Assembly: GCF_004151485.1 (NCBI RefSeq)
Contig: NZ_SBFF01000004.1
Location: 124,001-188,000, forward strand
Length of the DNA stretch: 64,000 bases
Direction of reading: 5' to 3'
Origin: Sphingosinicella sp. CPCC 101087
Lineage (GTDB): Bacteria; Pseudomonadota; Alphaproteobacteria; Sphingomonadales; Sphingomonadaceae
Position numbers and translations under genes: made by a program. Positions 1 through 64,000 of the stretch are shown in pieces. The notes below the pieces were generated by a model that searched no databases, was not told the origin of the DNA, and saw only the letters and a list, made by a program, of their open reading frames with translations. Every line of letters starts with the position of its first letter. Within the stretch, counting starts at the first letter, position 1.

Positions 1-317
1 CACGAGGGCGACCCGGCAACGGGTCAGGCTCATGACGTTGTGGTCGAGCCGCTTGAGGGTGAAGCTGTGCAGGTCGGCGAAGTCGCCGGTCACGTGAAGC
101 TCGGTGATCTGGCGCTGGCCGTCGCTCAGATCCTTGTACCGGCACAGCAGCCCCTCCAGCAGCAGCGTGCTGGCGTTGAGGAGGTTCCCGGCGCGGATGA
201 TCGTCCGGTCGGGTGGGTGGTCGATGACCTCGGAAACGGCGGCGCGGATCGCCCGCTCCTCTTCGGCGGACACCTCGTCCCGAGCGCGGAGCTTGCGAAT
301 ATGCGCGTCGATCAAGC
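1..317 (-). CDS. Crp/Fnr-type regulator, N-terminal part only
   Basis: The reading frame is open from a TTG start at 317 to the window edge and gives about 105 residues. A strong purine-rich ribosome binding site (AAGGAAGGGAG) sits about 5 bases before that TTG, and no ATG fits better. The visible part is a cyclic-nucleotide-binding-like beta-roll: a LLLEGLLCRYK segment, then DGQRQITELHVTGDF. This aligns well with the same region of the regulator encoded just upstream at 397-1125 (LMLEGWACRYK, DGRRQIVGFHIPGDL), so the two are paralogs. The C-terminal helix-turn-helix expected for this family lies outside the window. Which effector it senses cannot be told from this part. Confidence 0.8.
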
Positions 318-396
318 CGGCTCCCTTCCTTTCGCCGATGAAACGGTGCGAGCGGCGCAACGTTCCCGCGCCGTCACGCGCCTCCAGCCGTGCGGC

Positions 397-1125
397 TCAG
401 TCGGGAAGGCCGCCGCTCATGCCGAGATGGAGATAGTTGGCGTTGAACATCGCCACCCGCTTGAGCGCCTCGAGGTCCGGAATGACCAGGCGCTTGAAGC
501 CGAAAGTGAGCAGGCCGTCGCGGCGCATCTCCTGCAAGGTGCGGTTGACGTGGACGGAGGTGAGGCCGACGGCGCTGGCGAGATCCATCTGGGTCAGCGG
601 AAAATAGCAGCTTTCGCCGTCGGTCAGGCCGACCGCCTTCAAGCGCAGGAAAAGCTCGCAGAACAGATGGGCGAGCCTCTCGTAGGCCGAACGCTGACCG
701 ACATTGGCGACCCATTCGCGCGCAATGGCGGCGTTGACCAGTTCGTTCCAGCGCAGCGCGCGGGCGACCACCGGGCTCTGCGCTATCAATGCCTCGAAGT
801 CGGCGAGGCCGATCTCGGCATAACTCAAGCGGGTCACCGCGCCGATCGAATGATCCATCTCCCGGACGATGGACAGGCCCGAATCGCACAGGTCTCCGGG
901 AATGTGGAAGCCGACGATCTGGCGCCGCCCGTCGGGGAACTGCTTGTAGCGGCACGCCCAGCCCTCGAGCATCAGCGCGACGGCGCGCGGGCGGTCGCCT
1001 TCGCGCACGAGGTCGCGACGTGGCGCGACCTCCCGAACGCTCTTGCCGGCGAGCCGCTCGATCAGGGTCCGATCCTGTGAGGATAGCTCGGCAAATGCCT
1101 CGAGGGAAAGTTTCAGAGCGCCCAC
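397..1125 (-). CDS. Crp/Fnr family transcriptional regulator
   Basis: This 242-residue protein has the two-domain layout of the Crp/Fnr family: a sensory beta-roll at about residues 20-120 and a winged helix-turn-helix at about 172-205, with PLTQMDLASAVGLTSVHVNR as the recognition helix region. There is no N-terminal cluster of cysteines, so it is not a classical Fnr iron-sulfur sensor; canonical cAMP-contact residues were not recognised either. The start used is a GTG at 1125 with only a weak ribosome binding site, so the N-terminus may be slightly different. A paralogous regulator follows 80 bases downstream on the same strand, and the two may be cotranscribed. Targets are unknown. Confidence 0.88.
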   Translation of the reverse strand: MGALKLSLEAFAELSSQDRTLIERLAGKSVREVAPRRDLVREGDRPRAVALMLEGWACRYKQFPDGRRQIVGFHIPGDLCDSGLSIVREMDHSIGAVTRLSYAEIGLADFEALIAQSPVVARALRWNELVNAAIAREWVANVGQRSAYERLAHLFCELFLRLKAVGLTDGESCYFPLTQMDLASAVGLTSVHVNRTLQEMRRDGLLTFGFKRLVIPDLEALKRVAMFNANYLHLGMSGGLPD

Positions 1126-1245
1126 CCAGCGACAAGGACTAGTCGTCCGTCCGAGCTAGCGCGGCCGCTGCCGCCGCTCGTTCAACTATGTTATTCCCTT
1201 GCGAATTCATCCCTGAAAAGAGGACGTTGCCCGGGCGGGGGAATG

Positions 1246-2304
1246 TCAGGGGCGGACCTCGGCAATGCGCTCACCGGTGACGAGCCAGACCCGCTGCGGC
1301 TCCCCGGTCGCGACGAGCAGGGGCCGGCCGATCAGCTGCGCCAGGAAGATGTGGATTTCCGTCGGCATCGGATCGAGCAGGTGGGTGACCCCCACAGGCG
1401 GCGCGGGCGCGCCGGCAGCCGCCGGGGGCAGCTCGACGTCCACGCAGCTGTTGGTGAAGCCGCGCGTCTCCACGATCGTGCCGTCGGGCGCGACGGTGCT
1501 GCGGAAATGACCGCCGAGCGGGAAGCTGCCGCGGCGCTCCGGCGCGCTGGTCTGGTAGACGTCGATCGGCGCGTCGGCCGAGGCCGGCGGCACGACGAGC
1601 ACGTTGAAGGGCTGAGCGGTGCAGGCGCTGTGGTCCAGCCCTTCCGTCGCCGCGCGGGCGGCCGCCATTCGCACCTGGACGGGATTCAGCGCCGGCCGGT
1701 CGTCGCCCAGGAAGATGTCGCGCGACACGACGCGGCCACCATTGACCGTCGCCCTGAAGACCGCGCTCGGCGCCTCGCCATCCGTGCCGGCGGCGTAGAA
1801 GGTGACGTCCATCGCATTGCCCTGCGGCTCGGCGATCCAGCCGGTGATCCCCGCGCCCTCGGGATCGGAAATCCGGGTGAGCATGTCCTGCGTGGCCAGG
1901 ATCCCGGCGCGGGCGATGGCGATGAGGAGCCGGCCGCGCTCGGCGGCGCGCTCGACCGCCGCCTGCTCGGCCCGGGTCAGCGTCGGCGCCGGCGACGAAG
2001 GTGCCTGCGGCGCGGTCCGGCCGGCCGGCCGGGCGGGTTCGACCGGTTCGGCGTCCGCTTCCGGTTCGGCCGGACGGGTGGGCTCGTCAGCCTCCGAAAG
2101 GGCGTTGCCGGGCTGCGCGGGCTCGGCTGCGGGAGCCTCCGCGGCGCCGGCGGGGCTGGTCTCCTCCTCCAGCAGTTCGTTCACCGTCGACTCAAGGTCG
2201 GAAAGGCCGCTCGACGGATCGGACGGAGCCTCATCCTGGGCGGACGCCGGGAAGGCGGCGAGACCAATCGCGGCAGCGGCGGCGAGCAGCTTGGGAAAAC
2301 GCAT
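1246..2304 (-). CDS. secreted hypothetical protein, Pro/Ala/Glu-rich
   Basis: The 352-residue product begins with a clear Sec signal peptide: a positive start, a run of Ala/Leu/Ile, and a likely cut after PASA near residue 22. Residues 25-110 are low-complexity and rich in Glu, Pro and Ala, probably a disordered periplasmic linker. The C-terminal 230 residues look folded and contain two cysteines (SACTA and NSCVD), possibly a disulfide. I do not recognise the family. It stands alone between the Crp-type regulator and the PilZ gene, all on the minus strand, with roughly 120 and 260 bases of non-coding DNA on either side. Confidence 0.8.
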   Translation of the reverse strand: MRFPKLLAAAAAIGLAAFPASAQDEAPSDPSSGLSDLESTVNELLEEETSPAGAAEAPAAEPAQPGNALSEADEPTRPAEPEADAEPVEPARPAGRTAPQAPSSPAPTLTRAEQAAVERAAERGRLLIAIARAGILATQDMLTRISDPEGAGITGWIAEPQGNAMDVTFYAAGTDGEAPSAVFRATVNGGRVVSRDIFLGDDRPALNPVQVRMAAARAATEGLDHSACTAQPFNVLVVPPASADAPIDVYQTSAPERRGSFPLGGHFRSTVAPDGTIVETRGFTNSCVDVELPPAAAGAPAPPVGVTHLLDPMPTEIHIFLAQLIGRPLLVATGEPQRVWLVTGERIAEVRP

Positions 2305-2458
2305 GACATCCAGTTCCTTGCCGGTTCGCGACAGGCATGAACCGGCCGTGTGCGGCGATCAAGCCCGGCCGCGGCGGGCGGGATGGACGATGGGTTGCGT
2401 TCTTCGCCTTCATTTCGTTTCCCAGGCGGGCAGGGCGTTCGCTTCACTGTCCGTTTGG

Positions 2459-2485
2459 GCCCCAGCCTGCGCTGGAGTGACGAAA
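2459..2485. repeat. short dispersed palindrome (CCAGC-GCTGG type)
   Basis: In the 260-base gap between the secreted protein and the PilZ gene lies CCCAGCCTGCGCTGGAGTGACGAA (split here as CCCAGC-CTGC-GCTGG then AGTGACGAA). A related copy occurs at 45805-45889. Elements of this look are common between genes of sphingomonads. Nothing else was seen in the gap 2305-2565. Confidence 0.45.
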
Positions 2486-2565
2486 GGGATTGCGACGAAG
2501 GAGCGTCGGCGAGGATCGGATGATCGGCCGAACGCGCTCCGCGCGTTCGAGGCTGACGCGGGGCG

Positions 2566-2889
2566 TCAGCCGAGGATCATTTCACCGCCGAAGTTGAGGC
2601 CGATGCGGCCGTCGCGCCACCAGCGGACGAAGGCCGAGATGGGGCTGCAGCCGTCGAAGCGGATGACGACCGTCTCGCCCAGACGCGGCGAGATGTCGCT
2701 TTCGATCATCGTGCCGCGGCTCGAAATGTTCACGACCGGCACCCGCAGGTTCTGACCCCGGAAGACGAGCATGGCGCCTTCCACCAATCCCTGATGGCGC
2801 GGTTCCGCACGTCGGTCCGACTCCACATAGGCCCATTGACCCGTGTCGGCCGCGTTCGCGGTTTCGAAACTGCCCCCCTGATAGTCCAT
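2566..2889 (-). CDS. PilZ domain protein
   Basis: The 107-residue protein is essentially a single PilZ domain. The two cyclic-di-GMP contact motifs of the family are visible: RxxxR at residues 27-31 (RAEPR) and D/N-x-S-x-x-G at residues 54-59 (NISSRG), followed by the usual beta-barrel strands and a GRIGLNF end. I infer that it binds cyclic-di-GMP and acts as a small adaptor, but the target process is unknown. The start is supported by GGGAGG about 8 bases upstream of the ATG. No partner gene is adjacent; 238 bases separate it from the amidohydrolase gene upstream, and I see no gene in that gap. Confidence 0.88.
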   Translation of the reverse strand: MDYQGGSFETANAADTGQWAYVESDRRAEPRHQGLVEGAMLVFRGQNLRVPVVNISSRGTMIESDISPRLGETVVIRFDGCSPISAFVRWWRDGRIGLNFGGEMILG

Positions 2890-3127
2890 GGCATCGCCTC
2901 CCAGCGTCGGCGAATATGCAAGACACGGGTTACCGAATTACTATCGGGAACCGATTATTTCTGCCGGAATGGATCGATTGCCGACCGGGCCCCGGTCCGG
3001 CCGGCTCGGGGCCTGCTCTTGCCGTCGAAAATCCGGCGCCATTCCCCTCCCGCCCCGGCGTCTGCGATCGGGAGCGCGGGCGCGCCCTGCCGGGAACGGC
3101 AAGGATGGCGGACGCCGGCGCGCCCGC

Positions 3128-6328
<3,201 letters not shown>

Positions 6329-6494
6329 GAGATTGAGAACCCCCGGTCTTGTGGTCAGGTCAGAAATGAAGCGGACGGTGCACTATCGGGGCAAGACAGG
6401 CAAGACGGGGCCGTTACGGGGTGAGGCGAGGCCGGAGCGTGCGCCGGCGGCGGCATGCGAAAGGTCACAAAGTTTCCATCGAACGCCGAAATTT

Positions 6495-6680
6495 TCACGG
6501 CGACCTTCTTGCCCGATCGAGGCGGACCCGCATGCGGACGCCGGCGCGGTCGGCCTGGTCCAGGCGGCGCAGGAGCGACATCGCCGCTTTATTGTCGGGG
6601 CGGTGGACCGACCCGACGATCTGGCCGCCGCGGACGATCGGCCAGGGCGCAGCACGGATGAGCCGTGCTAGGTCGTGAAC
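6495..6680 (-). pseudogene. possible 5'-truncated gene remnant
   Basis: The minus strand is open here with nearly all codons ending in G or C, as in real genes of this genome, and would give about 60 residues ending LRRLDQADRAGVRMRVRLD. There is no usable start codon: the frame runs into TGA at 6683-6681, exactly where the base composition drops. The simplest reading is the 3' end of a gene whose 5' part was lost at the edge of the low-GC stretch. I do not recognise the family, and chance openness in GC-rich DNA cannot be excluded. Confidence 0.25.
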
Positions 6681-6746
6681 TCATAAAGCGCGAATGACCG
6701 CTTACAACTCATAGCGGACATTGGCTTTGCGCGATATGGCGGCGAC

Positions 6747-6932
6747 ATGAGAGAGCGCGTCCTTTGGCCACCGGTCATGCTCGGTATCGGTTCTTTAGCC
6801 GTTGCTACCGGTTTGGACGCCCTGGTCTACAGTCCAGACCATGCCCTAGCTGAACCCCCCACCCGTGCAGCAGCAGTGGTGATCCTAACGTTATTGTGGA
6901 TGCATCGACTTCATCGGCTGTATGTCCGGTAA
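6747..6932 (+). CDS. small hypothetical membrane protein
   Basis: A 61-residue frame with two hydrophobic stretches (about residues 8-27 and 41-53) separated by an acidic/proline-rich loop, ending in a basic HRLHRLYVR tail. It would be a two-pass inner-membrane protein. It lies in the lower-GC region between 6.66 and 7.2 kb, where codon bias is weaker than in neighbours, so it may be of foreign origin or not a gene. No strong ribosome binding site is visible. Confidence 0.3.
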   Translation: MRERVLWPPVMLGIGSLAVATGLDALVYSPDHALAEPPTRAAAVVILTLLWMHRLHRLYVR

Positions 6933-7061
6933 TCCACCTATCTCGGACCTTCCCAGTTTATGAGACTGCGACCTAGTGGACATATACGCGGCCGAGTTTA
7001 CGCCCGCCCGTCGGTGACGCAGCAAGCTGTCGGTCATTATCGACCGGTGTCCTTCAGCAAG

Positions 7062-7211
7062 CTACCGAATTTCGGTCGTGGTTCTATGGGCTAGAACGTC
7101 CAGAATCGAGTTTCCCCAGTTCGCGATTGGGGTGAAAAGGACGGCAAACCCCGATGTGACAGCGATCAACGTTGCGAATGGAACGAATGCACTGTCACCG
7201 AAAAGGCGCAT
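7062..7211 (-). CDS. small hypothetical membrane peptide (49 residues)
   Basis: An ATG at 7211 preceded by TAAGGG about 8 bases upstream opens a 49-codon frame ending in TAG at 7064-7062. The product begins MRLFGDSAFVPFATLIAV and contains one hydrophobic segment. It begins only 10 bases after the stop of the exported protein at 7222-7848, so it could be a second gene of that transcription unit. There is no recognised homolog, and the region has lower GC than the rest of the window. Confidence 0.3.
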   Translation of the reverse strand: MRLFGDSAFVPFATLIAVTSGFAVLFTPIANWGNSILDVLAHRTTTEIR

Positions 7212-7221
7212 TGGTCAGCCC

Positions 7222-7848
7222 TTAGCGGACAATAGGGACTGCCACGACGATGGGAGCGCTGAATCGCCCGACCGGTTGCAACGCGCATTCGACTGGCCGC
7301 GCGCTTGTCGCGGCATGATCGAGGCAGAACAGGAGCGAGGCAAGATTGGCCCCGATCGCCGCTCTGCCAGTGCCGCGCGCCCTTGCCGAGGCTTCGCCAC
7401 CGCGCGCTCTCGCCCGAGTCACGATTTCCCTGGAGAAGATGACCTGCCCGGTGTCGAGGCGGCTCAATTCATAATGAACGGCGACCGTCGCCTCGGCGGA
7501 GAGCCCGATGCGGAACGGCAGCTCGAACGACCGCCAGGTTACCCTTAATCGGGCCTTCGCTTCAGCCGGCGTGGTGGCAAGCATGTTTCCGTCGCCGAGC
7601 GTATCGCGAACGGCCGAGTGGAACTCGCGAGCATTGGTGACGCGAATGAATGTCGATCCCACGCGCGCGGGCATCCCCTGCACTTCCTCGAGCATGATGC
7701 GCCGGAACAGCGGATGGTTGGGTCCGACCGGCTGCGGCGTCTGCGGAGCGAACTGCATGTTGGACTGAAGAGGGCGCAGCGAGACCGATTCCCGAGCGAG
7801 CGCAGGATTTGCGAAACTCATGAAAATCAGAAGCACCAGCCAGCGCAT
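7222..7848 (-). CDS. exported hypothetical protein
   Basis: The protein has a signal peptide (MRWLVLLIFMSFANPALA) and a mature part of about 190 residues. A GNMLATTPAEAKARLRVTW segment followed by beta-rich VAVHYELSRLDTGQVIFSREI reads like a periplasmic or lipid-facing domain resembling curli/LPS-assembly-type small proteins, but I do not recognise the family. The ATG at 7848 is chosen because the hydrophobic core then starts at once; an in-frame ATG at 7872 would add eight residues. Neither start has a good ribosome binding site. About 275 bases with no clear gene separate it from the short frame at 8151. Confidence 0.65.
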   Translation of the reverse strand: MRWLVLLIFMSFANPALARESVSLRPLQSNMQFAPQTPQPVGPNHPLFRRIMLEEVQGMPARVGSTFIRVTNAREFHSAVRDTLGDGNMLATTPAEAKARLRVTWRSFELPFRIGLSAEATVAVHYELSRLDTGQVIFSREIVTRARARGGEASARARGTGRAAIGANLASLLFCLDHAATSARPVECALQPVGRFSAPIVVAVPIVR

Positions 7849-8138
7849 GCACTTAGCATGAGTGGCAATCATGAATAATTTGTTGTGCGGCTAACTCGAT
7901 CCTGTCCTGGCGCTTGCACGAAACGGCGCTTCTAAAGATTTGGTCCTGAGAAGACCTAGCCGGTGCTGCCAGTTGCGTTGCCGGTACGCGCCGCTGGCGA
8001 TCGCCGGCGGTCTAACGCCGAAAGCTCAAGAGCAGCCATTCAGAAATGGGCCCGGTCAATCTGCGCGTTCAGCCTCGCACGCGCGGTCCCGATACTGCTT
8101 GATACCTGTTCCGCTTGGCAGCGGCGTGGCAGCCAGTG

Positions 8139-8201
8139 AAAGGAGGAGCAATGAGCGCGCCGCACATCCTACGGCCGAAAATTGAGTGCGTCTCGAGATA
8201 A
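8139..8201 (+). other. strong ribosome binding site with 16-codon frame
   Basis: AAAGGAGGAG followed two bases later by ATG (8151) is the best Shine-Dalgarno match in the neighbourhood, yet the frame it serves ends after 16 codons at TAA 8199-8201 (MSAPHILRPKIECVSR). It lies 54 bases before the start used for the amidohydrolase at 8255 and in a different frame. It may be an upstream leader peptide or the surviving start of a decayed gene. Confidence 0.35.
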
Positions 8202-8254
8202 GGAGCAGCGGCGCTTGCTTGTCGTCGCGGCGCAACGCGAATACGCACAAGACC

Positions 8255-9697
8255 ATGTCCATCAGTGAAGATCGAGCAAAGCAGACCGGTCACGGTCGTA
8301 TTCATTCGTCGGGCCGAGCGACGAACCCAAGGCTGGCATCACGCCCCTTCGTCAGGTGCTTGGGCGCGCTCGTGTTGCTCTTTGCCATCCTGACCGGAGC
8401 GCCGGCCCACGCGCAACCCGCCCCCTCAACCCTATTCGTCAACGTCAATGTCGTCCCGATGGACCGGGAGCGGGTGCTTCGCGGGCAATCGGTTCTGATC
8501 AGGGACGGGCGCATCGCGGCCATCGGCCCGCGTGTTACGACGCCAGAGGGAGCCCGGGTCATCGACGGCCGCGGGGCCTATTTGCTGCCCGGCCTCGCCG
8601 ACATGCATGTCCATGTCCGCGACAGGGAGACGCTGGCGATGCTGCTGGCGAGCGGCATCACCACGGCGCTCGACTTGGGCGAAGCACCGAATCCGATCGT
8701 TGGCCGCACCCGGGCGTCGATCGAGCGCGGCGACATCCCCGGCCCACGGCTCTTCGTCGCGCTTGCCGTCGATGGCTCCCCGCGATTCGGCCATCTCGTC
8801 GTGCCGTCGCCGGAGGCGGCAGGCTGGGCGGTAAGGATCGCCCATGCGAACGGCTACGATTTCATCAAGGTCTATAGCGGTCTCTCTCCGGCGGCATTCC
8901 AGGCCTTGAGCGAGGAGGGTCGGGCCATCGGGCTGCCGATCGTCGGCCACAGCGTAGAAAGCGTGGGGCTGGAGCGGCAGATCGCCGCCGGGCAGGCGAT
9001 GGTGGCGCACCTTGAGGAGTTTATCTACACCTTCTTTAGGAGGCCGGAAGGCGGCGATCCGCACGCCGCGCCCGACGATGCCGAGATCGCGCGCGCCGTA
9101 GATTTCGCTCGACGCAGCGGGGTGACGATTACCGCCGATCTCGCCACCTATCAGGCGATTGCCGCACAATGGGGAAGACCCGAGCAGGTCCAGGCCTTCT
9201 TGCGGGTGCCGGAGGTGCGCTTCCTGTCGCCCGCTGACCGGATCGACTGGCGGCACAGCGGTTATCAGCGCCGAACCGGCAGCCTAGCCGCAAGGGCCGC
9301 ATTCCTTGCCCGATTCGTGCGTGCGCTCGCTGCCGCCGAGGTGCCGCTGATCGCCGGCACGGACTCGCCAACCATCCCTGGGCTGGTCGCGGGTTTCGCG
9401 CTCCATCGCAATCTCGCTGCGCTCGAAGACGCGGGGCTCAGCCGCTATCAAGCGCTGGCAACGGCGACCGCCGAGCCCGGCCGGTTCATCGCCCGGTCTC
9501 ACCCCCGGAGCGAGCCCTTCGGCACTGTCGCGGAGGGGATGCGGGCGGACCTGCTGCTGGTCGCGGAGAACCCGCTCGATAACCTGTCGGCGCTGCAGCG
9601 CCCGATCGGCGTGATGGCAGCTGGACGCTGGCATGATGCGGAGGCCTTGGCGGCGATGCGCCAAAGCGTCGCCCTGACCTACACAACCACCCCCTGA
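8255..9697 (+). CDS. exported amidohydrolase
   Basis: A 480-residue metal-dependent hydrolase of the amidohydrolase superfamily. The hydrophobic export signal (LGALVLLFAILTGAPAHA) ends near residue 53 after a long basic N-region, so the true start may lie elsewhere; GTG at 8186 is an alternative, and ATG 8255 is preferred. Catalytic features visible are the HxH of DMHVHV, a lysine in FIKVYSG (likely carbamylated), histidines in VGHSVES and MVAHLEEF, and the aspartate of AGTDSPTIPG. The C-terminal MRADLLLVAENPLDN closes the composite domain. It is related to, but much shorter than, the propeller-fused amidohydrolase at 3128-6328. Substrate unknown. Confidence 0.88.
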   Translation: MSISEDRAKQTGHGRIHSSGRATNPRLASRPFVRCLGALVLLFAILTGAPAHAQPAPSTLFVNVNVVPMDRERVLRGQSVLIRDGRIAAIGPRVTTPEGARVIDGRGAYLLPGLADMHVHVRDRETLAMLLASGITTALDLGEAPNPIVGRTRASIERGDIPGPRLFVALAVDGSPRFGHLVVPSPEAAGWAVRIAHANGYDFIKVYSGLSPAAFQALSEEGRAIGLPIVGHSVESVGLERQIAAGQAMVAHLEEFIYTFFRRPEGGDPHAAPDDAEIARAVDFARRSGVTITADLATYQAIAAQWGRPEQVQAFLRVPEVRFLSPADRIDWRHSGYQRRTGSLAARAAFLARFVRALAAAEVPLIAGTDSPTIPGLVAGFALHRNLAALEDAGLSRYQALATATAEPGRFIARSHPRSEPFGTVAEGMRADLLLVAENPLDNLSALQRPIGVMAAGRWHDAEALAAMRQSVALTYTTTP

Positions 9698-9772
9698 TAT
9701 CTGGATCAGAGCTACCACCGGCAGCATTGGCCCCGATCTTGTCCGGAAGCGGACCGGCTGCTTCCGGCACGC

Positions 9773-9935
9773 ATCAGCCAAACATTCCTCACTTTAGATA
9801 GCGATTTCGACGCGCTGGTCGCGCGGCCATCCGAGGGCGGGGCGATGCTCATGGCCGGACGGTTACCGATCCAGCCGCAGGTTCGCCTGGTTCAACGATC
9901 GCTTCGGGGTGTCGTGGCAGGTCGATTGCGAGTGA
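9773..9935 (+). pseudogene. PhnB-like VOC protein, C-terminal remnant with frameshift
   Basis: From 9773 one frame reads ISQTFLTLDSDFDALVARP then SEGGAMLMAG; it loses sense near 9875, and a second frame from 9882 continues FAWFNDRFGVSWQVDCE and a TGA at 9933-9935. Together these are the last third of a PhnB/3-demethylubiquinone-methyltransferase-like VOC protein, whose members end with an (A/S)EGG-x-x-LMP block and a DRFGVSWQ block. No N-terminal part is present, since only about 75 unrecognised bases lie between it and the amidohydrolase stop. It is therefore a truncated and frameshifted gene remnant. It lies directly in front of the TetR operon. Confidence 0.6.
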
Positions 9936-10013
9936 GCGCAGGCGGCATGCTTGGGCGACGATAGCGGCGTTCGCTCACCTCGGAGCTGCTCCGTCCATTT
10001 GGGACTTGCCAAT

Positions 10014-10031
10014 ATACCGACCGAACGGTAT
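10014..10031. promoter_or_regulatory. palindromic operator in front of tetR-type gene
   Basis: ATACCG-N6-CGGTAT is a perfect inverted repeat ending 9 bases before the ATG of the TetR-type regulator. This position and symmetry are typical of an autoregulatory TetR operator. Its flanks hold no other strong signal. Confidence 0.6.
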
Positions 10032-10040
10032 GAATAGGCC

Positions 10041-10679
10041 ATGCCACGACCCACCAAGAATGAACCCGAGCGCGGCGATGCGCGGACGCGCCTGCTCGAG
10101 GCCGCCCGCGACACGATCCGGGCCAAGGGGTTCGCCGCCACTTCGGTCGACGATCTGTGCCGCGCCGCCGCGGTGACCAAGGGCGCCTTCTTCCATCATT
10201 TCGGGAGCAAGGACGCGCTCGGCGTCGCCGCCGCGGAGCATTGGTCGGAGACGACCTCCGCCTTCTTCGCCGGCGCGCCTTATCACGCGCCGGACGATCC
10301 GCTCGACCGGGTCCTCGCCTACATCGCCTTCCGCAAGTCGATCATCACCGACGACCCGGCCGAATTTTCCTGCCTGGCGGGGACGATGGCGCAGGAAGTC
10401 CATGCGAGCTCGCCAGCCATTCGCGACGCCTGCGGCCGGAGCCTCTTCCGCCATGCCGCGACGCTGGAAGCGGACATCGAAGAGGCGATGCGCGATCGCG
10501 GCCTTTCCGGCGAATGGACGGCCGCAAGCCTGGCGCGCCATACGCAGACGGTGATCCAGGGCGCCTTCGTGATCGCCAAGGCGGGAAACGACCCGGCACT
10601 CGCGCGCGAGAGCCTCGACCATCTCGACCGATATATGCGGCTGCTCTTCGGCCGTGCGGCAGAGGATCGCGCGCAATGA
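10041..10679 (+). CDS. TetR/AcrR family transcriptional regulator
   Basis: The 212-residue protein has the TetR N-terminal helix-turn-helix at about residues 12-60 (TRLLEAARDTIRAKGF, TSVDDLCRAAAVTKGAFFHH, F-x-SKDAL) and an all-helical ligand-binding C-terminal domain. I infer that it represses its own operon through the palindrome at 10014-10031. Its stop overlaps the ATG of the GFA-domain gene by the ATGA pattern, so the three genes 10041-11513 form one operon. The inducer is unknown; the operon content and the neighbouring PhnB/VOC remnant hint at a small reactive or xenobiotic compound. Confidence 0.9.
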   Translation: MPRPTKNEPERGDARTRLLEAARDTIRAKGFAATSVDDLCRAAAVTKGAFFHHFGSKDALGVAAAEHWSETTSAFFAGAPYHAPDDPLDRVLAYIAFRKSIITDDPAEFSCLAGTMAQEVHASSPAIRDACGRSLFRHAATLEADIEEAMRDRGLSGEWTAASLARHTQTVIQGAFVIAKAGNDPALARESLDHLDRYMRLLFGRAAEDRAQ

Positions 10680-11212
10680 CCCACACGACCCAGCTCGGCT
10701 GCGCCTGCGGACAGGTCCGGATGGAGGCGGAGCGGACGCCGATCGTCACGGCCGAATGCCATTGCGACAGCTGCCGCGCGGCCGGCGAGCGGCTGCAGCG
10801 CCTCCCCGCCGCGCCGCCGGTGCTGGGGGAGAATGGAGGAACGCATTTCGTCCTCTACCGCAAGGACCGGGTCCGCTTCGTCGAGGGCCTCGACCGGCTG
10901 AGGGAGTTCCGGCTCAAGCCCGACGCGAAGACGCGGCGGGTGGTGGCGGCCTGCTGCAACACGCCCGTCTTTCTGGAATTCCAGGGCGGCCATTGGCTCA
11001 GCCTCTATGGCGGCCTGTGGCCCGAAAGCGAGCGGCCGGCGATCGAGCTTCGGACGATGACGAGCGACCTTGCCGACCCCTCCTCGCTTCCCGACGTGCC
11101 GAACGGGAAAAGGCAATCGCTCTCCTTCTTCGCCAAGCTGCTGGGCGCGTGGATCGCGATGGGGTTCCGAAGCCCGAAGATCGCTTTCGTCGATGGAGAG
11201 ATCGATGCCTGA
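10676..11212 (+). CDS. GFA (glutathione-dependent formaldehyde-activating-like) domain protein
   Basis: The 178-residue product carries the zinc-binding cysteine pattern of the GFA/CENP-V fold: C-x-C-G at residues 9-12, CHC-x-x-C around residues 29-34 and CCNTP near residue 95. The fold usually binds zinc and, in some members, glutathione adducts; the actual reaction here is unknown. Its ATG overlaps the TetR stop (ATGA) and its own stop overlaps the next gene, so translation is probably coupled. The C-terminal 70 residues are longer than in minimal GFA proteins and end in a hydrophobic segment (KLLGAWIAMGF). Confidence 0.82.
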   Translation: MTHTTQLGCACGQVRMEAERTPIVTAECHCDSCRAAGERLQRLPAAPPVLGENGGTHFVLYRKDRVRFVEGLDRLREFRLKPDAKTRRVVAACCNTPVFLEFQGGHWLSLYGGLWPESERPAIELRTMTSDLADPSSLPDVPNGKRQSLSFFAKLLGAWIAMGFRSPKIAFVDGEIDA

Positions 11213-11513
11213 GACCGGCGCAAAGATGGTGATCGAGAATGCGGCCTCCCCGGGCCACAGCTACCGCGTCGACCGCGCCAAATATGAGGCGATGCGCGAC
11301 GCCCTGATGGCCGTGCTGCCGGCGCAACCTCCCGGGATGACGGTGGCCGACGCCAAAGCGGCGCTCCTCCCGCATCTGGACGACGGACTGTTCCCGGGCG
11401 GCGCCAAGGCCGGATGGTGGCTCAAGGCCGTGCACCTCGATCTCGAGGCGAAAGGCGCGATCGGGCGATCGGCCAAGCCGGTGCGGCTGTTCCGCCTGTC
11501 GGGCGGGGCCTGA
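11205..11513 (+). CDS. DUF6958-like conserved protein
   Basis: A 102-residue protein whose sequence (YRVDRAKYEAMRDALMAVLP, then GGAKAGWWLKAVHLDLEAKG) fits the DUF6958 family of small proteins, with a winged-helix-like look: a GWW-x-KxVHLDLEAKG helix and then a basic strand. Start ATG 11205 has GGAGAG about 5 bases upstream and overlaps the GFA stop by 8 bases. As third gene of the TetR operon it is probably coexpressed with the GFA protein. Function is unknown. Confidence 0.75.
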   Translation: MPETGAKMVIENAASPGHSYRVDRAKYEAMRDALMAVLPAQPPGMTVADAKAALLPHLDDGLFPGGAKAGWWLKAVHLDLEAKGAIGRSAKPVRLFRLSGGA

Positions 11514-11646
11514 GCCCCCAGGTGCTCAGCCCTGTCTCGGGTCGGAAGCTCGGTCCCCGGACGGGCATCGCCTCTTTCCTTCCATGTCCGCTTCTCGCGT
11601 CTAGATTCCAAGAGCAGACCGGCCGCTCCCGGCCAGTTGCGGAGGA

Positions 11647-12546
11647 TCAGACCGGCTTCGCGCAGCCCCTTCGCTGCTCGCCGTTGACCATCAGCTCCAC
11701 GGCGATCGGATATCGGCTGTCCGACATGCCATCCGAGCAGCGCGGCGCCGCGCGGGTGCTCAGGACGAAGGGGCGGCCGCCGAGCGCGCCCGTCCAAGTT
11801 GCGCCGTCCGGGCGTTCGGCATAGCGGGTCCAGACGCGAGTGCCGTCCTGATCCTCCGGGTGCGAGTAAGTGATGCAGCGGCCTTCGATCCGTGCGGCCC
11901 AGAAAGGCTCGGTACCGACCGCGCGCAGCGCCGCATCGAGGCGCTCGCCTCCCTGCATCAGACAGGCGCTGGGCGAATCCGCCGGCGGCCCCGGGACCAC
12001 GGCCTCGGCCGCTCCTTCGCCGCAGGCGGCGACGAAGGCACGGGAAAGGATCTGCGGCGGGGCGGGATGAGGGCCCGTCGTCTGCGCGCCATAGCTTGCC
12101 GACAAGGGACCGCCGACCAGGGCCACGAGATTGGCGGGGACGGCGCCGGCGGCGCTGACTCCGCCGCGTCGCGCATCACCGCCCGTGTCGGCGACAAGCG
12201 CGACAACCTCGCCGCCGCCGCCGAACGACAGCCGCTCCTCGCTGCCGATCGGCCGGAATGCGGGAACGTTGACGAGCAGCCGGTTTTCCCCGGTGGGACA
12301 GAAGAGGCGGATCGTCGCACGCCCGTCCAAGTACGAGAAGGCCAGCGCGACGCCTTCGCCGCTCGACTGCAGGTCCCAGCGTTGCGCCGGGCTCTGCCCG
12401 GCGTCGGGTGCCGCCGGGAGGGACGAAGAGGGGGCACCATTTTCCGTCACCTGGGGCGTCGAATCCGCCGCCTCTTCCCGGCTCCCGCAGGCAGCAAGCA
12501 GCAGGGCCAAGGCCGCTGTCAGGGCAAGGCGCATCTGAGCCAGCAT
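11647..12546 (-). CDS. lipoprotein with COG3650-like C-terminal domain
   Basis: The N-terminus has a lipoprotein signal (LALLLAAC, lipidated Cys near residue 20) followed by a Ser/Pro/Glu-rich linker. The C-terminal 90 residues start with the GTEPFWAARI motif and have a late CSDGMSD segment, which is the COG3650 pattern of small periplasmic lipoprotein domains related to HslJ/META-type folds. The middle part (about residues 60-200) is not recognised. Translation may start at the first ATG or four codons later. It is monocistronic, followed downstream by the convergent end of the TetR operon, with about 130 bases between. Confidence 0.78.
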   Translation of the reverse strand: MLAQMRLALTAALALLLAACGSREEAADSTPQVTENGAPSSSLPAAPDAGQSPAQRWDLQSSGEGVALAFSYLDGRATIRLFCPTGENRLLVNVPAFRPIGSEERLSFGGGGEVVALVADTGGDARRGGVSAAGAVPANLVALVGGPLSASYGAQTTGPHPAPPQILSRAFVAACGEGAAEAVVPGPPADSPSACLMQGGERLDAALRAVGTEPFWAARIEGRCITYSHPEDQDGTRVWTRYAERPDGATWTGALGGRPFVLSTRAAPRCSDGMSDSRYPIAVELMVNGEQRRGCAKPV

Positions 12547-12912
12547 TTCGATCGGCCTCCTCTGTCAAATGACGACGGCACACGACCGCGCGCCCGAGGT
12601 CAACCTCCCAGACTCCAAGTTGGGCGCGCGCCGCAGGGATTTGGCATGAAATCCGAGGCCGAACCGGCCCGAGCACCGATCGGCCGACGCGACTCGCGCG
12701 GGCGGGCATGCTGGTCGAAATTCTGACTCATGCCTTCACCGTCGGAGTGGCACGGGGCCCGGCGTTGACCGGTGGTTGTTCGGGCCCCCGTGTGCACGAT
12801 CGCCTGCGCGCGCCGCGCCTGCAAACGACCGACGGCCGCCATTGCGTCCTGCGCATTTGGAGGCACGTCGTGGCGGGCGCGCTTAGGCTATCATGGGATT
12901 CGCCTTTCGCCC
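12547..12912. other. non-coding gap
   Basis: About 365 bases between the lipoprotein start and the end of the M23 peptidase gene, both on the minus strand. It should carry the lipoprotein promoter. I see no convincing gene or RNA in it; open frames here lack ribosome binding sites and recognisable products. Confidence 0.5.
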
Positions 12913-14031
12913 TCAGTCGAACCGCACCACCGTGTTCGGGGGAGGCAGGTGGTTTCCGCCGGGGCCGAGAGGCTCGTGCGGGAGCGCCTGCCATGATCCG
13001 CCCTCGTCGGCGCTCCCGATATCCGGATATCGGCCGACGATCGTGGCGCCGGTGAGGATGTACGGAACCCCCTCCGCGTCCAGCAGGGAATTGGCGTTCG
13101 CGACATGGAAATGGAGGTGCGGCCGGGAGGCCTGGCCGGTCGAACCCAGCCGTCCCACCACCTGTCCCTTTCGGACGCGATCGCCGACCGCCACTCTTAA
13201 TCCGGGCGCCAGATGCTCGTAGAAGGCGACGAACCCGGCCCCTATGTCGAGCGCGACGTAATTTCCCGACGCCTCGGAAAGGGAAACCGGCGGGCGCGGC
13301 TCACCCGGATCCGGCTCCTCTACCCCGTCGCGGACCCCGACGACCGTCGAGTCGGCGACCGCCAATACTTCGGAGCCGAAGCCGCGCGGGCCTTGCGTGT
13401 CGGGCGACATCCAGTCGATCGCGAAGCGGCCGGGAATCCGAGCCCGCCCGCCTACGGCGTAGACGACGCGCCTGTGGCCGCGAGCCATGCCGGGATCGTA
13501 GACGGCGGTCCATGGCCCGCCGCGCAAGGGCGGGCCGAGCACAGGCGGATCGGCGGAGGCCACCGGGGTTTCGCCGCCGGTCACGACCGCCTCTCCATTC
13601 CCCCGATAGGTCAGCCGATGGCGCAGGCTGCGTGCCCGCGTCCGATCTGCGGGAAGGGGAATGTCGACATAGACGATGGCAACGCGGCCGGAAGCGACCC
13701 GGATCGGCGCGCCGGCCGCCTCGGCCTCACCGACCACGTCGGACGCACGCATCAGCGCCTCGCCGGCCAGGTCGGCGAGGACGGCATCGCCGTCCCCGTC
13801 GAGAATGTCGATGCGGACAAGTTCGAGCGGCGACGATGCGTGGTTGGTCAGGTAGAGCTCGTAGGCCAGCCGATCGCGCCCCGCCGCTTTGAATCGCAGC
13901 GGTGCGTGCCGGACGACGAGGTCGAATCCCTGCCGCAGCTGTGGCGCCTGCATCGCCTCCACCGCCACCGTCGCGACCGGGATTCCGATCCCCAAGAACG
14001 CTCCCGCACAAAGCCATACTAACCGCATCAA
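12913..14031 (-). CDS. exported M23-family (LytM) peptidase-like protein
   Basis: A 372-residue protein with an N-terminal membrane or signal segment (residues 3-25), a beta-rich middle domain and a C-terminal LytM/M23 domain at about 185-330. The lysostaphin-type motif HLHFHV is present near residue 312 and the YEHL motif near 270. At the first zinc site the usual H-x-x-x-D reads R-F-A-I-D (near residue 207), so one expected histidine ligand is missing; the aspartate is kept. It may still bind zinc, as FAIDW-type subfamilies exist, or may be a non-catalytic regulator of peptidoglycan hydrolysis. Likely periplasmic. Confidence 0.85.
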   Translation of the reverse strand: MMRLVWLCAGAFLGIGIPVATVAVEAMQAPQLRQGFDLVVRHAPLRFKAAGRDRLAYELYLTNHASSPLELVRIDILDGDGDAVLADLAGEALMRASDVVGEAEAAGAPIRVASGRVAIVYVDIPLPADRTRARSLRHRLTYRGNGEAVVTGGETPVASADPPVLGPPLRGGPWTAVYDPGMARGHRRVVYAVGGRARIPGRFAIDWMSPDTQGPRGFGSEVLAVADSTVVGVRDGVEEPDPGEPRPPVSLSEASGNYVALDIGAGFVAFYEHLAPGLRVAVGDRVRKGQVVGRLGSTGQASRPHLHFHVANANSLLDAEGVPYILTGATIVGRYPDIGSADEGGSWQALPHEPLGPGGNHLPPPNTVVRFD

Positions 14032-14130
14032 CGCCTCCCCGGATGAACTGAGTGTCCGGGAGCTAGGCGGTCCAGACGCCCTCGCCAGCCTTGTCGCGAC
14101 GAGCGGGACCGGGGCCTCTTCGAGCGGGAA

Positions 14131-14994
14131 TCAGCCGGTATCGAGGGCGGCAAGGCCCTTGCGGTAGCGGCGGCTGAGCCGCACTTCGGATCCGTTGGCG
14201 AGGCGGACGATCGCATCGCCGCGCCCGACGCCGCGGACTTCCCTGACCTGGTCGACGCGAACGATCGTCCCGCGGTGGATACGCGCGAACTCGGCGGCGG
14301 GAAGCAGGCGTTCCAGCGATGCGAGGGACTGCTCGAGCAAATGACTCTCTCCCGCCGCCACCACCTCGCTATAGTCGCCCGCGGCGCGGATCAGCTCGAT
14401 GCGGGCGATCGGAACGAAGCGGATCCTGCCCCGCTCCCTGATGCGCAACTGGGCCGCCGGGCCACCGCGGGTCCCCCGGGGGTCGGCCGCCGGCCGTGCG
14501 GCGCGGCGCTTCCATCGCGAAGCTGCCGCCGCGCCGACGACGATCGCCGCATAGAAGAGGAGATCGGTATCGAGATTGCGAACGAACATGCGCTCCGCCA
14601 TCGCCCAGCGGTCCGGAATTCGCCCATCGTCATTGTAGAAGTTCCAGTAGAGCAGGACGAAGATCCCGACGTGGAGCGCCACCGTCACCGGAAGGCCGAG
14701 GCCGTAAAGGCCCCATCTCAGCGCCGTGGGCCGAAGCGAGGATTCGGCCTTCATCACGCAAGCGACGAGGCCGGGCGTGAGGATCGCCCAGACCGAGAAG
14801 ATCGCCGCCGTGTAGGCGAAGGACGGCCACCAAGCCTGCGGCGACCCGCGAAACGCGCTGACCAGATAGGCTTGGCCCGCCAGGATCAACGCGACCGCGG
14901 CCCATATGGCGGCGCTGAGCAGGCCGAGCCTGGCCAGGCCGGAAATCGAGAACATCCTCGGGTCTCCAGAGCTTCTTCGCCGAAAGCGCGCCAC
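14131..14994 (-). CDS. membrane-bound LytTR-domain transcriptional regulator
   Basis: Residues 15-165 contain four predicted membrane helices; the cytoplasmic C-terminal 100 residues are a LytTR DNA-binding domain (RGRIRFVPIARIELIRAAGDY, FARIHRGTIVRVDQV, and a closing LSRRYRKGL). Proteins of this layout are membrane-anchored LytTR regulators common in sphingomonads and are usually autoregulated. The start at 14994 gives 13 residues before MFSISG; an internal ATG there is an alternative. It is divergent from the ArsR-AKR operon and about 100 bases upstream of the M23 gene on the same strand; cotranscription with M23 is possible. Confidence 0.88.
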   Translation of the reverse strand: MARFRRRSSGDPRMFSISGLARLGLLSAAIWAAVALILAGQAYLVSAFRGSPQAWWPSFAYTAAIFSVWAILTPGLVACVMKAESSLRPTALRWGLYGLGLPVTVALHVGIFVLLYWNFYNDDGRIPDRWAMAERMFVRNLDTDLLFYAAIVVGAAAASRWKRRAARPAADPRGTRGGPAAQLRIRERGRIRFVPIARIELIRAAGDYSEVVAAGESHLLEQSLASLERLLPAAEFARIHRGTIVRVDQVREVRGVGRGDAIVRLANGSEVRLSRRYRKGLAALDTG

Positions 14995-15151
14995 ACATGA
15001 TAGTGCGATTCGCTCTTGAGTTCGATGCGGCCGGCAAAGGCTGCGTGGCCGTGCCGCGAGTTGTTGGGAAGGAAAGGCGGCATCGGGCCGGTGGGGCGTC
15101 TCGGCGGGCGGCAGCGTCGCTCGCCATGTCTCGCAAGGTCCGTAACGCCTA

Positions 15152-15168
15152 TTTCAATGTTCTTGAAA
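15152..15168. promoter_or_regulatory. inverted repeat, candidate ArsR-type operator
   Basis: TTTCAA-N5-TTGAAA is a perfect inverted repeat 30 bases before the ATG of the ArsR-type regulator. It is a typical size and position for a winged-helix repressor operator controlling the arsR-AKR operon. Confidence 0.55.
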
Positions 15169-15198
15169 CATGGGAATAGCGCTTTACATGGCCCGAGC

Positions 15199-15504
15199 AT
15201 GAGCCGGACGTTCAACCATCCTGCCGCCGGTGACATCGGCCTGGACGGGATCCTCCATGCCCTGTCCGATCCGACCCGCCGCGCGATCGTCGAGAAGCTG
15301 CTTGCGAGCGGCGGCCTGAATTGCGGGCAGGCTTGCGAAAATCTGCCCCCGTCGACCGTGTCGCATCACCATCGCGTGCTGCGCGAGGCCGGCCTGATCC
15401 GATCGGAGCGCAAGGGCGTCGAAGTGATCAACGTGGTCCGACGCGACGATCTCGACGGGCGCTTTCCCGGCCTGCTCGACGCCATCCTCACCCAGTCCGC
15501 CTAG
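15199..15504 (+). CDS. ArsR-family winged-helix regulator
   Basis: A 101-residue single-domain regulator with the ArsR-family winged helix: DGILHALSDPTRRAIVEKLL, then NLPPSTVSHHHRVLREAGLI as recognition helix and a basic wing. It has one cysteine pair region (NCGQAC, residues 35-40), but the classical metal-binding CxC of ArsR is not obvious, so it may sense an organic ligand or redox change. Its stop codon lies inside the ribosome binding site of the aldo/keto reductase, showing a two-gene operon. Confidence 0.88.
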   Translation: MSRTFNHPAAGDIGLDGILHALSDPTRRAIVEKLLASGGLNCGQACENLPPSTVSHHHRVLREAGLIRSERKGVEVINVVRRDDLDGRFPGLLDAILTQSA

Positions 15505-15508
15505 GAGG
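15503..15508 (+). promoter_or_regulatory. ribosome binding site overlapping the arsR stop
   Basis: A perfect AGGAGG starts within the TAG stop (15502-15504) of the ArsR-type gene and lies 6 bases before the ATG of the aldo/keto reductase. This fixes that start and implies translational coupling. Confidence 0.8.
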
Positions 15509-15514
15509 TCACAT

Positions 15515-16546
15515 ATGGAATATCGTCGTTTCGGAGGGTCCGGCCTCATGGTGCCCGTCCTCAGCTTCGGGACCGGCACGTTCGGCGGGACCAACGAATT
15601 CTTTTCGCGCTGGGGCCAGACCGACGTGGACGAGGCCCGGCGCCTGATCGACCTGTGCCTCGATCATGGCGTGAACTTCTTCGACACCGCCGACACCTAT
15701 TCGCAAGGCGCGTCGGAGGAAATCCTGGGGCAGGCGCTCAAGGGTAAGCGCCAGCAGGCCCTGATCTCGACCAAGGGAACCTTCCCGGTCGGCAGCGGCC
15801 CGAACGACGTCGGATCGTCGCGTTACCACATCGTCCGCGCCGCCGAGGCCAGCCTGAAGCGGCTGGGGACCGACCATATCGACGTCTATTTCATTCACGG
15901 CTTCGACGCGCTCACGCCGGTCGAGGAAACGCTGCGCGCGCTCGACGATCTCGTGACCAGCGGCAAGATCGGCTATATCGGCGCGTCGAACTTCTCCGGC
16001 TGGCACTTGATGAAATCGCTGGCCACGTCCGAGAAACACGGCCTCGCCCGCTACGTCGCCTATCAAGGCTATTATTCGCTGATCGGCCGCGATTACGAAT
16101 GGGAGCTGATGCCGCTCGGCCTGGATCAGGGCGTCGGTCTGATGGTCTGGAGCCCGCTCGGCTGGGGCCGGCTCACCGGCAAGATCCGGCGCGGCCAGCC
16201 GCCGCGGGAGGGCCGGCTCGCCCAAGGCGGCGAGGTCGGCGGGCCCCGCGTCGACGAGGCGTATCTCCACGACGTGGTCGACCTGCTCGACGAGATCGCA
16301 CAGGAGACCGGCAAGACGATCCCGCAGGTGGCGCTGAACTGGCTGCTCGCCAAGCCGACCGTTGCGAACATCGTCGTCGGCGCCCGCAACGAGGCGCAAC
16401 TCAAGCAGAATCTCGGCGCCGTCGGCTGGTCGCTGACGGAGGATCAGATAGCGAGGCTGGACGCGGCGAGCCGGCGCGAGCCGGCCTATCCCTACTGGCA
16501 CCAGAAGGGTTTCGACTCGCGCAATCCGAAGCCGACAGCCTGGTAG
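15515..16546 (+). CDS. aldo/keto reductase
   Basis: A 343-residue NADPH-dependent oxidoreductase of the aldo/keto reductase superfamily. The catalytic tetrad is complete: Asp57, Tyr62, Lys87 and His128 (FFDTADTYS, STKG, YFIHGFD). The C-terminal nucleotide-binding part (IVVGARNEAQLKQNL) is normal and the length is usual for the family. It should reduce aldehydes or ketones in the cytoplasm. Cotranscribed behind the ArsR-type regulator, which probably represses it; substrate unknown. Confidence 0.92.
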   Translation: MEYRRFGGSGLMVPVLSFGTGTFGGTNEFFSRWGQTDVDEARRLIDLCLDHGVNFFDTADTYSQGASEEILGQALKGKRQQALISTKGTFPVGSGPNDVGSSRYHIVRAAEASLKRLGTDHIDVYFIHGFDALTPVEETLRALDDLVTSGKIGYIGASNFSGWHLMKSLATSEKHGLARYVAYQGYYSLIGRDYEWELMPLGLDQGVGLMVWSPLGWGRLTGKIRRGQPPREGRLAQGGEVGGPRVDEAYLHDVVDLLDEIAQETGKTIPQVALNWLLAKPTVANIVVGARNEAQLKQNLGAVGWSLTEDQIARLDAASRREPAYPYWHQKGFDSRNPKPTAW

Positions 16547-16553
16547 CGACCAA

Positions 16554-16571
16554 GCGCACCACCCGGTGCGC
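16554..16571 (+). terminator. hairpin after aldo/keto reductase
   Basis: GCGCACC-N4-GGTGCGC forms a 7-base-pair stem 8 bases after the AKR stop. There is no T-run, so termination strength is uncertain. The remaining gap up to 16769 holds nothing recognised. Confidence 0.4.
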
Positions 16572-16769
16572 CGGACGCGGGCCAGCACCCGTCGCCGATC
16601 CGGGCAGGCCCGTTTCGCGGCCGAATCGCGGGTGGGAAAGCGTGCGGCGCCGCACGCAATCCGCGGCGGCAGAACGGAAAGATCGCTGATCCAGGTGAAG
16701 GCGGGGGAACGGGGCGGCGCGTGACCGGTTCGTTCCTCGTCGCTTCGAGGCGGCCGGCGAGGAGAGACG

Positions 16770-18932
16770 ATGGCGGCCCAAGCGGAAGAGCTGGAGCTTT
16801 GGGGCGGCGTCGAATGCTCGATCGTGCGCACCCGCGACGGGTGGCGCGACCAGGTCGCGGAGACCGGACATCGCGACCGGATCGACGATATCGACCTGAT
16901 CGCCGACCTGGGGATCCGCACCGTGCGCTACCCCCTCCTGTGGGAGTCGATCGCGCCGGAGCGGCTCGACCGGCCGGACTTCGGCTGGACCGACGAGCGA
17001 ATGGCGAGGCTGCGCGAGCGGGGCACGAAGGTCATCGCGACGCTGCTGCATCACGGCTCGGGGCCGCATTATACGCACCTGCTGGATCCGGACTTCGCAC
17101 CCAAGCTCGCGGACTTTGCCGGCCGTGTCGCCGAGCGCTATCCCTGGATCGACGCGTGGACGCCGACCAACGAGCCGCTGACCACGGCGCGCTTCTCCGG
17201 CCTGTACGGCCACTGGTACCCGCACCGCCGGGACTATCCGGCCTTCCTTGGGGCGCTGGTCAACCAGTGCCTCGGCACCGTCGCCGCGATGGCGGCCATC
17301 CGCGCACGCATTCCGGGCGCCCGGCTCGTCCAGACCGAGGATCTCGGCAAGACCTTCTCGACCGAGCCGCTGCGCTACCAGGCGGCGCACGAGAACGGAC
17401 GACGCTGGCTGAGCCTGGACCTTCTGTGCGGGAGGATCGACCGCGGACATCGCTGGCGGGCGATCCTGCACGATGCCGGCGTCGCGGAGGCGTCGCTGGA
17501 GACGCTCGAGACCGGAGCCGGGCGACCCGATCTGATCGGGATCAATCATTATCTGACGAGCGAGCGCTTCCTGGACCATCGCAGCCATCTCTATCCCGGC
17601 CACGAGAAGGGCGGGAACGGCCGCGACCACTATGTCGACGCCGAAGCGGTGCGGGTGAAGCGGCTGGAAGCCGAGACCGGGCTCGGCCCGCGTCTGCGCG
17701 AAGCCTGGTCACGGTACGGATTGCCGATCGCGCTTACCGAGGTTCATCACGGCTGCACGCGCGACGAGCAGCTTCGTTGGGTCGCGGAAGCCTGGCGGAC
17801 GGCAGAGAAGCTTCGCGAGCAGGGGGTCGGCATCACCGCCGTCACGCTCTGGTCGCTGTTCGGCAATGTCGACTGGCGATCGCTGCTGACCGAGCGGCTC
17901 GGCCATTATGATTGCGGCGCGTTCGACACACGGGGGGCCCGACCGCGGGCGACCGTGATCGCCACGGCTGCCGCCCGATTCGCCCGCGGCGAGGATTTCG
18001 ACCATCCGGTGCTGGACGTGCCCGGCTGGTGGCGGCGCCCGTCGCGGCTCTATGCGTGGAACGCACCCGCCGTCACCGAGGCGCCCGAAGGTCGCCCGCT
18101 GCTGATCAACGGCGGGAGCGGGATCCTCGGCCAGGCCCTGGCCCGGATCTGCACCACGCGCGGGCTTCCCTTCCGCCCGATCGGCCGTGGCGAGCCCGGA
18201 CTTTGCGACCATGCGGCCATCGGCGAGGCGATCGCGCGCCACCGGCCCTGGGCTGTGATCGACGCCGCGGGCCCGCTGGACATCCCCGGCCCGGAGCGCG
18301 ACGGCGACAGCGGCACGGCCCGACATGTCGAAAGGGCCGTGCGGCTCGCTCGCGCGTGCGCCGAACACGCGATCCCGCTCCTCGCCTTCTCCTCCGGCCC
18401 GTGGATCTCCGCGGAGGCCAGGGCGGATGATCCCGAGGAGGATGCAGGCTCGCCGATCCGCAGCCCTGACGCCGGCAACGTCGAAGCCGAGCGGCCGGTG
18501 CCGGCCGCCCACCCGAACGCCCTGACGTTGCGGGCGGCGCCCGTCTTCGGGCCCCGGGATCGGGACAATTTCGCTTTCAGCACGCTGTCTTCCCTGGCGC
18601 GCGGGGAGACGGTCAGCGCCTGTCCGCGCACCTTCATCTCGCCCACCTATCTTCCCGACCTGTGCCATGCCGCGCTGGACCTGCTGATCGACGGAGAGCG
18701 CGGCGTCCGGCACGTCGCAAACCAGGGGCGAATCAGCTGGCACGGCTTCGCGCGCAGCCTGGCGGCGCGGACCGGCCACGACCCGGACCTGGTGATCGAG
18801 GCTTCGGGCTGTGAGGGACGCCACGGCGCGGGCGCCGACAGCCACGACCTGCTGCTTCGCCCTCTCGACCAAGCTATCGATGCCTGGATCGCCGAGTCGT
18901 ACCCTGCCGAAGGCCGTGCCGAGGCGGCCTGA
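16770..18932 (+). CDS. GH1-like glycosidase fused to RmlD-like NAD(P)-binding domain
   Basis: This 720-residue protein joins two domains. Residues 5-410 are a glycoside hydrolase family 1-like (beta/alpha)8 barrel: acid/base glutamate in WTPTNEP near residue 133 and nucleophile glutamate in LTEVHHGC near residue 325. Residues about 435-710 are a Rossmann domain like dTDP-4-dehydrorhamnose reductase (RmlD): GGSGILGQAL nucleotide loop, ISPTYLPDLCHAALDLL, and an RAAPVFGP segment. The canonical YxxxK catalytic pair of the reductase is not obvious; the Tyr position appears replaced in SPDAGNVEAE. The start has GGAGAG just upstream. It converges with the glycosyltransferase-Glf fusion, suggesting one carbohydrate pathway. 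Confidence 0.85.
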   Translation: MAAQAEELELWGGVECSIVRTRDGWRDQVAETGHRDRIDDIDLIADLGIRTVRYPLLWESIAPERLDRPDFGWTDERMARLRERGTKVIATLLHHGSGPHYTHLLDPDFAPKLADFAGRVAERYPWIDAWTPTNEPLTTARFSGLYGHWYPHRRDYPAFLGALVNQCLGTVAAMAAIRARIPGARLVQTEDLGKTFSTEPLRYQAAHENGRRWLSLDLLCGRIDRGHRWRAILHDAGVAEASLETLETGAGRPDLIGINHYLTSERFLDHRSHLYPGHEKGGNGRDHYVDAEAVRVKRLEAETGLGPRLREAWSRYGLPIALTEVHHGCTRDEQLRWVAEAWRTAEKLREQGVGITAVTLWSLFGNVDWRSLLTERLGHYDCGAFDTRGARPRATVIATAAARFARGEDFDHPVLDVPGWWRRPSRLYAWNAPAVTEAPEGRPLLINGGSGILGQALARICTTRGLPFRPIGRGEPGLCDHAAIGEAIARHRPWAVIDAAGPLDIPGPERDGDSGTARHVERAVRLARACAEHAIPLLAFSSGPWISAEARADDPEEDAGSPIRSPDAGNVEAERPVPAAHPNALTLRAAPVFGPRDRDNFAFSTLSSLARGETVSACPRTFISPTYLPDLCHAALDLLIDGERGVRHVANQGRISWHGFARSLAARTGHDPDLVIEASGCEGRHGAGADSHDLLLRPLDQAIDAWIAESYPAEGRAEAA

Positions 18933-18961
18933 TCGAGCTCCTCAGGCGTGCGGGCCCGAAC

Positions 18962-21340
18962 TCACTCCGCGGCCACGGCAAGGCCGTCGTCCGCGCCGGC
19001 GGATACCGACCGGCGCCGGTCGAGCCGACGGAAGGTGGCGAGCGCCTGGCCGACCACCTGGTCCATATTGTAGTAGCGATAGGTGGCGAGCCGGCCGACG
19101 AAGGTGACGCCCTCGGCGGCGTCGGCGAGCGCCTCGTAGCGCTTGTAGAGCCGCTCGTTCTCCGGCCGGGGAATCGGATAATAGGGATCGCCCTCGGCAG
19201 ACGGATATTCGTAGGTGAGGCTGGTCATCGGATGCTGCTGACCGGTCAGATGCTTGTATTCGGTGACGCGGGTATAGGGCACGTTCGGATCGGGATGATT
19301 GACCACCGCAACCGGCTGAAAGCGCTCACGGTTCACCACCTTGTGCTCGAAGCGGAGGCTGCGATAGGGCAGCTTGCCGAAGCGAAATCCGAAATATTCG
19401 TCGATCGGGCCGGTATAGATGACGTGCCCCGCGTCGATCTCGTCCCTGACATCGTCGTGGCTCGTTGAGAGCAGGATATCGATGTTCGGATGGTCGAGCA
19501 TTCGGTTGAACATGGCGGTGTAGCCGTCGCGCGGCATGATCTGGTGCCGATCCCCGAAATAGCGGTCGTCGGTGCTGGTGCGGGTCGGGATGCGCGCGGT
19601 CACCGACTTGTCGAGATCGGAAGGGTCGATGCCCCATTGCTTGCGCGTGTAGCCGCGGAAGAAAAGCTCGTAGAGCTCGCGCCCGACCGCCGCGATGACG
19701 ACGTCCTCGGAACTACGGATCTCCGCCACCGGCTCGGCGCGCGCGGCCAGCCAGGCGGCCGCGTCGTCGTCGCTCGCGAGATCGGCGCCGAACAAGTCGT
19801 TGATCGTGGTGCGATTGATCGGAATGGGTACGAGCCGATCCCGCACATGCGCCAAGACCCGATGCTCATAGGGACGCCAAGCCGTGAACCGGGACAGGTA
19901 GTCGACGATCTCGTCGGAATTGGTGTGGAAGATGTGCGGCCCATATTGGTGGATGAGCAGACCGGACTGGTCGATCCGGTCGTAAGCGTTGCCGCCGACA
20001 TGCGGCCTCTTGTCGATGACCAGCACCCGCGCATTGTGCCGGGACGCCAGCCGCTCCGCGAGCACAGACCCGGCAAAGCCGGCGCCGACGACGAGATAAT
20101 CGTAGCGCTTGCGCGCGCGCGTACCGGCCACGGCCGGGCCGGAGGCGGGCAATATCCTGGTCGCTTCCCGCACCAGGCCGGCCATCCGCGCCTGGGTTAT
20201 GTCCCAGCTGAGACTGGACAGCTTGAGATCGGCCGCGTGGAGCCAGTCGCGGTCCTCCGAGCGGGCGAGGTCCAGGGCCGCCTCGCAGGCGCGCACATAG
20301 GCCTCGGGGCCGTCGGCGATGAACACCGCCTCCAGATCGGAATAATGGCGAACCACGTCGGCGATCGGCGTCGATACGACCGGCCGGCCGCCGGCGAGAT
20401 ATTCCGGGGTCTTGGTGGGCGAGATGAACCGCGTGGCCTCGTTGACCGCGAAGGGCATCAAAGCGACGTCCCAGCGGCCGAGATGGGCCGGAAGCTCGGC
20501 ATAGGTGCGGCCGCCGAGATAGTGGAGGTTGGCACGCACCGGCAGCTCGGCCGGATCGATCTTCACGACGGGCCCGACGATCTCGATCGACCATTCGGGA
20601 TGCGTGTCGGCCAGCGCGGCGAGGAGGCCGAGGTCCATCCGCTCGTCGACGACGCCGAAGAAACCCAGGCGGGGCTGGCCCGTGCGCCGATCGTCGTCGT
20701 CAATCGATCGGGCGCGGGCGAAATGGACCCGGTCGACGCTGGACGGAAAGGGATGGATGTTGGAGTGGCGGTCCTTCTTCGCCTCGAACAGGCTGTAGCC
20801 GCCGGTGAAGACCAGTTCGGCCGTATCGAAGAGCTCCTGCTCGAGACTGACGAGCTGCGGCGGCGCGAAACGGAAATTGGCCAGCTCGTCCATGCAGTCA
20901 TAGACCGTGCAGCCCGCGTCGAGGTGGCGCGAGAATGGCAGCATCATCGGCGTGTAGTACCAGCGGACCAGCGGTCGGGATTCGCCGGCGAGGAAAGCAT
21001 CGAGCAGCGCCTTCAGCGCGAGCCGCTGCGCTTCTTCATCCAGACCTTCGGGAAGGGCGGGCGTCGCCACGATGACACCGCTGTCGGGGCATTCGCGGAC
21101 GGACAGGCCCGGCTCTCCGTCCCGTGAGGCGACCTCGGGCTCCTCCCAAAAGACCACGCGGCGCGCGGCGGCGAAGCGGCTCATCAGATGCTGCGGGCGC
21201 TGAAAGACGAAATTCCACCGCAAGTGAGAAAAGCAGATCAGCGTGCCGTCCGGCGGCAGGCGCGAAGCGTCCGCCCCCGACGAGGCGCCCGTGTTGATGA
21301 CCAATTGAGGAACCCCTGAAAGATTTAGCTTTTTCAACAA
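18962..21340 (-). CDS. glf: glycosyltransferase fused to UDP-galactopyranose mutase
   Basis: The 792-residue product has two enzymes in one chain. Residues 30-395 are a GT-B type glycosyltransferase (HLRWNFVFQRPQHLMSRFA, FFGVVDERMD, TPEYLAGGRPVVSTPI). Residues about 410-770 are a complete UDP-galactopyranose mutase: FAD-binding VVGAGFAGSVLAERLA, HVGGNAYD, QYGPHIFHT, the FFRGYTRKQWG helix and conserved VNHPDPNVPYTR and YRYYNMDQ segments. The mutase converts UDP-galactopyranose to UDP-galactofuranose, so the fused transferase may use that product. No ATG is available; TTG at 21340 is used, with an in-frame TTG near 21301 as alternative. Confidence 0.9.
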   Translation of the reverse strand: MLKKLNLSGVPQLVINTGASSGADASRLPPDGTLICFSHLRWNFVFQRPQHLMSRFAAARRVVFWEEPEVASRDGEPGLSVRECPDSGVIVATPALPEGLDEEAQRLALKALLDAFLAGESRPLVRWYYTPMMLPFSRHLDAGCTVYDCMDELANFRFAPPQLVSLEQELFDTAELVFTGGYSLFEAKKDRHSNIHPFPSSVDRVHFARARSIDDDDRRTGQPRLGFFGVVDERMDLGLLAALADTHPEWSIEIVGPVVKIDPAELPVRANLHYLGGRTYAELPAHLGRWDVALMPFAVNEATRFISPTKTPEYLAGGRPVVSTPIADVVRHYSDLEAVFIADGPEAYVRACEAALDLARSEDRDWLHAADLKLSSLSWDITQARMAGLVREATRILPASGPAVAGTRARKRYDYLVVGAGFAGSVLAERLASRHNARVLVIDKRPHVGGNAYDRIDQSGLLIHQYGPHIFHTNSDEIVDYLSRFTAWRPYEHRVLAHVRDRLVPIPINRTTINDLFGADLASDDDAAAWLAARAEPVAEIRSSEDVVIAAVGRELYELFFRGYTRKQWGIDPSDLDKSVTARIPTRTSTDDRYFGDRHQIMPRDGYTAMFNRMLDHPNIDILLSTSHDDVRDEIDAGHVIYTGPIDEYFGFRFGKLPYRSLRFEHKVVNRERFQPVAVVNHPDPNVPYTRVTEYKHLTGQQHPMTSLTYEYPSAEGDPYYPIPRPENERLYKRYEALADAAEGVTFVGRLATYRYYNMDQVVGQALATFRRLDRRRSVSAGADDGLAVAAE

Positions 21341-21387
21341 CGTACCGGGCCGATGCCGGGTTCCCTTCGGCAGCGGCTACATTCTCG

Positions 21388-23475
21388 CTAACCCAGATCA
21401 GCCCCCGGATCGAACGCGCGCTTGAGCTCGTCGAGCCAGGGCGCTGCCGTTCCATCGCTGGGGGCGCGCCAATCGCCTCTCGGGCTGAGCGCGCCGCCGG
21501 CAGAGACCTTGGGCGAGTTGGGAATGGCGGAGCGCTTGAACTGGCTGATCTGGAAGAAGCGGAACAGGAAGACCTCGAGCCACTTGCAAATCGTCTCCAG
21601 GTCATATTCGCGCTTGAGGCTTTCCGGATACTCGATCGGCCACAGGCCGGCGTTCGCATCCTTCCACGCCTGCCATGCCATGAAGGCCACCTTGGACGGC
21701 GGCTGCCCCGTCCGAAGGATGTGGAACAGGAAGAAATCGTGCAGCTCGTAGGGGCCGATCCGCTCCTCCGTGCTCTGCATGCCGCCCTTTTCGTCGGCGG
21801 GCACGAGTTCGGGCGAGATCTTGGTGTCGAGGATCGCCTTGAGAATCCGGTCGGTCCGCTCGTCGAACTGCCCCGAAGAGATCGCCCAGCGGATGAGATA
21901 CTGGATCAGGGTCTTGGGCACGCCGGCATTGACGCCGTAGTGGCTCATCTGGTCGCCGACCCCGTAGGTCGACCAGCCGAGCGCGATCTCGGAGAGGTCG
22001 CCCGTGCCGACGACGAAGCCCCGCCGCTGATTGGCCAGGCGGAACAGATAATCGGTGCGAAGGCCCGCCTGCACGTTTTCGAACGTGACGTCATAGACCG
22101 GCTCTCCCGACGCGAAGGGATGGCCGATGTCCGCGAGCATCTGCCGGGCGGCGGGCTTGATGTCGATCTCCTCGCCCTCGATCCCGAGCGCCTCCATCAA
22201 CGCCCAGGCATTGGCCTTGGTCGCCTCTCCGGTCGCGAAACCGGGCATGGTGAAGCCGAGGATCGTCGAGCGCGGCAGGCCGAGATAGTCACAGGTCTTG
22301 GCAGCGACGATCAGCGCGTGAGTCGAATCGAGGCCGCCGGAGACGCCGATGACGAGATGATTGCCGCTCGTGGCCTCGAAGCGGCGGGCCAGCCCCTGCA
22401 CCTGAATGTTGAACGCCTCGTAGCAGTCATGATCGAGCTGCTCGGCCCGGTTGGGGACGTAGGGGAACCGGCGCAGCTTCCGTTCGAATCCGATGTCAGC
22501 GAAGGCCGGGCGGTGATCGAAGGCGATTCGGCGCACCCGCTTCTCGGGGTGGCCGATGGCCAGCGCGTTGTCGTTGAAGGTCGCGTTGCGCATCCGCTCG
22601 AGCCGGAGCCGCTCCACATCCACATCCGCGACGCACAGCTCAGGCTCGCGCGAGAAGCGCGAGGATTCGGCGAGCAGTTCACCGAGCTCGTAGATCGAGC
22701 CCTGGCCGTCCCAGGCGAGATCGGTGGTGCTCTCGCCCGGGCCGGCGGCCGAGAAGATGTAGGCGGCGAGGCAGCGGCTGGCCTGGCTCGCGCAGAGCAA
22801 TTTGCGCTCGTCCGCCTTGCCGATGGTGATGTTGGAGGCGGAGAGATTGCACAGGATCGTCGCGCCGGCGAGCGCGCCGATGGTGGAGGGCGGCTGCGGC
22901 GCCCAATAATCCTCGCATATCTCCACGTGGAAGACGAAGTCGGCGAGATCGCCGGCGGCGAAGATCAGGTCCGGCCCGAAGGGCGCCGATTGGCCGGCTA
23001 GCTCGACCGTCATGCCTTCGAGGCCGATGCCCGAGGCAAACCAGCGCTTCTCATAATATTCGCGGTAATTGGGCAGGAAGCTCTTGGGCACGATACCGAG
23101 GATGCGCCCGCGCGACACGGCGATGCCGCAATTGTAGAGCCGGCCGTTGCGGCGGACGGGCGCCCCGACCACCAGCACCGGAGACAAGCCCGCCGTCTCG
23201 GCGCAAAGGCGGGCGATCCCGAGCTCTACCGCGTCGAGGAAGGCGTCCTGGAGATGGAGGTCGTCGACCGCGTAGGAGCTGATGTTGAGCTCCGGAAAGA
23301 CGATGAGGTCCACGCCGCGATCATGGCCCTGCCTCGCCAGAGCGAGGGTCTGGTCCACGTTGAAGACGACGTCGCCCGAGGAAGCGAGCGGAGTCGCGGC
23401 GGCGACCCGAACATAGCCGTGGCGGTGAATCGCTGCGAAAGGCGACGCCCCCTTCCCATCCCTGTCGTCCGTCAC
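21388..23475 (-). CDS. nadE: glutamine-dependent NAD+ synthetase
   Basis: A 695-residue two-domain enzyme that makes NAD+ from nicotinic acid adenine dinucleotide, ATP and glutamine. The N-terminal nitrilase-type glutaminase has its Glu-Lys-Cys triad in [23 protein letters not shown] and HVEICEDYW. The C-terminal synthetase has the ATP pyrophosphatase loop GVSGGLDST, the [12 protein letters not shown] segment and an ELVPADE loop. Length is normal. The GTG start at 23475 is chosen because it overlaps the stop of the upstream PncC-like gene by four bases (GTGA), indicating translational coupling with another NAD-pathway enzyme. Confidence 0.95.
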
Positions 23476-23972
23476 AGCATCTCCGTCATCATCTCGACCG
23501 CGACCCGCATGCATTGGACCCGGGTGGCGCCGCGGCCGATCGCGCCGAAATGCTCCTCCCGGTGCGCCGTCTTACGCCCGGCGCGGGCGCAGGCAAAGTG
23601 GACCAGCCCCGGCTCGTCGCCGCTGTCGGCAAAGCCGGTAACGGCCAGGGCAATGTTGGCGTCGGACCGCCGGAGCGCGCCTTCGGCCATGGCGATCGCC
23701 ACCTCGCGCGACACCGCCCCCTTCTCGGCGATCATTTCGGCGGGAACTTCGAGCATCTCGATTTTCGCCACCTCGCTGTACGTGACGAAGCCCCGATCGA
23801 AGGCGTGGGCGACACCCTGCACGTCGGTCAGCAACGAGGCGAGCATGCCGCCGGTGCAGCTCTCGGCCGTGGCGAGGCTGAGGTCGCGCTCGCAGGCCTT
23901 GGCGAGCAGACGCCGGGTCGCTTCCTCGACGGCGTCGGGAAGCACCGGCCAGAGCGTCTCCGTATCGTTCAA
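23472..23972 (-). CDS. PncC/CinA C-terminal domain protein (NMN amidohydrolase-like)
   Basis: The protein is the stand-alone C-terminal domain of CinA: the family signature ATAESCTGGMLASLLTDV, then GFVTYSEVAKIEML and the late TGFADSGDEPGLVHFA segment. Known members deamidate nicotinamide mononucleotide to nicotinate mononucleotide, feeding back into NAD synthesis. In the latter segment, PGLVHFA corresponds to the usual P-x-G-x-V active-site loop. The start is uncertain: TTG at 23972 with AGGA just upstream is preferred; the frame is open to a TTG at 24038, but that would leave only 16 bases to the divergent hemerythrin gene. Confidence 0.88.
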   Translation of the reverse strand: MNDTETLWPVLPDAVEEATRRLLAKACERDLSLATAESCTGGMLASLLTDVQGVAHAFDRGFVTYSEVAKIEMLEVPAEMIAEKGAVSREVAIAMAEGALRRSDANIALAVTGFADSGDEPGLVHFACARAGRKTAHREEHFGAIGRGATRVQCMRVAVEMMTEML

Positions 23973-24054
23973 CTTCCTGACCTCGCTCAACTTCGCGTCG
24001 GGAACCTCGGCATTGCTCCGAATGTTCCACCAGCGCAATCAGGAGACATCATCC

Positions 24055-24570
24055 ATGCCTACCGAAGACAAGCCCAAGGACGGCCTCAAACTGCTCGCGG
24101 AAGATCACCGCAAGGTGGAGGCCCTGTTCGAGCAGTTCGAGAAGGCAGGCACCGCCGCAGCGAAGGAAAAGATCGTCAAGGAGATCTGCACCGAGCTCAA
24201 GGTCCACACGATGATCGAGGAGGAAATCTATTATCCTGCCGTGCGCGGCAAGGTGGAGAGTTCCGATCTCGACGAAGCCTATGTCGAGCACGACAGCGCC
24301 AAGCTGCTGGTCAACGAGCTCGAGGCGGCCGAGCCCGACGAGAGCTTCTACGATGCGAAGGTGAAGGTGCTGAAGGAACTGATCGAGCACCATGTGAAAG
24401 AGGAAGAGAAGCAGCGCGACAACCTGTTCCAGCAGACCCGCGCCGCCGACATCGACCTGGAGGCGCTGGGCGAGCAGCTCGCGGCCCGCAAGGCCGAGCT
24501 GATGGCGCTGGCGACAAGCGAAGGTCTGCCACCGGCCGAGCCGGCGGCTCTGAAGCACGAAGAGGTATGA
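24055..24570 (+). CDS. hemerythrin-domain (HHE) protein
   Basis: A 171-residue four-helix protein with the HHE iron-binding pattern: LLAEDHRKVEALF, a later HTMIEEEIYYP, YVEHDSAKLLV and IEHHVKEEEK provide the expected His and Glu ligands of a di-iron site. The protein ends in an Ala/Glu-rich tail. Such cytoplasmic proteins are linked to oxygen, NO or iron stress; the exact role is open. Start at 24055 is supported by CAGGAG 8 bases upstream. Its stop overlaps the next ATG (ATGA), so it forms a two-gene operon. Confidence 0.9.
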   Translation: MPTEDKPKDGLKLLAEDHRKVEALFEQFEKAGTAAAKEKIVKEICTELKVHTMIEEEIYYPAVRGKVESSDLDEAYVEHDSAKLLVNELEAAEPDESFYDAKVKVLKELIEHHVKEEEKQRDNLFQQTRAADIDLEALGEQLAARKAELMALATSEGLPPAEPAALKHEEV

Positions 24571-24863
24571 CCATGGGCTGGAACCGCAACCGTACCATCA
24601 TGGCCGCCGGCGGCGCCGCGATTGCGGGACTGGCGGCAGCGCTGTTCACCCGCCGACGGTGGAGCAGCGACGAGGAGCCCCGGGCGGCCGCGCACCGCCA
24701 CGGAAGGACCGCACCGGGACCGGTCGGCCAATCGGGAAGCGCCAGGTCGGCCGGGCCGGAGGCGATGCGGGACCCGCCCAAGGAATGGGATTCGGTCGAC
24801 GAGGCGATGGACGAGAGCTTCCCCGCCAGCGACCCGCCGGCGGTCAGCCCGAAGGTGGATTGA
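24567..24863 (+). CDS. small membrane-anchored protein with DESFPASDPPA tail
   Basis: A 98-residue protein with one N-terminal membrane segment (IMAAGGAAIAGLAAALF, residues 12-28), a basic and disordered middle, and a C-terminal DEAMDESFPASDPPA motif. That acidic motif recurs at the end of many small uncharacterised alphaproteobacterial proteins. Translationally coupled to the hemerythrin gene by an ATGA overlap, which suggests a joint stress role. Function unknown. Confidence 0.82.
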   Translation: MTMGWNRNRTIMAAGGAAIAGLAAALFTRRRWSSDEEPRAAAHRHGRTAPGPVGQSGSARSAGPEAMRDPPKEWDSVDEAMDESFPASDPPAVSPKVD

Positions 24864-24883
24864 GCGGCGCGGCAGAACCGTCG

Positions 24884-24908
24884 CGTCACCCGGCGGGAAG
24901 GGGTGACG
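24884..24908. terminator. hairpin between convergent genes
   Basis: CGTCACCC-N9-GGGTGACG makes an 8-base-pair stem 20 bases after the hemerythrin operon and 35 bases before the end of the convergent membrane-protein operon. It could terminate both directions, although no T-run follows. Confidence 0.5.
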
Positions 24909-24942
24909 TGGGCGCGAGCTGCGCGCGAATTCTCGCCGGCCT

Positions 24943-25428
24943 TCAGCCGCCCGGCGCATCCTTGTCCGGACCTGCGGCGAAGATCGTCTCGCGCGCTTCG
25001 GCGAGCTCGCTGATCGCCTTGGCGGTGGCGGCGCCCCAGACCAGGTGGACCCAGATCATCAGCGCGTTGCGGCGGGCCGGGTGATCGACCGCCGGCCGGA
25101 GCAGGTTCAGAGCAGGGATCCACCCCATATAGCTGCCCAGCCACACGGCCGCGCCGGCAGCAGCCCCGGCCGCCGGGCCCGGGCGGGTGCCGGCCGCCGC
25201 GAGCAAGGCCCCGCAGCCGGCGCCATAAGCGAAATGAGCGGCGATCGTGGTGTCCTTCGCCGCCTCGTCCGACAGGGCCGCGGCCGAATCAACGATCTCC
25301 CGCGGCGTGAGGGGGTAGCGCTCCTTCGCGGGCAGGCGCCGGTGAAGACGGCGCATCGCCGAGGTCATCGCCATGGTGCCGACCAGACCAGCCACGGCGC
25401 CGACGAAGAGGCGGGAGCCGAGCCTCAC
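24943..25428 (-). CDS. DUF1440-like membrane protein
   Basis: A 161-residue integral membrane protein with an N-terminal GAVAGLVGTMAMTSAM helix and further hydrophobic, glycine/alanine-rich helices (AYGAGCGALLAAAG, GAAVWLGSYMGWIP, WVHLVWGAATAKAI). This resembles the DUF1440/YagU group, whose role is unknown. The GTG start at 25428 overlaps the stop of the DUF2269 gene by four bases (GTGA). It is the last gene of a three-gene operon. Confidence 0.78.
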   Translation of the reverse strand: MRLGSRLFVGAVAGLVGTMAMTSAMRRLHRRLPAKERYPLTPREIVDSAAALSDEAAKDTTIAAHFAYGAGCGALLAAAGTRPGPAAGAAAGAAVWLGSYMGWIPALNLLRPAVDHPARRNALMIWVHLVWGAATAKAISELAEARETIFAAGPDKDAPGG

Positions 25429-25898
25429 AAGGCGATGTCCGGCCGGGCGATCATCAGCCAGAAGATCGCGAGCACGGCGAAGAAAGCCGGAAAGCCGAAG
25501 GCGAACCACAGCCGGTAGAGCCGGTGATATCGTTCGGGCAGAGGCTCCCCCGCCGCCGCCGCCTCCCTCGCCAGATCGCGCATCTTCGCCTGCATCCAAA
25601 CCACCGGCAGCCAGAAAGCCCCGGTGAACAGATAGAGCGCGATCGAGGCGATAATCCAGCCTTCGTCGAGATCGTAGCCGAGCGTGCGGACGAGCAGCAG
25701 CCCGGTGACCGGCTGAGCGACGACGGCGGTCGCGGTGAAGACATAGTCGGCGATGACGACGATCCGTGCGGTCGCCGCGACCGTCGCCGGGTTGCCGGTG
25801 CGGTGCGCCATCAGCATGAAGAAGGCGATACCCGCGCCGGTGCCGAGCAGGACGGTCGAGCCGATCACGTGGAGATATTTGAGGATCAGATAGGTCAT
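25425..25898 (-). CDS. DUF2269 family membrane protein
   Basis: A 157-residue protein with four hydrophobic helices, beginning MTYLILKYLHVIGSTVLLGTG, which matches the DUF2269 family (small integral membrane proteins with a conserved His in the first helix and RTGN and Trp-rich elements). It overlaps the upstream SDR-DoxX gene by ATGA and the downstream gene by GTGA, so all three are translated as a coupled set. Function unknown; heme or quinone association has been suggested for proteins of this shape only by analogy. Confidence 0.85.
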   Translation of the reverse strand: MTYLILKYLHVIGSTVLLGTGAGIAFFMLMAHRTGNPATVAATARIVVIADYVFTATAVVAQPVTGLLLVRTLGYDLDEGWIIASIALYLFTGAFWLPVVWMQAKMRDLAREAAAAGEPLPERYHRLYRLWFAFGFPAFFAVLAIFWLMIARPDIAL

Positions 25899-27208
25899 CG
25901 TTCGTCCAGGATGGCGAGGCAGACAAGGTTGAGCGCGAGGATCGGCCACACCTTCATCATCGGACCGAGCGAATCCGCCCACAGCGCCGGCAGGAGCAAG
26001 GTTCCGAGCAGGAGATAGGCAAGAGAGACGAGCAAAGCGGCGATCAGGCCGAGCCGGGCAGTCGGCCGCCAGAGAATGAGCGCGCCGACGGCGAGATCGA
26101 CCAGAGCGCCGCCGGCCACCGCCAGCTCCGCAAGGCGCGCGGCCGCCGTCATCTCCATCACGTCGACGGCGTGGTTCCAGCCGGGGCCGAGCGAGACCAG
26201 CCCGGTCATCAGCCAGAACAAGGCGAAGACCCCGATCGCCACCGGCTTCAGCAGATAAAGACGGGCAAACCAGCGCTCCTGGACCGAGGCGGGATTGGCG
26301 GCCAAGGCGGCCTCGAGCGACTGCGGACGGATCCCCGTCGCCGCCGTCCAGCCGCTGCTGTCGCCGACGGCCCCGCGGACGATCTCGGCCCCGGCGGTAC
26401 TGCGGATCGGCGGCCGCCAGCCAAGCCGCGCGGCGAGGTCGCCCGCTTTCCAGGCCGCGGCGAGGAGAAAGGCGGGGACGTGGATCCGGCGTGCCGGACG
26501 CCAGCCGAGCCAGCGGCGATAGGCGGCGACCACATCCTCGAAGGCGAGCCGATCCGGCCCGGCCAGCTCGAGCGCGACCTGTGACGGAGCCGTTCGCCCT
26601 TCCATGTGCGTGGGCCGGTCAAGCAGCCGCGAGACAGTCTCGGCGACATCATCGAGCTGAACGATGTCGATCGGCCCGGCGTTCGGGATGCAGGGAAGCA
26701 GGGGCAGAGCGGCGAGCCCGCGGAACAGGGCGCTGCCGCCATAAGCCGGCCGGCCCACGACGACGGACGGGCGAAGGATCACCCAATCGAGGCCGCTCGC
26801 TTCAAGGGCGGAATCGCCTTCTTGCTTGCTGCGGGAAAAATCGCTGAGACCGCCGCGATCAACGCCCATGGCGGAGAAATGGACGACCCGGCGGACGCCG
26901 GCCTGGACGCAGGCCTGCCATAGCGCCCGCGGCGCCGCATCGTGCACCCGCGAAGGGGAATCGCGCGGGCTGTCCTGAAGCACGCCAACGCAGTTCACGA
27001 CGGCATCCACGCCTTCGAGCAAAGGGAGCCAGTCCCCCGGTGCCAGTGCGGAGCGAAGGTCGAGCCGCCGCCAGCGTGCGACCGGCACCCGGCGCGCCAC
27101 GGAATCGAGGCTGCGCGCGACACCGACGACCTCGTGCCCATCCGCGGCGAGGCGCGCCGCCACCGCCGAGCCGATCAGTCCGGTCGCACCGAGCAGCAGG
27201 ACCCGCAA
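25895..27208 (-). CDS. SDR-type NAD(P)-binding protein with DoxX-like C-terminus
   Basis: A 437-residue fusion. Residues 1-290 form an atypical short-chain dehydrogenase/NmrA-like Rossmann domain with GATGLIGSAVAARL at the nucleotide site, VVNCVGVLQDS, and HFSAMGVDR followed by FSRSKQEGD. Residues about 310-437 hold four membrane helices of the DoxX-like type (LLKPVAIGVFALFWLMTGLV, ALILWRPTARLGLIAALL). This combination is known in proteobacteria and is often next to DUF2269, as here. It probably acts at the inner face of the membrane on a quinone or lipid substrate, but that is inference. Confidence 0.9.
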   Translation of the reverse strand: MRVLLLGATGLIGSAVAARLAADGHEVVGVARSLDSVARRVPVARWRRLDLRSALAPGDWLPLLEGVDAVVNCVGVLQDSPRDSPSRVHDAAPRALWQACVQAGVRRVVHFSAMGVDRGGLSDFSRSKQEGDSALEASGLDWVILRPSVVVGRPAYGGSALFRGLAALPLLPCIPNAGPIDIVQLDDVAETVSRLLDRPTHMEGRTAPSQVALELAGPDRLAFEDVVAAYRRWLGWRPARRIHVPAFLLAAAWKAGDLAARLGWRPPIRSTAGAEIVRGAVGDSSGWTAATGIRPQSLEAALAANPASVQERWFARLYLLKPVAIGVFALFWLMTGLVSLGPGWNHAVDVMEMTAAARLAELAVAGGALVDLAVGALILWRPTARLGLIAALLVSLAYLLLGTLLLPALWADSLGPMMKVWPILALNLVCLAILDER

Positions 27209-27401
27209 CCATGCCTCCTCGCATCAGGACAAAGCAGAACCGGCCGCATCGGCCTCCGTTCCGTACCCTGCAACACGGGCGGCAGGAAGGACGACCCGTG
27301 GCGTCCATCTCGCAATGGCGGGGCGGCAGGTGGATCCGGTTTCGCGCGGAAAGGCGCGAGTCGATGCAGGCACCCGCCACGGAATTGGAGAAGGATCGGA
27401 C

Positions 27402-27623
27402 CTACAGCTCGACGCCGCTGGCTATGGCTTCGAGCTTCTTTAGCCGTTCCTTCACGTCAGCCAGTTCGATTCGAACGCCGACGTCGCCCTCGGACTCGTC
27501 CGTCGACCGGGCGAGCTCGAGCCGCTTGACATCGAGCCATCCGCGCCAGGCGCGGTAAGCGGTGAACGAGAGAATGAAGGTGACGCCGAGCGCGGTGGCG
27601 GCGGGGGTGAGGATTTCGACCAT
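27402..27623 (-). CDS. small membrane protein with coiled-coil tail
   Basis: A 73-residue protein: one membrane helix (TALGVTFILSFTAYRAW, about residues 9-25), then a charged helix with heptad-like spacing (RIELADVKERLKKLEAIASG). It starts 9 bases after the stop of the last permease gene and is probably the final gene of the ABC operon. The ATG at 27623 is used; a TTG two codons earlier is possible. It may be an accessory of the permeases or of unrelated function; no family recognised. Confidence 0.6.
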   Translation of the reverse strand: MVEILTPAATALGVTFILSFTAYRAWRGWLDVKRLELARSTDESEGDVGVRIELADVKERLKKLEAIASGVEL

Positions 27624-27632
27624 GTCCAAGAC

Positions 27633-30122
27633 CTATTCGTAGCGAAGGGCGTTGATCGGGTTGGTGCGCGAGACACGCAGCGCGTGGCCCGAAACGGTGC
27701 CGATCGCGATCGCGAGAGCGATCAGGCCGGCGATGAGAAAGGGGCCGGGCCCAAGGTCGATCCGGACGTCGAAGCTGTTGAGCCAGTCGCGCATCACCCA
27801 CCAGGCGGCCGGCCAGGCGACCAGATTGGCGACGATCACCGGCTTCGAGAACTGCCACGCGAGCAGACGGACGATGTCGCGCGAGCGGGCGCCGAATACC
27901 TTTCGGATCCCGATTTCCCGGGTTCGCCGCTCGGCAGTGAAGGCGGCAAGGCCGAACAGGCCGAGGCAGGCGATCACGACCGCGAGCCCCGCAAATCCGG
28001 CGAACGCCTGACCCCGGGCCGCATCGGTGGCGTAAAGCTCGGCGAGTTGATCGTCTGCATATTCCCCTTCGAACGGCACGTCTGCGACAAGCCGCTTCCA
28101 GACCTGAGCGACATTCTGCCGAACGGCCTCCGGGTTCGACGAACGATAGCGTATGGCAAGGCTGCGATAGATTCCGCGGTCGAAGAACAGGCTCGGCTCG
28201 ACCGATTCGCGCAGCGAGCGAAAGCGACTGTTCTCGACGACGCCGACGATCGTTGCCGGAAGCAGGCCGACCTCCTCCGGAAAGACGTTCAGCCTGACCT
28301 GGCGGCCGATCGCCGCCTGCGGGTCTGCATAGCCCATCTGCTCGGCGGCCAGCCGGTTGACGACGATGTTGAGCCCGCGCTGGACAAGCTCCCGCATTGC
28401 CGGCTCTGGATCCTCGCCCGTGCCCCAAGGCAGCCACAGCCGATCGCGGGCCTGATCGAGCGAGAGGGTCCGCCCGGCGAGCAAGGGCACGCGCATCGTC
28501 TGGAAGAAATCCGGATGGACGCTGTAATTGCCCAGGAGGAGCGGCTCGGCGCGGCCGGGCACCAGAGCGTTGGTGTTGGTAACGTTGCCGGTGGCGACGG
28601 TGATGCTGGTGCCGGCGACACCCTCCACACCCTCGATCCGGCCGATCTCGCGCATCAGGGTTTCGGTCTGCGGGATGACCTCGGCCCGATTCATATTGGC
28701 GACCTGGATCAGCCCTTCGCGCTCGAAACCCAGATCCGTGGTCTGGGCGAAGCGGGTCTGGGCGTAGACCACGATGGTGCAGATGATGAGCCCGATCGAC
28801 ACGGCGAACTGGCCGACGACGAGCAGGTTGCGCAGCCGCCCGGTGCCGAGCGGCTCGGCGGTCGACTTGTTCGCCTTGAGCACCGCCGCCGGCTGGAAGC
28901 GGGACAGATAGAAGGCCGGATAGAGGCCGCCGGCGAAACCGACGACGAGGAACAGCCCGGCAACCGGCAGCAGGATTCCGCCGACACCGAGATATTGGAT
29001 TTCGAGGTCGGAATCGAGAAAGGCCGCCAGATAGGGCAGGCCGAGCTCGACCATGGCAAGCGCGATCAGCATGGCGAGACCGGTGATCAGCAGCGACTCG
29101 CCGAGAAACTGGAAGACGAGCTGGCGCCGATTGGCGCCGAGCACCTTGCGCAGCGCCACCTCCCTGGCGCGCTGGCTGGCGCGGGCGGTGGCGAGGTTGA
29201 CGAAGTTGATCGACGCCATCGCCAGGATCAGCAGGGCGACGATGGCGAAGGTGACGATCGTGCGCCGGTCGTTGCCGGGACGGTCGAGCTCGCCCTCGGC
29301 GCCGCTCAGATGGACGTCGCGGACGTTGACCAGGTGCCAGTCGAACAGGTCCCCTTCGCTGACCTGCTGCCCGCCGACAATCACGGGCGGGATGTTGCGC
29401 CGCTCCCAGGCCTGGAGCTGGTCGTTGATCGCTTCGGCGTCGGCGCCCGGCCGCAGCTTCAGATAGACGAATCCGTTGACGCAGCCCCAGCCGCAATCGG
29501 CCTTCTCCTGCTCGCTGATCCGGCCGAGGGCGCGGAACGGCATGTGGCTGTTGCGGGGAATATCCTCGAAGATGCCGGTGACGCGCAGGCTGTACTGCTC
29601 CCCGCCACGCATCGAGGTCACCGTCCGGCCGATGATGTCGAGGCTGCCGAAGCGGTTCATCGCCTCGCTGCGGCTCAGCACCAGCGCGTCCATGCCGGAG
29701 AGCGCCGTCGCCGGATCGCCGCGCAGGAAGGGCAGTTGCAGGATTCGAAAGAAATTCTCGTCGGTCAGGTACATCTCGACGAAAACCGGCTCGCCTTCCT
29801 GGAGGAAGACCGGGTTGAAACCTTCGACGCGGGCGATTTCCTCGATCTGCGGGAAGTCCGCGGCGAGACTCTCGGTGATGACGCCGTGAGTGCCCTGCTG
29901 GGGCACGCGGTTCGGATTGTCCTCCGATACGTTGATCGACTGGACCTGAAAGACCCGCTCGGAGTCGGGCAGCCAGCGATCGTAGCTCGTCTCGTAGCGG
30001 ACGTAGATCAGGATCATCAGGCAGGCGGCGAGGCCGAGCGCCAGGCCGAAGACGTTGATGAAGGCGTAGGTCCGGTTGCGGGTCAGTGCCCGAAATCCGA
30101 CGGTGAGATAATTGCGCCACAT
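27633..30122 (-). CDS. MacB/FtsX-type ABC permease, paralog 5 of 5
   Basis: An 829-residue permease starting MWRNYLTVGFRAL like its four neighbours. It has an N-terminal membrane helix, a periplasmic MacB-like domain (about 50-245), a first FtsX module (about 285-410), a second periplasmic part and a second FtsX module (about 705-815) ending in a motif ISRTNPINALRYE-like. The conserved EIGIRKVFGA segment before the last helices is the likely ATPase coupling helix. The start at 30122 is chosen to match the paralogs; an ATG at 30137 overlaps the previous stop (ATGA). Compared with the other four it has the KVFGA rather than KVLGA variant. Confidence 0.9.
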   Translation of the reverse strand: MWRNYLTVGFRALTRNRTYAFINVFGLALGLAACLMILIYVRYETSYDRWLPDSERVFQVQSINVSEDNPNRVPQQGTHGVITESLAADFPQIEEIARVEGFNPVFLQEGEPVFVEMYLTDENFFRILQLPFLRGDPATALSGMDALVLSRSEAMNRFGSLDIIGRTVTSMRGGEQYSLRVTGIFEDIPRNSHMPFRALGRISEQEKADCGWGCVNGFVYLKLRPGADAEAINDQLQAWERRNIPPVIVGGQQVSEGDLFDWHLVNVRDVHLSGAEGELDRPGNDRRTIVTFAIVALLILAMASINFVNLATARASQRAREVALRKVLGANRRQLVFQFLGESLLITGLAMLIALAMVELGLPYLAAFLDSDLEIQYLGVGGILLPVAGLFLVVGFAGGLYPAFYLSRFQPAAVLKANKSTAEPLGTGRLRNLLVVGQFAVSIGLIICTIVVYAQTRFAQTTDLGFEREGLIQVANMNRAEVIPQTETLMREIGRIEGVEGVAGTSITVATGNVTNTNALVPGRAEPLLLGNYSVHPDFFQTMRVPLLAGRTLSLDQARDRLWLPWGTGEDPEPAMRELVQRGLNIVVNRLAAEQMGYADPQAAIGRQVRLNVFPEEVGLLPATIVGVVENSRFRSLRESVEPSLFFDRGIYRSLAIRYRSSNPEAVRQNVAQVWKRLVADVPFEGEYADDQLAELYATDAARGQAFAGFAGLAVVIACLGLFGLAAFTAERRTREIGIRKVFGARSRDIVRLLAWQFSKPVIVANLVAWPAAWWVMRDWLNSFDVRIDLGPGPFLIAGLIALAIAIGTVSGHALRVSRTNPINALRYE

Positions 30123-30133
30123 CGGCCGTCTCC

Positions 30134-32617
30134 TCATTCGTAGCGCAAGGCGTGGATGGGATTGGTGCGTGCGACGCGGATGGCATGGCCGGCGATCGTG
30201 CCTATCGCGATCCCGAGCGCAAGCAGACCGGCGAGCGCGAAGGGCGTGAGCCCGAGGTCGATGCGCACGTCGAACGTGTTGAGCCAGTCACGCATCACCC
30301 ACCAGGCGACCGGCCAGGCGATCAGGTTCGCGATCACCACCGGCTTGGTGAACTGCCAGACGAGCAGCTTGACGATATCCGCGACGCGCGCGCCGAGGAC
30401 CTTGCGGATGCCGATCTCCTTCGTCCGCCGCGCGGCCGTGAACGCCGCGAGACCGAAGAGGCCGAGGCAGGAGATGATCACGGCGAGAATGGCGAAGCCG
30501 CCGAATACGGCCGCGCGCGTGCGGTCGCGCTGATAAAGCTCGGCGACCAGATCCTCGGCGAAGGCGGCATCGAAGGGAATGTCGGGCAGGAACTCCAGCC
30601 AGGCATTCCGGAGCCCTTCCATTACCTCGCCTGGCCGGTCGGAGCGGTAGCGGACGATCAACTGCGTGATCTCGTCGGGGTCGAAGGTGAAGATGAGCGG
30701 CTCGATCTCGTCGCGCGCGCTGCGGACGCGCGTATCCTCGACCACGCCGACGATCGTGCAAGGCACCATCTCCGCTCCGTCGACGCTCGTGCGCACCTGC
30801 TGCCCGAGCGCGGCCGAAGGGTCGCGAAATCCGAACATCTGTGCGGCGCGGCGGTTGACGATGATGTTCAGCCCGCGCGCGGAGAGATTTCCGATCGGCG
30901 TGCCCTCCGGAGAGCGGATGAGACGATCATTGGCGAAGCGCTCCCCGAGCATCCGGCCAGCGAGCAGGCGCATTCCCATCGCCGAGAAGAAGTCGGGATC
31001 GGCACGATAGACGCCGACATTGAGACCCTGGATCCCGCCCGGAGCGCTGACCGCCTGGATCGACTTGTTGATCGCGGCGATGCCGAGGTTGGTCCTGCCG
31101 ACAGCGACGATTCCGGGGACGGATTCCAGCCGCCGCTTCGCCGCCTCGTAGCTGCCCGTTTCCTGCAGCCGCCAGGCACCGCCGACCTGGATCAGCCCGT
31201 CCCGCTCGTATCCGGGATCGACGGTGGTGACGAAGCGGGTCTGCGAATAGACGACCCAGGTGCAGATGATCAGGCCGATCGAAATGGCGAACTGCGCGAC
31301 CACCAGCAGGTTGCGCAGCCGGCCGGTACCGTGCGGCTCGGCCGAGGACTTGTTCGCCCGCAGCACATGAGCGGGCTGAAAGCGAGCAAGGAAGAAAGCG
31401 GGGTAGAGGCCGCCAAGCGCGCCCACCAGCGCGATCAGGACGACGGCCATGAGGCCGATGCCCCCGCCGCCGAAGTAGCGAAGCTGGAAGTCGGCATCGA
31501 GATAGTTGCCGAGCATCGGTGCGAACAGCTCGATCAGCGTCAGCGCGATCAGCATCGACAGCGTCGCGAGCAGAACCGACTCGCCGAGGAACTGGAGGAC
31601 CAGCTGCTTCCGGCTCGCCCCGAGCACCTTTCGCAGCGCGACCTCTCGGGCGCGCTGGCCGGCGCGCGCGGTCGACAGATTGATGAAGTTGATGCAGGCC
31701 ATGGCGAGGATCAGTGCCGCGACGATGGCGAAAGTCGCGACGGTGCGGTGGTCGTTGCCGGGAGTCATCGACAGCTGCTGCGCCTCGCCGAGGTGGACGC
31801 CGCGCACCGGAACCAGTTCCAGGTCCATGATGTCGGCCTGCGAGGCGGTGCGGCCGTCGATGACCTGCGGCGGGATGACCCTCTTTTCCCAGTCGGGAAG
31901 CGCCGCATTGATGGCTTCGGCCTCCGCTTCGGGCCGCAGCTTCACGTAGTGATACTGGCCCATGGCGCCCCAGCTCCGAAAGATTTCGGGCCTGCCCGCA
32001 TATAGAGCGGGATCGAAGCGCAGCAGGGCATCGAAGGCCATGTGGCTGTTGTTCGGCATGTCGGCGACGACACCCGTCACGATATAGTCGCGTCTCTCAG
32101 CGCCGCCGCTCGTGGTGATCGTCTGTCCGATGACGTCGATCGAGCCGAACTGCCGAATCGCCTCGGTTTCGGTCAGAACGATCGAAGTCACGTTCGGAAG
32201 GGCCTGCCCGGCCGAGCCGCGCAGGAAGCGGAGCTGGAATATGTCGAAGAAGGCCGGATCGACGCGAAGCCCCTCGACGGTGATCGGCCGACCCTGGTGA
32301 AGCACGGCCGGACGACTCGGAACGGCGATGGTGATGGCTTCGATCTGCGGAAAGCCGCCGACCAGCGTGTCGTGCACCGGCATCGGGCTGGACTGCGTAG
32401 CCGAGACCGGCTGCCCCGGCTCGTGCCAGGTCGCCTGCACCTGATAGATTCGCTCACTGTCCGGGAGCCAGGCGTCGTAGCTCGTTTCGTAGCGGACATA
32501 GAGGATGAGCAGCAGGCTCGCGGCGAGCCCGATCGCGAGGCCGAATATGTTGATGAAAGCGTAGGTCCGGCTCCTGACGAGCGAGCGGAAACCGACGGTC
32601 AGATAGTTGCGCCACAT
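30134..32617 (-). CDS. MacB/FtsX-type ABC permease, paralog 4 of 5
   Basis: An 827-residue inner-membrane permease with two FtsX modules and two extracytoplasmic MacB-like domains, the layout of proteins that use ATP for work in the periplasm or outer envelope. N-terminus MWRNYLTVGFRSLVRSRTYA and C-terminus NPIHALRYE are shared with the neighbours, while the periplasmic parts differ most (for example LVPVRGVHLGEAQQLSM here). A GGGAGG ribosome binding site precedes the ATG. Its stop overlaps an upstream ATG of the next permease. Confidence 0.92.
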   Translation of the reverse strand: MWRNYLTVGFRSLVRSRTYAFINIFGLAIGLAASLLLILYVRYETSYDAWLPDSERIYQVQATWHEPGQPVSATQSSPMPVHDTLVGGFPQIEAITIAVPSRPAVLHQGRPITVEGLRVDPAFFDIFQLRFLRGSAGQALPNVTSIVLTETEAIRQFGSIDVIGQTITTSGGAERRDYIVTGVVADMPNNSHMAFDALLRFDPALYAGRPEIFRSWGAMGQYHYVKLRPEAEAEAINAALPDWEKRVIPPQVIDGRTASQADIMDLELVPVRGVHLGEAQQLSMTPGNDHRTVATFAIVAALILAMACINFINLSTARAGQRAREVALRKVLGASRKQLVLQFLGESVLLATLSMLIALTLIELFAPMLGNYLDADFQLRYFGGGGIGLMAVVLIALVGALGGLYPAFFLARFQPAHVLRANKSSAEPHGTGRLRNLLVVAQFAISIGLIICTWVVYSQTRFVTTVDPGYERDGLIQVGGAWRLQETGSYEAAKRRLESVPGIVAVGRTNLGIAAINKSIQAVSAPGGIQGLNVGVYRADPDFFSAMGMRLLAGRMLGERFANDRLIRSPEGTPIGNLSARGLNIIVNRRAAQMFGFRDPSAALGQQVRTSVDGAEMVPCTIVGVVEDTRVRSARDEIEPLIFTFDPDEITQLIVRYRSDRPGEVMEGLRNAWLEFLPDIPFDAAFAEDLVAELYQRDRTRAAVFGGFAILAVIISCLGLFGLAAFTAARRTKEIGIRKVLGARVADIVKLLVWQFTKPVVIANLIAWPVAWWVMRDWLNTFDVRIDLGLTPFALAGLLALGIAIGTIAGHAIRVARTNPIHALRYE

Positions 32618-32633
32618 GCCGGCCTCCCTCCCC

Positions 32634-35132
32634 TCACTCGTATCTCAGCGCCTGGATCGGGTTGGCGCGCGCAACTTTGAAGGCGTGGCCGGCGATGGTC
32701 CCGATGGCGATCGCCAGAGCCAGGAGCCCGGCGAGCACGAACGGCGCCGGGCCGAGGTCGATGCGCGCGTCGAAATTGTTCAGCCAGTCGCGCATCACCC
32801 ACCAGGCGACGGGCCAGGCGATCAGGTTGGCGACGATGATCGGCTTGGAAAATTGCCAGGCGAGCAGCTGGACGATGTCGCGGGTGCGGGCGCCGAGCAC
32901 CTTCCTGATGCCGATTTCCTTGGTCCGCCGCTCGGCGGTGAAGGCAGCGAGGCCGAACAGGCCGAGGCAGGCCACGATGATCGCGAGGATTGCGAAGGCG
33001 GCGAACGCCTGCGCCCTGGCATCCTCGGCATCGTACAATTCCCCGATGATCGAGTCGCTATATTCGGCCTCGAACGGCACCTCGGTCGTGACGCCCTTCC
33101 AGACCCGCTCGATGGCGGCACGGACCTCGGCGGGATTGCCGTCGAACCGAGCGATGACGTGGGTGTGGCCGCTGTTCACGTTCTGGAACATGATCGGATC
33201 CATCGGCAGCTTGACCGAGCGGAAGCGCGCATCGCGCACGACGCCGATCACCGTGGCGGGAACGAGCCCGAATTCGCTTTGCACCAAACCGGCGCGGATG
33301 GTGCGGCCGACCGCATCGGCGGGGTTGCGGAACCCCAGCCGCCGCGCCGCCAGCTCGTTGATGACGATATTGCCGCCCCGGGCCGCGAGCGCGCGCTGCG
33401 CCGCGCCGTCGGGCGGATAAGGTACTGTCATATCGTCCATCGGCCGCTGCGGATCGAACCAGCGGCCGGCGACGAGCTGCATGCCCATCGCCTCGAGGAA
33501 GGCCTCGTCGACCTGATAAATGCCGATAAGGACCGGATCGGGGCGGCCGGGGATCATGACGTTCGTGTTGCTGTTATTGTCGGTCGCGACGCCGATATTC
33601 GTGCGGCCGGCGGTGACGACGCCCGGGACGCGCTTGATCCGATCGACCAGCATCTCGCCCTTTTCGAGCAGCTGGTAACGGCTGAGACCATCGATCTGGA
33701 GAATGTTGCTGCGGTCGTATCCCGGATCGACGGTGCGAGCGAAGACGGTCTGGCCGTAGATGACGGCGGTGCAGATGATGAGCGCGATCGAAACGGCGAA
33801 CTGGGCGACGACCAGGATGCTGCGCAGACGCCCCGATCCTGGCGTCTCCGACGAGGATTTGTTCGCCTTGAGCACCGTCGCAGGCTCGAACCTGGAGATG
33901 AAGAAGGCCGGGTAGAGACCTCCCAGGACGCCGACCACGACCACCAGCCCCAGGACCGGCAGCATGATCCCCCCGGCGCCAAAATAGCGCACGTCGAGAT
34001 TGGCGCCGAGAAAGGCGGTGAATGACGGCATCAGCAGCTCGATCAAAGCGAGCGCGATGAGCATCGCGCCGACGGCGACGATGATCGATTCGCCCACGAA
34101 CTGCACGATCAACTGCCTTCGAGTGGCGCCGAGCGCCTTGCGCAAGGCGACCTCGCGCGCCCGCTGGCTGGCACGCGCAGTGGCGAGATTGGTGAAGTTC
34201 ACCACCGCCATGCCCAGGATCAGCAGAGCTACGATCGAGAAGGTGATGATGGTGGTGCGGTCGTTCCCCGGCGCCATCGCCGCAGCCTGGGCCTCGCCCA
34301 GATGGACGTCGGTCAGGTTGACGATGTGCCAATCCTGGTCGTCGCCGGCGTTGTAGCGCGCCTCGCCCGTATTGTCGTCGGGAATGACCCGGTCCTCCCA
34401 GGCCTGGAGGCTCGAGCGGATCGCCTGAACGTCCGCACCCGGCCGCAGCTTCACATAGACCCAGCCGTTCTGGCAGCCCCAGCATTGGAGCGCCTGGGGA
34501 AAGTCGGCATTGTAGGCGATCAGATCGATCCGGATCAGACTGTTGATCCTGAGGTGCGAGTTGGTCGGCAGGTCGCGAAGCACGCCGGTGATCCGGAAGT
34601 CCCTCGTGACGCCGCGCGTGATGAGGGTCATCGTCTCGCCGACCACCCGATCGGTGCCGAACCGCCGCCGGGCCTCAGACTGGGTGATCACCGCGGAATT
34701 GGCCTGCGACAGCGCATTGTGGTCGCCATGCACCAGCGGCAGCGGCACGACGTCGAGGAAGTTGCCGTCGACCCAAAGGTAATCCTCGGTGGAGGTCGCC
34801 TCGCCGTTCCGGAAGAAGACCGGCTCGTTGTCGGTGACGTAGACCTCCTGCTCGATCTGCGGGAAATTGTCCTTGAGCGACTTGCCCGCAGTGTAAGGCG
34901 TCATCTGGAGCTTGGCTTCGTTCCCGGTATCGCGGGCCTTGTACCAGCTCTGCACCTGGTAGATGCGATCCGCCTCGGGGATCCAGCGATCGTAGCTGAG
35001 CTCGTAGCGGACGTAGAGCAGGATCATCAGGCAGGCGGCCATGCCGATCGCGAGGCCGAAGATGTTGATGAAGGCGTAGGTCCGGCTCTTGGCGAGCGCG
35101 CGGACGCCGACCGTCAGATAGTTGCGCCACAT
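32634..35132 (-). CDS. MacB/FtsX-type ABC permease, paralog 3 of 5
   Basis: An 832-residue paralog. Membrane helices sit at about residues 18-40, three near 280-400, one near 425 and three at 705-815. The conserved segment GNDRTTIITFSIVALLILGM begins the first FtsX module; TKEIGIRKVLGARTRDIVQL begins the second. The extracytoplasmic domain contains a CWGCQNGW stretch with two cysteines that aligns with CGWGCVNGF in paralog 5 but is absent from the others, so the pair may form a disulfide. The ribosome binding site (GAGGGGAGG) is strong. Only 16 bases separate it from the next permease. Confidence 0.92.
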   Translation of the reverse strand: MWRNYLTVGVRALAKSRTYAFINIFGLAIGMAACLMILLYVRYELSYDRWIPEADRIYQVQSWYKARDTGNEAKLQMTPYTAGKSLKDNFPQIEQEVYVTDNEPVFFRNGEATSTEDYLWVDGNFLDVVPLPLVHGDHNALSQANSAVITQSEARRRFGTDRVVGETMTLITRGVTRDFRITGVLRDLPTNSHLRINSLIRIDLIAYNADFPQALQCWGCQNGWVYVKLRPGADVQAIRSSLQAWEDRVIPDDNTGEARYNAGDDQDWHIVNLTDVHLGEAQAAAMAPGNDRTTIITFSIVALLILGMAVVNFTNLATARASQRAREVALRKALGATRRQLIVQFVGESIIVAVGAMLIALALIELLMPSFTAFLGANLDVRYFGAGGIMLPVLGLVVVVGVLGGLYPAFFISRFEPATVLKANKSSSETPGSGRLRSILVVAQFAVSIALIICTAVIYGQTVFARTVDPGYDRSNILQIDGLSRYQLLEKGEMLVDRIKRVPGVVTAGRTNIGVATDNNSNTNVMIPGRPDPVLIGIYQVDEAFLEAMGMQLVAGRWFDPQRPMDDMTVPYPPDGAAQRALAARGGNIVINELAARRLGFRNPADAVGRTIRAGLVQSEFGLVPATVIGVVRDARFRSVKLPMDPIMFQNVNSGHTHVIARFDGNPAEVRAAIERVWKGVTTEVPFEAEYSDSIIGELYDAEDARAQAFAAFAILAIIVACLGLFGLAAFTAERRTKEIGIRKVLGARTRDIVQLLAWQFSKPIIVANLIAWPVAWWVMRDWLNNFDARIDLGPAPFVLAGLLALAIAIGTIAGHAFKVARANPIQALRYE

Positions 35133-35166
35133 GGAACGCCTCCCCTCCTTCGCTGTCCCGCCACGC

Positions 35167-37674
35167 TCATTCGTATCTCAGCGCATGGATAGGGTTGGCG
35201 CGCGCCACCCGGACAGCGTGGCCGGCAATGGTGCCGAGCGCGATCGCCAGCGCCAGCAGGCCGGCCAGCAGGAACGGCGCCGGCCCCAGGTCTATCCGGG
35301 CTTCAAACGTGTTGAGCCAGTCGCGCATGGCCCACCAGGCGACCGGCCAGGCGATCAGGTTGGCGAGGATGATCGGCTTGGAGAATTGCCACGCCAGCAG
35401 CCGGACGATGTCTCCAGTGCGCGCGCCAAGCACCTTGCGAATGCCGATCTCCTTGGTCCGTCGCTCGGCGGTGAAGGCAGCGAGGCCGAACAGGCCGAGG
35501 CAGGCCACGATGATCGCGAGCAGCGCGAACCCGGCGAAGACCTGCGCGCGCGCCGCCTCGGGACCGTACAGCCTGGCGAGTATCTCTTCGGTGAAATATG
35601 CCTCGAACGGTACGTCGGGGACGACCCGGCGCCAGACTTCACCGATATGCTCGCGCACCGCGCCGGGATCGGCGGAATCGTAGCGCACCGCCAGATAGCC
35701 GGCATAATCGCTTCCGAGCCGGTACATGATGGGCTCGACCGGCAGGCGGATGGAGCGCCAGCGCGTGTCCCTGACGACGCCGACGATGGTGACCGGCGTC
35801 AGGCCGATCTCCGGGTTGAACGGCGACAAGGAGACCCGCACCTGCTTGCCGACCGCGTCCTCGGGCGTGCGGAAGCCCAGCTGCCGCGCCGCCAGCGCGT
35901 TCACGATCACGTTGCCGCCGCGCCGCGCCAAGGCGCGCTCCGCCTCGGCGTCGCCGTCGACCGGAACGTGCAGCCGGTCCATCGGACGGTCCGGGTCGAA
36001 CAGGCGGCCCGCGAGCCGGTCGATGCCCATCGTGGCGAAGAAATGCTCGTCCACCGCATAATTGCCGAGATTCACCGGTTCATCGCGGCCGGGCAGATAG
36101 ACGGCGCGGCCCATCGTATTGTGCGTGTCGACGCCGATGCTCGTTCGCGAAACAGAGACGACGCCGTCGATCCGGCCGATCTCGCGCGCCAGCGTTTCGG
36201 CGACCGGCTGGAGCTGTCGGCGATTGAGATTGTCGATCTGGAGGATGCCTTCGCGACGGAAGCCGGGATCGGCGGTGCGGGCGTGTACCGTCTGGGCGTA
36301 GACGATCGCCGTGCAGATGATGAGGCCGATCGACACGGCGAACTGGGCGACGACCAAGGCGCTGCGCAGCCGGCCGGTGCCGGCGGCCTCGGCGGCGGAT
36401 TTGTTGGCCTTGAGCACCTCGGCCGGCTGAAAGCGGGAAAGCTGAAATGCCGGATACAGACCTCCGACCGCGCCCACCAGCAACACGAGGAGGACGATCG
36501 GCAGGACAAGGCCGTCTGCGCCGAAATAGGTCATTTCGAGGTCGGCCTCGAGAAAGCCCGACAGGAACGGAAGCAGCAGTTCGGCCGCAGCCAGTGCGAT
36601 CAGCATCGCGATCGTCGTCAGCAGCAGGGATTCACCGAGAAACTGGGCGATCAGCTGGCGGCGATTAGCACCAAGCACCTTGCGCAACGCCACTTCTCGG
36701 GCGCGCTGACTGGCGCGGGCGGTGGCGAGGTTGGTGAAGTTCACACAGGCCATGAACAGGATCAGGAAGGCGACAACGGTGAAGGTGACGATGGTGCGCT
36801 CGTCATTGCCGGGGGCGAAGCCGCCGAGCTGCGCCTCGCCGAGATGCACGTCGCGGACGTTGACCAAGCGCCAATCCTGGGCCTTGCCGCGGTCGATCGT
36901 GCCCCGGCCGAAATCTTCGGGCGGGATGTTGCGTCGCTCCCATTGGGGCATTGCGGCGTGGATCCGCTCGACATCCGTCCCGGGGCGCAGGCGCAGGTAG
37001 TTCCAGCCCGATATCTGTCCCCAGCTGGTGAGAAATTCGGGGAAGGTGGCAAAGGTGGTGGCCGGATCGATCCGGTAGATCATGCTGAGGCGCATGTGGG
37101 AATTGGGCGGCAGATCGCGGATCACGCCGGTGACGCGATGATCGACATGCTCGCGCTGCACGAGCGTCAGCGTTCTGCCGATCGGGTCCTCGTCGCCGAA
37201 CAGCCGCTGCGCCACCGTTTCCGTCAGGACGACGTTGCCGGGCCGGGCCAGAGCCGTGGCCGGGTCGCCGCGGACGAAGGGCAGGGGCAGCACGTCGAAC
37301 ACCGGTCCGGCGGCGGCGGCGGCGTTCTCGATGGATATCGCCTCTCCGTCCTTCAGCGCGATGGCGAAGGTCCCGTACATGAAGAGCCGGCGCTCGACCT
37401 CGGGGAAATCCTGCTCCAGCGCCGTGCCGGCCGCATATTGGGACATCTGCATGCGATAGACCTCGCCGGTCTCGTCGTCGGTGCTGATGTTCTGGAGCTG
37501 GTAGAGATTCTCGGCGTTGGGCAGCCATTCGTCGTAGCTGCGCTCGTAGCGCACGTAGAGCAGCAGCATCAGGCAGGCGGCGAGGCCCACGGCGAGGCCG
37601 AAGATGTTGATGAAGGCGTAGGTCCGGCTCCGCAGCAGCGATCTCAAGCCGACGGTCAGATAATTGCGCCACAT
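35167..37674 (-). CDS. MacB/FtsX-type ABC permease, paralog 2 of 5
   Basis: An 835-residue paralog with the same N-terminus (MWRNYLTVGLRSLLRSRTYA), twin FtsX modules and C-terminal VARANPIHALRYE. Differences concentrate in the two extracytoplasmic regions (about residues 50-245 and 450-690). It lies 34 bases upstream of paralog 3, with GAAGGGAG before its own start. It carries no ATPase domain and must depend on the ATPase encoded at 40367-41047, unless another supplies energy. Confidence 0.92.
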   Translation of the reverse strand: MWRNYLTVGLRSLLRSRTYAFINIFGLAVGLAACLMLLLYVRYERSYDEWLPNAENLYQLQNISTDDETGEVYRMQMSQYAAGTALEQDFPEVERRLFMYGTFAIALKDGEAISIENAAAAAGPVFDVLPLPFVRGDPATALARPGNVVLTETVAQRLFGDEDPIGRTLTLVQREHVDHRVTGVIRDLPPNSHMRLSMIYRIDPATTFATFPEFLTSWGQISGWNYLRLRPGTDVERIHAAMPQWERRNIPPEDFGRGTIDRGKAQDWRLVNVRDVHLGEAQLGGFAPGNDERTIVTFTVVAFLILFMACVNFTNLATARASQRAREVALRKVLGANRRQLIAQFLGESLLLTTIAMLIALAAAELLLPFLSGFLEADLEMTYFGADGLVLPIVLLVLLVGAVGGLYPAFQLSRFQPAEVLKANKSAAEAAGTGRLRSALVVAQFAVSIGLIICTAIVYAQTVHARTADPGFRREGILQIDNLNRRQLQPVAETLAREIGRIDGVVSVSRTSIGVDTHNTMGRAVYLPGRDEPVNLGNYAVDEHFFATMGIDRLAGRLFDPDRPMDRLHVPVDGDAEAERALARRGGNVIVNALAARQLGFRTPEDAVGKQVRVSLSPFNPEIGLTPVTIVGVVRDTRWRSIRLPVEPIMYRLGSDYAGYLAVRYDSADPGAVREHIGEVWRRVVPDVPFEAYFTEEILARLYGPEAARAQVFAGFALLAIIVACLGLFGLAAFTAERRTKEIGIRKVLGARTGDIVRLLAWQFSKPIILANLIAWPVAWWAMRDWLNTFEARIDLGPAPFLLAGLLALAIALGTIAGHAVRVARANPIHALRYE

Positions 37675-37717
37675 CGTCGGCGGCTCCCTTCCGTGGTCCA
37701 GCGCGAGCCTGCGCCCC

Positions 37718-40222
37718 TCATTCGTACCGGAGGGCGATGATCGGGTTCGATCGTGCCACCCGGAAGGCGTGCCCCGAGATCGTGCCGATCGCGATCGCCA
37801 AGGCGAGCAGGCCGGCCAGCACGAATGGTGCCGGACCCAGGTCGATGCGCGCGTCGAACGTGTTCAGCCACTCGCGCATCGCCCACCAGGCGGCCGGCCA
37901 GGCGATCAGATTGGCGACGATCACCGGCTTGGAGAATTGCCAGGCGAGCAGCCGGACGATGTCTCGGGTGCGCGCGCCGAGCACCTTCCTGATCCCGATC
38001 TCCTTGGTCCGGCGTTCGGCGGTGAAGGCGGCCAGGCCGAACAGGCCGAGGCAAGCGACGATCACCGCCAGAGCGGCGAAGCCGGCAAAAACCTGGGCGC
38101 GGGCCTGCTCCGCTTCGTAGAGCTCGGCGACTCGCTCCTCGCTGAATTCTCCGTCGAACGGGACGTCCGGGGCGAGACGCTTCCATGCCTGCTCGACGCG
38201 GTTGCGAACGGCCTGCGGTTCCGAAGTGTCGTAGCGCAGCAGCAGGTTGTTGGCGAAGGTCCGGTCGAAACGGAACATGATCGGCTCGATCGGCGTGCGG
38301 ATCGACCGGAATCGGCTGTTGCGGACGACGCCGATGATCCGGGTCGGCACCAGTCCGTCCTCCGGATCGAAGAAGGTGACCATCACCGTCTTGCCGACGG
38401 CGTCGGCCGGATCCTGCCAGCCCATACGTTGTGCCGCGAGCTCGTTGATGACGACGTTGATGCCGCGCGCGACCAATGGTCGCTCCATCTCATCGGTAGA
38501 CGGGAAGGGCAGCGTCGAATCGTCGGCGGGGCGGCCTTCCTCGAACAGGCGGCCGGCGACGCGCTCGATCCCGAGCGTTTCGAAAAAGCCGAGATCGATC
38601 GAATAGCTGCCTATGCCGATCGGCTCGGCCTGGCCCGGCACCTGCACGCCGGTCGTGCTCGTGCTGCCGGTGGCGACGCCGATGCCCGATCGGCCGACCG
38701 AGACGATTCCGGGAATGCGCTCCATCTCGTCGACGATCGTCTCGGACCGTTCCATCAGCTCACGACGGCCGAAATTGCCGATCTGGATAACCCCGTCGCG
38801 GCGGAATCCCGGGTCGGCGGTCCGGGCGAAGACGGTCTGAGCGTAGACCACGGCCGTGCAGATGATGAGGCCGATCGACACGGCGAACTGCGCGACGACG
38901 AGTATGTTGCGCAGGCGGCCGGAGCCGGCGGCCTCGGCGGTCGACTTGTTCGCCTTGAGCACCTGGGCCGGCTGGAAACGCGACAGATAGAAAGCGGGGT
39001 AGACGCCGCCCGCGGCGCCGACGACGAGGGTCAGTGCCAGGATCGGCAGCAGCATCCCGTCCATGCCGAAATAGGTCATGGCGAGATCGGCATCGAGAAA
39101 GGCGGACATAGCGGGCAGCAACAGCTCGACCATCGCCAAAGCGATGACCATCGAGATGGCGGCGATCAGCACCGATTCCAGCAGGAATTGGGTGACGAGC
39201 TGCTGGCGGTTGGCGCCGAGCACCTTCCTCAAGGCCACCTCGCGGGCGCGCTGACTGGCCCGGGCCGTCGCGAGGTTCGTGAAGTTCACGCAGGCCATGC
39301 CCAGGATCAGAAAGGCGATGACGGCAAAGGTAACGATTGTCTGCCGATCGTTGCCGGGCGTCATCGACGCCCGCTGCGCGTCGCCGAGATGAACGTCGCG
39401 GATATTGGCGACCTTCCAGTCCTGCTCTTCGCCTGCGTTGAAGGTCTCGGTCCCGAACTGCTGGTCGGGGATGTTGCGCCGCTCCCAGGCGGGGAGTTGC
39501 GCCTCGATCGCCGCGGGATCGCTGCCCGGACGCAAGCTGAAATAGTACCAGCCCGACTGCCAACCCCAGCTGGTCAGAAAATCCGGCGTGTCGGTGAAAT
39601 AGCTCGCGGGATCGAATCGCGCGATCAGACTGAAACGCATGTGGCTGTTGCGCGGCACGTCGCGCGCGATGCCGGTCACGCGAAAGTCCGTGGGGACGCC
39701 GCGAGCCACCAAGGTGACGGTCTTGCCCATCGGATTCTCGTCGCCGAATATCCGACGCCCTTCGGTTTCGGTGAGCACGATCGATCCGACCTGCGAAAGC
39801 GCGGTGCGCGGATCGCCCTGGACGAGCGGAAAGCGCAGCACGTCGAAAAAGCGATTGTCGACCAGCAAGGCGTCCTCGGTCGGCAGCGCCTCGCCGCCGC
39901 GCATGATCACCGGACTGCTGGACAGCACGTAGACGCTGCTTTCGACCTGCGGAAAATCCTGCCGCAGGCGCTGGCCTGCGACATAGGAAGTCATCTGCAG
40001 CCGGTCATCCTGGCCGGTCTGGCGCGAGCGGAAATGGCTCTGAAACTGGTAGGTGTTCTCGGCATTGGGAAGCCACTCGTCGTAGGTGGTCTCGTAACGG
40101 ACGTAGAGGAGCAGCATGAGGCAGGCGGCAAGGCCGATGGCCAAACCGACGATGTTGATGAAGGCATAGGTGCGATTCTTGGCCAGGGCACGGATGCCGA
40201 CGGTGAGATAGTTGCGCCACAT
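37718..40222 (-). CDS. MacB/FtsX-type ABC permease, paralog 1 of 5
   Basis: An 834-residue paralog and the first permease after the ATPase gene. Its MWRNYLTVGIRALAKNRTYA start is chosen to match the paralogs and has GCGGAGCAG 6-12 bases upstream; the frame stays open for 38 codons further upstream but that extension has no family resemblance. Layout: N-terminal helix, MacB-like periplasmic domain, FtsX module, periplasmic domain, FtsX module. A 144-base spacer with a strong hairpin separates it from the ATPase gene, so its expression relative to the ATPase may be reduced. Confidence 0.92.
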   Translation of the reverse strand: MWRNYLTVGIRALAKNRTYAFINIVGLAIGLAACLMLLLYVRYETTYDEWLPNAENTYQFQSHFRSRQTGQDDRLQMTSYVAGQRLRQDFPQVESSVYVLSSSPVIMRGGEALPTEDALLVDNRFFDVLRFPLVQGDPRTALSQVGSIVLTETEGRRIFGDENPMGKTVTLVARGVPTDFRVTGIARDVPRNSHMRFSLIARFDPASYFTDTPDFLTSWGWQSGWYYFSLRPGSDPAAIEAQLPAWERRNIPDQQFGTETFNAGEEQDWKVANIRDVHLGDAQRASMTPGNDRQTIVTFAVIAFLILGMACVNFTNLATARASQRAREVALRKVLGANRQQLVTQFLLESVLIAAISMVIALAMVELLLPAMSAFLDADLAMTYFGMDGMLLPILALTLVVGAAGGVYPAFYLSRFQPAQVLKANKSTAEAAGSGRLRNILVVAQFAVSIGLIICTAVVYAQTVFARTADPGFRRDGVIQIGNFGRRELMERSETIVDEMERIPGIVSVGRSGIGVATGSTSTTGVQVPGQAEPIGIGSYSIDLGFFETLGIERVAGRLFEEGRPADDSTLPFPSTDEMERPLVARGINVVINELAAQRMGWQDPADAVGKTVMVTFFDPEDGLVPTRIIGVVRNSRFRSIRTPIEPIMFRFDRTFANNLLLRYDTSEPQAVRNRVEQAWKRLAPDVPFDGEFSEERVAELYEAEQARAQVFAGFAALAVIVACLGLFGLAAFTAERRTKEIGIRKVLGARTRDIVRLLAWQFSKPVIVANLIAWPAAWWAMREWLNTFDARIDLGPAPFVLAGLLALAIAIGTISGHAFRVARSNPIIALRYE

Positions 40223-40325
40223 AGTCTTCTGCTCCGCATTTGCCTCGCCGCTTCGGCAGAGGCACGAGCCGCCGGGGCGGCGAAGGGAAAGGGGCGCTCG
40301 TCCGGCTTGGGGACGTGGGCGACCG

Positions 40326-40355
40326 CCTCTCCCCACCTCCCCCTTTCGGGAGAGG
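40326..40355. repeat. palindromic repeat between ATPase and permease genes
   Basis: CCTCTCCC-N14-GGGAGAGG forms an 8-base-pair stem inside the ABC operon. Similar C-rich/G-rich palindromes occur at 44346-44371, 54083-54150 (inside thiC) and 61271-61298. It could reduce read-through into the permeases or protect the upstream mRNA end. Confidence 0.55.
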
Positions 40356-40366
40356 GGATTCGATCG

Positions 40367-41047
40367 TCAGGCCGCGCGCCGGTGCTCGATCAGGATTCGG
40401 CCGTCGAGCATGTTGACGACGCGGCCGGCATAATCGGCGTGGCTCGGCGAGTGGGTCACCATGACGATGGTGGATCCTTCGGCATTGAGCGCCTGCAGCA
40501 TCTTCATCACTTCCTCGCCATGGGCCGTGTCGAGATTGCCGGTCGGCTCGTCGGCGAGGATCAGCTTGGGGTTGGCGACGAGTGCCCGGGCGACGGCGAC
40601 ACGCTGCTGCTGGCCGCCCGACAGCTGACTCGGGCGGTGCTTGGCGCGATGGGCGATACCCACCTTGTCCATCACCTCGTCGACCCGGGCGCGCCGCTCT
40701 GCCGCGGGGACATTGTGGTAGAGCAGCGCAAGCTCGATATTCTCGCGGACGCTAAGCTCGTCGACGAGATTGAAGCTCTGAAAGATGAACCCGATGTTCC
40801 GCTTCCGGAAGTCGGCGAGCTTCGATTCAGACAGGCCCGCCACCTCGGTGCCGTTGAAGACGTAGGACCCGCTCGTCGGGCTGTCGAGCATCCCGATCAC
40901 ATTGAGCAGGGTCGACTTGCCGCAGCCCGAAGGACCCATCACCGCGACGAACTCGCCGTCGGCCACGTCGAGGAAAATCCCGTCGAGGGCGGTCGTTTCG
41001 ACCATGTCGGTGCGGTAGACCCGCGACAGTTCACGCATGCTCAGCAT
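40367..41047 (-). CDS. MacB/LolD-type ABC transporter ATPase
   Basis: A 226-residue nucleotide-binding subunit. The Walker A loop GPSGCGKST is at residues 38-46, the Q-loop in [14 protein letters not shown], the ABC signature LSGGQQQR near residue 141, Walker [13 protein letters not shown] near 161-172 and the switch histidine in [10 protein letters not shown]. The DEPTGNLD form is typical of the LolD/MacB/FtsE group that pairs with FtsX-fold permeases. It is the only ATPase in the operon, placed between the membrane-fusion protein and five permeases, so it presumably serves all of them. Confidence 0.94.
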
Positions 41048-41071
41048 CGGTCTTTCCCTTCTTGCCCACTC

Positions 41072-42379
41072 TCATTGTCCACTAAGGTCGAGCCGGTCGC
41101 GTTCGGCGAAACCGGTATAAGGCGAGGTGATGACGCGCTCGCCCGGGTCGAGGCCTTCGAGCACCTCGATATGATCGGCGTTGCGGCGGCCGAGGCGGAC
41201 CTGGCGCTTGACCGCGCTGCCCCCGTCGGGCGCCACGACGAACACCCAGTTGCCGCCAGTTTCGTTGTAGAAGGCGCCGTTCGGGATCAGCAGAGCCGGC
41301 GCCGGATCGCCCAGCGTCAGGCGGATCTGCACGGTCTGTCCGCGTTGAAGGTCGGCCGGCTCCTGGCCGATGAAATTGAGGTCGATCTCGAATGCGCCGT
41401 TGCGCACCTGCGGGTAGATCTTCCCGACCCGCATCCGATAGGGCCGGCCCGCGACCTCGGCGGTGGCCACCTGACCCTCGGCCACGCGGCCGAGATAGAA
41501 TTCGTCGACCTGGGCGCGCAGCTTGTTGCGCCCGGCGCTGTCGATCTGGCCGAGGCGCTCGCCCCGGTTGAACGACTGGCCCACCTGTATCGAGAAAGCG
41601 GTAAGCTGCCCGGCGACCGGCGCGCGCAGGTTCAGTGCGTCCAGGCTGGCGCGAGCCAGGTCGAGGCTCTGGTTGAGCGCGTTGGTCGAGGCGCGAAGCT
41701 GGGCAAGCTGGCTGGACTGCAGCCGCTCGTCGGTCGACTGCGTGCGGCGCAGCACGGCTAGGCGATCGCGTGCGGCCTCATAGGCGTCGCGGCTGTCCGC
41801 GAACTGACGCGCCGGAACATAGCCACGCTCGGCCAGCGGCCGCTGCATCTCATATTGGCGCTGGGCGGTCTGGACGGCGAGCTCGGCCTCGATAACCGCG
41901 CGCTCGTTTGCGAGCCGGTTCTGCGAGAGAGCCAGTTCCTGGCTGCGCATCGAGTTGATCTGCTGCGTCACCTCGGTCTGGCGCGCGAGAACATTGAGTT
42001 GAAGGTCCGAGTTGGAAAGGACGGCGAGCAACTGGCCCGCCTGGACCATCGCACCGTCCTCGACCATCACCTGCTCGACGCGGCCGCCCTCGACGGCATC
42101 GAGGAAAACGGTCACGAGGGGCTCGACCCGAGCGCGCAGCGGCAGGAAATCATCGAATCGGCCGCGCTCGACCGTCGAGATGGTCAGCCGCGAAGTTTCG
42201 ACAGTCTGGCTGTTGGCGCTGGGCGCGAACCAGTAGAAGAGGAAGGCGGCCAGAAGGACGCCTGCTGCGGCAATGCCGATCTTGACCCGGTTGGACAGGC
42301 CGCCTCGCGCGACGACGCGGTCCATGCCGCCGCCGCTCTCGGGCCGTCCTTCAGGCTTCTCAATCCGCACTACGCTCAT
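41072..42379 (-). CDS. HlyD/MacA-type membrane-fusion protein
   Basis: A 435-residue periplasmic adaptor anchored by one N-terminal helix (KIGIAAAGVLLAAFLFYWF, about residues 32-50). A first lipoyl half (LRARVEPLVTVFLDAVEGGRVEQVMVEDG), a long coiled-coil hairpin (about 120-230, rich in Gln/Arg/Leu), the second lipoyl half (LRAPVAGQLTAFSIQVGQSF) and a beta-barrel/membrane-proximal end can be followed. It should link the inner-membrane ABC complex to an outer-membrane partner, none of which is encoded nearby. It is the first long gene of the minus-strand operon, 24 bases before the ATPase. Confidence 0.92.
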   Translation of the reverse strand: MSVVRIEKPEGRPESGGGMDRVVARGGLSNRVKIGIAAAGVLLAAFLFYWFAPSANSQTVETSRLTISTVERGRFDDFLPLRARVEPLVTVFLDAVEGGRVEQVMVEDGAMVQAGQLLAVLSNSDLQLNVLARQTEVTQQINSMRSQELALSQNRLANERAVIEAELAVQTAQRQYEMQRPLAERGYVPARQFADSRDAYEAARDRLAVLRRTQSTDERLQSSQLAQLRASTNALNQSLDLARASLDALNLRAPVAGQLTAFSIQVGQSFNRGERLGQIDSAGRNKLRAQVDEFYLGRVAEGQVATAEVAGRPYRMRVGKIYPQVRNGAFEIDLNFIGQEPADLQRGQTVQIRLTLGDPAPALLIPNGAFYNETGGNWVFVVAPDGGSAVKRQVRLGRRNADHIEVLEGLDPGERVITSPYTGFAERDRLDLSGQ

Positions 42380-42420
42380 TCACGCACACTCCAATGCTCA
42401 TGCCAACGGCGGGCAGCCGC

Positions 42421-42436
42421 TGTCCGAATCCGGACA
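42421..42436. promoter_or_regulatory. 16-bp palindrome, candidate response-regulator site 1
   Basis: TGTCCG-AATC-CGGACA has perfect arms, extended by one pair on each side. It lies between the small peptide gene and the membrane-fusion gene, downstream of the minus-strand sigma-54 promoter. Confidence 0.65.
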
Positions 42437-42441
42437 GAAGC

Positions 42442-42457
42442 TGTCCGCCGCCGCACA
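42442..42457. promoter_or_regulatory. candidate response-regulator site 2
   Basis: TGTCCG-CCGC-CGCACA matches the same palindrome with one mismatch. Its start is 21 bp, two helix turns, from site 1, so dimers would bind on one DNA face. Confidence 0.55.
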
Positions 42458-42479
42458 CCACCGGTCCTGGACCCACGTC

Positions 42480-42572
42480 TCACGCTGCAAGCGGCAGCGC
42501 CACGAACGTGAGGAGGCCGGTCATGAGAAAGCCGACCGTGAAAGCCAGCGCTTCGAATCTTGCCATGTTCAT
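42480..42572 (-). CDS. 30-residue membrane peptide
   Basis: ATG at 42572, preceded by AGGGAG at a 2-base offset from ideal spacing, opens 30 codons ending in TGA at 42482-42480. The product begins [19 protein letters not shown] and is a single hydrophobic helix ending in ALPLAA; cleavage as a tiny signal-peptide-like product is also possible. It starts about 26 bases after the predicted sigma-54 start point and is the first reading frame of the ABC operon transcript. No homolog recognised; it may be a small regulator of the transporter or sensor kinase, or a leader peptide. Confidence 0.5.
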
Positions 42573-42607
42573 GCTCCCTGAAGCGGTTTGCCCCTGCACC
42601 GGAAGTT

Positions 42608-42625
42608 CAGCAGGAGCCGTGCCAA
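42608..42625 (-). promoter_or_regulatory. sigma-54 promoter for the ABC operon
   Basis: On the minus strand TTGGCACGGCTCCTGCTG matches the -24/-12 consensus: TGGCACG with GG, exactly ten bases, then GC. It points toward the small peptide, membrane-fusion, ATPase and permease genes. The two palindromes at 42692-42727 lie about 95-130 bases upstream of the predicted start, a usual distance for enhancer sites of NtrC-type activators. Confidence 0.7.
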
Positions 42626-42691
42626 ATGAAAAAAGCGGCGGATTTCCGCCATTTTCCGACGGCGGCCGTCACCTCGAGCCACGGCCGGGAC

Positions 42692-42707
42692 TGTCCGCTT
42701 CCGAACA
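42692..42707. promoter_or_regulatory. candidate response-regulator site 3
   Basis: TGTCCG-CTTC-CGAACA, one mismatch to the palindrome of site 1. It lies between the two divergent sigma-54 promoters. Confidence 0.55.
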
Positions 42708-42711
42708 GGAA

Positions 42712-42727
42712 TGTCCGAGGCCGGACG
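42712..42727. promoter_or_regulatory. candidate response-regulator site 4
   Basis: TGTCCG-AGGC-CGGACG, one mismatch, with its start 20 bp from that of site 3. It abuts the -24 element of the plus-strand promoter, so it could also limit expression of the regulator gene. Confidence 0.55.
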
Positions 42728-42731
42728 ACAC

Positions 42732-42747
42732 TGGCACGCTTATTGAT
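42732..42747 (+). promoter_or_regulatory. sigma-54-like promoter for the response regulator
   Basis: TGGCACGCTTATTGAT has the -24 GG and a ten-base spacer but GA instead of GC at -12, so the match is weaker than on the other strand. It lies about 32 bases before the GTG start of the regulator and suggests autoregulation. Confidence 0.5.
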
Positions 42748-42778
42748 TGGAGCTTATCGATCAGCTTGGGAGGGCTCA

Positions 42779-44185
<1,407 letters not shown>

Positions 44186-44345
44186 CGCAAAGGTCGAGCG
44201 AATCTCAGCGCATTCCGTTCAGGGATTCGGGGGCTCTCGGCCTTGCCGGCGGGAAAGGACGCCCCCCGAGCCGAGTTGGCGTGAGGACGGCGTGGGCGGC
44301 CCATGTCGGAGCCGGCAGCCATTCACCTTTGCCTGGTCCACCCCA

Positions 44346-44371
44346 GTCCCTTCCCGTGAAAGGGAGGGGCC
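44346..44371. repeat. C-rich/G-rich palindrome before the kinase gene
   Basis: CCCTTCCCGTGAAAGGGAGG is an imperfect hairpin ending just before the kinase ATG (44376), and its GGGAGGGG arm also serves as ribosome binding site. Sequestration of that site in the hairpin could reduce kinase translation. The rest of the gap 44186-44345 shows nothing recognised. Confidence 0.4.
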
Positions 44372-44375
44372 CTAG

Positions 44376-45716
44376 ATGCGTTTCCGCAGCCGCTTCATCA
44401 TCGGGCTGGTGTGGCGCCTCGGCCTGCTGCTGGCCGCCGCGTTCGGCTTCGTCCAGTCGCTATCGATCGAGGGGCTGGGAGCGGCCCGGATCGTTGCTGG
44501 CCTGCTCGTCATCGGTGCCGCCACGCTGTTGTGGCGGCACGTGCAGCGGACCAACATGGAGCTCGCCCGCTTCATCGACGCCGTCCGATTCGCCGATTTC
44601 AGCCAGGGCTTCTCGCACCGATTCGACGGGAGCGGCTTTGCGCAGCTCGGCGCCGTGCTGGACGACGCGATCAAGCGGATGCGCGACGAGAAGCACAAGC
44701 TCATCGACGCCAACCGCTTCTACGAGGCGGTGCTGGACGATGCGCCCACCGCCTTGCTGACGGTCGACGAGAGCGGCAAGGTGGAGCTCGCCAACAAGGC
44801 GGCACGGCGGCTGCTGATGCGCCACCGAGGCGTCCGGATCGAGGACTTTCGCGAATATGGCGACGCCTTCGCCGACGCGCTCGAGGGCGGCGCGATCAAC
44901 CGGCCGCGACTGGTTCCCCTGGTCAGCGACGGCGTTCCGCAGACGATGCTGGTCAGCGCCGCCGTCGTGCACCGGCTGGGCGGCTCGGTGCGGGTGGTGG
45001 CGGTGCAGCCGATCCAGGGCGAGCTGAACGCCATCGAGATCGCAGCCCAGAGCGACCTCATCCGCGTTCTCACCCACGAGATCATGAATTCGATGACCCC
45101 CGTCACGTCGCTGGCACACAGCGCTGTCGAGCTGATGCGCCGGCTCGATTCCGGGGCCGGACCGGAAATGGCGGATGCGCGCGGGGCGGTCGAGACGCTG
45201 GCGCGGCGGGCTGACGGGGTGATGAAGTTCGTCGAGAGTTATCGCCAGATCAGCCGCGCGCCGCAGGCCCGGCCGCGTCCGATCGACGTCGCCGCCTGGG
45301 GCGCCGAGCTCGAGGCCCTGTTTCGGGCCGGAGACGTTGCGGATGGGGTCGAGTTCACCCTGGCTGTTCCGGACGGACTGCCGCCGATCGAAGCTGATCC
45401 GGACCTGATGAGCCAGGTGCTCATCAACCTGCTGCGCAACGCGGCGGAGGCGGCGCGGAGCCATTCGGAGCGGCCCTGCGTCTCCCTGTCCTTCGGTCGG
45501 ACCCGATCGGGGCGGACCCGGATCGAAGTGGAGGATAACGGCCCCGGCGTTCCGCAGGGGCTGCGCCAGGACATCTTCCTCCCTTTCTTCACCACCAAGG
45601 CGAAGGGGACCGGCGTCGGGCTCAGCCTGGCCCGCCAGGTGGTGCTCGCCCATCGCGGATCGATCAACGTCGACGCGGGCCAGAGCGGCGGCGCCCTGTT
45701 CCGGATCGTGATCTGA
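44376..45716 (+). CDS. membrane histidine kinase
   Basis: A 446-residue sensor kinase with two N-terminal membrane helices (about 9-28 and 36-54) and almost no periplasmic loop, so it more likely senses a membrane or cytoplasmic signal or a protein partner. A PAS-like domain follows (FYEAVLDDAPTALLTVDESG), then the phosphoacceptor H-box THEIMNSMTPVTSL and the ATP-binding domain with N-box INLLRNAAEAA, G1 VEDNGPGVP and G2 GTGVGLSLARQ. The H-box with HEIMNSMTP is the NtrY/PrsK-like form that usually works with NtrC-type regulators, as encoded just upstream. Confidence 0.92.
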   Translation: MRFRSRFIIGLVWRLGLLLAAAFGFVQSLSIEGLGAARIVAGLLVIGAATLLWRHVQRTNMELARFIDAVRFADFSQGFSHRFDGSGFAQLGAVLDDAIKRMRDEKHKLIDANRFYEAVLDDAPTALLTVDESGKVELANKAARRLLMRHRGVRIEDFREYGDAFADALEGGAINRPRLVPLVSDGVPQTMLVSAAVVHRLGGSVRVVAVQPIQGELNAIEIAAQSDLIRVLTHEIMNSMTPVTSLAHSAVELMRRLDSGAGPEMADARGAVETLARRADGVMKFVESYRQISRAPQARPRPIDVAAWGAELEALFRAGDVADGVEFTLAVPDGLPPIEADPDLMSQVLINLLRNAAEAARSHSERPCVSLSFGRTRSGRTRIEVEDNGPGVPQGLRQDIFLPFFTTKAKGTGVGLSLARQVVLAHRGSINVDAGQSGGALFRIVI

Positions 45717-45804
45717 GAGGCGGGAGATCCAACACAATTCCCGCCCTGCGTGCAGCCCAGGCGATTCACGCCTCTTCCGCCAAGTTCCATAGCCGCAGCC
45801 CGTC

Positions 45805-45889
45805 TTGCCAGCGAAGGCTGGCATCCAAGGGGACCAGGCTCCTGGAAACCGAGGCCGGACGGACCCCAGCTTTCGCTGGTGCGACGAAC
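45805..45889. repeat. dispersed palindromic element
   Basis: Two CCAGCG-AAGG-CTGG-like arms (GCCAGCGAAGGCTGGC at 45807-45822 and CCCAGCTTTCGCTGG around 45864-45878) flank a GACCAGGCTCCTGGAAACC core. It resembles the element at 2459-2485. No gene is seen in the gap 45717-45938. Confidence 0.5.
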
Positions 45890-45938
45890 AAGAACAGAAT
45901 GGGTGAACGCGATGCCCCGGCGCGCGGGGAGGCAGAGC

Positions 45939-46400
45939 TCAAGAGAGGGCGCCGGCCTGTGCCTCCTCGAGGGTCGCGATCGGCTCGACCTGGTCGACCG
46001 GATCGGCAAGGGTGAGGCCATCGAGGATGCGGGCGGTCTCGTCGCGCACGAGCAGCATCGCCCGATGCAGCCGGCACTTCTCCTCGCTGATGCAGTTGCG
46101 GCAGGCCTCGTGCGCCAGGCGGCTGGCGCAGGGGAGCAGACCCAGTGAGCCGCGGGTCAGCCGGACGATCTCACCATAGCTTATTTCCTGGGGGGGCCGG
46201 GCGAGCCAGTAGCCGCCCTCGCGCCCGCGCATCGTCGCGATCAGACCGGCCCGGCGCATCTGCGAGAGAATGACGGTCAGGAATTTGGGCGGCAGGTTCT
46301 GCGCCTCGGCAATCTCGGCAAGCTGGACCGGCCCTTCCCCGTAGCGATCGGCGAGATGGAGCAGAGCCCGAATTGTGTACCGCGTCCGTTGAGAAAGCAT
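45939..46400 (-). CDS. Rrf2-family regulator
   Basis: A 153-residue protein with the Rrf2 winged helix ([49 protein letters not shown]). Four cysteines follow in a cluster, C-x9-C-x2-C-x5-C (LPCASR, EACRNC, EEKC), a pattern consistent with an iron-sulfur cluster as in IscR/NsrR relatives. It probably senses NO, oxygen or cluster status. The ATG at 46400 is chosen because the family starts at this MLSQRTRY sequence. Divergent from the symporter gene with 147 bases between, so it may regulate that gene. Confidence 0.9.
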
Positions 46401-46547
46401 GGGGCCCCAATGGACCGCGGCGGCGCGAATCGCAACCGGACGCCCCCTTCGGGCCATTCCCGAAAGCGCCTGACAGCCGCGAAAGCCGCCTCTATCACGA
46501 GCGGCGCGAGGCTCTCGGTCGAAGGGAGAGCGCGAGGGGAGAGGTCA

Positions 46548-47894
46548 ATGGCACAGGCGCGGCGGCCGTTCTGGCGGACGCTCTATTTCCAGGTGCTAGT
46601 CGGGATCGCGCTCGGCGTGCTGGTCGGCTGGCTGTGGCCCGAGACCGGCCAGTCGCTGAAGCCGCTCGGCGACGGTTTCATCAAACTGGTCAAGATGATC
46701 ATCACGCCGGTCATCTTCCTCACCGTCGTCACCGGCATCGCCGGAATGGCCGACCTCAAGGCTTTCGGGCGTGTCGGCGCCAAGGCGATGGCCTATTTCC
46801 TGACCTTCTCGACCCTGGCGCTGGCGGTCGGGCTGGCGGTCGGCAACCTCGTCCGGCCCGGCGAGGGACTAAACATCGACCCGGCGACACTGGATAGGGG
46901 CGCGGTCGCCGGTTACGTCACCGAGGCGCAGGAGCGCACGCTCACCGAATTCGTGCTGCACATCATCCCGGACACGGCATTCAGCGCCTTCACCTCGGGC
47001 GAGATCCTCCAGATCCTGTTCGTCGCCATTCTGTTCGGCATCTCGCTGGCGCTGGTCGGTGCGCGCGGTGAAAGGGTGCTGAGCGGCCTTCGCGTGCTCA
47101 CCGCCATCGTATTCCGCATGGTGCACATCCTGATGTACGCGGCGCCGATCGGGGCATTCGGCGCGATGGCTTTCACGATCGGCCAATATGGCATCGGCTC
47201 GCTTGCCAACCTCGCCGGGCTGATCGGCACCTTCTACTTCACCTCGCTGCTGTTCGTGGTCGTGGTGCTCGGATTGGTGGCGCGGACGGTCGGTTTCTCG
47301 CTTCTCGGCCTGGTTCGCTACATCAAGGACGAGCTGCTGCTGGTGCTCGGCACGTCGAGTTCGGAAAGCGCGATGCCGCTCCTGATGGAGAAGCTGGAGC
47401 GGGCCGGCTGTCCCAAGCCCATCGTCGGCCTGGTCGTGCCGACCGGCTATTCCTTCAACCTCGACGGCACCAACATCTACATGTCGCTGGCTGCCTTGTT
47501 CATCGCCCAGGCGACCAACACCGAGCTGACGCTGGGCGACCAGCTGCTGCTGATGGCCGTGGCGATCATCTCGTCCAAGGGCGCCGCCGGCGTGACCGGA
47601 TCCGGTTTCATCGTGCTCGCCGCCACCTTGTCGGTAGTGCCCTCGATCCCCGTCGCCGGAATGGCGCTGATCCTTGGCGTCGACCGGTTCATGAGCGAAT
47701 GCCGGGCGCTCACCAATTTCGTCGGCAATGCCGTAGCGACGATCGTTGTCGCGCGCTGGGAGAAAGCGGTCGATCCGGCCCGGCTTCGCGCGGCGTTTCG
47801 CGGCGAGGGGGGCGAGCTCACCGAGAAAGAGAGCGACCTGCTGCAGATCGAAGGGAAGAGCGACGTGCCGGCGCCGGCGGCCGAACCCGGCTGA
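46548..47894 (+). CDS. dctA: dicarboxylate/cation symporter (DAACS family)
   Basis: A 448-residue integral membrane transporter of the dicarboxylate/amino acid:cation symporter family. Characteristic segments: [19 protein letters not shown], the serine-rich hairpin [17 protein letters not shown], the substrate/cation segment [15 protein letters not shown] and the second hairpin [17 protein letters not shown], then [16 protein letters not shown]. The Arg/Asn of the last motif suggests C4-dicarboxylates rather than glutamate. The ATG start has GGGGAGAGG just upstream. Divergent from the Rrf2-type regulator. Confidence 0.92.
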
Positions 47895-47900
47895 GCGGGC

Positions 47901-48374
47901 TCAGGATGGCGGCAGGCGGCGATGCGGCATCTGCTCGCTACCGACGCGCAGCGCCCGGATGGCGAGACGTATCTCCCAAAGGAAGAGGGCGAGCCCAGCG
48001 ATCAGCAGCAGCATCGTAATAATGAACAGCCAGGCGATCTCCCGTCCGAAGGCGAAGTCGGCGAGGTCGGCGATGAACATCATCGCGATGAGCACGCAGA
48101 CGGACAACGCCGCGGCGGTGCAGGCGGTGATCGCCCAGTTCACGACCGTGACCCGCCGGTCCAGGATGTGCAGCTCGTCGGTGGCGATCCGGCGCGCATG
48201 CATGTCGAACTGCTCGAAGTCGCGCTGGAGGCTTCGCTCGCGCTCGACGGCGCGGGCGAGGCGCTGAGTCAGCACGCTCAGGAGTGCGCCGATGCCGGCG
48301 AGCAGGAATACCGGAGCGATCGACAGCTGGATCTGCTGGGCGATGGTCGAGACGGCGGCCTGGCTCATGGTCAC
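47901..48374 (-). CDS. DUF2721 membrane protein
   Basis: A 157-residue protein fitting DUF2721: an N-terminal helix (SIAPVFLLAGIGALLSVLTQRLARAV as two short pieces SIAPVFLLAGIGALL and SVLTQRLARAV), a conserved charged stretch with ERERSLQRDFEQF and LHILDRRV, then two more membrane helices. Function unknown. It ends 7 bases from the convergent symporter and is divergent from the cation-efflux gene. Confidence 0.85.
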   Translation of the reverse strand: MTMSQAAVSTIAQQIQLSIAPVFLLAGIGALLSVLTQRLARAVERERSLQRDFEQFDMHARRIATDELHILDRRVTVVNWAITACTAAALSVCVLIAMMFIADLADFAFGREIAWLFIITMLLLIAGLALFLWEIRLAIRALRVGSEQMPHRRLPPS

Positions 48375-48502
48375 GGACCTAGCCGGTCGGATCGCCGATG
48401 ATCAATCGGATTGGCGGGCGCAGGCGTCGGGCCTCGGCCCGATGTCCTAGCATCACCTGCGCCTGTTCGGTTAGCAGAGGTACGAAGCGGGACGAGGCGC
48501 AA

Positions 48503-49438
48503 TTGGCGGAACATCACGGCCATCATCATCACCATGGCGGGCACAGTCATGCGCCGGCGGACTTCGGCCGCGCCTTCGCCATCGGAATCACGCTCAACAT
48601 CCTGTTCGCCACGGCCGAGGCCGCCGCGGGCCTGGCCTTCGGCTCGATGGCCCTGCTCGCCGATGCCGGACACAATTTTTCCGACGTGCTCGGCCTCGCC
48701 GTCGCCTGGGTAGGCGCCGGCCTGTCGAAGCGACCGCCGACGCGGCGATTCACCTGGGGCTATCGCGGCTCGTCGATCCTCGCTTCGCTCGCCAACTCGC
48801 TGCTGCTGCTCGTCGCCTTGGGCGCGATCGTGCTCGAGGCCGCGAGCCGCTTCACGGATCCCCCGCCCGCCCCCGGCCAGGCAATGGTGCTGGTCGCGGC
48901 GATCGGAGTCGTCGTCAATCTCGCCACCGCCTTGCTGTTCGTCAGCGGTCGCAAGCGCGACCTCAACATACGCGGCGCCTATCTCCACATGGCTGCCGAC
49001 GCCGGCGTCTCGGCCGGGGTGGTCGTCGCCGGGCTGCTGATCCTGTGGACCGGCGCAAGCTGGATCGACCCCGCCGTGACCCTCGTGATCGCGGCGATCA
49101 TCTTCTGGAACACCTGGGGCCTGCTCAAGCAGTCGGTGTTCATGTCGCTGGGGGCGGTGCCGGAGGGAATCGAGCCGGAGGAGGTGGAGCGGGCGCTCGC
49201 CGGCCTGCCCGGCGTGACCGCGGTGCACGACCTCCACATCTGGCCGATGGGCACGACCGATACGGTGATGACCGCGCATCTGGTCATGGCCGACGGGCAC
49301 CCGGGCAACGGCTTCCTCGCGAGCGCCCAGAAGCTGATGCACGACCGGTTCGGAATCGGCCATGCGACCCTTCAGATCGAGCTCGAACTCGGCGCCGACT
49401 GCCAGGATTGCGGAACGGAAGAGGCGGTGAAGCAATAG
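48503..49438 (+). CDS. cation diffusion facilitator (zinc-type efflux protein)
   Basis: A 311-residue CDF transporter. The His-rich N-terminus (EHHGHHHHHGGHSH) likely gathers zinc. The metal site motifs are HNFSD in the second helix (LLADAGHNFSDVLG) and HMAAD in the fifth (AYLHMAADAGVSAG), the H-x-x-x-D pairs of zinc-transporting members. A cytoplasmic C-terminal domain follows with VHDLHIWPMG and two late cysteines (DCQDCG). The TTG start at 48503 with GAGG upstream is chosen because it begins exactly at the His-rich segment; an ATG 105 bases upstream would add a segment without family resemblance. Confidence 0.92.
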   Translation: MAEHHGHHHHHGGHSHAPADFGRAFAIGITLNILFATAEAAAGLAFGSMALLADAGHNFSDVLGLAVAWVGAGLSKRPPTRRFTWGYRGSSILASLANSLLLLVALGAIVLEAASRFTDPPPAPGQAMVLVAAIGVVVNLATALLFVSGRKRDLNIRGAYLHMAADAGVSAGVVVAGLLILWTGASWIDPAVTLVIAAIIFWNTWGLLKQSVFMSLGAVPEGIEPEEVERALAGLPGVTAVHDLHIWPMGTTDTVMTAHLVMADGHPGNGFLASAQKLMHDRFGIGHATLQIELELGADCQDCGTEEAVKQ

Positions 49439-49599
49439 CGCGGCGCTGCACGCCGCATCACGGCGGACTTGGCCGCGCCGACGACGGACGCTTCCCGGGA
49501 CGAACGCAGGACCCGCACCGGAAGACCCGCCTTAGCGGATGCCTTGGGCCTCGCGAACGCGTATGGTCGTCGCGGGCGTGACGCCCAAGGAGCAGCGAC

Positions 49600-49716
49600 A
49601 TGGCCAAGGGTCAGAAAAAGTCGAACAAGGAAATCCGCAAACCGAAGGCGGAGAAACCGAAGAAGAATGCCTCCAATCCATCGACCAAAGGCATCATCCA
49701 CGACGCCAAGAACTGA
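49600..49716 (+). CDS. 38-residue basic protein
   Basis: ATG at 49600 with AAGGAG 7 bases upstream opens a 38-codon frame to TGA at 49714-49716. The product, starting MAKGQKKSNKEIRKPKAEK, is about a third lysine and is probably disordered. Very similar tiny Lys-rich proteins (MAKGQ-x-x-SNKE start) are widespread in proteobacteria without a known role; nucleic-acid binding is plausible. It sits 8 bases before the DUF1810 gene, so the two are likely cotranscribed. Confidence 0.75.
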   Translation: MAKGQKKSNKEIRKPKAEKPKKNASNPSTKGIIHDAKN

Positions 49717-49724
49717 GGTGCGGA

Positions 49725-50168
49725 ATGGGCGAAAGCGCCGACAGGGACCGATTCGATCTCCAGCGGTTCGTGGCGGCGCAGGAGCCGATCTACTGGCTGG
49801 TCCAGGCGGAGCTGGCCCGCGGGTGCAAGGAAAGCCATTGGATGTGGTTCGTCTTCCCGCAGATCGCTGGCCTCGGCTACAGCGCCGCCGCGCGGAATTT
49901 CGCCCTTTCCGGCCTCGAGGAGGCCCGCGCCTATCTAAGCCACGCAGTGCTAGGATCCCGGCTGCGCGAATGCACCGAGGCGGTGCTGGCCCACCGCGAG
50001 CTGACCGCCGAGGAGATCTTCGGTCGGATCGACGCGGTCAAGTTCCGGTCGTCCATGACCCTGTTCGACGCAGTCGAGGCGCCGCCGTCGCCCTTCGCCG
50101 AGGCGCTGGACGCATTCTATGGCGGGCAGCGTGACCCGGCGACCTGCGAACGGCTGGCGAAGAGCTGA
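49725..50168 (+). CDS. DUF1810 family protein
   Basis: A 147-residue cytoplasmic protein with the DUF1810 hallmarks: RFVAAQEPIYWLVQAEL, SHWMWFVFPQIAGLG, then LGSRLRECTEAVL and a KFRSSMTLFDAV segment. All are at normal spacing and length. Biochemical role is unknown. GAGGTGCGGA just upstream provides a ribosome binding site at ATG 49725. Confidence 0.9.
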   Translation: MGESADRDRFDLQRFVAAQEPIYWLVQAELARGCKESHWMWFVFPQIAGLGYSAAARNFALSGLEEARAYLSHAVLGSRLRECTEAVLAHRELTAEEIFGRIDAVKFRSSMTLFDAVEAPPSPFAEALDAFYGGQRDPATCERLAKS

Positions 50169-50198
50169 CCGACGCCCGACATCGGCTGAAGTCCCGAA

Positions 50199-50687
50199 TC
50201 AGCCGCAGCGAACCCGTTCGGCCGGCGGGCCGGCGGCCTCGACGGCGAGCCGGTCTTCGGCCGTCCTGCGCAGCGTCCGCGTCTCGCGCCAACTTTCCCC
50301 CTCGCCCTGGAAGGCGAGATCGACTTCGACGTGCCCGCCATCCGTTTCCCGAATCGCTTCTATGCGGGCGACGCTCTCGTGGAATCGAAGCCGCCCCGGC
50401 TCGACGACGAGCCGCATCTCGCTGCCCGAGCCGGCGCACGCGGCCGCGCTCTGATCCCAGGTTCCGAGGAAGCGCGCCGGCAGCGCCGGCACCGGGGGAG
50501 CGGAGGGCTCGGCCGGCGAAGAGGCTTGAGGCCCGGACGGGATCGCGCGGGCGCTACCGTCCTCCGGGAGCCCCCTATCGACTCGCGCGGGTGAGCTTTC
50601 GGCCGCCCGATCGGGTGGCGGACCGCAGGCGGCAAGAGCGAGCGCAGGCGCAAGCAAGGCCGCCAGGCGAAGGGTTCGACGAGACAT
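50199..50687 (-). CDS. lipoprotein, unknown function
   Basis: A 162-residue exported protein with lipobox LALAAC (Cys near residue 20), followed by a Pro/Ser/Ala-rich linker of about 45 residues and a compact C-terminal domain starting ARFLGTWDQSAAACAGSGSE and containing VEPGRLRFHES. The domain recalls lipocalin-like or META-type small periplasmic folds, but I cannot assign a family. The ATG at 50687 puts the signal peptide at the N-terminus; the frame is open further upstream but without sense. It is convergent with the DUF1810 gene. Confidence 0.72.
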   Translation of the reverse strand: MSRRTLRLAALLAPALALAACGPPPDRAAESSPARVDRGLPEDGSARAIPSGPQASSPAEPSAPPVPALPARFLGTWDQSAAACAGSGSEMRLVVEPGRLRFHESVARIEAIRETDGGHVEVDLAFQGEGESWRETRTLRRTAEDRLAVEAAGPPAERVRCG

Positions 50688-50810
50688 GGGGCAGAAAGGC
50701 AGGAAAGAGGCTCGGAGTTCCGAATCCGTCTGGGATGGATTGCGCGCCGCCTGAGGCTGGACGATCATTCCGCCGTTCAACGCGGCCATAGCCGGCATCG
50801 GGACGATCAA

Positions 50811-51242
50811 TTGACGAACGACGCAAGACGCCTGATCGAGGCCCTGGACTTGGCGCCCCACCCGGAAGGCGGCTGGTATCGCGAGACGTGGCGCGCCGAG
50901 GCGCCCACAGGGGGGCGCGCCTCGGCCACCGCCATCTAGTTCCTGCTCGAAGCGGGTGAGCGTTCACACTGGCACAAGGTGGACGCGACAGAGCTGTGGC
51001 TGTTTCACGCGGGCAGCCCGCTTCGGCTCGACGTGGCACGGTCCGACGCAGCGCCGGTCCGCACGGTGCGGCTCGGGAGCGGCGTGCTTGCCGGCGAGGA
51101 GGCGCAGGTGAGGATCGCGCCGGGCGAATGGCAGTCCGCCGTTGCGGACCGCGGCTGGGCCCTTGTTTCCTGCGTGGTGTCGCCCGGATTCGAGTTTGCG
51201 GGGTTCACCCTGGCACCGCCGGGCTGGGCGCCCGGCGGCTGA
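50811..51242 (+). pseudogene. DUF985 cupin gene with in-frame amber codon
   Basis: From a TTG at 50811 the frame reads a DUF985 (cupin_5) protein: RRLIEALDLAPHPEGGWYRET, ASATAI, then TAG at 50937-50939, then FLLEAGERSHWHKVDATELW and onward to a TGA at 51240-51242. Family members have a tyrosine where the TAG stands (AIYFLL). The full frame is 143 sense codons, the normal length, with no other damage. So a single base change (TAC or TAT to TAG) has interrupted an otherwise intact gene; alternatives are a sequencing error or amber suppression. A GTG at 50979 might restart the C-terminal half. Confidence 0.75.
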
Positions 51243-51377
51243 GGCGGCCTCGGCAGCCGGTCTCAACCAATCGTCCCGCCAGCGCGACAGGCTACCGCTT
51301 CGCCGGAACCCGAAAGACGGGTCGCGATTGGCAGCCCGGAGGCGCCGTCGATTGCGTCGGTGCGGCGAGGAGACGCG

Positions 51378-51869
51378 ATGATGGAGATCGCCCTCGAGAT
51401 CGCCGCGACCTTGCTGGTCGCGATCACGATGGCCCTGTCGCTGGCCCATGCGCTGGAGTTGCCGGGCAAGATGCGCCTCGACCGCGAGCAGTATCTGGCG
51501 GTGCAACCGATCTACTATCCCGGTTTCACGATCGGCGGCGCGGCCGAGCCGCTCGGGACGGTCGCCGTGGCCGCGCTGCTTGCGACGATACCGGTTGGAA
51601 CGTCCCGCTTCTGGTTGATCGCCGGGTCACTGGCGGCACTGCTTGTCGTGCAACTGATCTTCTGGACGATGACGCAGCCTGTGAATCGCTACTGGCTTCA
51701 GGCGCAGCCGCTGACCGGATCTGCACGAAATTTCTTCGACACCGGCGCCGCCGCCGAGGCGCCCGGCGACTGGAGGTCGATGCGCGACCGGTGGGAACGC
51801 TCGCACGTGCTTCGTGCGGTCGCGGCTATGTCGGCGTTCGTGCTGCTCGTCGTGGCCGTGGCGCTCTGA
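51378..51869 (+). CDS. DUF1772-like membrane protein
   Basis: A 163-residue protein with four hydrophobic helices, of which the first carries SLAHALELPGKMRLD and is followed by QYLAVQPIYYPGF. This LAHALELPGK pattern matches DUF1772-type (anthrone oxygenase-like) membrane proteins. Two adjacent ATG codons occur; the first (51378) has GAGGAG 6 bases upstream. Function is unknown. It follows the broken DUF985 gene by 135 bases and may be separately transcribed. Confidence 0.75.
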   Translation: MMEIALEIAATLLVAITMALSLAHALELPGKMRLDREQYLAVQPIYYPGFTIGGAAEPLGTVAVAALLATIPVGTSRFWLIAGSLAALLVVQLIFWTMTQPVNRYWLQAQPLTGSARNFFDTGAAAEAPGDWRSMRDRWERSHVLRAVAAMSAFVLLVVAVAL

Positions 51870-51881
51870 GGCAGAGCGTTT

Positions 51882-52682
51882 TCAGAACCTGACGATGAGC
51901 GGCACGTTCGGCCGGAAGTCGACTTGCTGATTCTGAGAGCCGTGGTCGAGCTCCAATTCCATCAGCCATTCGTCGCCGACCCGCAGCTCCGCCGCCCAGC
52001 TGAGATTGACGAAGGAAGCGGACGGCGGAAGCGCCAGGCGCGTCGGAGCGCTTACCCGGAGCCCCGTGATCCGCCGTGCGCCGTTCGGGTGCAGGAACGG
52101 CTCGGCCGCGGCCCCACCGGCCGCAATGGCGGCGCGGTTTGCCGCTTCATCGACGCCTTGAGAGGCAATGAACAGCGTGACGGTCCGCGCGTCGAGCGGC
52201 GAGAGCATTTCGATGCTGCTGCCCGGTCCCATCCAGGGCGCGGCGACGCGCCATGTTTCGAACGGGAAAGTGGGCGGCGTCGCCGAAGTGCGGCGGAAGC
52301 CGATCCCGAACGGCGAGTCCCCCGAGCGTCGCCAGTCGGCGCGCCTGGCGAATCGCGCCTTGGCCATCGCTCCGCCGTCGAGCTCGGGCACGTCGTTATC
52401 GGGCCAGATCAGCTCGAAGGAACCGTTTTCGAACGCGATCCTCGCCGAGGCCGTACCCTGCCCTTCGTGCGCGTTGATCGTTGGCACGAAGCGGAAGCCC
52501 GCCGCCTCCAGCATCGGCCGTTCCGGTCCACCCTCACGAACCGCCATCCAGGCGTGGTCGAGGACCAGGACCGGATCGGTAGGTGCGGGACGCACGTAGC
52601 GCTCCTCACGGGGGCCGGCACAAGCGGCGGCGAGACAGAGGAAGGCGAGCGTGAGTGCGCGAAACGGGGACGCCTGCGACAA
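51882..52682 (-). CDS. glyoxalase-like (VOC) lipoprotein
   Basis: A 266-residue exported protein: signal segment FRALTLAFLCLAAAC with lipidated Cys near residue 19, then a VOC/glyoxalase-like domain beginning VLVLDHAWMAVREGG and continuing RPMLEAAGFRFVP and NGSFELIWPD. The metal/substrate histidine and glutamate of the family have plausible counterparts (DHAW, FELIW). The start is a TTG at 52682 with GGGAGA 7 bases upstream; no ATG is available at the signal peptide. It is divergent from the cyclophilin gene. Periplasmic VOC proteins are uncommon; substrate unknown. Confidence 0.8.
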   Translation of the reverse strand: MSQASPFRALTLAFLCLAAACAGPREERYVRPAPTDPVLVLDHAWMAVREGGPERPMLEAAGFRFVPTINAHEGQGTASARIAFENGSFELIWPDNDVPELDGGAMAKARFARRADWRRSGDSPFGIGFRRTSATPPTFPFETWRVAAPWMGPGSSIEMLSPLDARTVTLFIASQGVDEAANRAAIAAGGAAAEPFLHPNGARRITGLRVSAPTRLALPPSASFVNLSWAAELRVGDEWLMELELDHGSQNQQVDFRPNVPLIVRF

Positions 52683-52809
52683 AACAAAGTCTCCCTGCTG
52701 GTGCCGCGCCTTATCGGGCGGTCCGGCGCGGCGGGCAAGGCCGCGACGGAGACACAGCCCGGTGCAGGCAGCATTCCGTTCTCGCCGAACAGCACCTAGC
52801 CTGGCACGC

Positions 52810-53466
52810 ATGATTCGCACGCTCGCCTGTCTGGCCTTGCTCGCTTCGACTCTTGCCTGCGGAGAATCCCCGCCGGCGGCGGCCCCCGAGCCTCGGCGGG
52901 AGGCGGACGCCGCCAGTCCAACCGCGCCGACGGCGGACAAGGTGCGGGTTCGGCTCGAGACCGAAGCGGGCGCCATCGACCTGGAACTCGACGCCAAGCG
53001 CGCGCCGATCACCACCGCCAACTTCCTCGCTTATGTCGACAAAGGCCGTTTCGACGGCACCCGCTTCTATCGCGCCTCGCGCACCCGCGGCGCCGAGGAG
53101 CGCGGCTTCATCCAAGGAGGCATCCAACGCAATTACCGGCTGATGCTGCCAGCGATCGCGCACGAGCCGACGTCGCAAACCGGGATCCGGCACGAGGCCG
53201 GCACGATATCGATGGCGCGGACAGCCCCGGGAACCGCGATGGGGGAATTCTTCATCACCGCGAGCGAGATGCCCTCGATGGACGCCGGCGCGGGCCGGGA
53301 AGGAGACGATCTGGGCTTTGCGGCGTTCGGCAGGGTCGTCGGAGGCCTCGATGTCGTGCGAAGGATCCTCGCGTCGGACACCGTCGAGGAGGCCGGCCGC
53401 GGCGCGATGCGCGGGCAGATGCTTGCCAATCCGGTCGAGATCGTTCGCGCGCGGCGGCTCGATTAG
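52810..53466 (+). CDS. exported cyclophilin-type peptidyl-prolyl isomerase
   Basis: A 218-residue lipoprotein-type isomerase: signal LACLALLASTLAC (Cys near residue 17), a Pro/Ala linker and a bacterial cyclophilin domain (VRLETEAGAIDLELDAKRAPITTANFL in two parts VRLETEAGAIDLEL and KRAPITTANFLAYV). The catalytic Arg lies in GTRFYRAS and the GEFFITAS and FGRVVGGLDVV motifs are present. The domain is somewhat divergent in the middle. It should assist protein folding in the periplasm. ATG 52810 is the only start compatible with the signal peptide. Confidence 0.9.
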   Translation: MIRTLACLALLASTLACGESPPAAAPEPRREADAASPTAPTADKVRVRLETEAGAIDLELDAKRAPITTANFLAYVDKGRFDGTRFYRASRTRGAEERGFIQGGIQRNYRLMLPAIAHEPTSQTGIRHEAGTISMARTAPGTAMGEFFITASEMPSMDAGAGREGDDLGFAAFGRVVGGLDVVRRILASDTVEEAGRGAMRGQMLANPVEIVRARRLD

Positions 53467-53479
53467 GGAACATGGTGTC

Positions 53480-53498
53480 TCCCGCATCTTTTGCGGGA
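53480..53498 (+). terminator. hairpin after the cyclophilin gene
   Basis: TCCCGCA-TCTTT-TGCGGGA forms a 7-base-pair stem 14 bases after the stop. No T-run follows, but the position fits a terminator before the iron-box-like promoter of the next gene. Confidence 0.5.
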
Positions 53499-53518
53499 TT
53501 CCGCCAACAGTGTAGTTG

Positions 53519-53541
53519 CTATTGAGAGGCGTTCTCAATAG
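53519..53541 (+). promoter_or_regulatory. 23-bp palindrome resembling a Fur box
   Basis: CTATTGAGA-GGCGT-TCTCAATAG is a perfect inverted repeat with 9-base arms, ending 9 bases before the ATG of the DUF6628-like gene. TTGAGA-N5-TCTCAA arms are close to Fur-type iron boxes described in several proteobacteria, and the site would occlude the start region. Confidence 0.55.
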
Positions 53542-53550
53542 ATAGGCGGG

Positions 53551-53943
53551 ATGCTGGACTGGATAGCTCCTCACCCCGTTCTCGATTCGCTCCCGATAAA
53601 CACGCGCAAGATCGTGCTTGGCCTGCGCGCCTGGGCCGTGACGGCTCGGCTTGGCAGATGCTCGCTGCACGCGGCGGCCGAGCCGCTCGGCTCGCAGCGT
53701 GCCGCGGCCCACCTTCACCTGATGGTCGGGGAGATAAGGGAGCTGTGGCCGGAACCGTTCGCGGTGAGCGGGCCCTGCTGTGCCGGGCTCACCCATGACG
53801 AAGCCGTGCTCGCCGAGATGCTCCGTCTCGGGAACCGTCGGAGTCGCCTCGCCTTCGATCGGCTGCTCGAGGAGATGATCGGCGCCGAAGGCCGGGAACG
53901 CCTGTTCATTTCGGCCTGTGTCCTGATGCAGGTGATGGAGTAG
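53551..53943 (+). CDS. DUF6628-like protein
   Basis: A 130-residue protein that reads like the DUF6628 group of sphingomonad proteins: an N-terminal short helix, a middle HLHLMVGEIRELWPEPFAV and the hallmark CC followed by LTHDEAVLAEMLRLG, then a helical end. I recognise the pattern from memory rather than from a strong motif. The paired cysteines (GPCCAG, residues 76-77) may bind metal or form redox contacts. A palindrome similar to an iron box lies in its promoter, so iron-dependent control is possible. AGGCGGG serves as ribosome binding site. Confidence 0.65.
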   Translation: MLDWIAPHPVLDSLPINTRKIVLGLRAWAVTARLGRCSLHAAAEPLGSQRAAAHLHLMVGEIRELWPEPFAVSGPCCAGLTHDEAVLAEMLRLGNRRSRLAFDRLLEEMIGAEGRERLFISACVLMQVME

Positions 53944-53976
53944 AGCGTCCGAGCCGCTGGCGAAGGCTGCCGGCGA

Positions 53977-56046
<2,070 letters not shown>

Positions 56047-56148
56047 ATGGTCGACTCTTAGGGGCTATGGCGTGGCGACGGAAGCCGGAATCGGGCAGAT
56101 CGGCGGAAGCACGCATTGGCCTGATCCTTTCAGCCGGCCTGCGTCCAG

Positions 56149-57060
56149 TTATGGCTTCGGTTGCGTCGATCCTGCCATGTCATCAAGGAATGCCCGCTGC
56201 ATCGCGCTACGCTGAATGTTGGCATGGTATCTGTTCGAGGTTGAATAATAGACCCGGAGCAAGCGGAGATCCCATTCGGTCAGGCTCGGCGGGGCCGTTG
56301 CCGCCCGGCGGCCACGCTCGTCGAAGAGGTTCAGAATCGTCGGTGAGCGAAGCAGACGGGCGCGGCTCGGATCGGTGGCGATGAAGGTCCGCAAGGTAGC
56401 ATAATCGGCGATCTGGATCGGGGTGAGCCCATTCAAGGCCGCGGTTTCGATCACCAAGAAGGCAGCAAGAAAGATGGGGCGCGTCGGCGAGGTGGTGCGC
56501 GTCTGCAGCCCCACCACCCAGCTTTGTCCTTCTATGTCGTGCGTGACCTGCTGACCGTCGCTCCCCACGAGCTTCCTGACCTGCCAGCTGACGGTCGGGC
56601 CGGGGGAGGCGGCCAGCTGCGCCAGGTCGCTGGCTCGAAGTCCCGTGAACATCTCCGGATCGCGCTCATGGAGGGCGCGGATCGCGTCGGCCTTCCCCGG
56701 CGCTGCCAGAACGACGATGTTCGGAGCGCAGCCGACCGGGGCCACGGCAATCCCCGCCGCAGAAGCGACCCGGCGCATCCGATCGGCGATGGCACGGTTG
56801 CTGGCCTCGCCGAGACCGGCCGCAGCCGGACAAACCGGGGCTTCGAACCGGCTCAGCTGCTCGTCAGGACCGGACTGCGCGAAAACGTCGATGACGCGCT
56901 GCACGCGACGGTCGAGATCCCGGTGGCCCTCCACCACGATCGCGCCGTCCGCATTCGTGCCCGACACGTCTTGAGCGGCACCTGGCGCCGAGGCCAAGAT
57001 CGCGAGGAGCCAAGGCGCTAGAACGCGAAGCATAGCCTGCCTCCGGGAGATGTGCTGCAA
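56149..57060 (-). CDS. exported hypothetical protein
   Basis: A 303-residue protein with a signal peptide (LRVLAPWLLAILASAPGAAQ, cleavage near residue 30). The mature start carries ADGAIVVEGHRDLDRRVQRV, a type of N-terminus seen in a set of sphingomonad exported proteins (IVVxGxRD). Two cysteines (APVCPAAA and VGCAPN) may pair. The C-terminal 120 residues are helical (ALNGLTPIQIADYATLRTF). No catalytic motif is recognised. The translation may start at an ATG nine codons later (57033). About 390 bases of mostly featureless DNA lie upstream. Confidence 0.72.
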   Translation of the reverse strand: MQHISRRQAMLRVLAPWLLAILASAPGAAQDVSGTNADGAIVVEGHRDLDRRVQRVIDVFAQSGPDEQLSRFEAPVCPAAAGLGEASNRAIADRMRRVASAAGIAVAPVGCAPNIVVLAAPGKADAIRALHERDPEMFTGLRASDLAQLAASPGPTVSWQVRKLVGSDGQQVTHDIEGQSWVVGLQTRTTSPTRPIFLAAFLVIETAALNGLTPIQIADYATLRTFIATDPSRARLLRSPTILNLFDERGRRAATAPPSLTEWDLRLLRVYYSTSNRYHANIQRSAMQRAFLDDMAGSTQPKP

Positions 57061-57261
57061 CGAGAGAATAAAGGAGATTCGCCAGGCGATCCAGCGCCGC
57101 GCGAAGCCTGCGCTTCGGCACGGGCCTGGAAGCGCTCCCTATCCTTCGGCCGCACATCACCTGTCGGACCGGCCGCTACCTTCGGTGGGGTTCGGCGAGC
57201 CTCGGTTCATCGCCGACTGCCGCAGGTGGGATGGGCGGCGCCAAGGGCGAGCTCCAATGTC

Positions 57262-57300
57262 GAGGGCGTGGCGATGGAGGCCGGAATCGGGTAGACCGGG
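57262..57300. repeat. second copy of a 35-bp sequence
   Basis: GGCGTGGCGATGGAGGCCGG, followed by AATCGGGTAGACCGG, nearly repeats 56066-56100 (GCGTGGCGACGGAAGCCGGA then ATCGGGCAGATCGG). The two copies flank the exported protein gene 56149-57060 in the same orientation. The rest of the gap 57061-57448 shows no gene I can support. Confidence 0.45.
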
Positions 57301-57448
57301 CCGAAAGGGAGAGGCCCGCGAGGGCCGGGGACTGGCCCGGCTTCGAGGCGCGGTGGCGGATCGTCCGCCTCCGGTCCGATCGCTCGGGCGCTGGTCCCGG
57401 CGCTGGAGCGAGAGGCGCCGGCCTCCACGGAAAGGCAATTCATCAGCC

Positions 57449-57754
57449 ATGCAATTGATCGAGATCCTGCTGCCGCTACGCGACAAGGAGGGGCGGCCGT
57501 TCGACCCGACGATATGGGCGCAGGTACGCGAGGAGCTCATCGACAAATTTGGCGGCCTTACCGCCTTCACGCGCGAACCGGCCGAGGGGCTGTGGGAGGA
57601 AAATGGCAGGCGCGACAAGGATGAAATCGTCATCCTCGAGGTGATGGCGGAGACGCTCGACCGCAATTGGTGGCGGACCTATCGCGAGGAACTCGAGCGG
57701 CGGTTCCGGCAGGACGAAATCGTGCTCCGCGGGCGGGAAATCGAGCGGTTCTAG
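57449..57754 (+). CDS. conserved hypothetical protein (101 residues)
   Basis: A small cytoplasmic protein beginning MQLIEILLPLRDKEGRPFD, followed by IWAQVREELIDKFGG, LTAFTREPAEGLWEE and WWRTYREELERRFRQDEIV. Alternating hydrophobic strands and helices suggest a compact alpha/beta fold. I recognise it as a conserved type in proteobacteria, in which LPL-x-D-x-x-G-x-PF, EGLW and W-x-x-Y-x-x-x-LE-x-RF-x-QDE recur, but know of no function. The ribosome binding site is weak. It is convergent with the next gene. Confidence 0.7.
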   Translation: MQLIEILLPLRDKEGRPFDPTIWAQVREELIDKFGGLTAFTREPAEGLWEENGRRDKDEIVILEVMAETLDRNWWRTYREELERRFRQDEIVLRGREIERF

Positions 57755-57778
57755 GGGACGGGGCGGCTTCGACAGCGC

Positions 57779-58537
57779 TCACACGCGAGTCAGCCGCGCG
57801 CTGCCTTCCAGCAAATAGACTCGTGTCAGCCCTTCGAAACCTGAATCGGTGCCGATGATCAGCCACAGCCGACCATGCGAGTCGCTGCTTACGACGGGTC
57901 CTCCACTGCCGGTGGCAAGCGTCTTGCGCGAATAAAGCGGCGCGAGACAGTCTCCGGCCGGGACGTTCTGGGCGAGATTGCCGATCGCGATAACATCGCG
58001 CCCGCCTTGCGTCTGGTTGCCCTTGTCGAAATTGGTCCTGACGAACCCCTGCTCCACCACCTTGTCCGGCCGCACGCGGGAGGCCCCGGCCTTGACCGTG
58101 ACCGCCTCGCCGGGGGCTCCGCCAATGCCGACGCAATCGGGCGGGGCGTTGGTCGCCAGCGTCACCGAAAGCTCGACCCGGTAGCGCGCTCCGGCTGCGA
58201 GCCCGTCGAGCAATCGGCTGACGTACATGAACACATCGTCGGCGACGTTCGTGCTTTGCAGGTAGATTCCGGAACGGTCGTCGACCGAGGGAGGCAGCCG
58301 CTCGTGACCGAAAGCGAAACCGATGCTCGATTCCTGGCCAAGAGCATAATCGGCAATGGCCGGCTCCCAGCCCGCGAAATTATCGGCAAAGCTGAAGTTG
58401 AACGTCACTTGCCCCGGCGGCGGTGGTGCGGGCGGCGGCGGTCCGGGTGGCGGAGGCGGGTTGGCGCCGCTGCCGCACCGCCCAACAAAGCCGGCACTCG
58501 AGGCCGAGGCAAGGAAGAGACGGCGGGTGAGCAGCAT
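57779..58537 (-). CDS. exported protein with polyproline linker
   Basis: A 252-residue protein starting MLLTRRLFLASASSAGF, a signal with a twin-arginine look; a cysteine at GRCGSG near residue 21 could be lipidated. A pure Pro/Gly linker (PPPPPGPPPPAPPPPG) follows, then a beta-sandwich-like domain (FNFSFADNFAGWEPAIADYA, then GARYRVELSVTL and RVYLLEGSARL) resembling carbohydrate-binding jelly rolls. No enzyme motif. GGAG lies 7 bases before the ATG at 58537. Probably cell-envelope bound; ligand unknown. Confidence 0.75.
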   Translation of the reverse strand: MLLTRRLFLASASSAGFVGRCGSGANPPPPPGPPPPAPPPPGQVTFNFSFADNFAGWEPAIADYALGQESSIGFAFGHERLPPSVDDRSGIYLQSTNVADDVFMYVSRLLDGLAAGARYRVELSVTLATNAPPDCVGIGGAPGEAVTVKAGASRVRPDKVVEQGFVRTNFDKGNQTQGGRDVIAIGNLAQNVPAGDCLAPLYSRKTLATGSGGPVVSSDSHGRLWLIIGTDSGFEGLTRVYLLEGSARLTRV

Positions 58538-58632
58538 GGCAGGCTCCATTTTCCGTGCCGGGGCCGGCAAGCAGCCTTCGGTTCACCGAGTCCGAGACGC
58601 CGCCGCTCGCCTCGTCCCGCAGCATTCCGGAA

Positions 58633-59757
58633 TCAGCGCGTGCAGGTGGACGGCAAAGGCAGCTCAAGTTCGAGAGGCGTCGCGATCGGCGTTTGGCCTT
58701 CGCTCAACTTCGACAGAGTCAGGCCGAGCAGCCGGATGCCTTTGGGCGGCGGCAGCAGGCCGCGCAGCAACGCACAGCCTATCTCAAGGAACTCTTCTCG
58801 GCCGGCGACCGGCCGATCGAGGCTGCGGGCACGCGTAACGATCCGGAAATCTCGATATTTCACCTTTAAAGTAACCGTTCGTCCGACGATTTTCTTCTCC
58901 TCGATCCGGCGCCAGACGGTGCGGCTGATCCGGTCGAGTTCGGCGACCAGGGCCGCCTCGTCCATGAGGTCGTCGAAGAAGGTGTCCTCGGCTCCGATCG
59001 ACTTGTACGGCCGGTCCGGCTTGACCTCGCGGCGGCAGATGGCGCGGGCGAGATCGTAATAATAGCGGCCGCTGCTGCCGAAATTGTGGGTGAGGAAAGC
59101 GAGACTTTGGGCTCGCAGGTCGGCGCCGGTCTCGATGCCGAGCCGCCCCATCTTCTCGGCGGTCTTCGGCCCGACTCCATGGAAACGCTTCACCGGCAGG
59201 CTGGCGACGAAGTCCAGGCCCCGCGCGGGCGTGATCACGCACAGGCCGTCCGGCTTGTTCTGGTCGCTGGCGAGCTTCGCGAGGAACTTGTTGTAGGAGA
59301 CGCCGGCACTTGCGGTGAGGCCGGTCTCGGCGCGGATGCGGGCGCGTATCTCCTCGGCGATGCGGGTGGCGATCCCGACGCCCTTGAGATCATCTGTCAC
59401 GTCCAGATAAGCCTCGTCCAGCGACAGCGGCTCCACGAGCGGCGTATATTCGGCGAAGATGGCGCGGATCTGGCGCGACACCTCGCGATAGGCGTCGAAG
59501 CGCGGCTTGACGAAGACGAGGTCAGGGCAGCGCCGCCTCGCCGTTACCGACGGCATCGCCGAGCGAACACCATAGCGACGGGCCTCGTAGCTCGCGGCCG
59601 CGACGACGCCGCGGGCGCTCCCGCCGCCCACGGCGACCGGCTTGCCGCGAAGCGCGGGGTCGTCGCGCTGCTCGACGCTCGCGAAGAAGGCATCCATGTC
59701 GATATGGATGATCTTGCGCACCGGTTCGGGCGAGGACGTCGGCTGCGGGTCGTTCAC
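58633..59757 (-). CDS. dinB: DNA polymerase IV (Y-family)
   Basis: A 374-residue translesion DNA polymerase. The palm motifs are IIHIDMDAFFASVEQRD (first catalytic Asp) and PLSLDEAYLDVT (second Asp-Glu pair), with SYEARRYGVRSAMP in the fingers, a helix-hairpin-helix thumb (KRFHGVGPKTAEKMGRLGI) and a little-finger domain. The extreme C-terminus lacks an obvious QL-type beta-clamp motif; LELPLPSTCTR may serve instead. No LexA box was recognised in the 166-base upstream gap. Confidence 0.94.
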   Translation of the reverse strand: MNDPQPTSSPEPVRKIIHIDMDAFFASVEQRDDPALRGKPVAVGGGSARGVVAAASYEARRYGVRSAMPSVTARRRCPDLVFVKPRFDAYREVSRQIRAIFAEYTPLVEPLSLDEAYLDVTDDLKGVGIATRIAEEIRARIRAETGLTASAGVSYNKFLAKLASDQNKPDGLCVITPARGLDFVASLPVKRFHGVGPKTAEKMGRLGIETGADLRAQSLAFLTHNFGSSGRYYYDLARAICRREVKPDRPYKSIGAEDTFFDDLMDEAALVAELDRISRTVWRRIEEKKIVGRTVTLKVKYRDFRIVTRARSLDRPVAGREEFLEIGCALLRGLLPPPKGIRLLGLTLSKLSEGQTPIATPLELELPLPSTCTR

Positions 59758-59923
59758 CCTTTGTCTTTAGAGCGTTTCCAGTGCGGGCGGAACGGCCCAG
59801 GTTCGAAAATGTGCGAAAACCGGCGAGCAAGCGGGGCGGAGCGGGAGGTGCCGTTCATTCGGTCCGACGGGCGTCACGTCGCGGACATGGCGGTGCGCCT
59901 CCGGTTCGGCTAAGTGACGTCGC

Positions 59924-61063
59924 ATGGGACGCGGGCAACGCGAGGGGGTGCTGATCGCGGGCGGCGGCGTCGCCGGCTGCCTCGCGGCGTTGGCCATGGC
60001 GCGGCTGCGGCCCGAAGTACCGCTGACCATCGTCGAGGAAAGCGACCGCTTCGGCGGCGACGGCTTCCATCATCTTTTCGAGGCCGAGCTCGAGGAAGCG
60101 GAGCGGACGATCGCGGCCGATCTGATCGAGCAATCCTGGCCGGGCTTCTACGTCGCCTTTCCGGACGTCCGGCGCAATCTGAAGGCGCCGCTCGGCGGTT
60201 TCGAAGCGGCAGTGCTGCACCAGGCGATGCTCGAGACCCTTCGGCCCGACCAGTATCGACTCGGCACGCGGGTCGTCGCGATGCGCTCGGACGCGCTCGA
60301 GCTGGACGGCGGCGAGACGATCAGGGGCGACGGTGCGATCGACGCACGAGGTCCCGCCAATCTGTCGACGCTCGATCTGCTCTACGAGGCGCGGGTCGAG
60401 CGGATTGTCCGGCTCGAGGCGCCGCACCGGCTCGACCGCCCCCTGCTCGCCGACGCCACTGGCGAGCAGAGCATCGGATTGACCTTCATCCAGGCCTTTC
60501 CGATCGATGCCGAACGGCTGCGGATCGCCAAGGTGCTGATTTCCGAGCGCGTCCAGGCGGACGAGGCCGCGCCGGCGCGGCTCGACCACTATCTTACGAC
60601 GCGCGGGTGGAGAGTCGCGGAATCGCAGGCCTGCCCGGCACCGGGGTCGGCGCGGCCACTGCCGACCGGCGGCGACTTTGGCGCCTATTGGCGGATCGGC
60701 GGCGCCCGGGTCGCGAAGCTCGGCCTGCGCGGCGGCTTCGTCCAGCCGACGACCGGCCGCACCGCCCCGGACGCGCTCCGCAACGCGCTGCTGCTTGCGG
60801 CGCAGCGGGACTTTTCCGGCGACGCGCTTCACGACGTATTCGAGGATCAGGCGAAACAGACGTGGCGACGACGCGAGCCGCAGCGAGGGGTCCTCGCCGC
60901 CGTCGCGGCCGCCGGTCCGGCCGAGCGGCGGGCGTTGCTCGAGCAGATATATCGGCTCGATCCCGGCACTATCCTGCGCTTCCACACCGACCGGCTCGGG
61001 CTGCTCGACCGGCGACGGATCCAGCAGGCCGTTCGCAACCGAAGCGCAGCGATTCCGAGTTGA
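59924..61063 (+). CDS. crtY: lycopene beta-cyclase
   Basis: A 379-residue flavoprotein-type cyclase that would close the rings of lycopene to beta-carotene. Seen are the dinucleotide-binding loop LIAGGGVAGCLAALAMA, the FPDVRRNL segment, the family signature GLRGGFVQPTTGRTAPDAL and a closing LRFHTDRLGLLDRRRI. Length is normal. It stands alone here, so other carotenoid genes are elsewhere on the chromosome. The ATG at 59924 has no strong ribosome binding site; a later start is unlikely because the nucleotide loop is close. Confidence 0.88.
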   Translation: MGRGQREGVLIAGGGVAGCLAALAMARLRPEVPLTIVEESDRFGGDGFHHLFEAELEEAERTIAADLIEQSWPGFYVAFPDVRRNLKAPLGGFEAAVLHQAMLETLRPDQYRLGTRVVAMRSDALELDGGETIRGDGAIDARGPANLSTLDLLYEARVERIVRLEAPHRLDRPLLADATGEQSIGLTFIQAFPIDAERLRIAKVLISERVQADEAAPARLDHYLTTRGWRVAESQACPAPGSARPLPTGGDFGAYWRIGGARVAKLGLRGGFVQPTTGRTAPDALRNALLLAAQRDFSGDALHDVFEDQAKQTWRRREPQRGVLAAVAAAGPAERRALLEQIYRLDPGTILRFHTDRLGLLDRRRIQQAVRNRSAAIPS

Positions 61064-61222
61064 AGCGAGCTAGCTGACGAGCCGACGAGCGGCCTGAGCG
61101 GCGGCTCGGCGGGGACCGTGCCAGTCCTCCGGTTCGGGCCGAGCCGTCGCCAAGCTCAACCCCTCTTCCAGATTATCCGATCTCGACCACGCCTGAACCG
61201 CCTTTTCCGGCGCGGTGGAACC

Positions 61223-61238
61223 TGTTCACTTCCGGACA
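61223..61238. promoter_or_regulatory. candidate response-regulator site 5
   Basis: TGTTCA-CTTC-CGGACA matches the palindrome at 42421-42436 with two mismatches in the left arm. Confidence 0.5.
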
Positions 61239-61243
61239 GAAAC

Positions 61244-61259
61244 TGTCCGGGCGCGGGCA
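61244..61259. promoter_or_regulatory. candidate response-regulator site 6
   Basis: TGTCCG-GGCG-CGGGCA, one mismatch; its start is 21 bp from that of site 5, the same phasing as sites 1 and 2. The pair lies about 70-105 bases before the predicted sigma-54 start point. Confidence 0.55.
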
Positions 61260-61270
61260 GCGCTTCGAGC

Positions 61271-61298
61271 CGCCCTCTCCCCAGTCCGAGAGAGGGGC
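61271..61298. repeat. palindrome between enhancer sites and promoter
   Basis: CGCCCTCTC-N9-GAGAGGGGCG belongs to the same C-rich/G-rich palindrome group as 40326-40355. It lies between the site pair and the -24 element. Confidence 0.45.
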
Positions 61299-61299
61299 G

Positions 61300-61316
61300 A
61301 TGGCACGGATCCTGCT
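61300..61316 (+). promoter_or_regulatory. sigma-54 promoter for the GIN-domain gene
   Basis: TGGCACGGATCCTGCT has GG, ten bases, then GC, and agrees with the ABC-operon promoter (TGGCACGGCTCCTGCT) at 15 of 16 positions. It lies about 50 bases before the ATG at 61365. Confidence 0.7.
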
Positions 61317-61364
61317 CCGGCCCCGGAGAGGGCCTCACGGGCAGGCCGACGGGAGGAAGGCAGC

Positions 61365-61931
61365 ATGACAACGGGAATGAGATTCGCCGTGACGGCCGCT
61401 CTGGGGGCAGCCGCCATTCCGGCAGCCGCGCAAACGCCGGTGCCGGTGCCCCAATTCGACTCGATGGAGTTGCGCGGCGGCGGGACCGTGACCCTCAGGC
61501 ACGGAATGCGGCAGCGCGTGACCCTGCTCAGCGGCGATCTGGAGACTTCGCGCTTCACCGTGGATGATGAGGGGCAGCTGACCATCCAGGCATGCCGCAA
61601 CAGCTGCCGGGACTATCGTTTGCAGGTCGAGATCGTCACGCCCGATGTCGGCGCACTAGCGATCCACGGAGGCGGATCGATCCGGACCGCGGGCGCATTT
61701 CCGCGCAGAGCCAATCTGGCGGTGGCGATCACGGGCGGCGGGACCATGGACGTGGACGAAATCGAGTCGGCCAACGTTGCCGCCTCGATCCGCGGCGGCG
61801 GTACCATCGTCACGCATGCACGCGCCAACCTGTCCACCAGCATCGTCGGCGGCGGATCGGTCCGCTACCGGGGCGACCCGCAAATCTCAACGGCCATCAG
61901 CGGCGGCGGAACCGTGTCGCCGGTGGGTTGA
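61365..61931 (+). CDS. exported GIN-domain (DUF2807) protein
   Basis: A 188-residue protein with a signal peptide (MRFAVTAALGAAAIPAAAQ, cleavage near residue 23) and a DUF2807 head-GIN auto-transporter adhesin-like fold: repeated GGG turns (ELRGGGTV, IHGGGSI, ITGGGTM, IRGGGTI, IVGGGSV, ISGGGTV) mark the rungs of a right-handed beta-solenoid. Two cysteines (QACRNSC) near residue 75 may pair. ATG 61365 has GGGAGGAAGG upstream. Its promoter region copies the control elements of the ABC operon, so it is probably a member of the same regulon, working in the periplasm or on the surface. Confidence 0.88.
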   Translation: MTTGMRFAVTAALGAAAIPAAAQTPVPVPQFDSMELRGGGTVTLRHGMRQRVTLLSGDLETSRFTVDDEGQLTIQACRNSCRDYRLQVEIVTPDVGALAIHGGGSIRTAGAFPRRANLAVAITGGGTMDVDEIESANVAASIRGGGTIVTHARANLSTSIVGGGSVRYRGDPQISTAISGGGTVSPVG

Positions 61932-61937
61932 ACGAAA

Positions 61938-61965
61938 CGGCTCCGACGCATGGGGGCCGGAGCCG
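61938..61965. terminator. hairpin between convergent genes
   Basis: CGGCTCCG-N12-CGGAGCCG, an 8-base-pair stem 7 bases after the GIN-domain stop and about 44 bases before the end of the OsmC gene. Confidence 0.5.
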
Positions 61966-62008
61966 CCCGTCTCCCTCGAAAGGGGCGACGAGGGAGACAT
62001 GAAGCCGC

Positions 62009-62566
62009 TCAGGCGAGACGCCCGTTCAACTCGATCGCGTGCGTCATGTTGAAGAAACTGGGTGAACTGGCGATCACGGCGTCGTGAATCTCTCGATACT
62101 GATCGGCCGTGCCGTCGCCCTCGAGATGGACGACGAACTCGATCCGGCGGTAGCCGGGGGGCACGTCGTCAACCAGGCCGAGGAACCCGCGTAGGTCGAG
62201 CTCGCCCGCGGTTTCGATCCGAATGTCGTCGAGGGCAACGCCACGGACCGCCGCCTGGGCGACATAGCCGACGGTCATGCAGGCATTGAGCGCCGACAGG
62301 AGCAGCTCCTGCGGATTGGGCGCCGAATTGTTGCCGAGCAGCTGGCTCGGCTCGTCGGCGACGATCTTGAACCGGCGGGCAATCTCCTTTCCGCCGATCC
62401 GGCAAGACTCGATCCGTGATTCGGAGCGGGTGCGGCCCGTCCACTGCGTCTTCACCCGAAACTCGACAAGCCCCGCCGCCGGATCCCGGCGGATGGCCTC
62501 GACCGTCTCCTCGAGCGCCTGGAGATCGATTCCGTTGAGGGTCATTCGCGTGAGAGTTTCAGTCAT
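62009..62566 (-). CDS. OsmC family protein
   Basis: A 185-residue protein of the OsmC/Ohr superfamily, whose members reduce organic or fatty-acid hydroperoxides with a reactive cysteine pair. Visible are the N-terminal VEFRVKTQWTGRTRSES, the central helix NPQELLLSALNACMTVGYVAQ with its conserved cysteine, and a C-terminal HAIELNG strand. The second candidate cysteine is in ESCRIGG near residue 55, which matches an early strand. Whether it acts as peroxidase or only shares the fold is uncertain. It follows the 50-residue peptide gene on the same strand. Confidence 0.9.
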   Translation of the reverse strand: MTETLTRMTLNGIDLQALEETVEAIRRDPAAGLVEFRVKTQWTGRTRSESRIESCRIGGKEIARRFKIVADEPSQLLGNNSAPNPQELLLSALNACMTVGYVAQAAVRGVALDDIRIETAGELDLRGFLGLVDDVPPGYRRIEFVVHLEGDGTADQYREIHDAVIASSPSFFNMTHAIELNGRLA

Positions 62567-62641
62567 CAGAAGGATCTCCGTCGGGAGGCTCGCGAGAAAG
62601 GCAGCCGGTCCAGCCTCGTGTCCGCCCTTCTTTTCTCGCGT

Positions 62642-62794
62642 TCAGATGGCGCGCGGGCCGGCGGCCTCGGCAGGCGCAGCGGCCAGCGACGCAAGGGCAC
62701 CGCTGAGCGAGGCGGATCCCACTCCGAGCAGGGCGGCGGTCGCAAGCAAGGCTCGCAGCCTCCTGCGCCTGAGATCGAGTATCTGGCCAGTCAT
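62642..62794 (-). CDS. 50-residue exported or membrane peptide
   Basis: ATG at 62794 with GGGAGAAG 6 bases upstream opens 50 codons to TGA at 62644-62642. The product has a basic start (LDLRRRRLRALLATAALLGV) and one hydrophobic segment rich in Ala/Leu/Gly, ending AAAPAEAAGPRAI. It may be a signal peptide with a tiny mature part or a single-pass membrane peptide. It lies 75 bases upstream of the OsmC gene and is divergent from the SARP-hydrolase gene. Unrecognised; the ribosome binding site is the best argument that it is real. Confidence 0.5.
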   Translation of the reverse strand: MTGQILDLRRRRLRALLATAALLGVGSASLSGALASLAAAPAEAAGPRAI

Positions 62795-62943
62795 TCGTCT
62801 TCTCCCATGCGCAGGCAGCGGCGCCGCGTCGGTGCCCGATCTCGCGCGCAGGCATGTGAGCGGGCGTGGGAATGAGCGTGTTAATTGCCGCACGAGCGGG
62901 GATCGGCTAATTTCAACGGCTCGACGCTCCGTCCGGCCGCCGG

Positions 62944-64000
62944 ATGCGAGAGGCGATGGAGGGCGAGACGCAAGGGTCCGGCCTGGAGCTGCGCCTGCTG
63001 GGCGAGCCGTCCCTGATCAGGGGCGGACAGGCGTGTCCGCTTCCCCCCTCGCGCAAGACGCGCGCGTTGCTCGCCTTCCTTGCAACCACCGGCAAGCCGC
63101 ATCGGCGCGACCGGCTCTGCAGCCTGCTATGGGACCTGCCAGACGACCCCAGAGGCGCGTTGCGCTGGAGCCTGAGCAAGCTGCGGTCCCTGGTCGACGA
63201 GCCGGACCGGCCGCGGCTGATCACCGACGGCGAGCATGTCTCGCTCGACCTGGCCGACGTCGCCGTCGACCTCCACGCATTGCGCGCCTGCGCCTCCGGC
63301 GCCGAACCGCCCGAACAAGGCTTCGATCCGCATTGGCTCAGCCCCTTCTGCGACGGGCTCGACCTGCGGCGCTGCGAGGAGTTCCAGGCCTGGTTCGCCA
63401 CGGAGCGCGAGAATGTCCGTCAGCTTCAGATCGCCTTGCTGCGGCGGGTCGCCGAAAAGGCGCCGCCGACAGACCGTGTAGCGCCGTTGCGCGGCCTCGT
63501 CGCGCTCGATCCGCTAAACGAGGCCGTGCGGCTGCGGCTCGTCGAGGCCCTGATGAGGGCCGGGAGGTGCGGCGAGGCCGAGGAGCAGCGCAAGCTGGCG
63601 CTCGCGACGCTGGAGGAGGCCGGAATCGGTGCGCCGGCGGCGCTGCGACGACCGGTCGGAGAGCGGAATGTCGAGCCCGGCTCCGCTACCGTGCAGCACA
63701 CCTTGTTCTGCACGGCGCGCGACGGCACCGGCATCGCTTACGCCTGCGCCGGGGAGGGCCCGGCGATCGTCAAGACCGCCAACTGGCTCAACCATATCGA
63801 ATATGAATGGGAGAGCCCCATCTGGCGGCATTGGCTGCGCGAGCTCACCCGCGAACACAAGCTTCTGCGCTATGACGAGCGCGGCAACGGCCTTTCCGAC
63901 TGGAAGGTCGCCGACCTGTCGTTCGAGGCGTTCGTCAACGACCTGGAGAGCGTCGTCGACGCGGCTGGGCTTGACCGGTTCGACCTGCTCGGCATCTCGC
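62944..64000 (+). CDS. SARP/BTAD-type regulator fused to alpha/beta hydrolase (partial)
   Basis: The frame is open from ATG 62944 to the window end, 352 codons. Residues about 12-225 form a SARP-like unit: a winged-helix OmpR-type start (LELRLLGEPSLIRGGQACPL, RKTRALLAFLATTG, SLLWDLPDDPRGALRWSLSKL) then a helical BTAD domain (GLVALDPLNEAVRLRLVEAL). From about residue 245 an alpha/beta hydrolase begins (VQHTLFCTARDGTGIAYA, LLRYDERGNGLSD) and is cut just at the nucleophile elbow (DLLGIS). This pairing is known in sphingomonads. It may be a ligand-sensing regulator in which the hydrolase domain binds or cleaves the signal. Confidence 0.88.
   Translation, partial: MREAMEGETQGSGLELRLLGEPSLIRGGQACPLPPSRKTRALLAFLATTGKPHRRDRLCSLLWDLPDDPRGALRWSLSKLRSLVDEPDRPRLITDGEHVSLDLADVAVDLHALRACASGAEPPEQGFDPHWLSPFCDGLDLRRCEEFQAWFATERENVRQLQIALLRRVAEKAPPTDRVAPLRGLVALDPLNEAVRLRLVEALMRAGRCGEAEEQRKLALATLEEAGIGAPAALRRPVGERNVEPGSATVQHTLFCTARDGTGIAYACAGEGPAIVKTANWLNHIEYEWESPIWRHWLRELTREHKLLRYDERGNGLSDWKVADLSFEAFVNDLESVVDAAGLDRFDLLGIS

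Follow-up and report, generated by a model that had tools for sequence, protein, structure and literature searches.

A row of five MacB/FtsX-type permease genes with one ATPase and one adaptor in Sphingosinicella: a candidate tripartite exporter with exchangeable permeases

A row of five paralogous permease genes in Sphingosinicella sp. CPCC 101087, accompanied by one ABC ATPase gene and one periplasmic adaptor gene, probably codes for a tripartite ABC exporter of the MacB type (type VII) whose permeases are exchangeable and which is under stress control together with pcm-tolC. The locus lies on contig NZ_SBFF01000004.1, and coordinates given without a contig are those of the window, the whole 64-kb stretch of this contig that was analysed; the genome itself is referred to as G000. 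The array is located on the minus strand and reads, in the order of transcription, adaptor, ATPase, permeases P1 to P5 and a 73-aa membrane protein (Table 1). This composition had been given in a preliminary description of the window, and both it and the coordinates proved right. Successive permease genes are separated by 11–43 nt and the ATPase gene from P1 by 144 nt. The true starts of P1 and P5 are the conserved MWRNY at 40222 and 30122; the mechanical list of open reading frames starts them further upstream. The array is far beyond chance, because orthologous arrays are present in related genomes. When 54 candidate ATPases from the same genome were scored against the array ATPase, two reached E ≤ 1e-70: that of the array itself and that of a separate single-permease locus. 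The array is followed by a gene fusing an NAD-binding and a DoxX-like domain (25895–27208), which adjoins the array in several relatives. Elsewhere in the window, glycosyltransferase and UDP-galactopyranose mutase domains are encoded together in a single ORF (18962–21340).

Table 1. Genes and predicted control elements of the permease array, in coordinates of the window
Feature	Position	Strand	Basis
HlyD/MacA-like periplasmic adaptor, 435 aa	41072..42379	-	Pfam HlyD_3, HlyD_D23, Biotin_lipoyl_2
ABC ATPase, 226 aa, MacB/LolD/DarD type; sole ATPase of the array	40367..41047	-	Pfam ABC_tran
Permease P1, 834 aa, orthologous group A	37718..40222	-	Pfam, alignment, tree, AlphaFold model
Permease P2, 835 aa, orthologous group B	35167..37674	-	Pfam, alignment, tree
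Permease P3, 832 aa, orthologous group C	32634..35132	-	Pfam, alignment, tree
Permease P4, 827 aa, orthologous group D	30134..32617	-	Pfam, alignment, tree
Permease P5, 829 aa, orthologous group E	27633..30122	-	Pfam, alignment, tree
Small protein, 73 aa; N-terminal hydrophobic stretch and conserved charged C-terminal tail	27402..27623	-	Alignment, distribution
NtrC-type sigma-54 response regulator, GTG start at 42779, divergent from the array	42779..44185	+	Response_reg, Sigma54_activat, HTH_8 in ORF 42560-44185
Histidine kinase, 446 aa; two N-terminal hydrophobic helices with a short loop between	44376..45716	+	HATPase_c; hydropathy
Sigma-54-like promoter TTGGCACGGCTCCTGCT, 12/13, towards the adaptor	42609..42625	-	Consensus match
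Sigma-54-like promoter CTGGCACGCTTATTGAT, 12/13, towards the regulator	42731..42747	+	Consensus match
Predicted tandem operator dyads between both promoters: 42692 and 42712, one mismatch each	42692..42727	.	Match to TGTCCG-N4-CGGACA
Predicted tandem operator dyads on the adaptor side of the array promoter: exact at 42421, one mismatch at 42442	42421..42457	.	

All five permeases begin with MWRNYLTVG and end with NPIxALRYE, and any two of them are 51–64% identical over about 830 residues. Two MacB_PCD and two FtsX stretches were detected in each of the five, with whole-protein Pfam scores over the cut-offs, and the AlphaFold model of P1 (mean pLDDT 81.6) contained 8 long membrane-type helices. 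Each permease is predicted to be a fused pseudo-dimer with 8 membrane helices. The coupling loops, which face the ATPase in MacB-type transporters, were 0.88 and 0.90 identical among P1–P5, the N-terminus with the first helix 0.81 and the remaining membrane helices 0.57–0.81, while the two periplasmic domains were the most variable parts (0.42 and 0.43). The conservation of the coupling loops in both halves of all five permeases fits one ATPase serving them all. The earlier idea of one core combined with alternative permeases is supported by these near-invariant loops and by the old, separately maintained copies described below. The same description had also raised heteromeric pairs, in which two different permeases would share one complex. 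The tight tandem arrangement suits such assemblies, and LolC/LolE provide a precedent for heteromeric permease pairing. However, both FtsX halves, each with an intact coupling loop, are present in every permease of the array, and loci with a single permease occur in five genomes of the genus; since the permeases are pseudo-dimeric 8-helix proteins, pairs are unneeded, and we consider this arrangement very improbable.

The periplasmic domains do differ between the copies, as had been proposed, but the further proposal that they confer several substrates was weakened when orthologues were included. The log-distance ratio between periplasmic and membrane parts was 2.36 for orthologues (228 pairs) and 2.78 for copies within a genome (75 pairs). 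The tilt is thus almost as strong among orthologues, and a fast-diverging periplasmic domain says little by itself about differences in substrate. Alignment columns that are largely fixed within orthologous groups and differ between them numbered 14, of which 12 were periplasmic, and none appeared in 50 shuffles of the group labels. Gene conversion homogenising the membrane parts was also considered and rejected, the within-genome excess of similarity there being slight (0.0079, s.e. 0.0032, against 0.0024, s.e. 0.0028, in the periplasmic parts; 57 non-independent pairs). The longest identical stretch between copies was 59 nt (P2/P3).

The age of the permease set was assessed in 26 genomes of the genus, with permease matches taken at E ≤ 1e-200. 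Five permeases were found in three genomes (G000, G009 and G015, the last with one broken copy), four in five, three in three, two in three and one in five. Three genomes (G008, G019 and G023) gave no permease match at this threshold, and in four (G004, G012, G024 and G022) the locus was damaged or broken by contig ends. The array of G022 (L028; G022:C9:76000-93000) is fragmented, with one intact copy remaining; decay and sequence error are indistinguishable there because the assembly is only 68% complete. The genus contributed 63 full-length copies to a tree of 90 permeases; these formed one clade (SH-aLRT 99), and 53 of them sorted into seven groups, each with at least three species. Both copies of G011 fell into group C, and the only sister pair from a single genome was that of G024. 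The order of the permeases is shuffled between species: A-B-C-D-E in the window, A-D-C-E in G005 and E-D-B-F in G014. Forcing the five permeases of the window into one clade against the 58 others was rejected (p-AU 3.84e-05). Values of dN/dS were 0.08–0.25 for eight close orthologue pairs and 0.36 for the more distant P2/G010 pair. The tree groups, the AU test and the dN/dS values indicate that the permease set is old and that the tested copies are under purifying selection, with species keeping different subsets; recent amplification is ruled out by the tree and the AU test. Neutral amplification had been named at the outset as the outcome that would speak against a functional set. Copy number indeed varies from 0 to 5, yet it does so by old lineages and not by recent amplification.

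These data also bear on whether the five permeases merely provide redundant dosage, doing the same job while diverging by drift without specialisation. Faster periplasmic domains in orthologues as well as in paralogues, and the spread of copy number among species, are what such redundancy would give. We nevertheless regard it as unlikely, as old groups are kept across species and the five do not form one clade, dN/dS is low in the eight close pairs, the group-specific columns are concentrated in the periplasmic domains, and arrays of several permeases also occur in other families.

Arrays of 5–6 permeases were found in other families of the order (G025, G030 and G034), with copies that fall outside the genus clade; the proposed search for comparable arrays in relatives thus yielded them both within the genus and beyond it. 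The wider survey covered the best 80 of 580 relatives and gave 79 loci, fetched as stretches of about 22 kb in which permease run lengths are minimum values (three of the loci, L044, L055 and L092, are contigs of G007, G025 and G023). Full-length permeases stood side by side in runs of two or more in 42 of these 79 loci and in runs of three or more in 33. Both an adaptor and an ATPase were present in 34 of the 79; 17 of the 34 had at least two permeases, and 12 of these 17 also a regulator. Arrays with adaptor and ATPase in this best-80 set included those of Kordiimonas gwangyangensis (at least five permeases) and a Kordiimonadaceae MAG (at least six) and, in other phyla, those of a Zixibacteria MAG (at least seven) and a Bacteroidetes MAG (at least eight). 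The same set contained single-permease loci of the same layout from Sphingomonas/Sphingobium (L041, L042, L043 and L045, and also L047, which had no kinase match). Many of the listed loci, mostly from Bacteroidota and candidate phyla, had permease runs with no recognised adaptor in the fetched stretch. MacB-type exporters are usually discussed as having one permease per pump. The present layout, which recurs in several phyla and places as many as eight permeases beside a single motor and adaptor, would be a natural system for the study of substrate choice, and it lets one ask whether permeases exchange on a common core. No published account of such an array was found in titles and abstract openings of mostly open literature, so that novelty in print is not established; the passages available from PMC8277102, PMC5985334, PMC11237479 and PMC9239133 do not describe one.

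The genes divergent from the array encode a two-component system. Receiver, sigma-54 AAA+ and Fis-type HTH domains in the regulator, together with the presence of rpoN in the genome, place it in the NtrC-type sigma-54 class. The contact loop for sigma-54, whose usual form is GAFTGA, reads GAFTDA in 20 of 21 regulators of the genus, the regulator of L006 having no match to the pattern; GAFTGA was seen in the regulators of four loci from other families. In the kinase a short loop joins two hydrophobic helices, and no periplasmic domain is evident. The helix pair was seen in 18 of 21 genus loci, the window included, and was missed in L003, L009 and L013, where the simple scan or the choice of start failed. 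A PAS-like match in the kinase lies just below the cut-off (PAS_8, 21.2 of 21.8 bits).

Candidate control elements occupy the gap between the regulator and the adaptor. A scan for the sigma-54 consensus (at least 12 of 13 positions) found only two sites in the entire window, compared with a mean of 0.2 in 10 shuffles, and both lie in this gap, one on each strand; sigma-54-like sites on both strands were also seen in 14 of 22 fetched genus loci. Single sites of this kind are unspecific across the genome (17 matches with at most one mismatch, 28 in the reversed control). Six dyads that deviate from TGTCCG-N4-CGGACA at no more than one position are present in the window: four in the gap, where they form two tandem pairs with spacings of 20 and 21 nt, and two elsewhere (9740 and 61244). 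All 63 dyads in 21 fetched genus loci were within 400 nt of a sigma-54-like site. They were present in 20 of these loci, and the remaining one, L010, ends before the gap. At least one dyad, counted at any place in the locus, was also found in 18 of 29 loci of other systems and lineages, and none in 11. No paper came up in a literature search for this motif. The analysis predicts the tandem TGTCCG-N4-CGGACA as operator, and proposes a regulon, for a regulator of which we found no description. In L002 two of the dyads lie outside the gap, as a tandem pair at 2885 and 2904 with a sigma-54-like site at 3036. This pair stands directly ahead of a PspC match (G002:C12:127269, equal to L002:3270) near the end of the array (feature L002:2885-3430), which hints that in G002 a Psp-type gene may be a further target of the array's regulator.

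Exact dyads numbered five in the whole genome and one in the reversed control. They were located at the array, in a tandem pair at C3:1032 and 1052, at C40:234517 and at C34:112162. The C3 pair adjoins a sigma-54-like site pointing to the pcm gene (PCMT), behind which the contig covers only the beginning of tolC (49 residues, with 71% identity to the TolC of G005). Among the 25 genus genomes with sequence upstream of pcm (that of G023 is missing), dyads with at most one mismatch were found there in 19 and a sigma-54-like site (at least 11 of 13) in 20. The gene downstream of pcm was OEP/TolC in all three loci scanned, and a long ORF follows pcm in 24 of 26 loci. Array-holding genomes had the dyads at pcm in 19 of 23 cases and the site in 20 of 23; the array-less genomes with upstream sequence had neither (0 of 2 for each). 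The difference between 20/23 and 0/2 corresponds to a one-sided probability of about 0.03, for a small post hoc comparison in which kinship is ignored. Counting against co-regulation, three array-holding genomes (G002, G016 and G020) had neither dyad nor site at pcm-tolC, and G011 had the site only. The predicted operators common to the array and the gene for the outer-membrane channel support one tripartite exporter with exchangeable permeases, so that the whole looks like a single stress-controlled pump. The C40 dyad (L030:8518; G000:C40:226000-240000) belongs to a separate single-permease and ATPase locus with regulator and kinase matches, in which no match to the array's adaptor was found. 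The C34 dyad (near 4663 in L127) is about 300 bases upstream of the gene for EipA (envelope integrity protein A) and may be due to chance, because the reversed control also gives one match in the genome.

Some of the permeases might be mainly ligand sensors for the two-helix kinase, as in Bce-type modules, and not exporters. The dedicated adaptor and the predicted operators at tolC point instead to export, and the PAS_8 match in the kinase, under its cut-off, could serve to sense cytoplasmic signals; we therefore hold sensing as the main task of these permeases to be doubtful.

The small protein matched no family in Pfam (E ≤ 10) or NCBIfam (E ≤ 0.1), and its identification as PspB was ruled out by the lack of a Pfam match. 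It shows membership of neither PspB, PspC nor PspD, and its relation to the Psp system is one of genomic association with pspC. Homologues were detected in all 26 genus genomes. Copies linked to the array, which score above 100 bits with a search model built from such copies, were found in only 14 of 23 array-holding genomes, and this counts against the exporter reading that we favour. All 46 homologues away from the array have a pspC match no more than 3 kb away, as does the array-linked copy of G002. In the genome of the window two psp-type loci with a homologue, L120 (G000:C12:68000-76500) and L121 (G000:C41:240000-248500), each have matches to pspA and pspC. In both, pspA is preceded by a sigma-54-like site (C12:70103 and C41:240687), which is suggestive only, because single sites are unspecific genome-wide. 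The homologue at psp loci is possibly an additional component of the Psp system for which Pfam and NCBIfam have no model, and the linkage to pspC hints at a role in envelope stress.

The array could also serve to transport or extract a self-made envelope molecule (a lipid, lipoprotein or peptide) and not to defend the cell. The closest curated names of the adaptor and the ATPase, which are those of darobactin export, and the presence of LolCDE among the fold matches agree with such a task. No peptide biosynthetic genes were recognised among the neighbours scanned, and a role in stress accords better with the sigma-54 control, which looks inducible, and with a small protein linked to pspC; we consider a self-made substrate possible but on balance improbable.

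In the stress-controlled exporter that we favour, two copies of the single ATPase would dock onto one permease at its two coupling loops, and any of the five pseudo-dimeric permeases, each with two periplasmic domains, could take this slot. ATP-driven movement of the membrane helices would be passed on to the periplasmic domains and push substrate from the periplasm through the shared adaptor and a TolC encoded elsewhere. The kinase, with almost no periplasmic part, and the sigma-54 regulator would switch on the array, their own genes and pcm-tolC together. The role is likely the relief of envelope stress, for example that caused by antimicrobial peptides, with a different ligand class for each permease. 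A more far-reaching version, which we put forward tentatively, is a combinatorial envelope-defence pump. Here a clade-specific set of swappable pseudo-dimeric permeases would compete for one ATPase, one adaptor and a co-induced TolC and would also act as ligand sensors for an intramembrane kinase, while the Psp-linked small protein would couple the pump to membrane damage. If this were true, species would tune their spectrum through gain, loss and rearrangement of permease cassettes.

Compared with known systems, the five permeases fall within the MacB/type VII ABC transporters by their FtsX and MacB_PCD domains and their fold matches. None of them passes any NCBIfam cut-off, the ATPase passes none among the matches listed (25 of 188 families), and the adaptor passes only the broad RND_mfp subfamily (140.1 against a cut-off of 94.9). 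MacAB-TolC shares with the locus the type VII fold and a periplasmic adaptor, and here an outer-membrane channel gene has the same predicted operators. MacB is a homodimer in which each chain combines the ATPase with a 4-helix permease, whereas the array has a separate ATPase and 8-helix fusion permeases, which score only 25.7–37.1 of 966 bits against the MacB equivalog. DarBCD (NF038008, NF038010, NF038007) likewise consists of a separate adaptor, ATPase and permease of about 780 aa, and by score DarC is the best match of the adaptor and DarD that of the ATPase. The scores remain below the equivalog cut-offs (DarC 191/450, DarD 277.6/375, DarB 39.9–101.9/700 bits), and unlike DarBCD the locus has five permeases, adjacent sigma-54 two-component genes and no recognised peptide biosynthesis genes beside it. 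The ADOP duplicated permeases (TIGR03434) have the same architecture and are the best NCBIfam match for all five, at 295.2–330.3 bits against a cut-off of 622.3; their name denotes orphan permeases, whereas the array has an adjacent ATPase and adaptor. YbbAP, for which we know of no adaptor, is the best whole-length PDB fold match (13–14% identity). Bce-type peptide-antibiotic modules likewise combine an FtsX-type permease with a kinase almost without an extracytoplasmic part, but the present locus differs from them in its sigma-54 regulator, adaptor, predicted operators at tolC and several permeases. The locus is best filed as a variant of the MacAB/DarBCD-TolC kind, assembled from parts of known families in a multi-permease layout that is common to other phyla.
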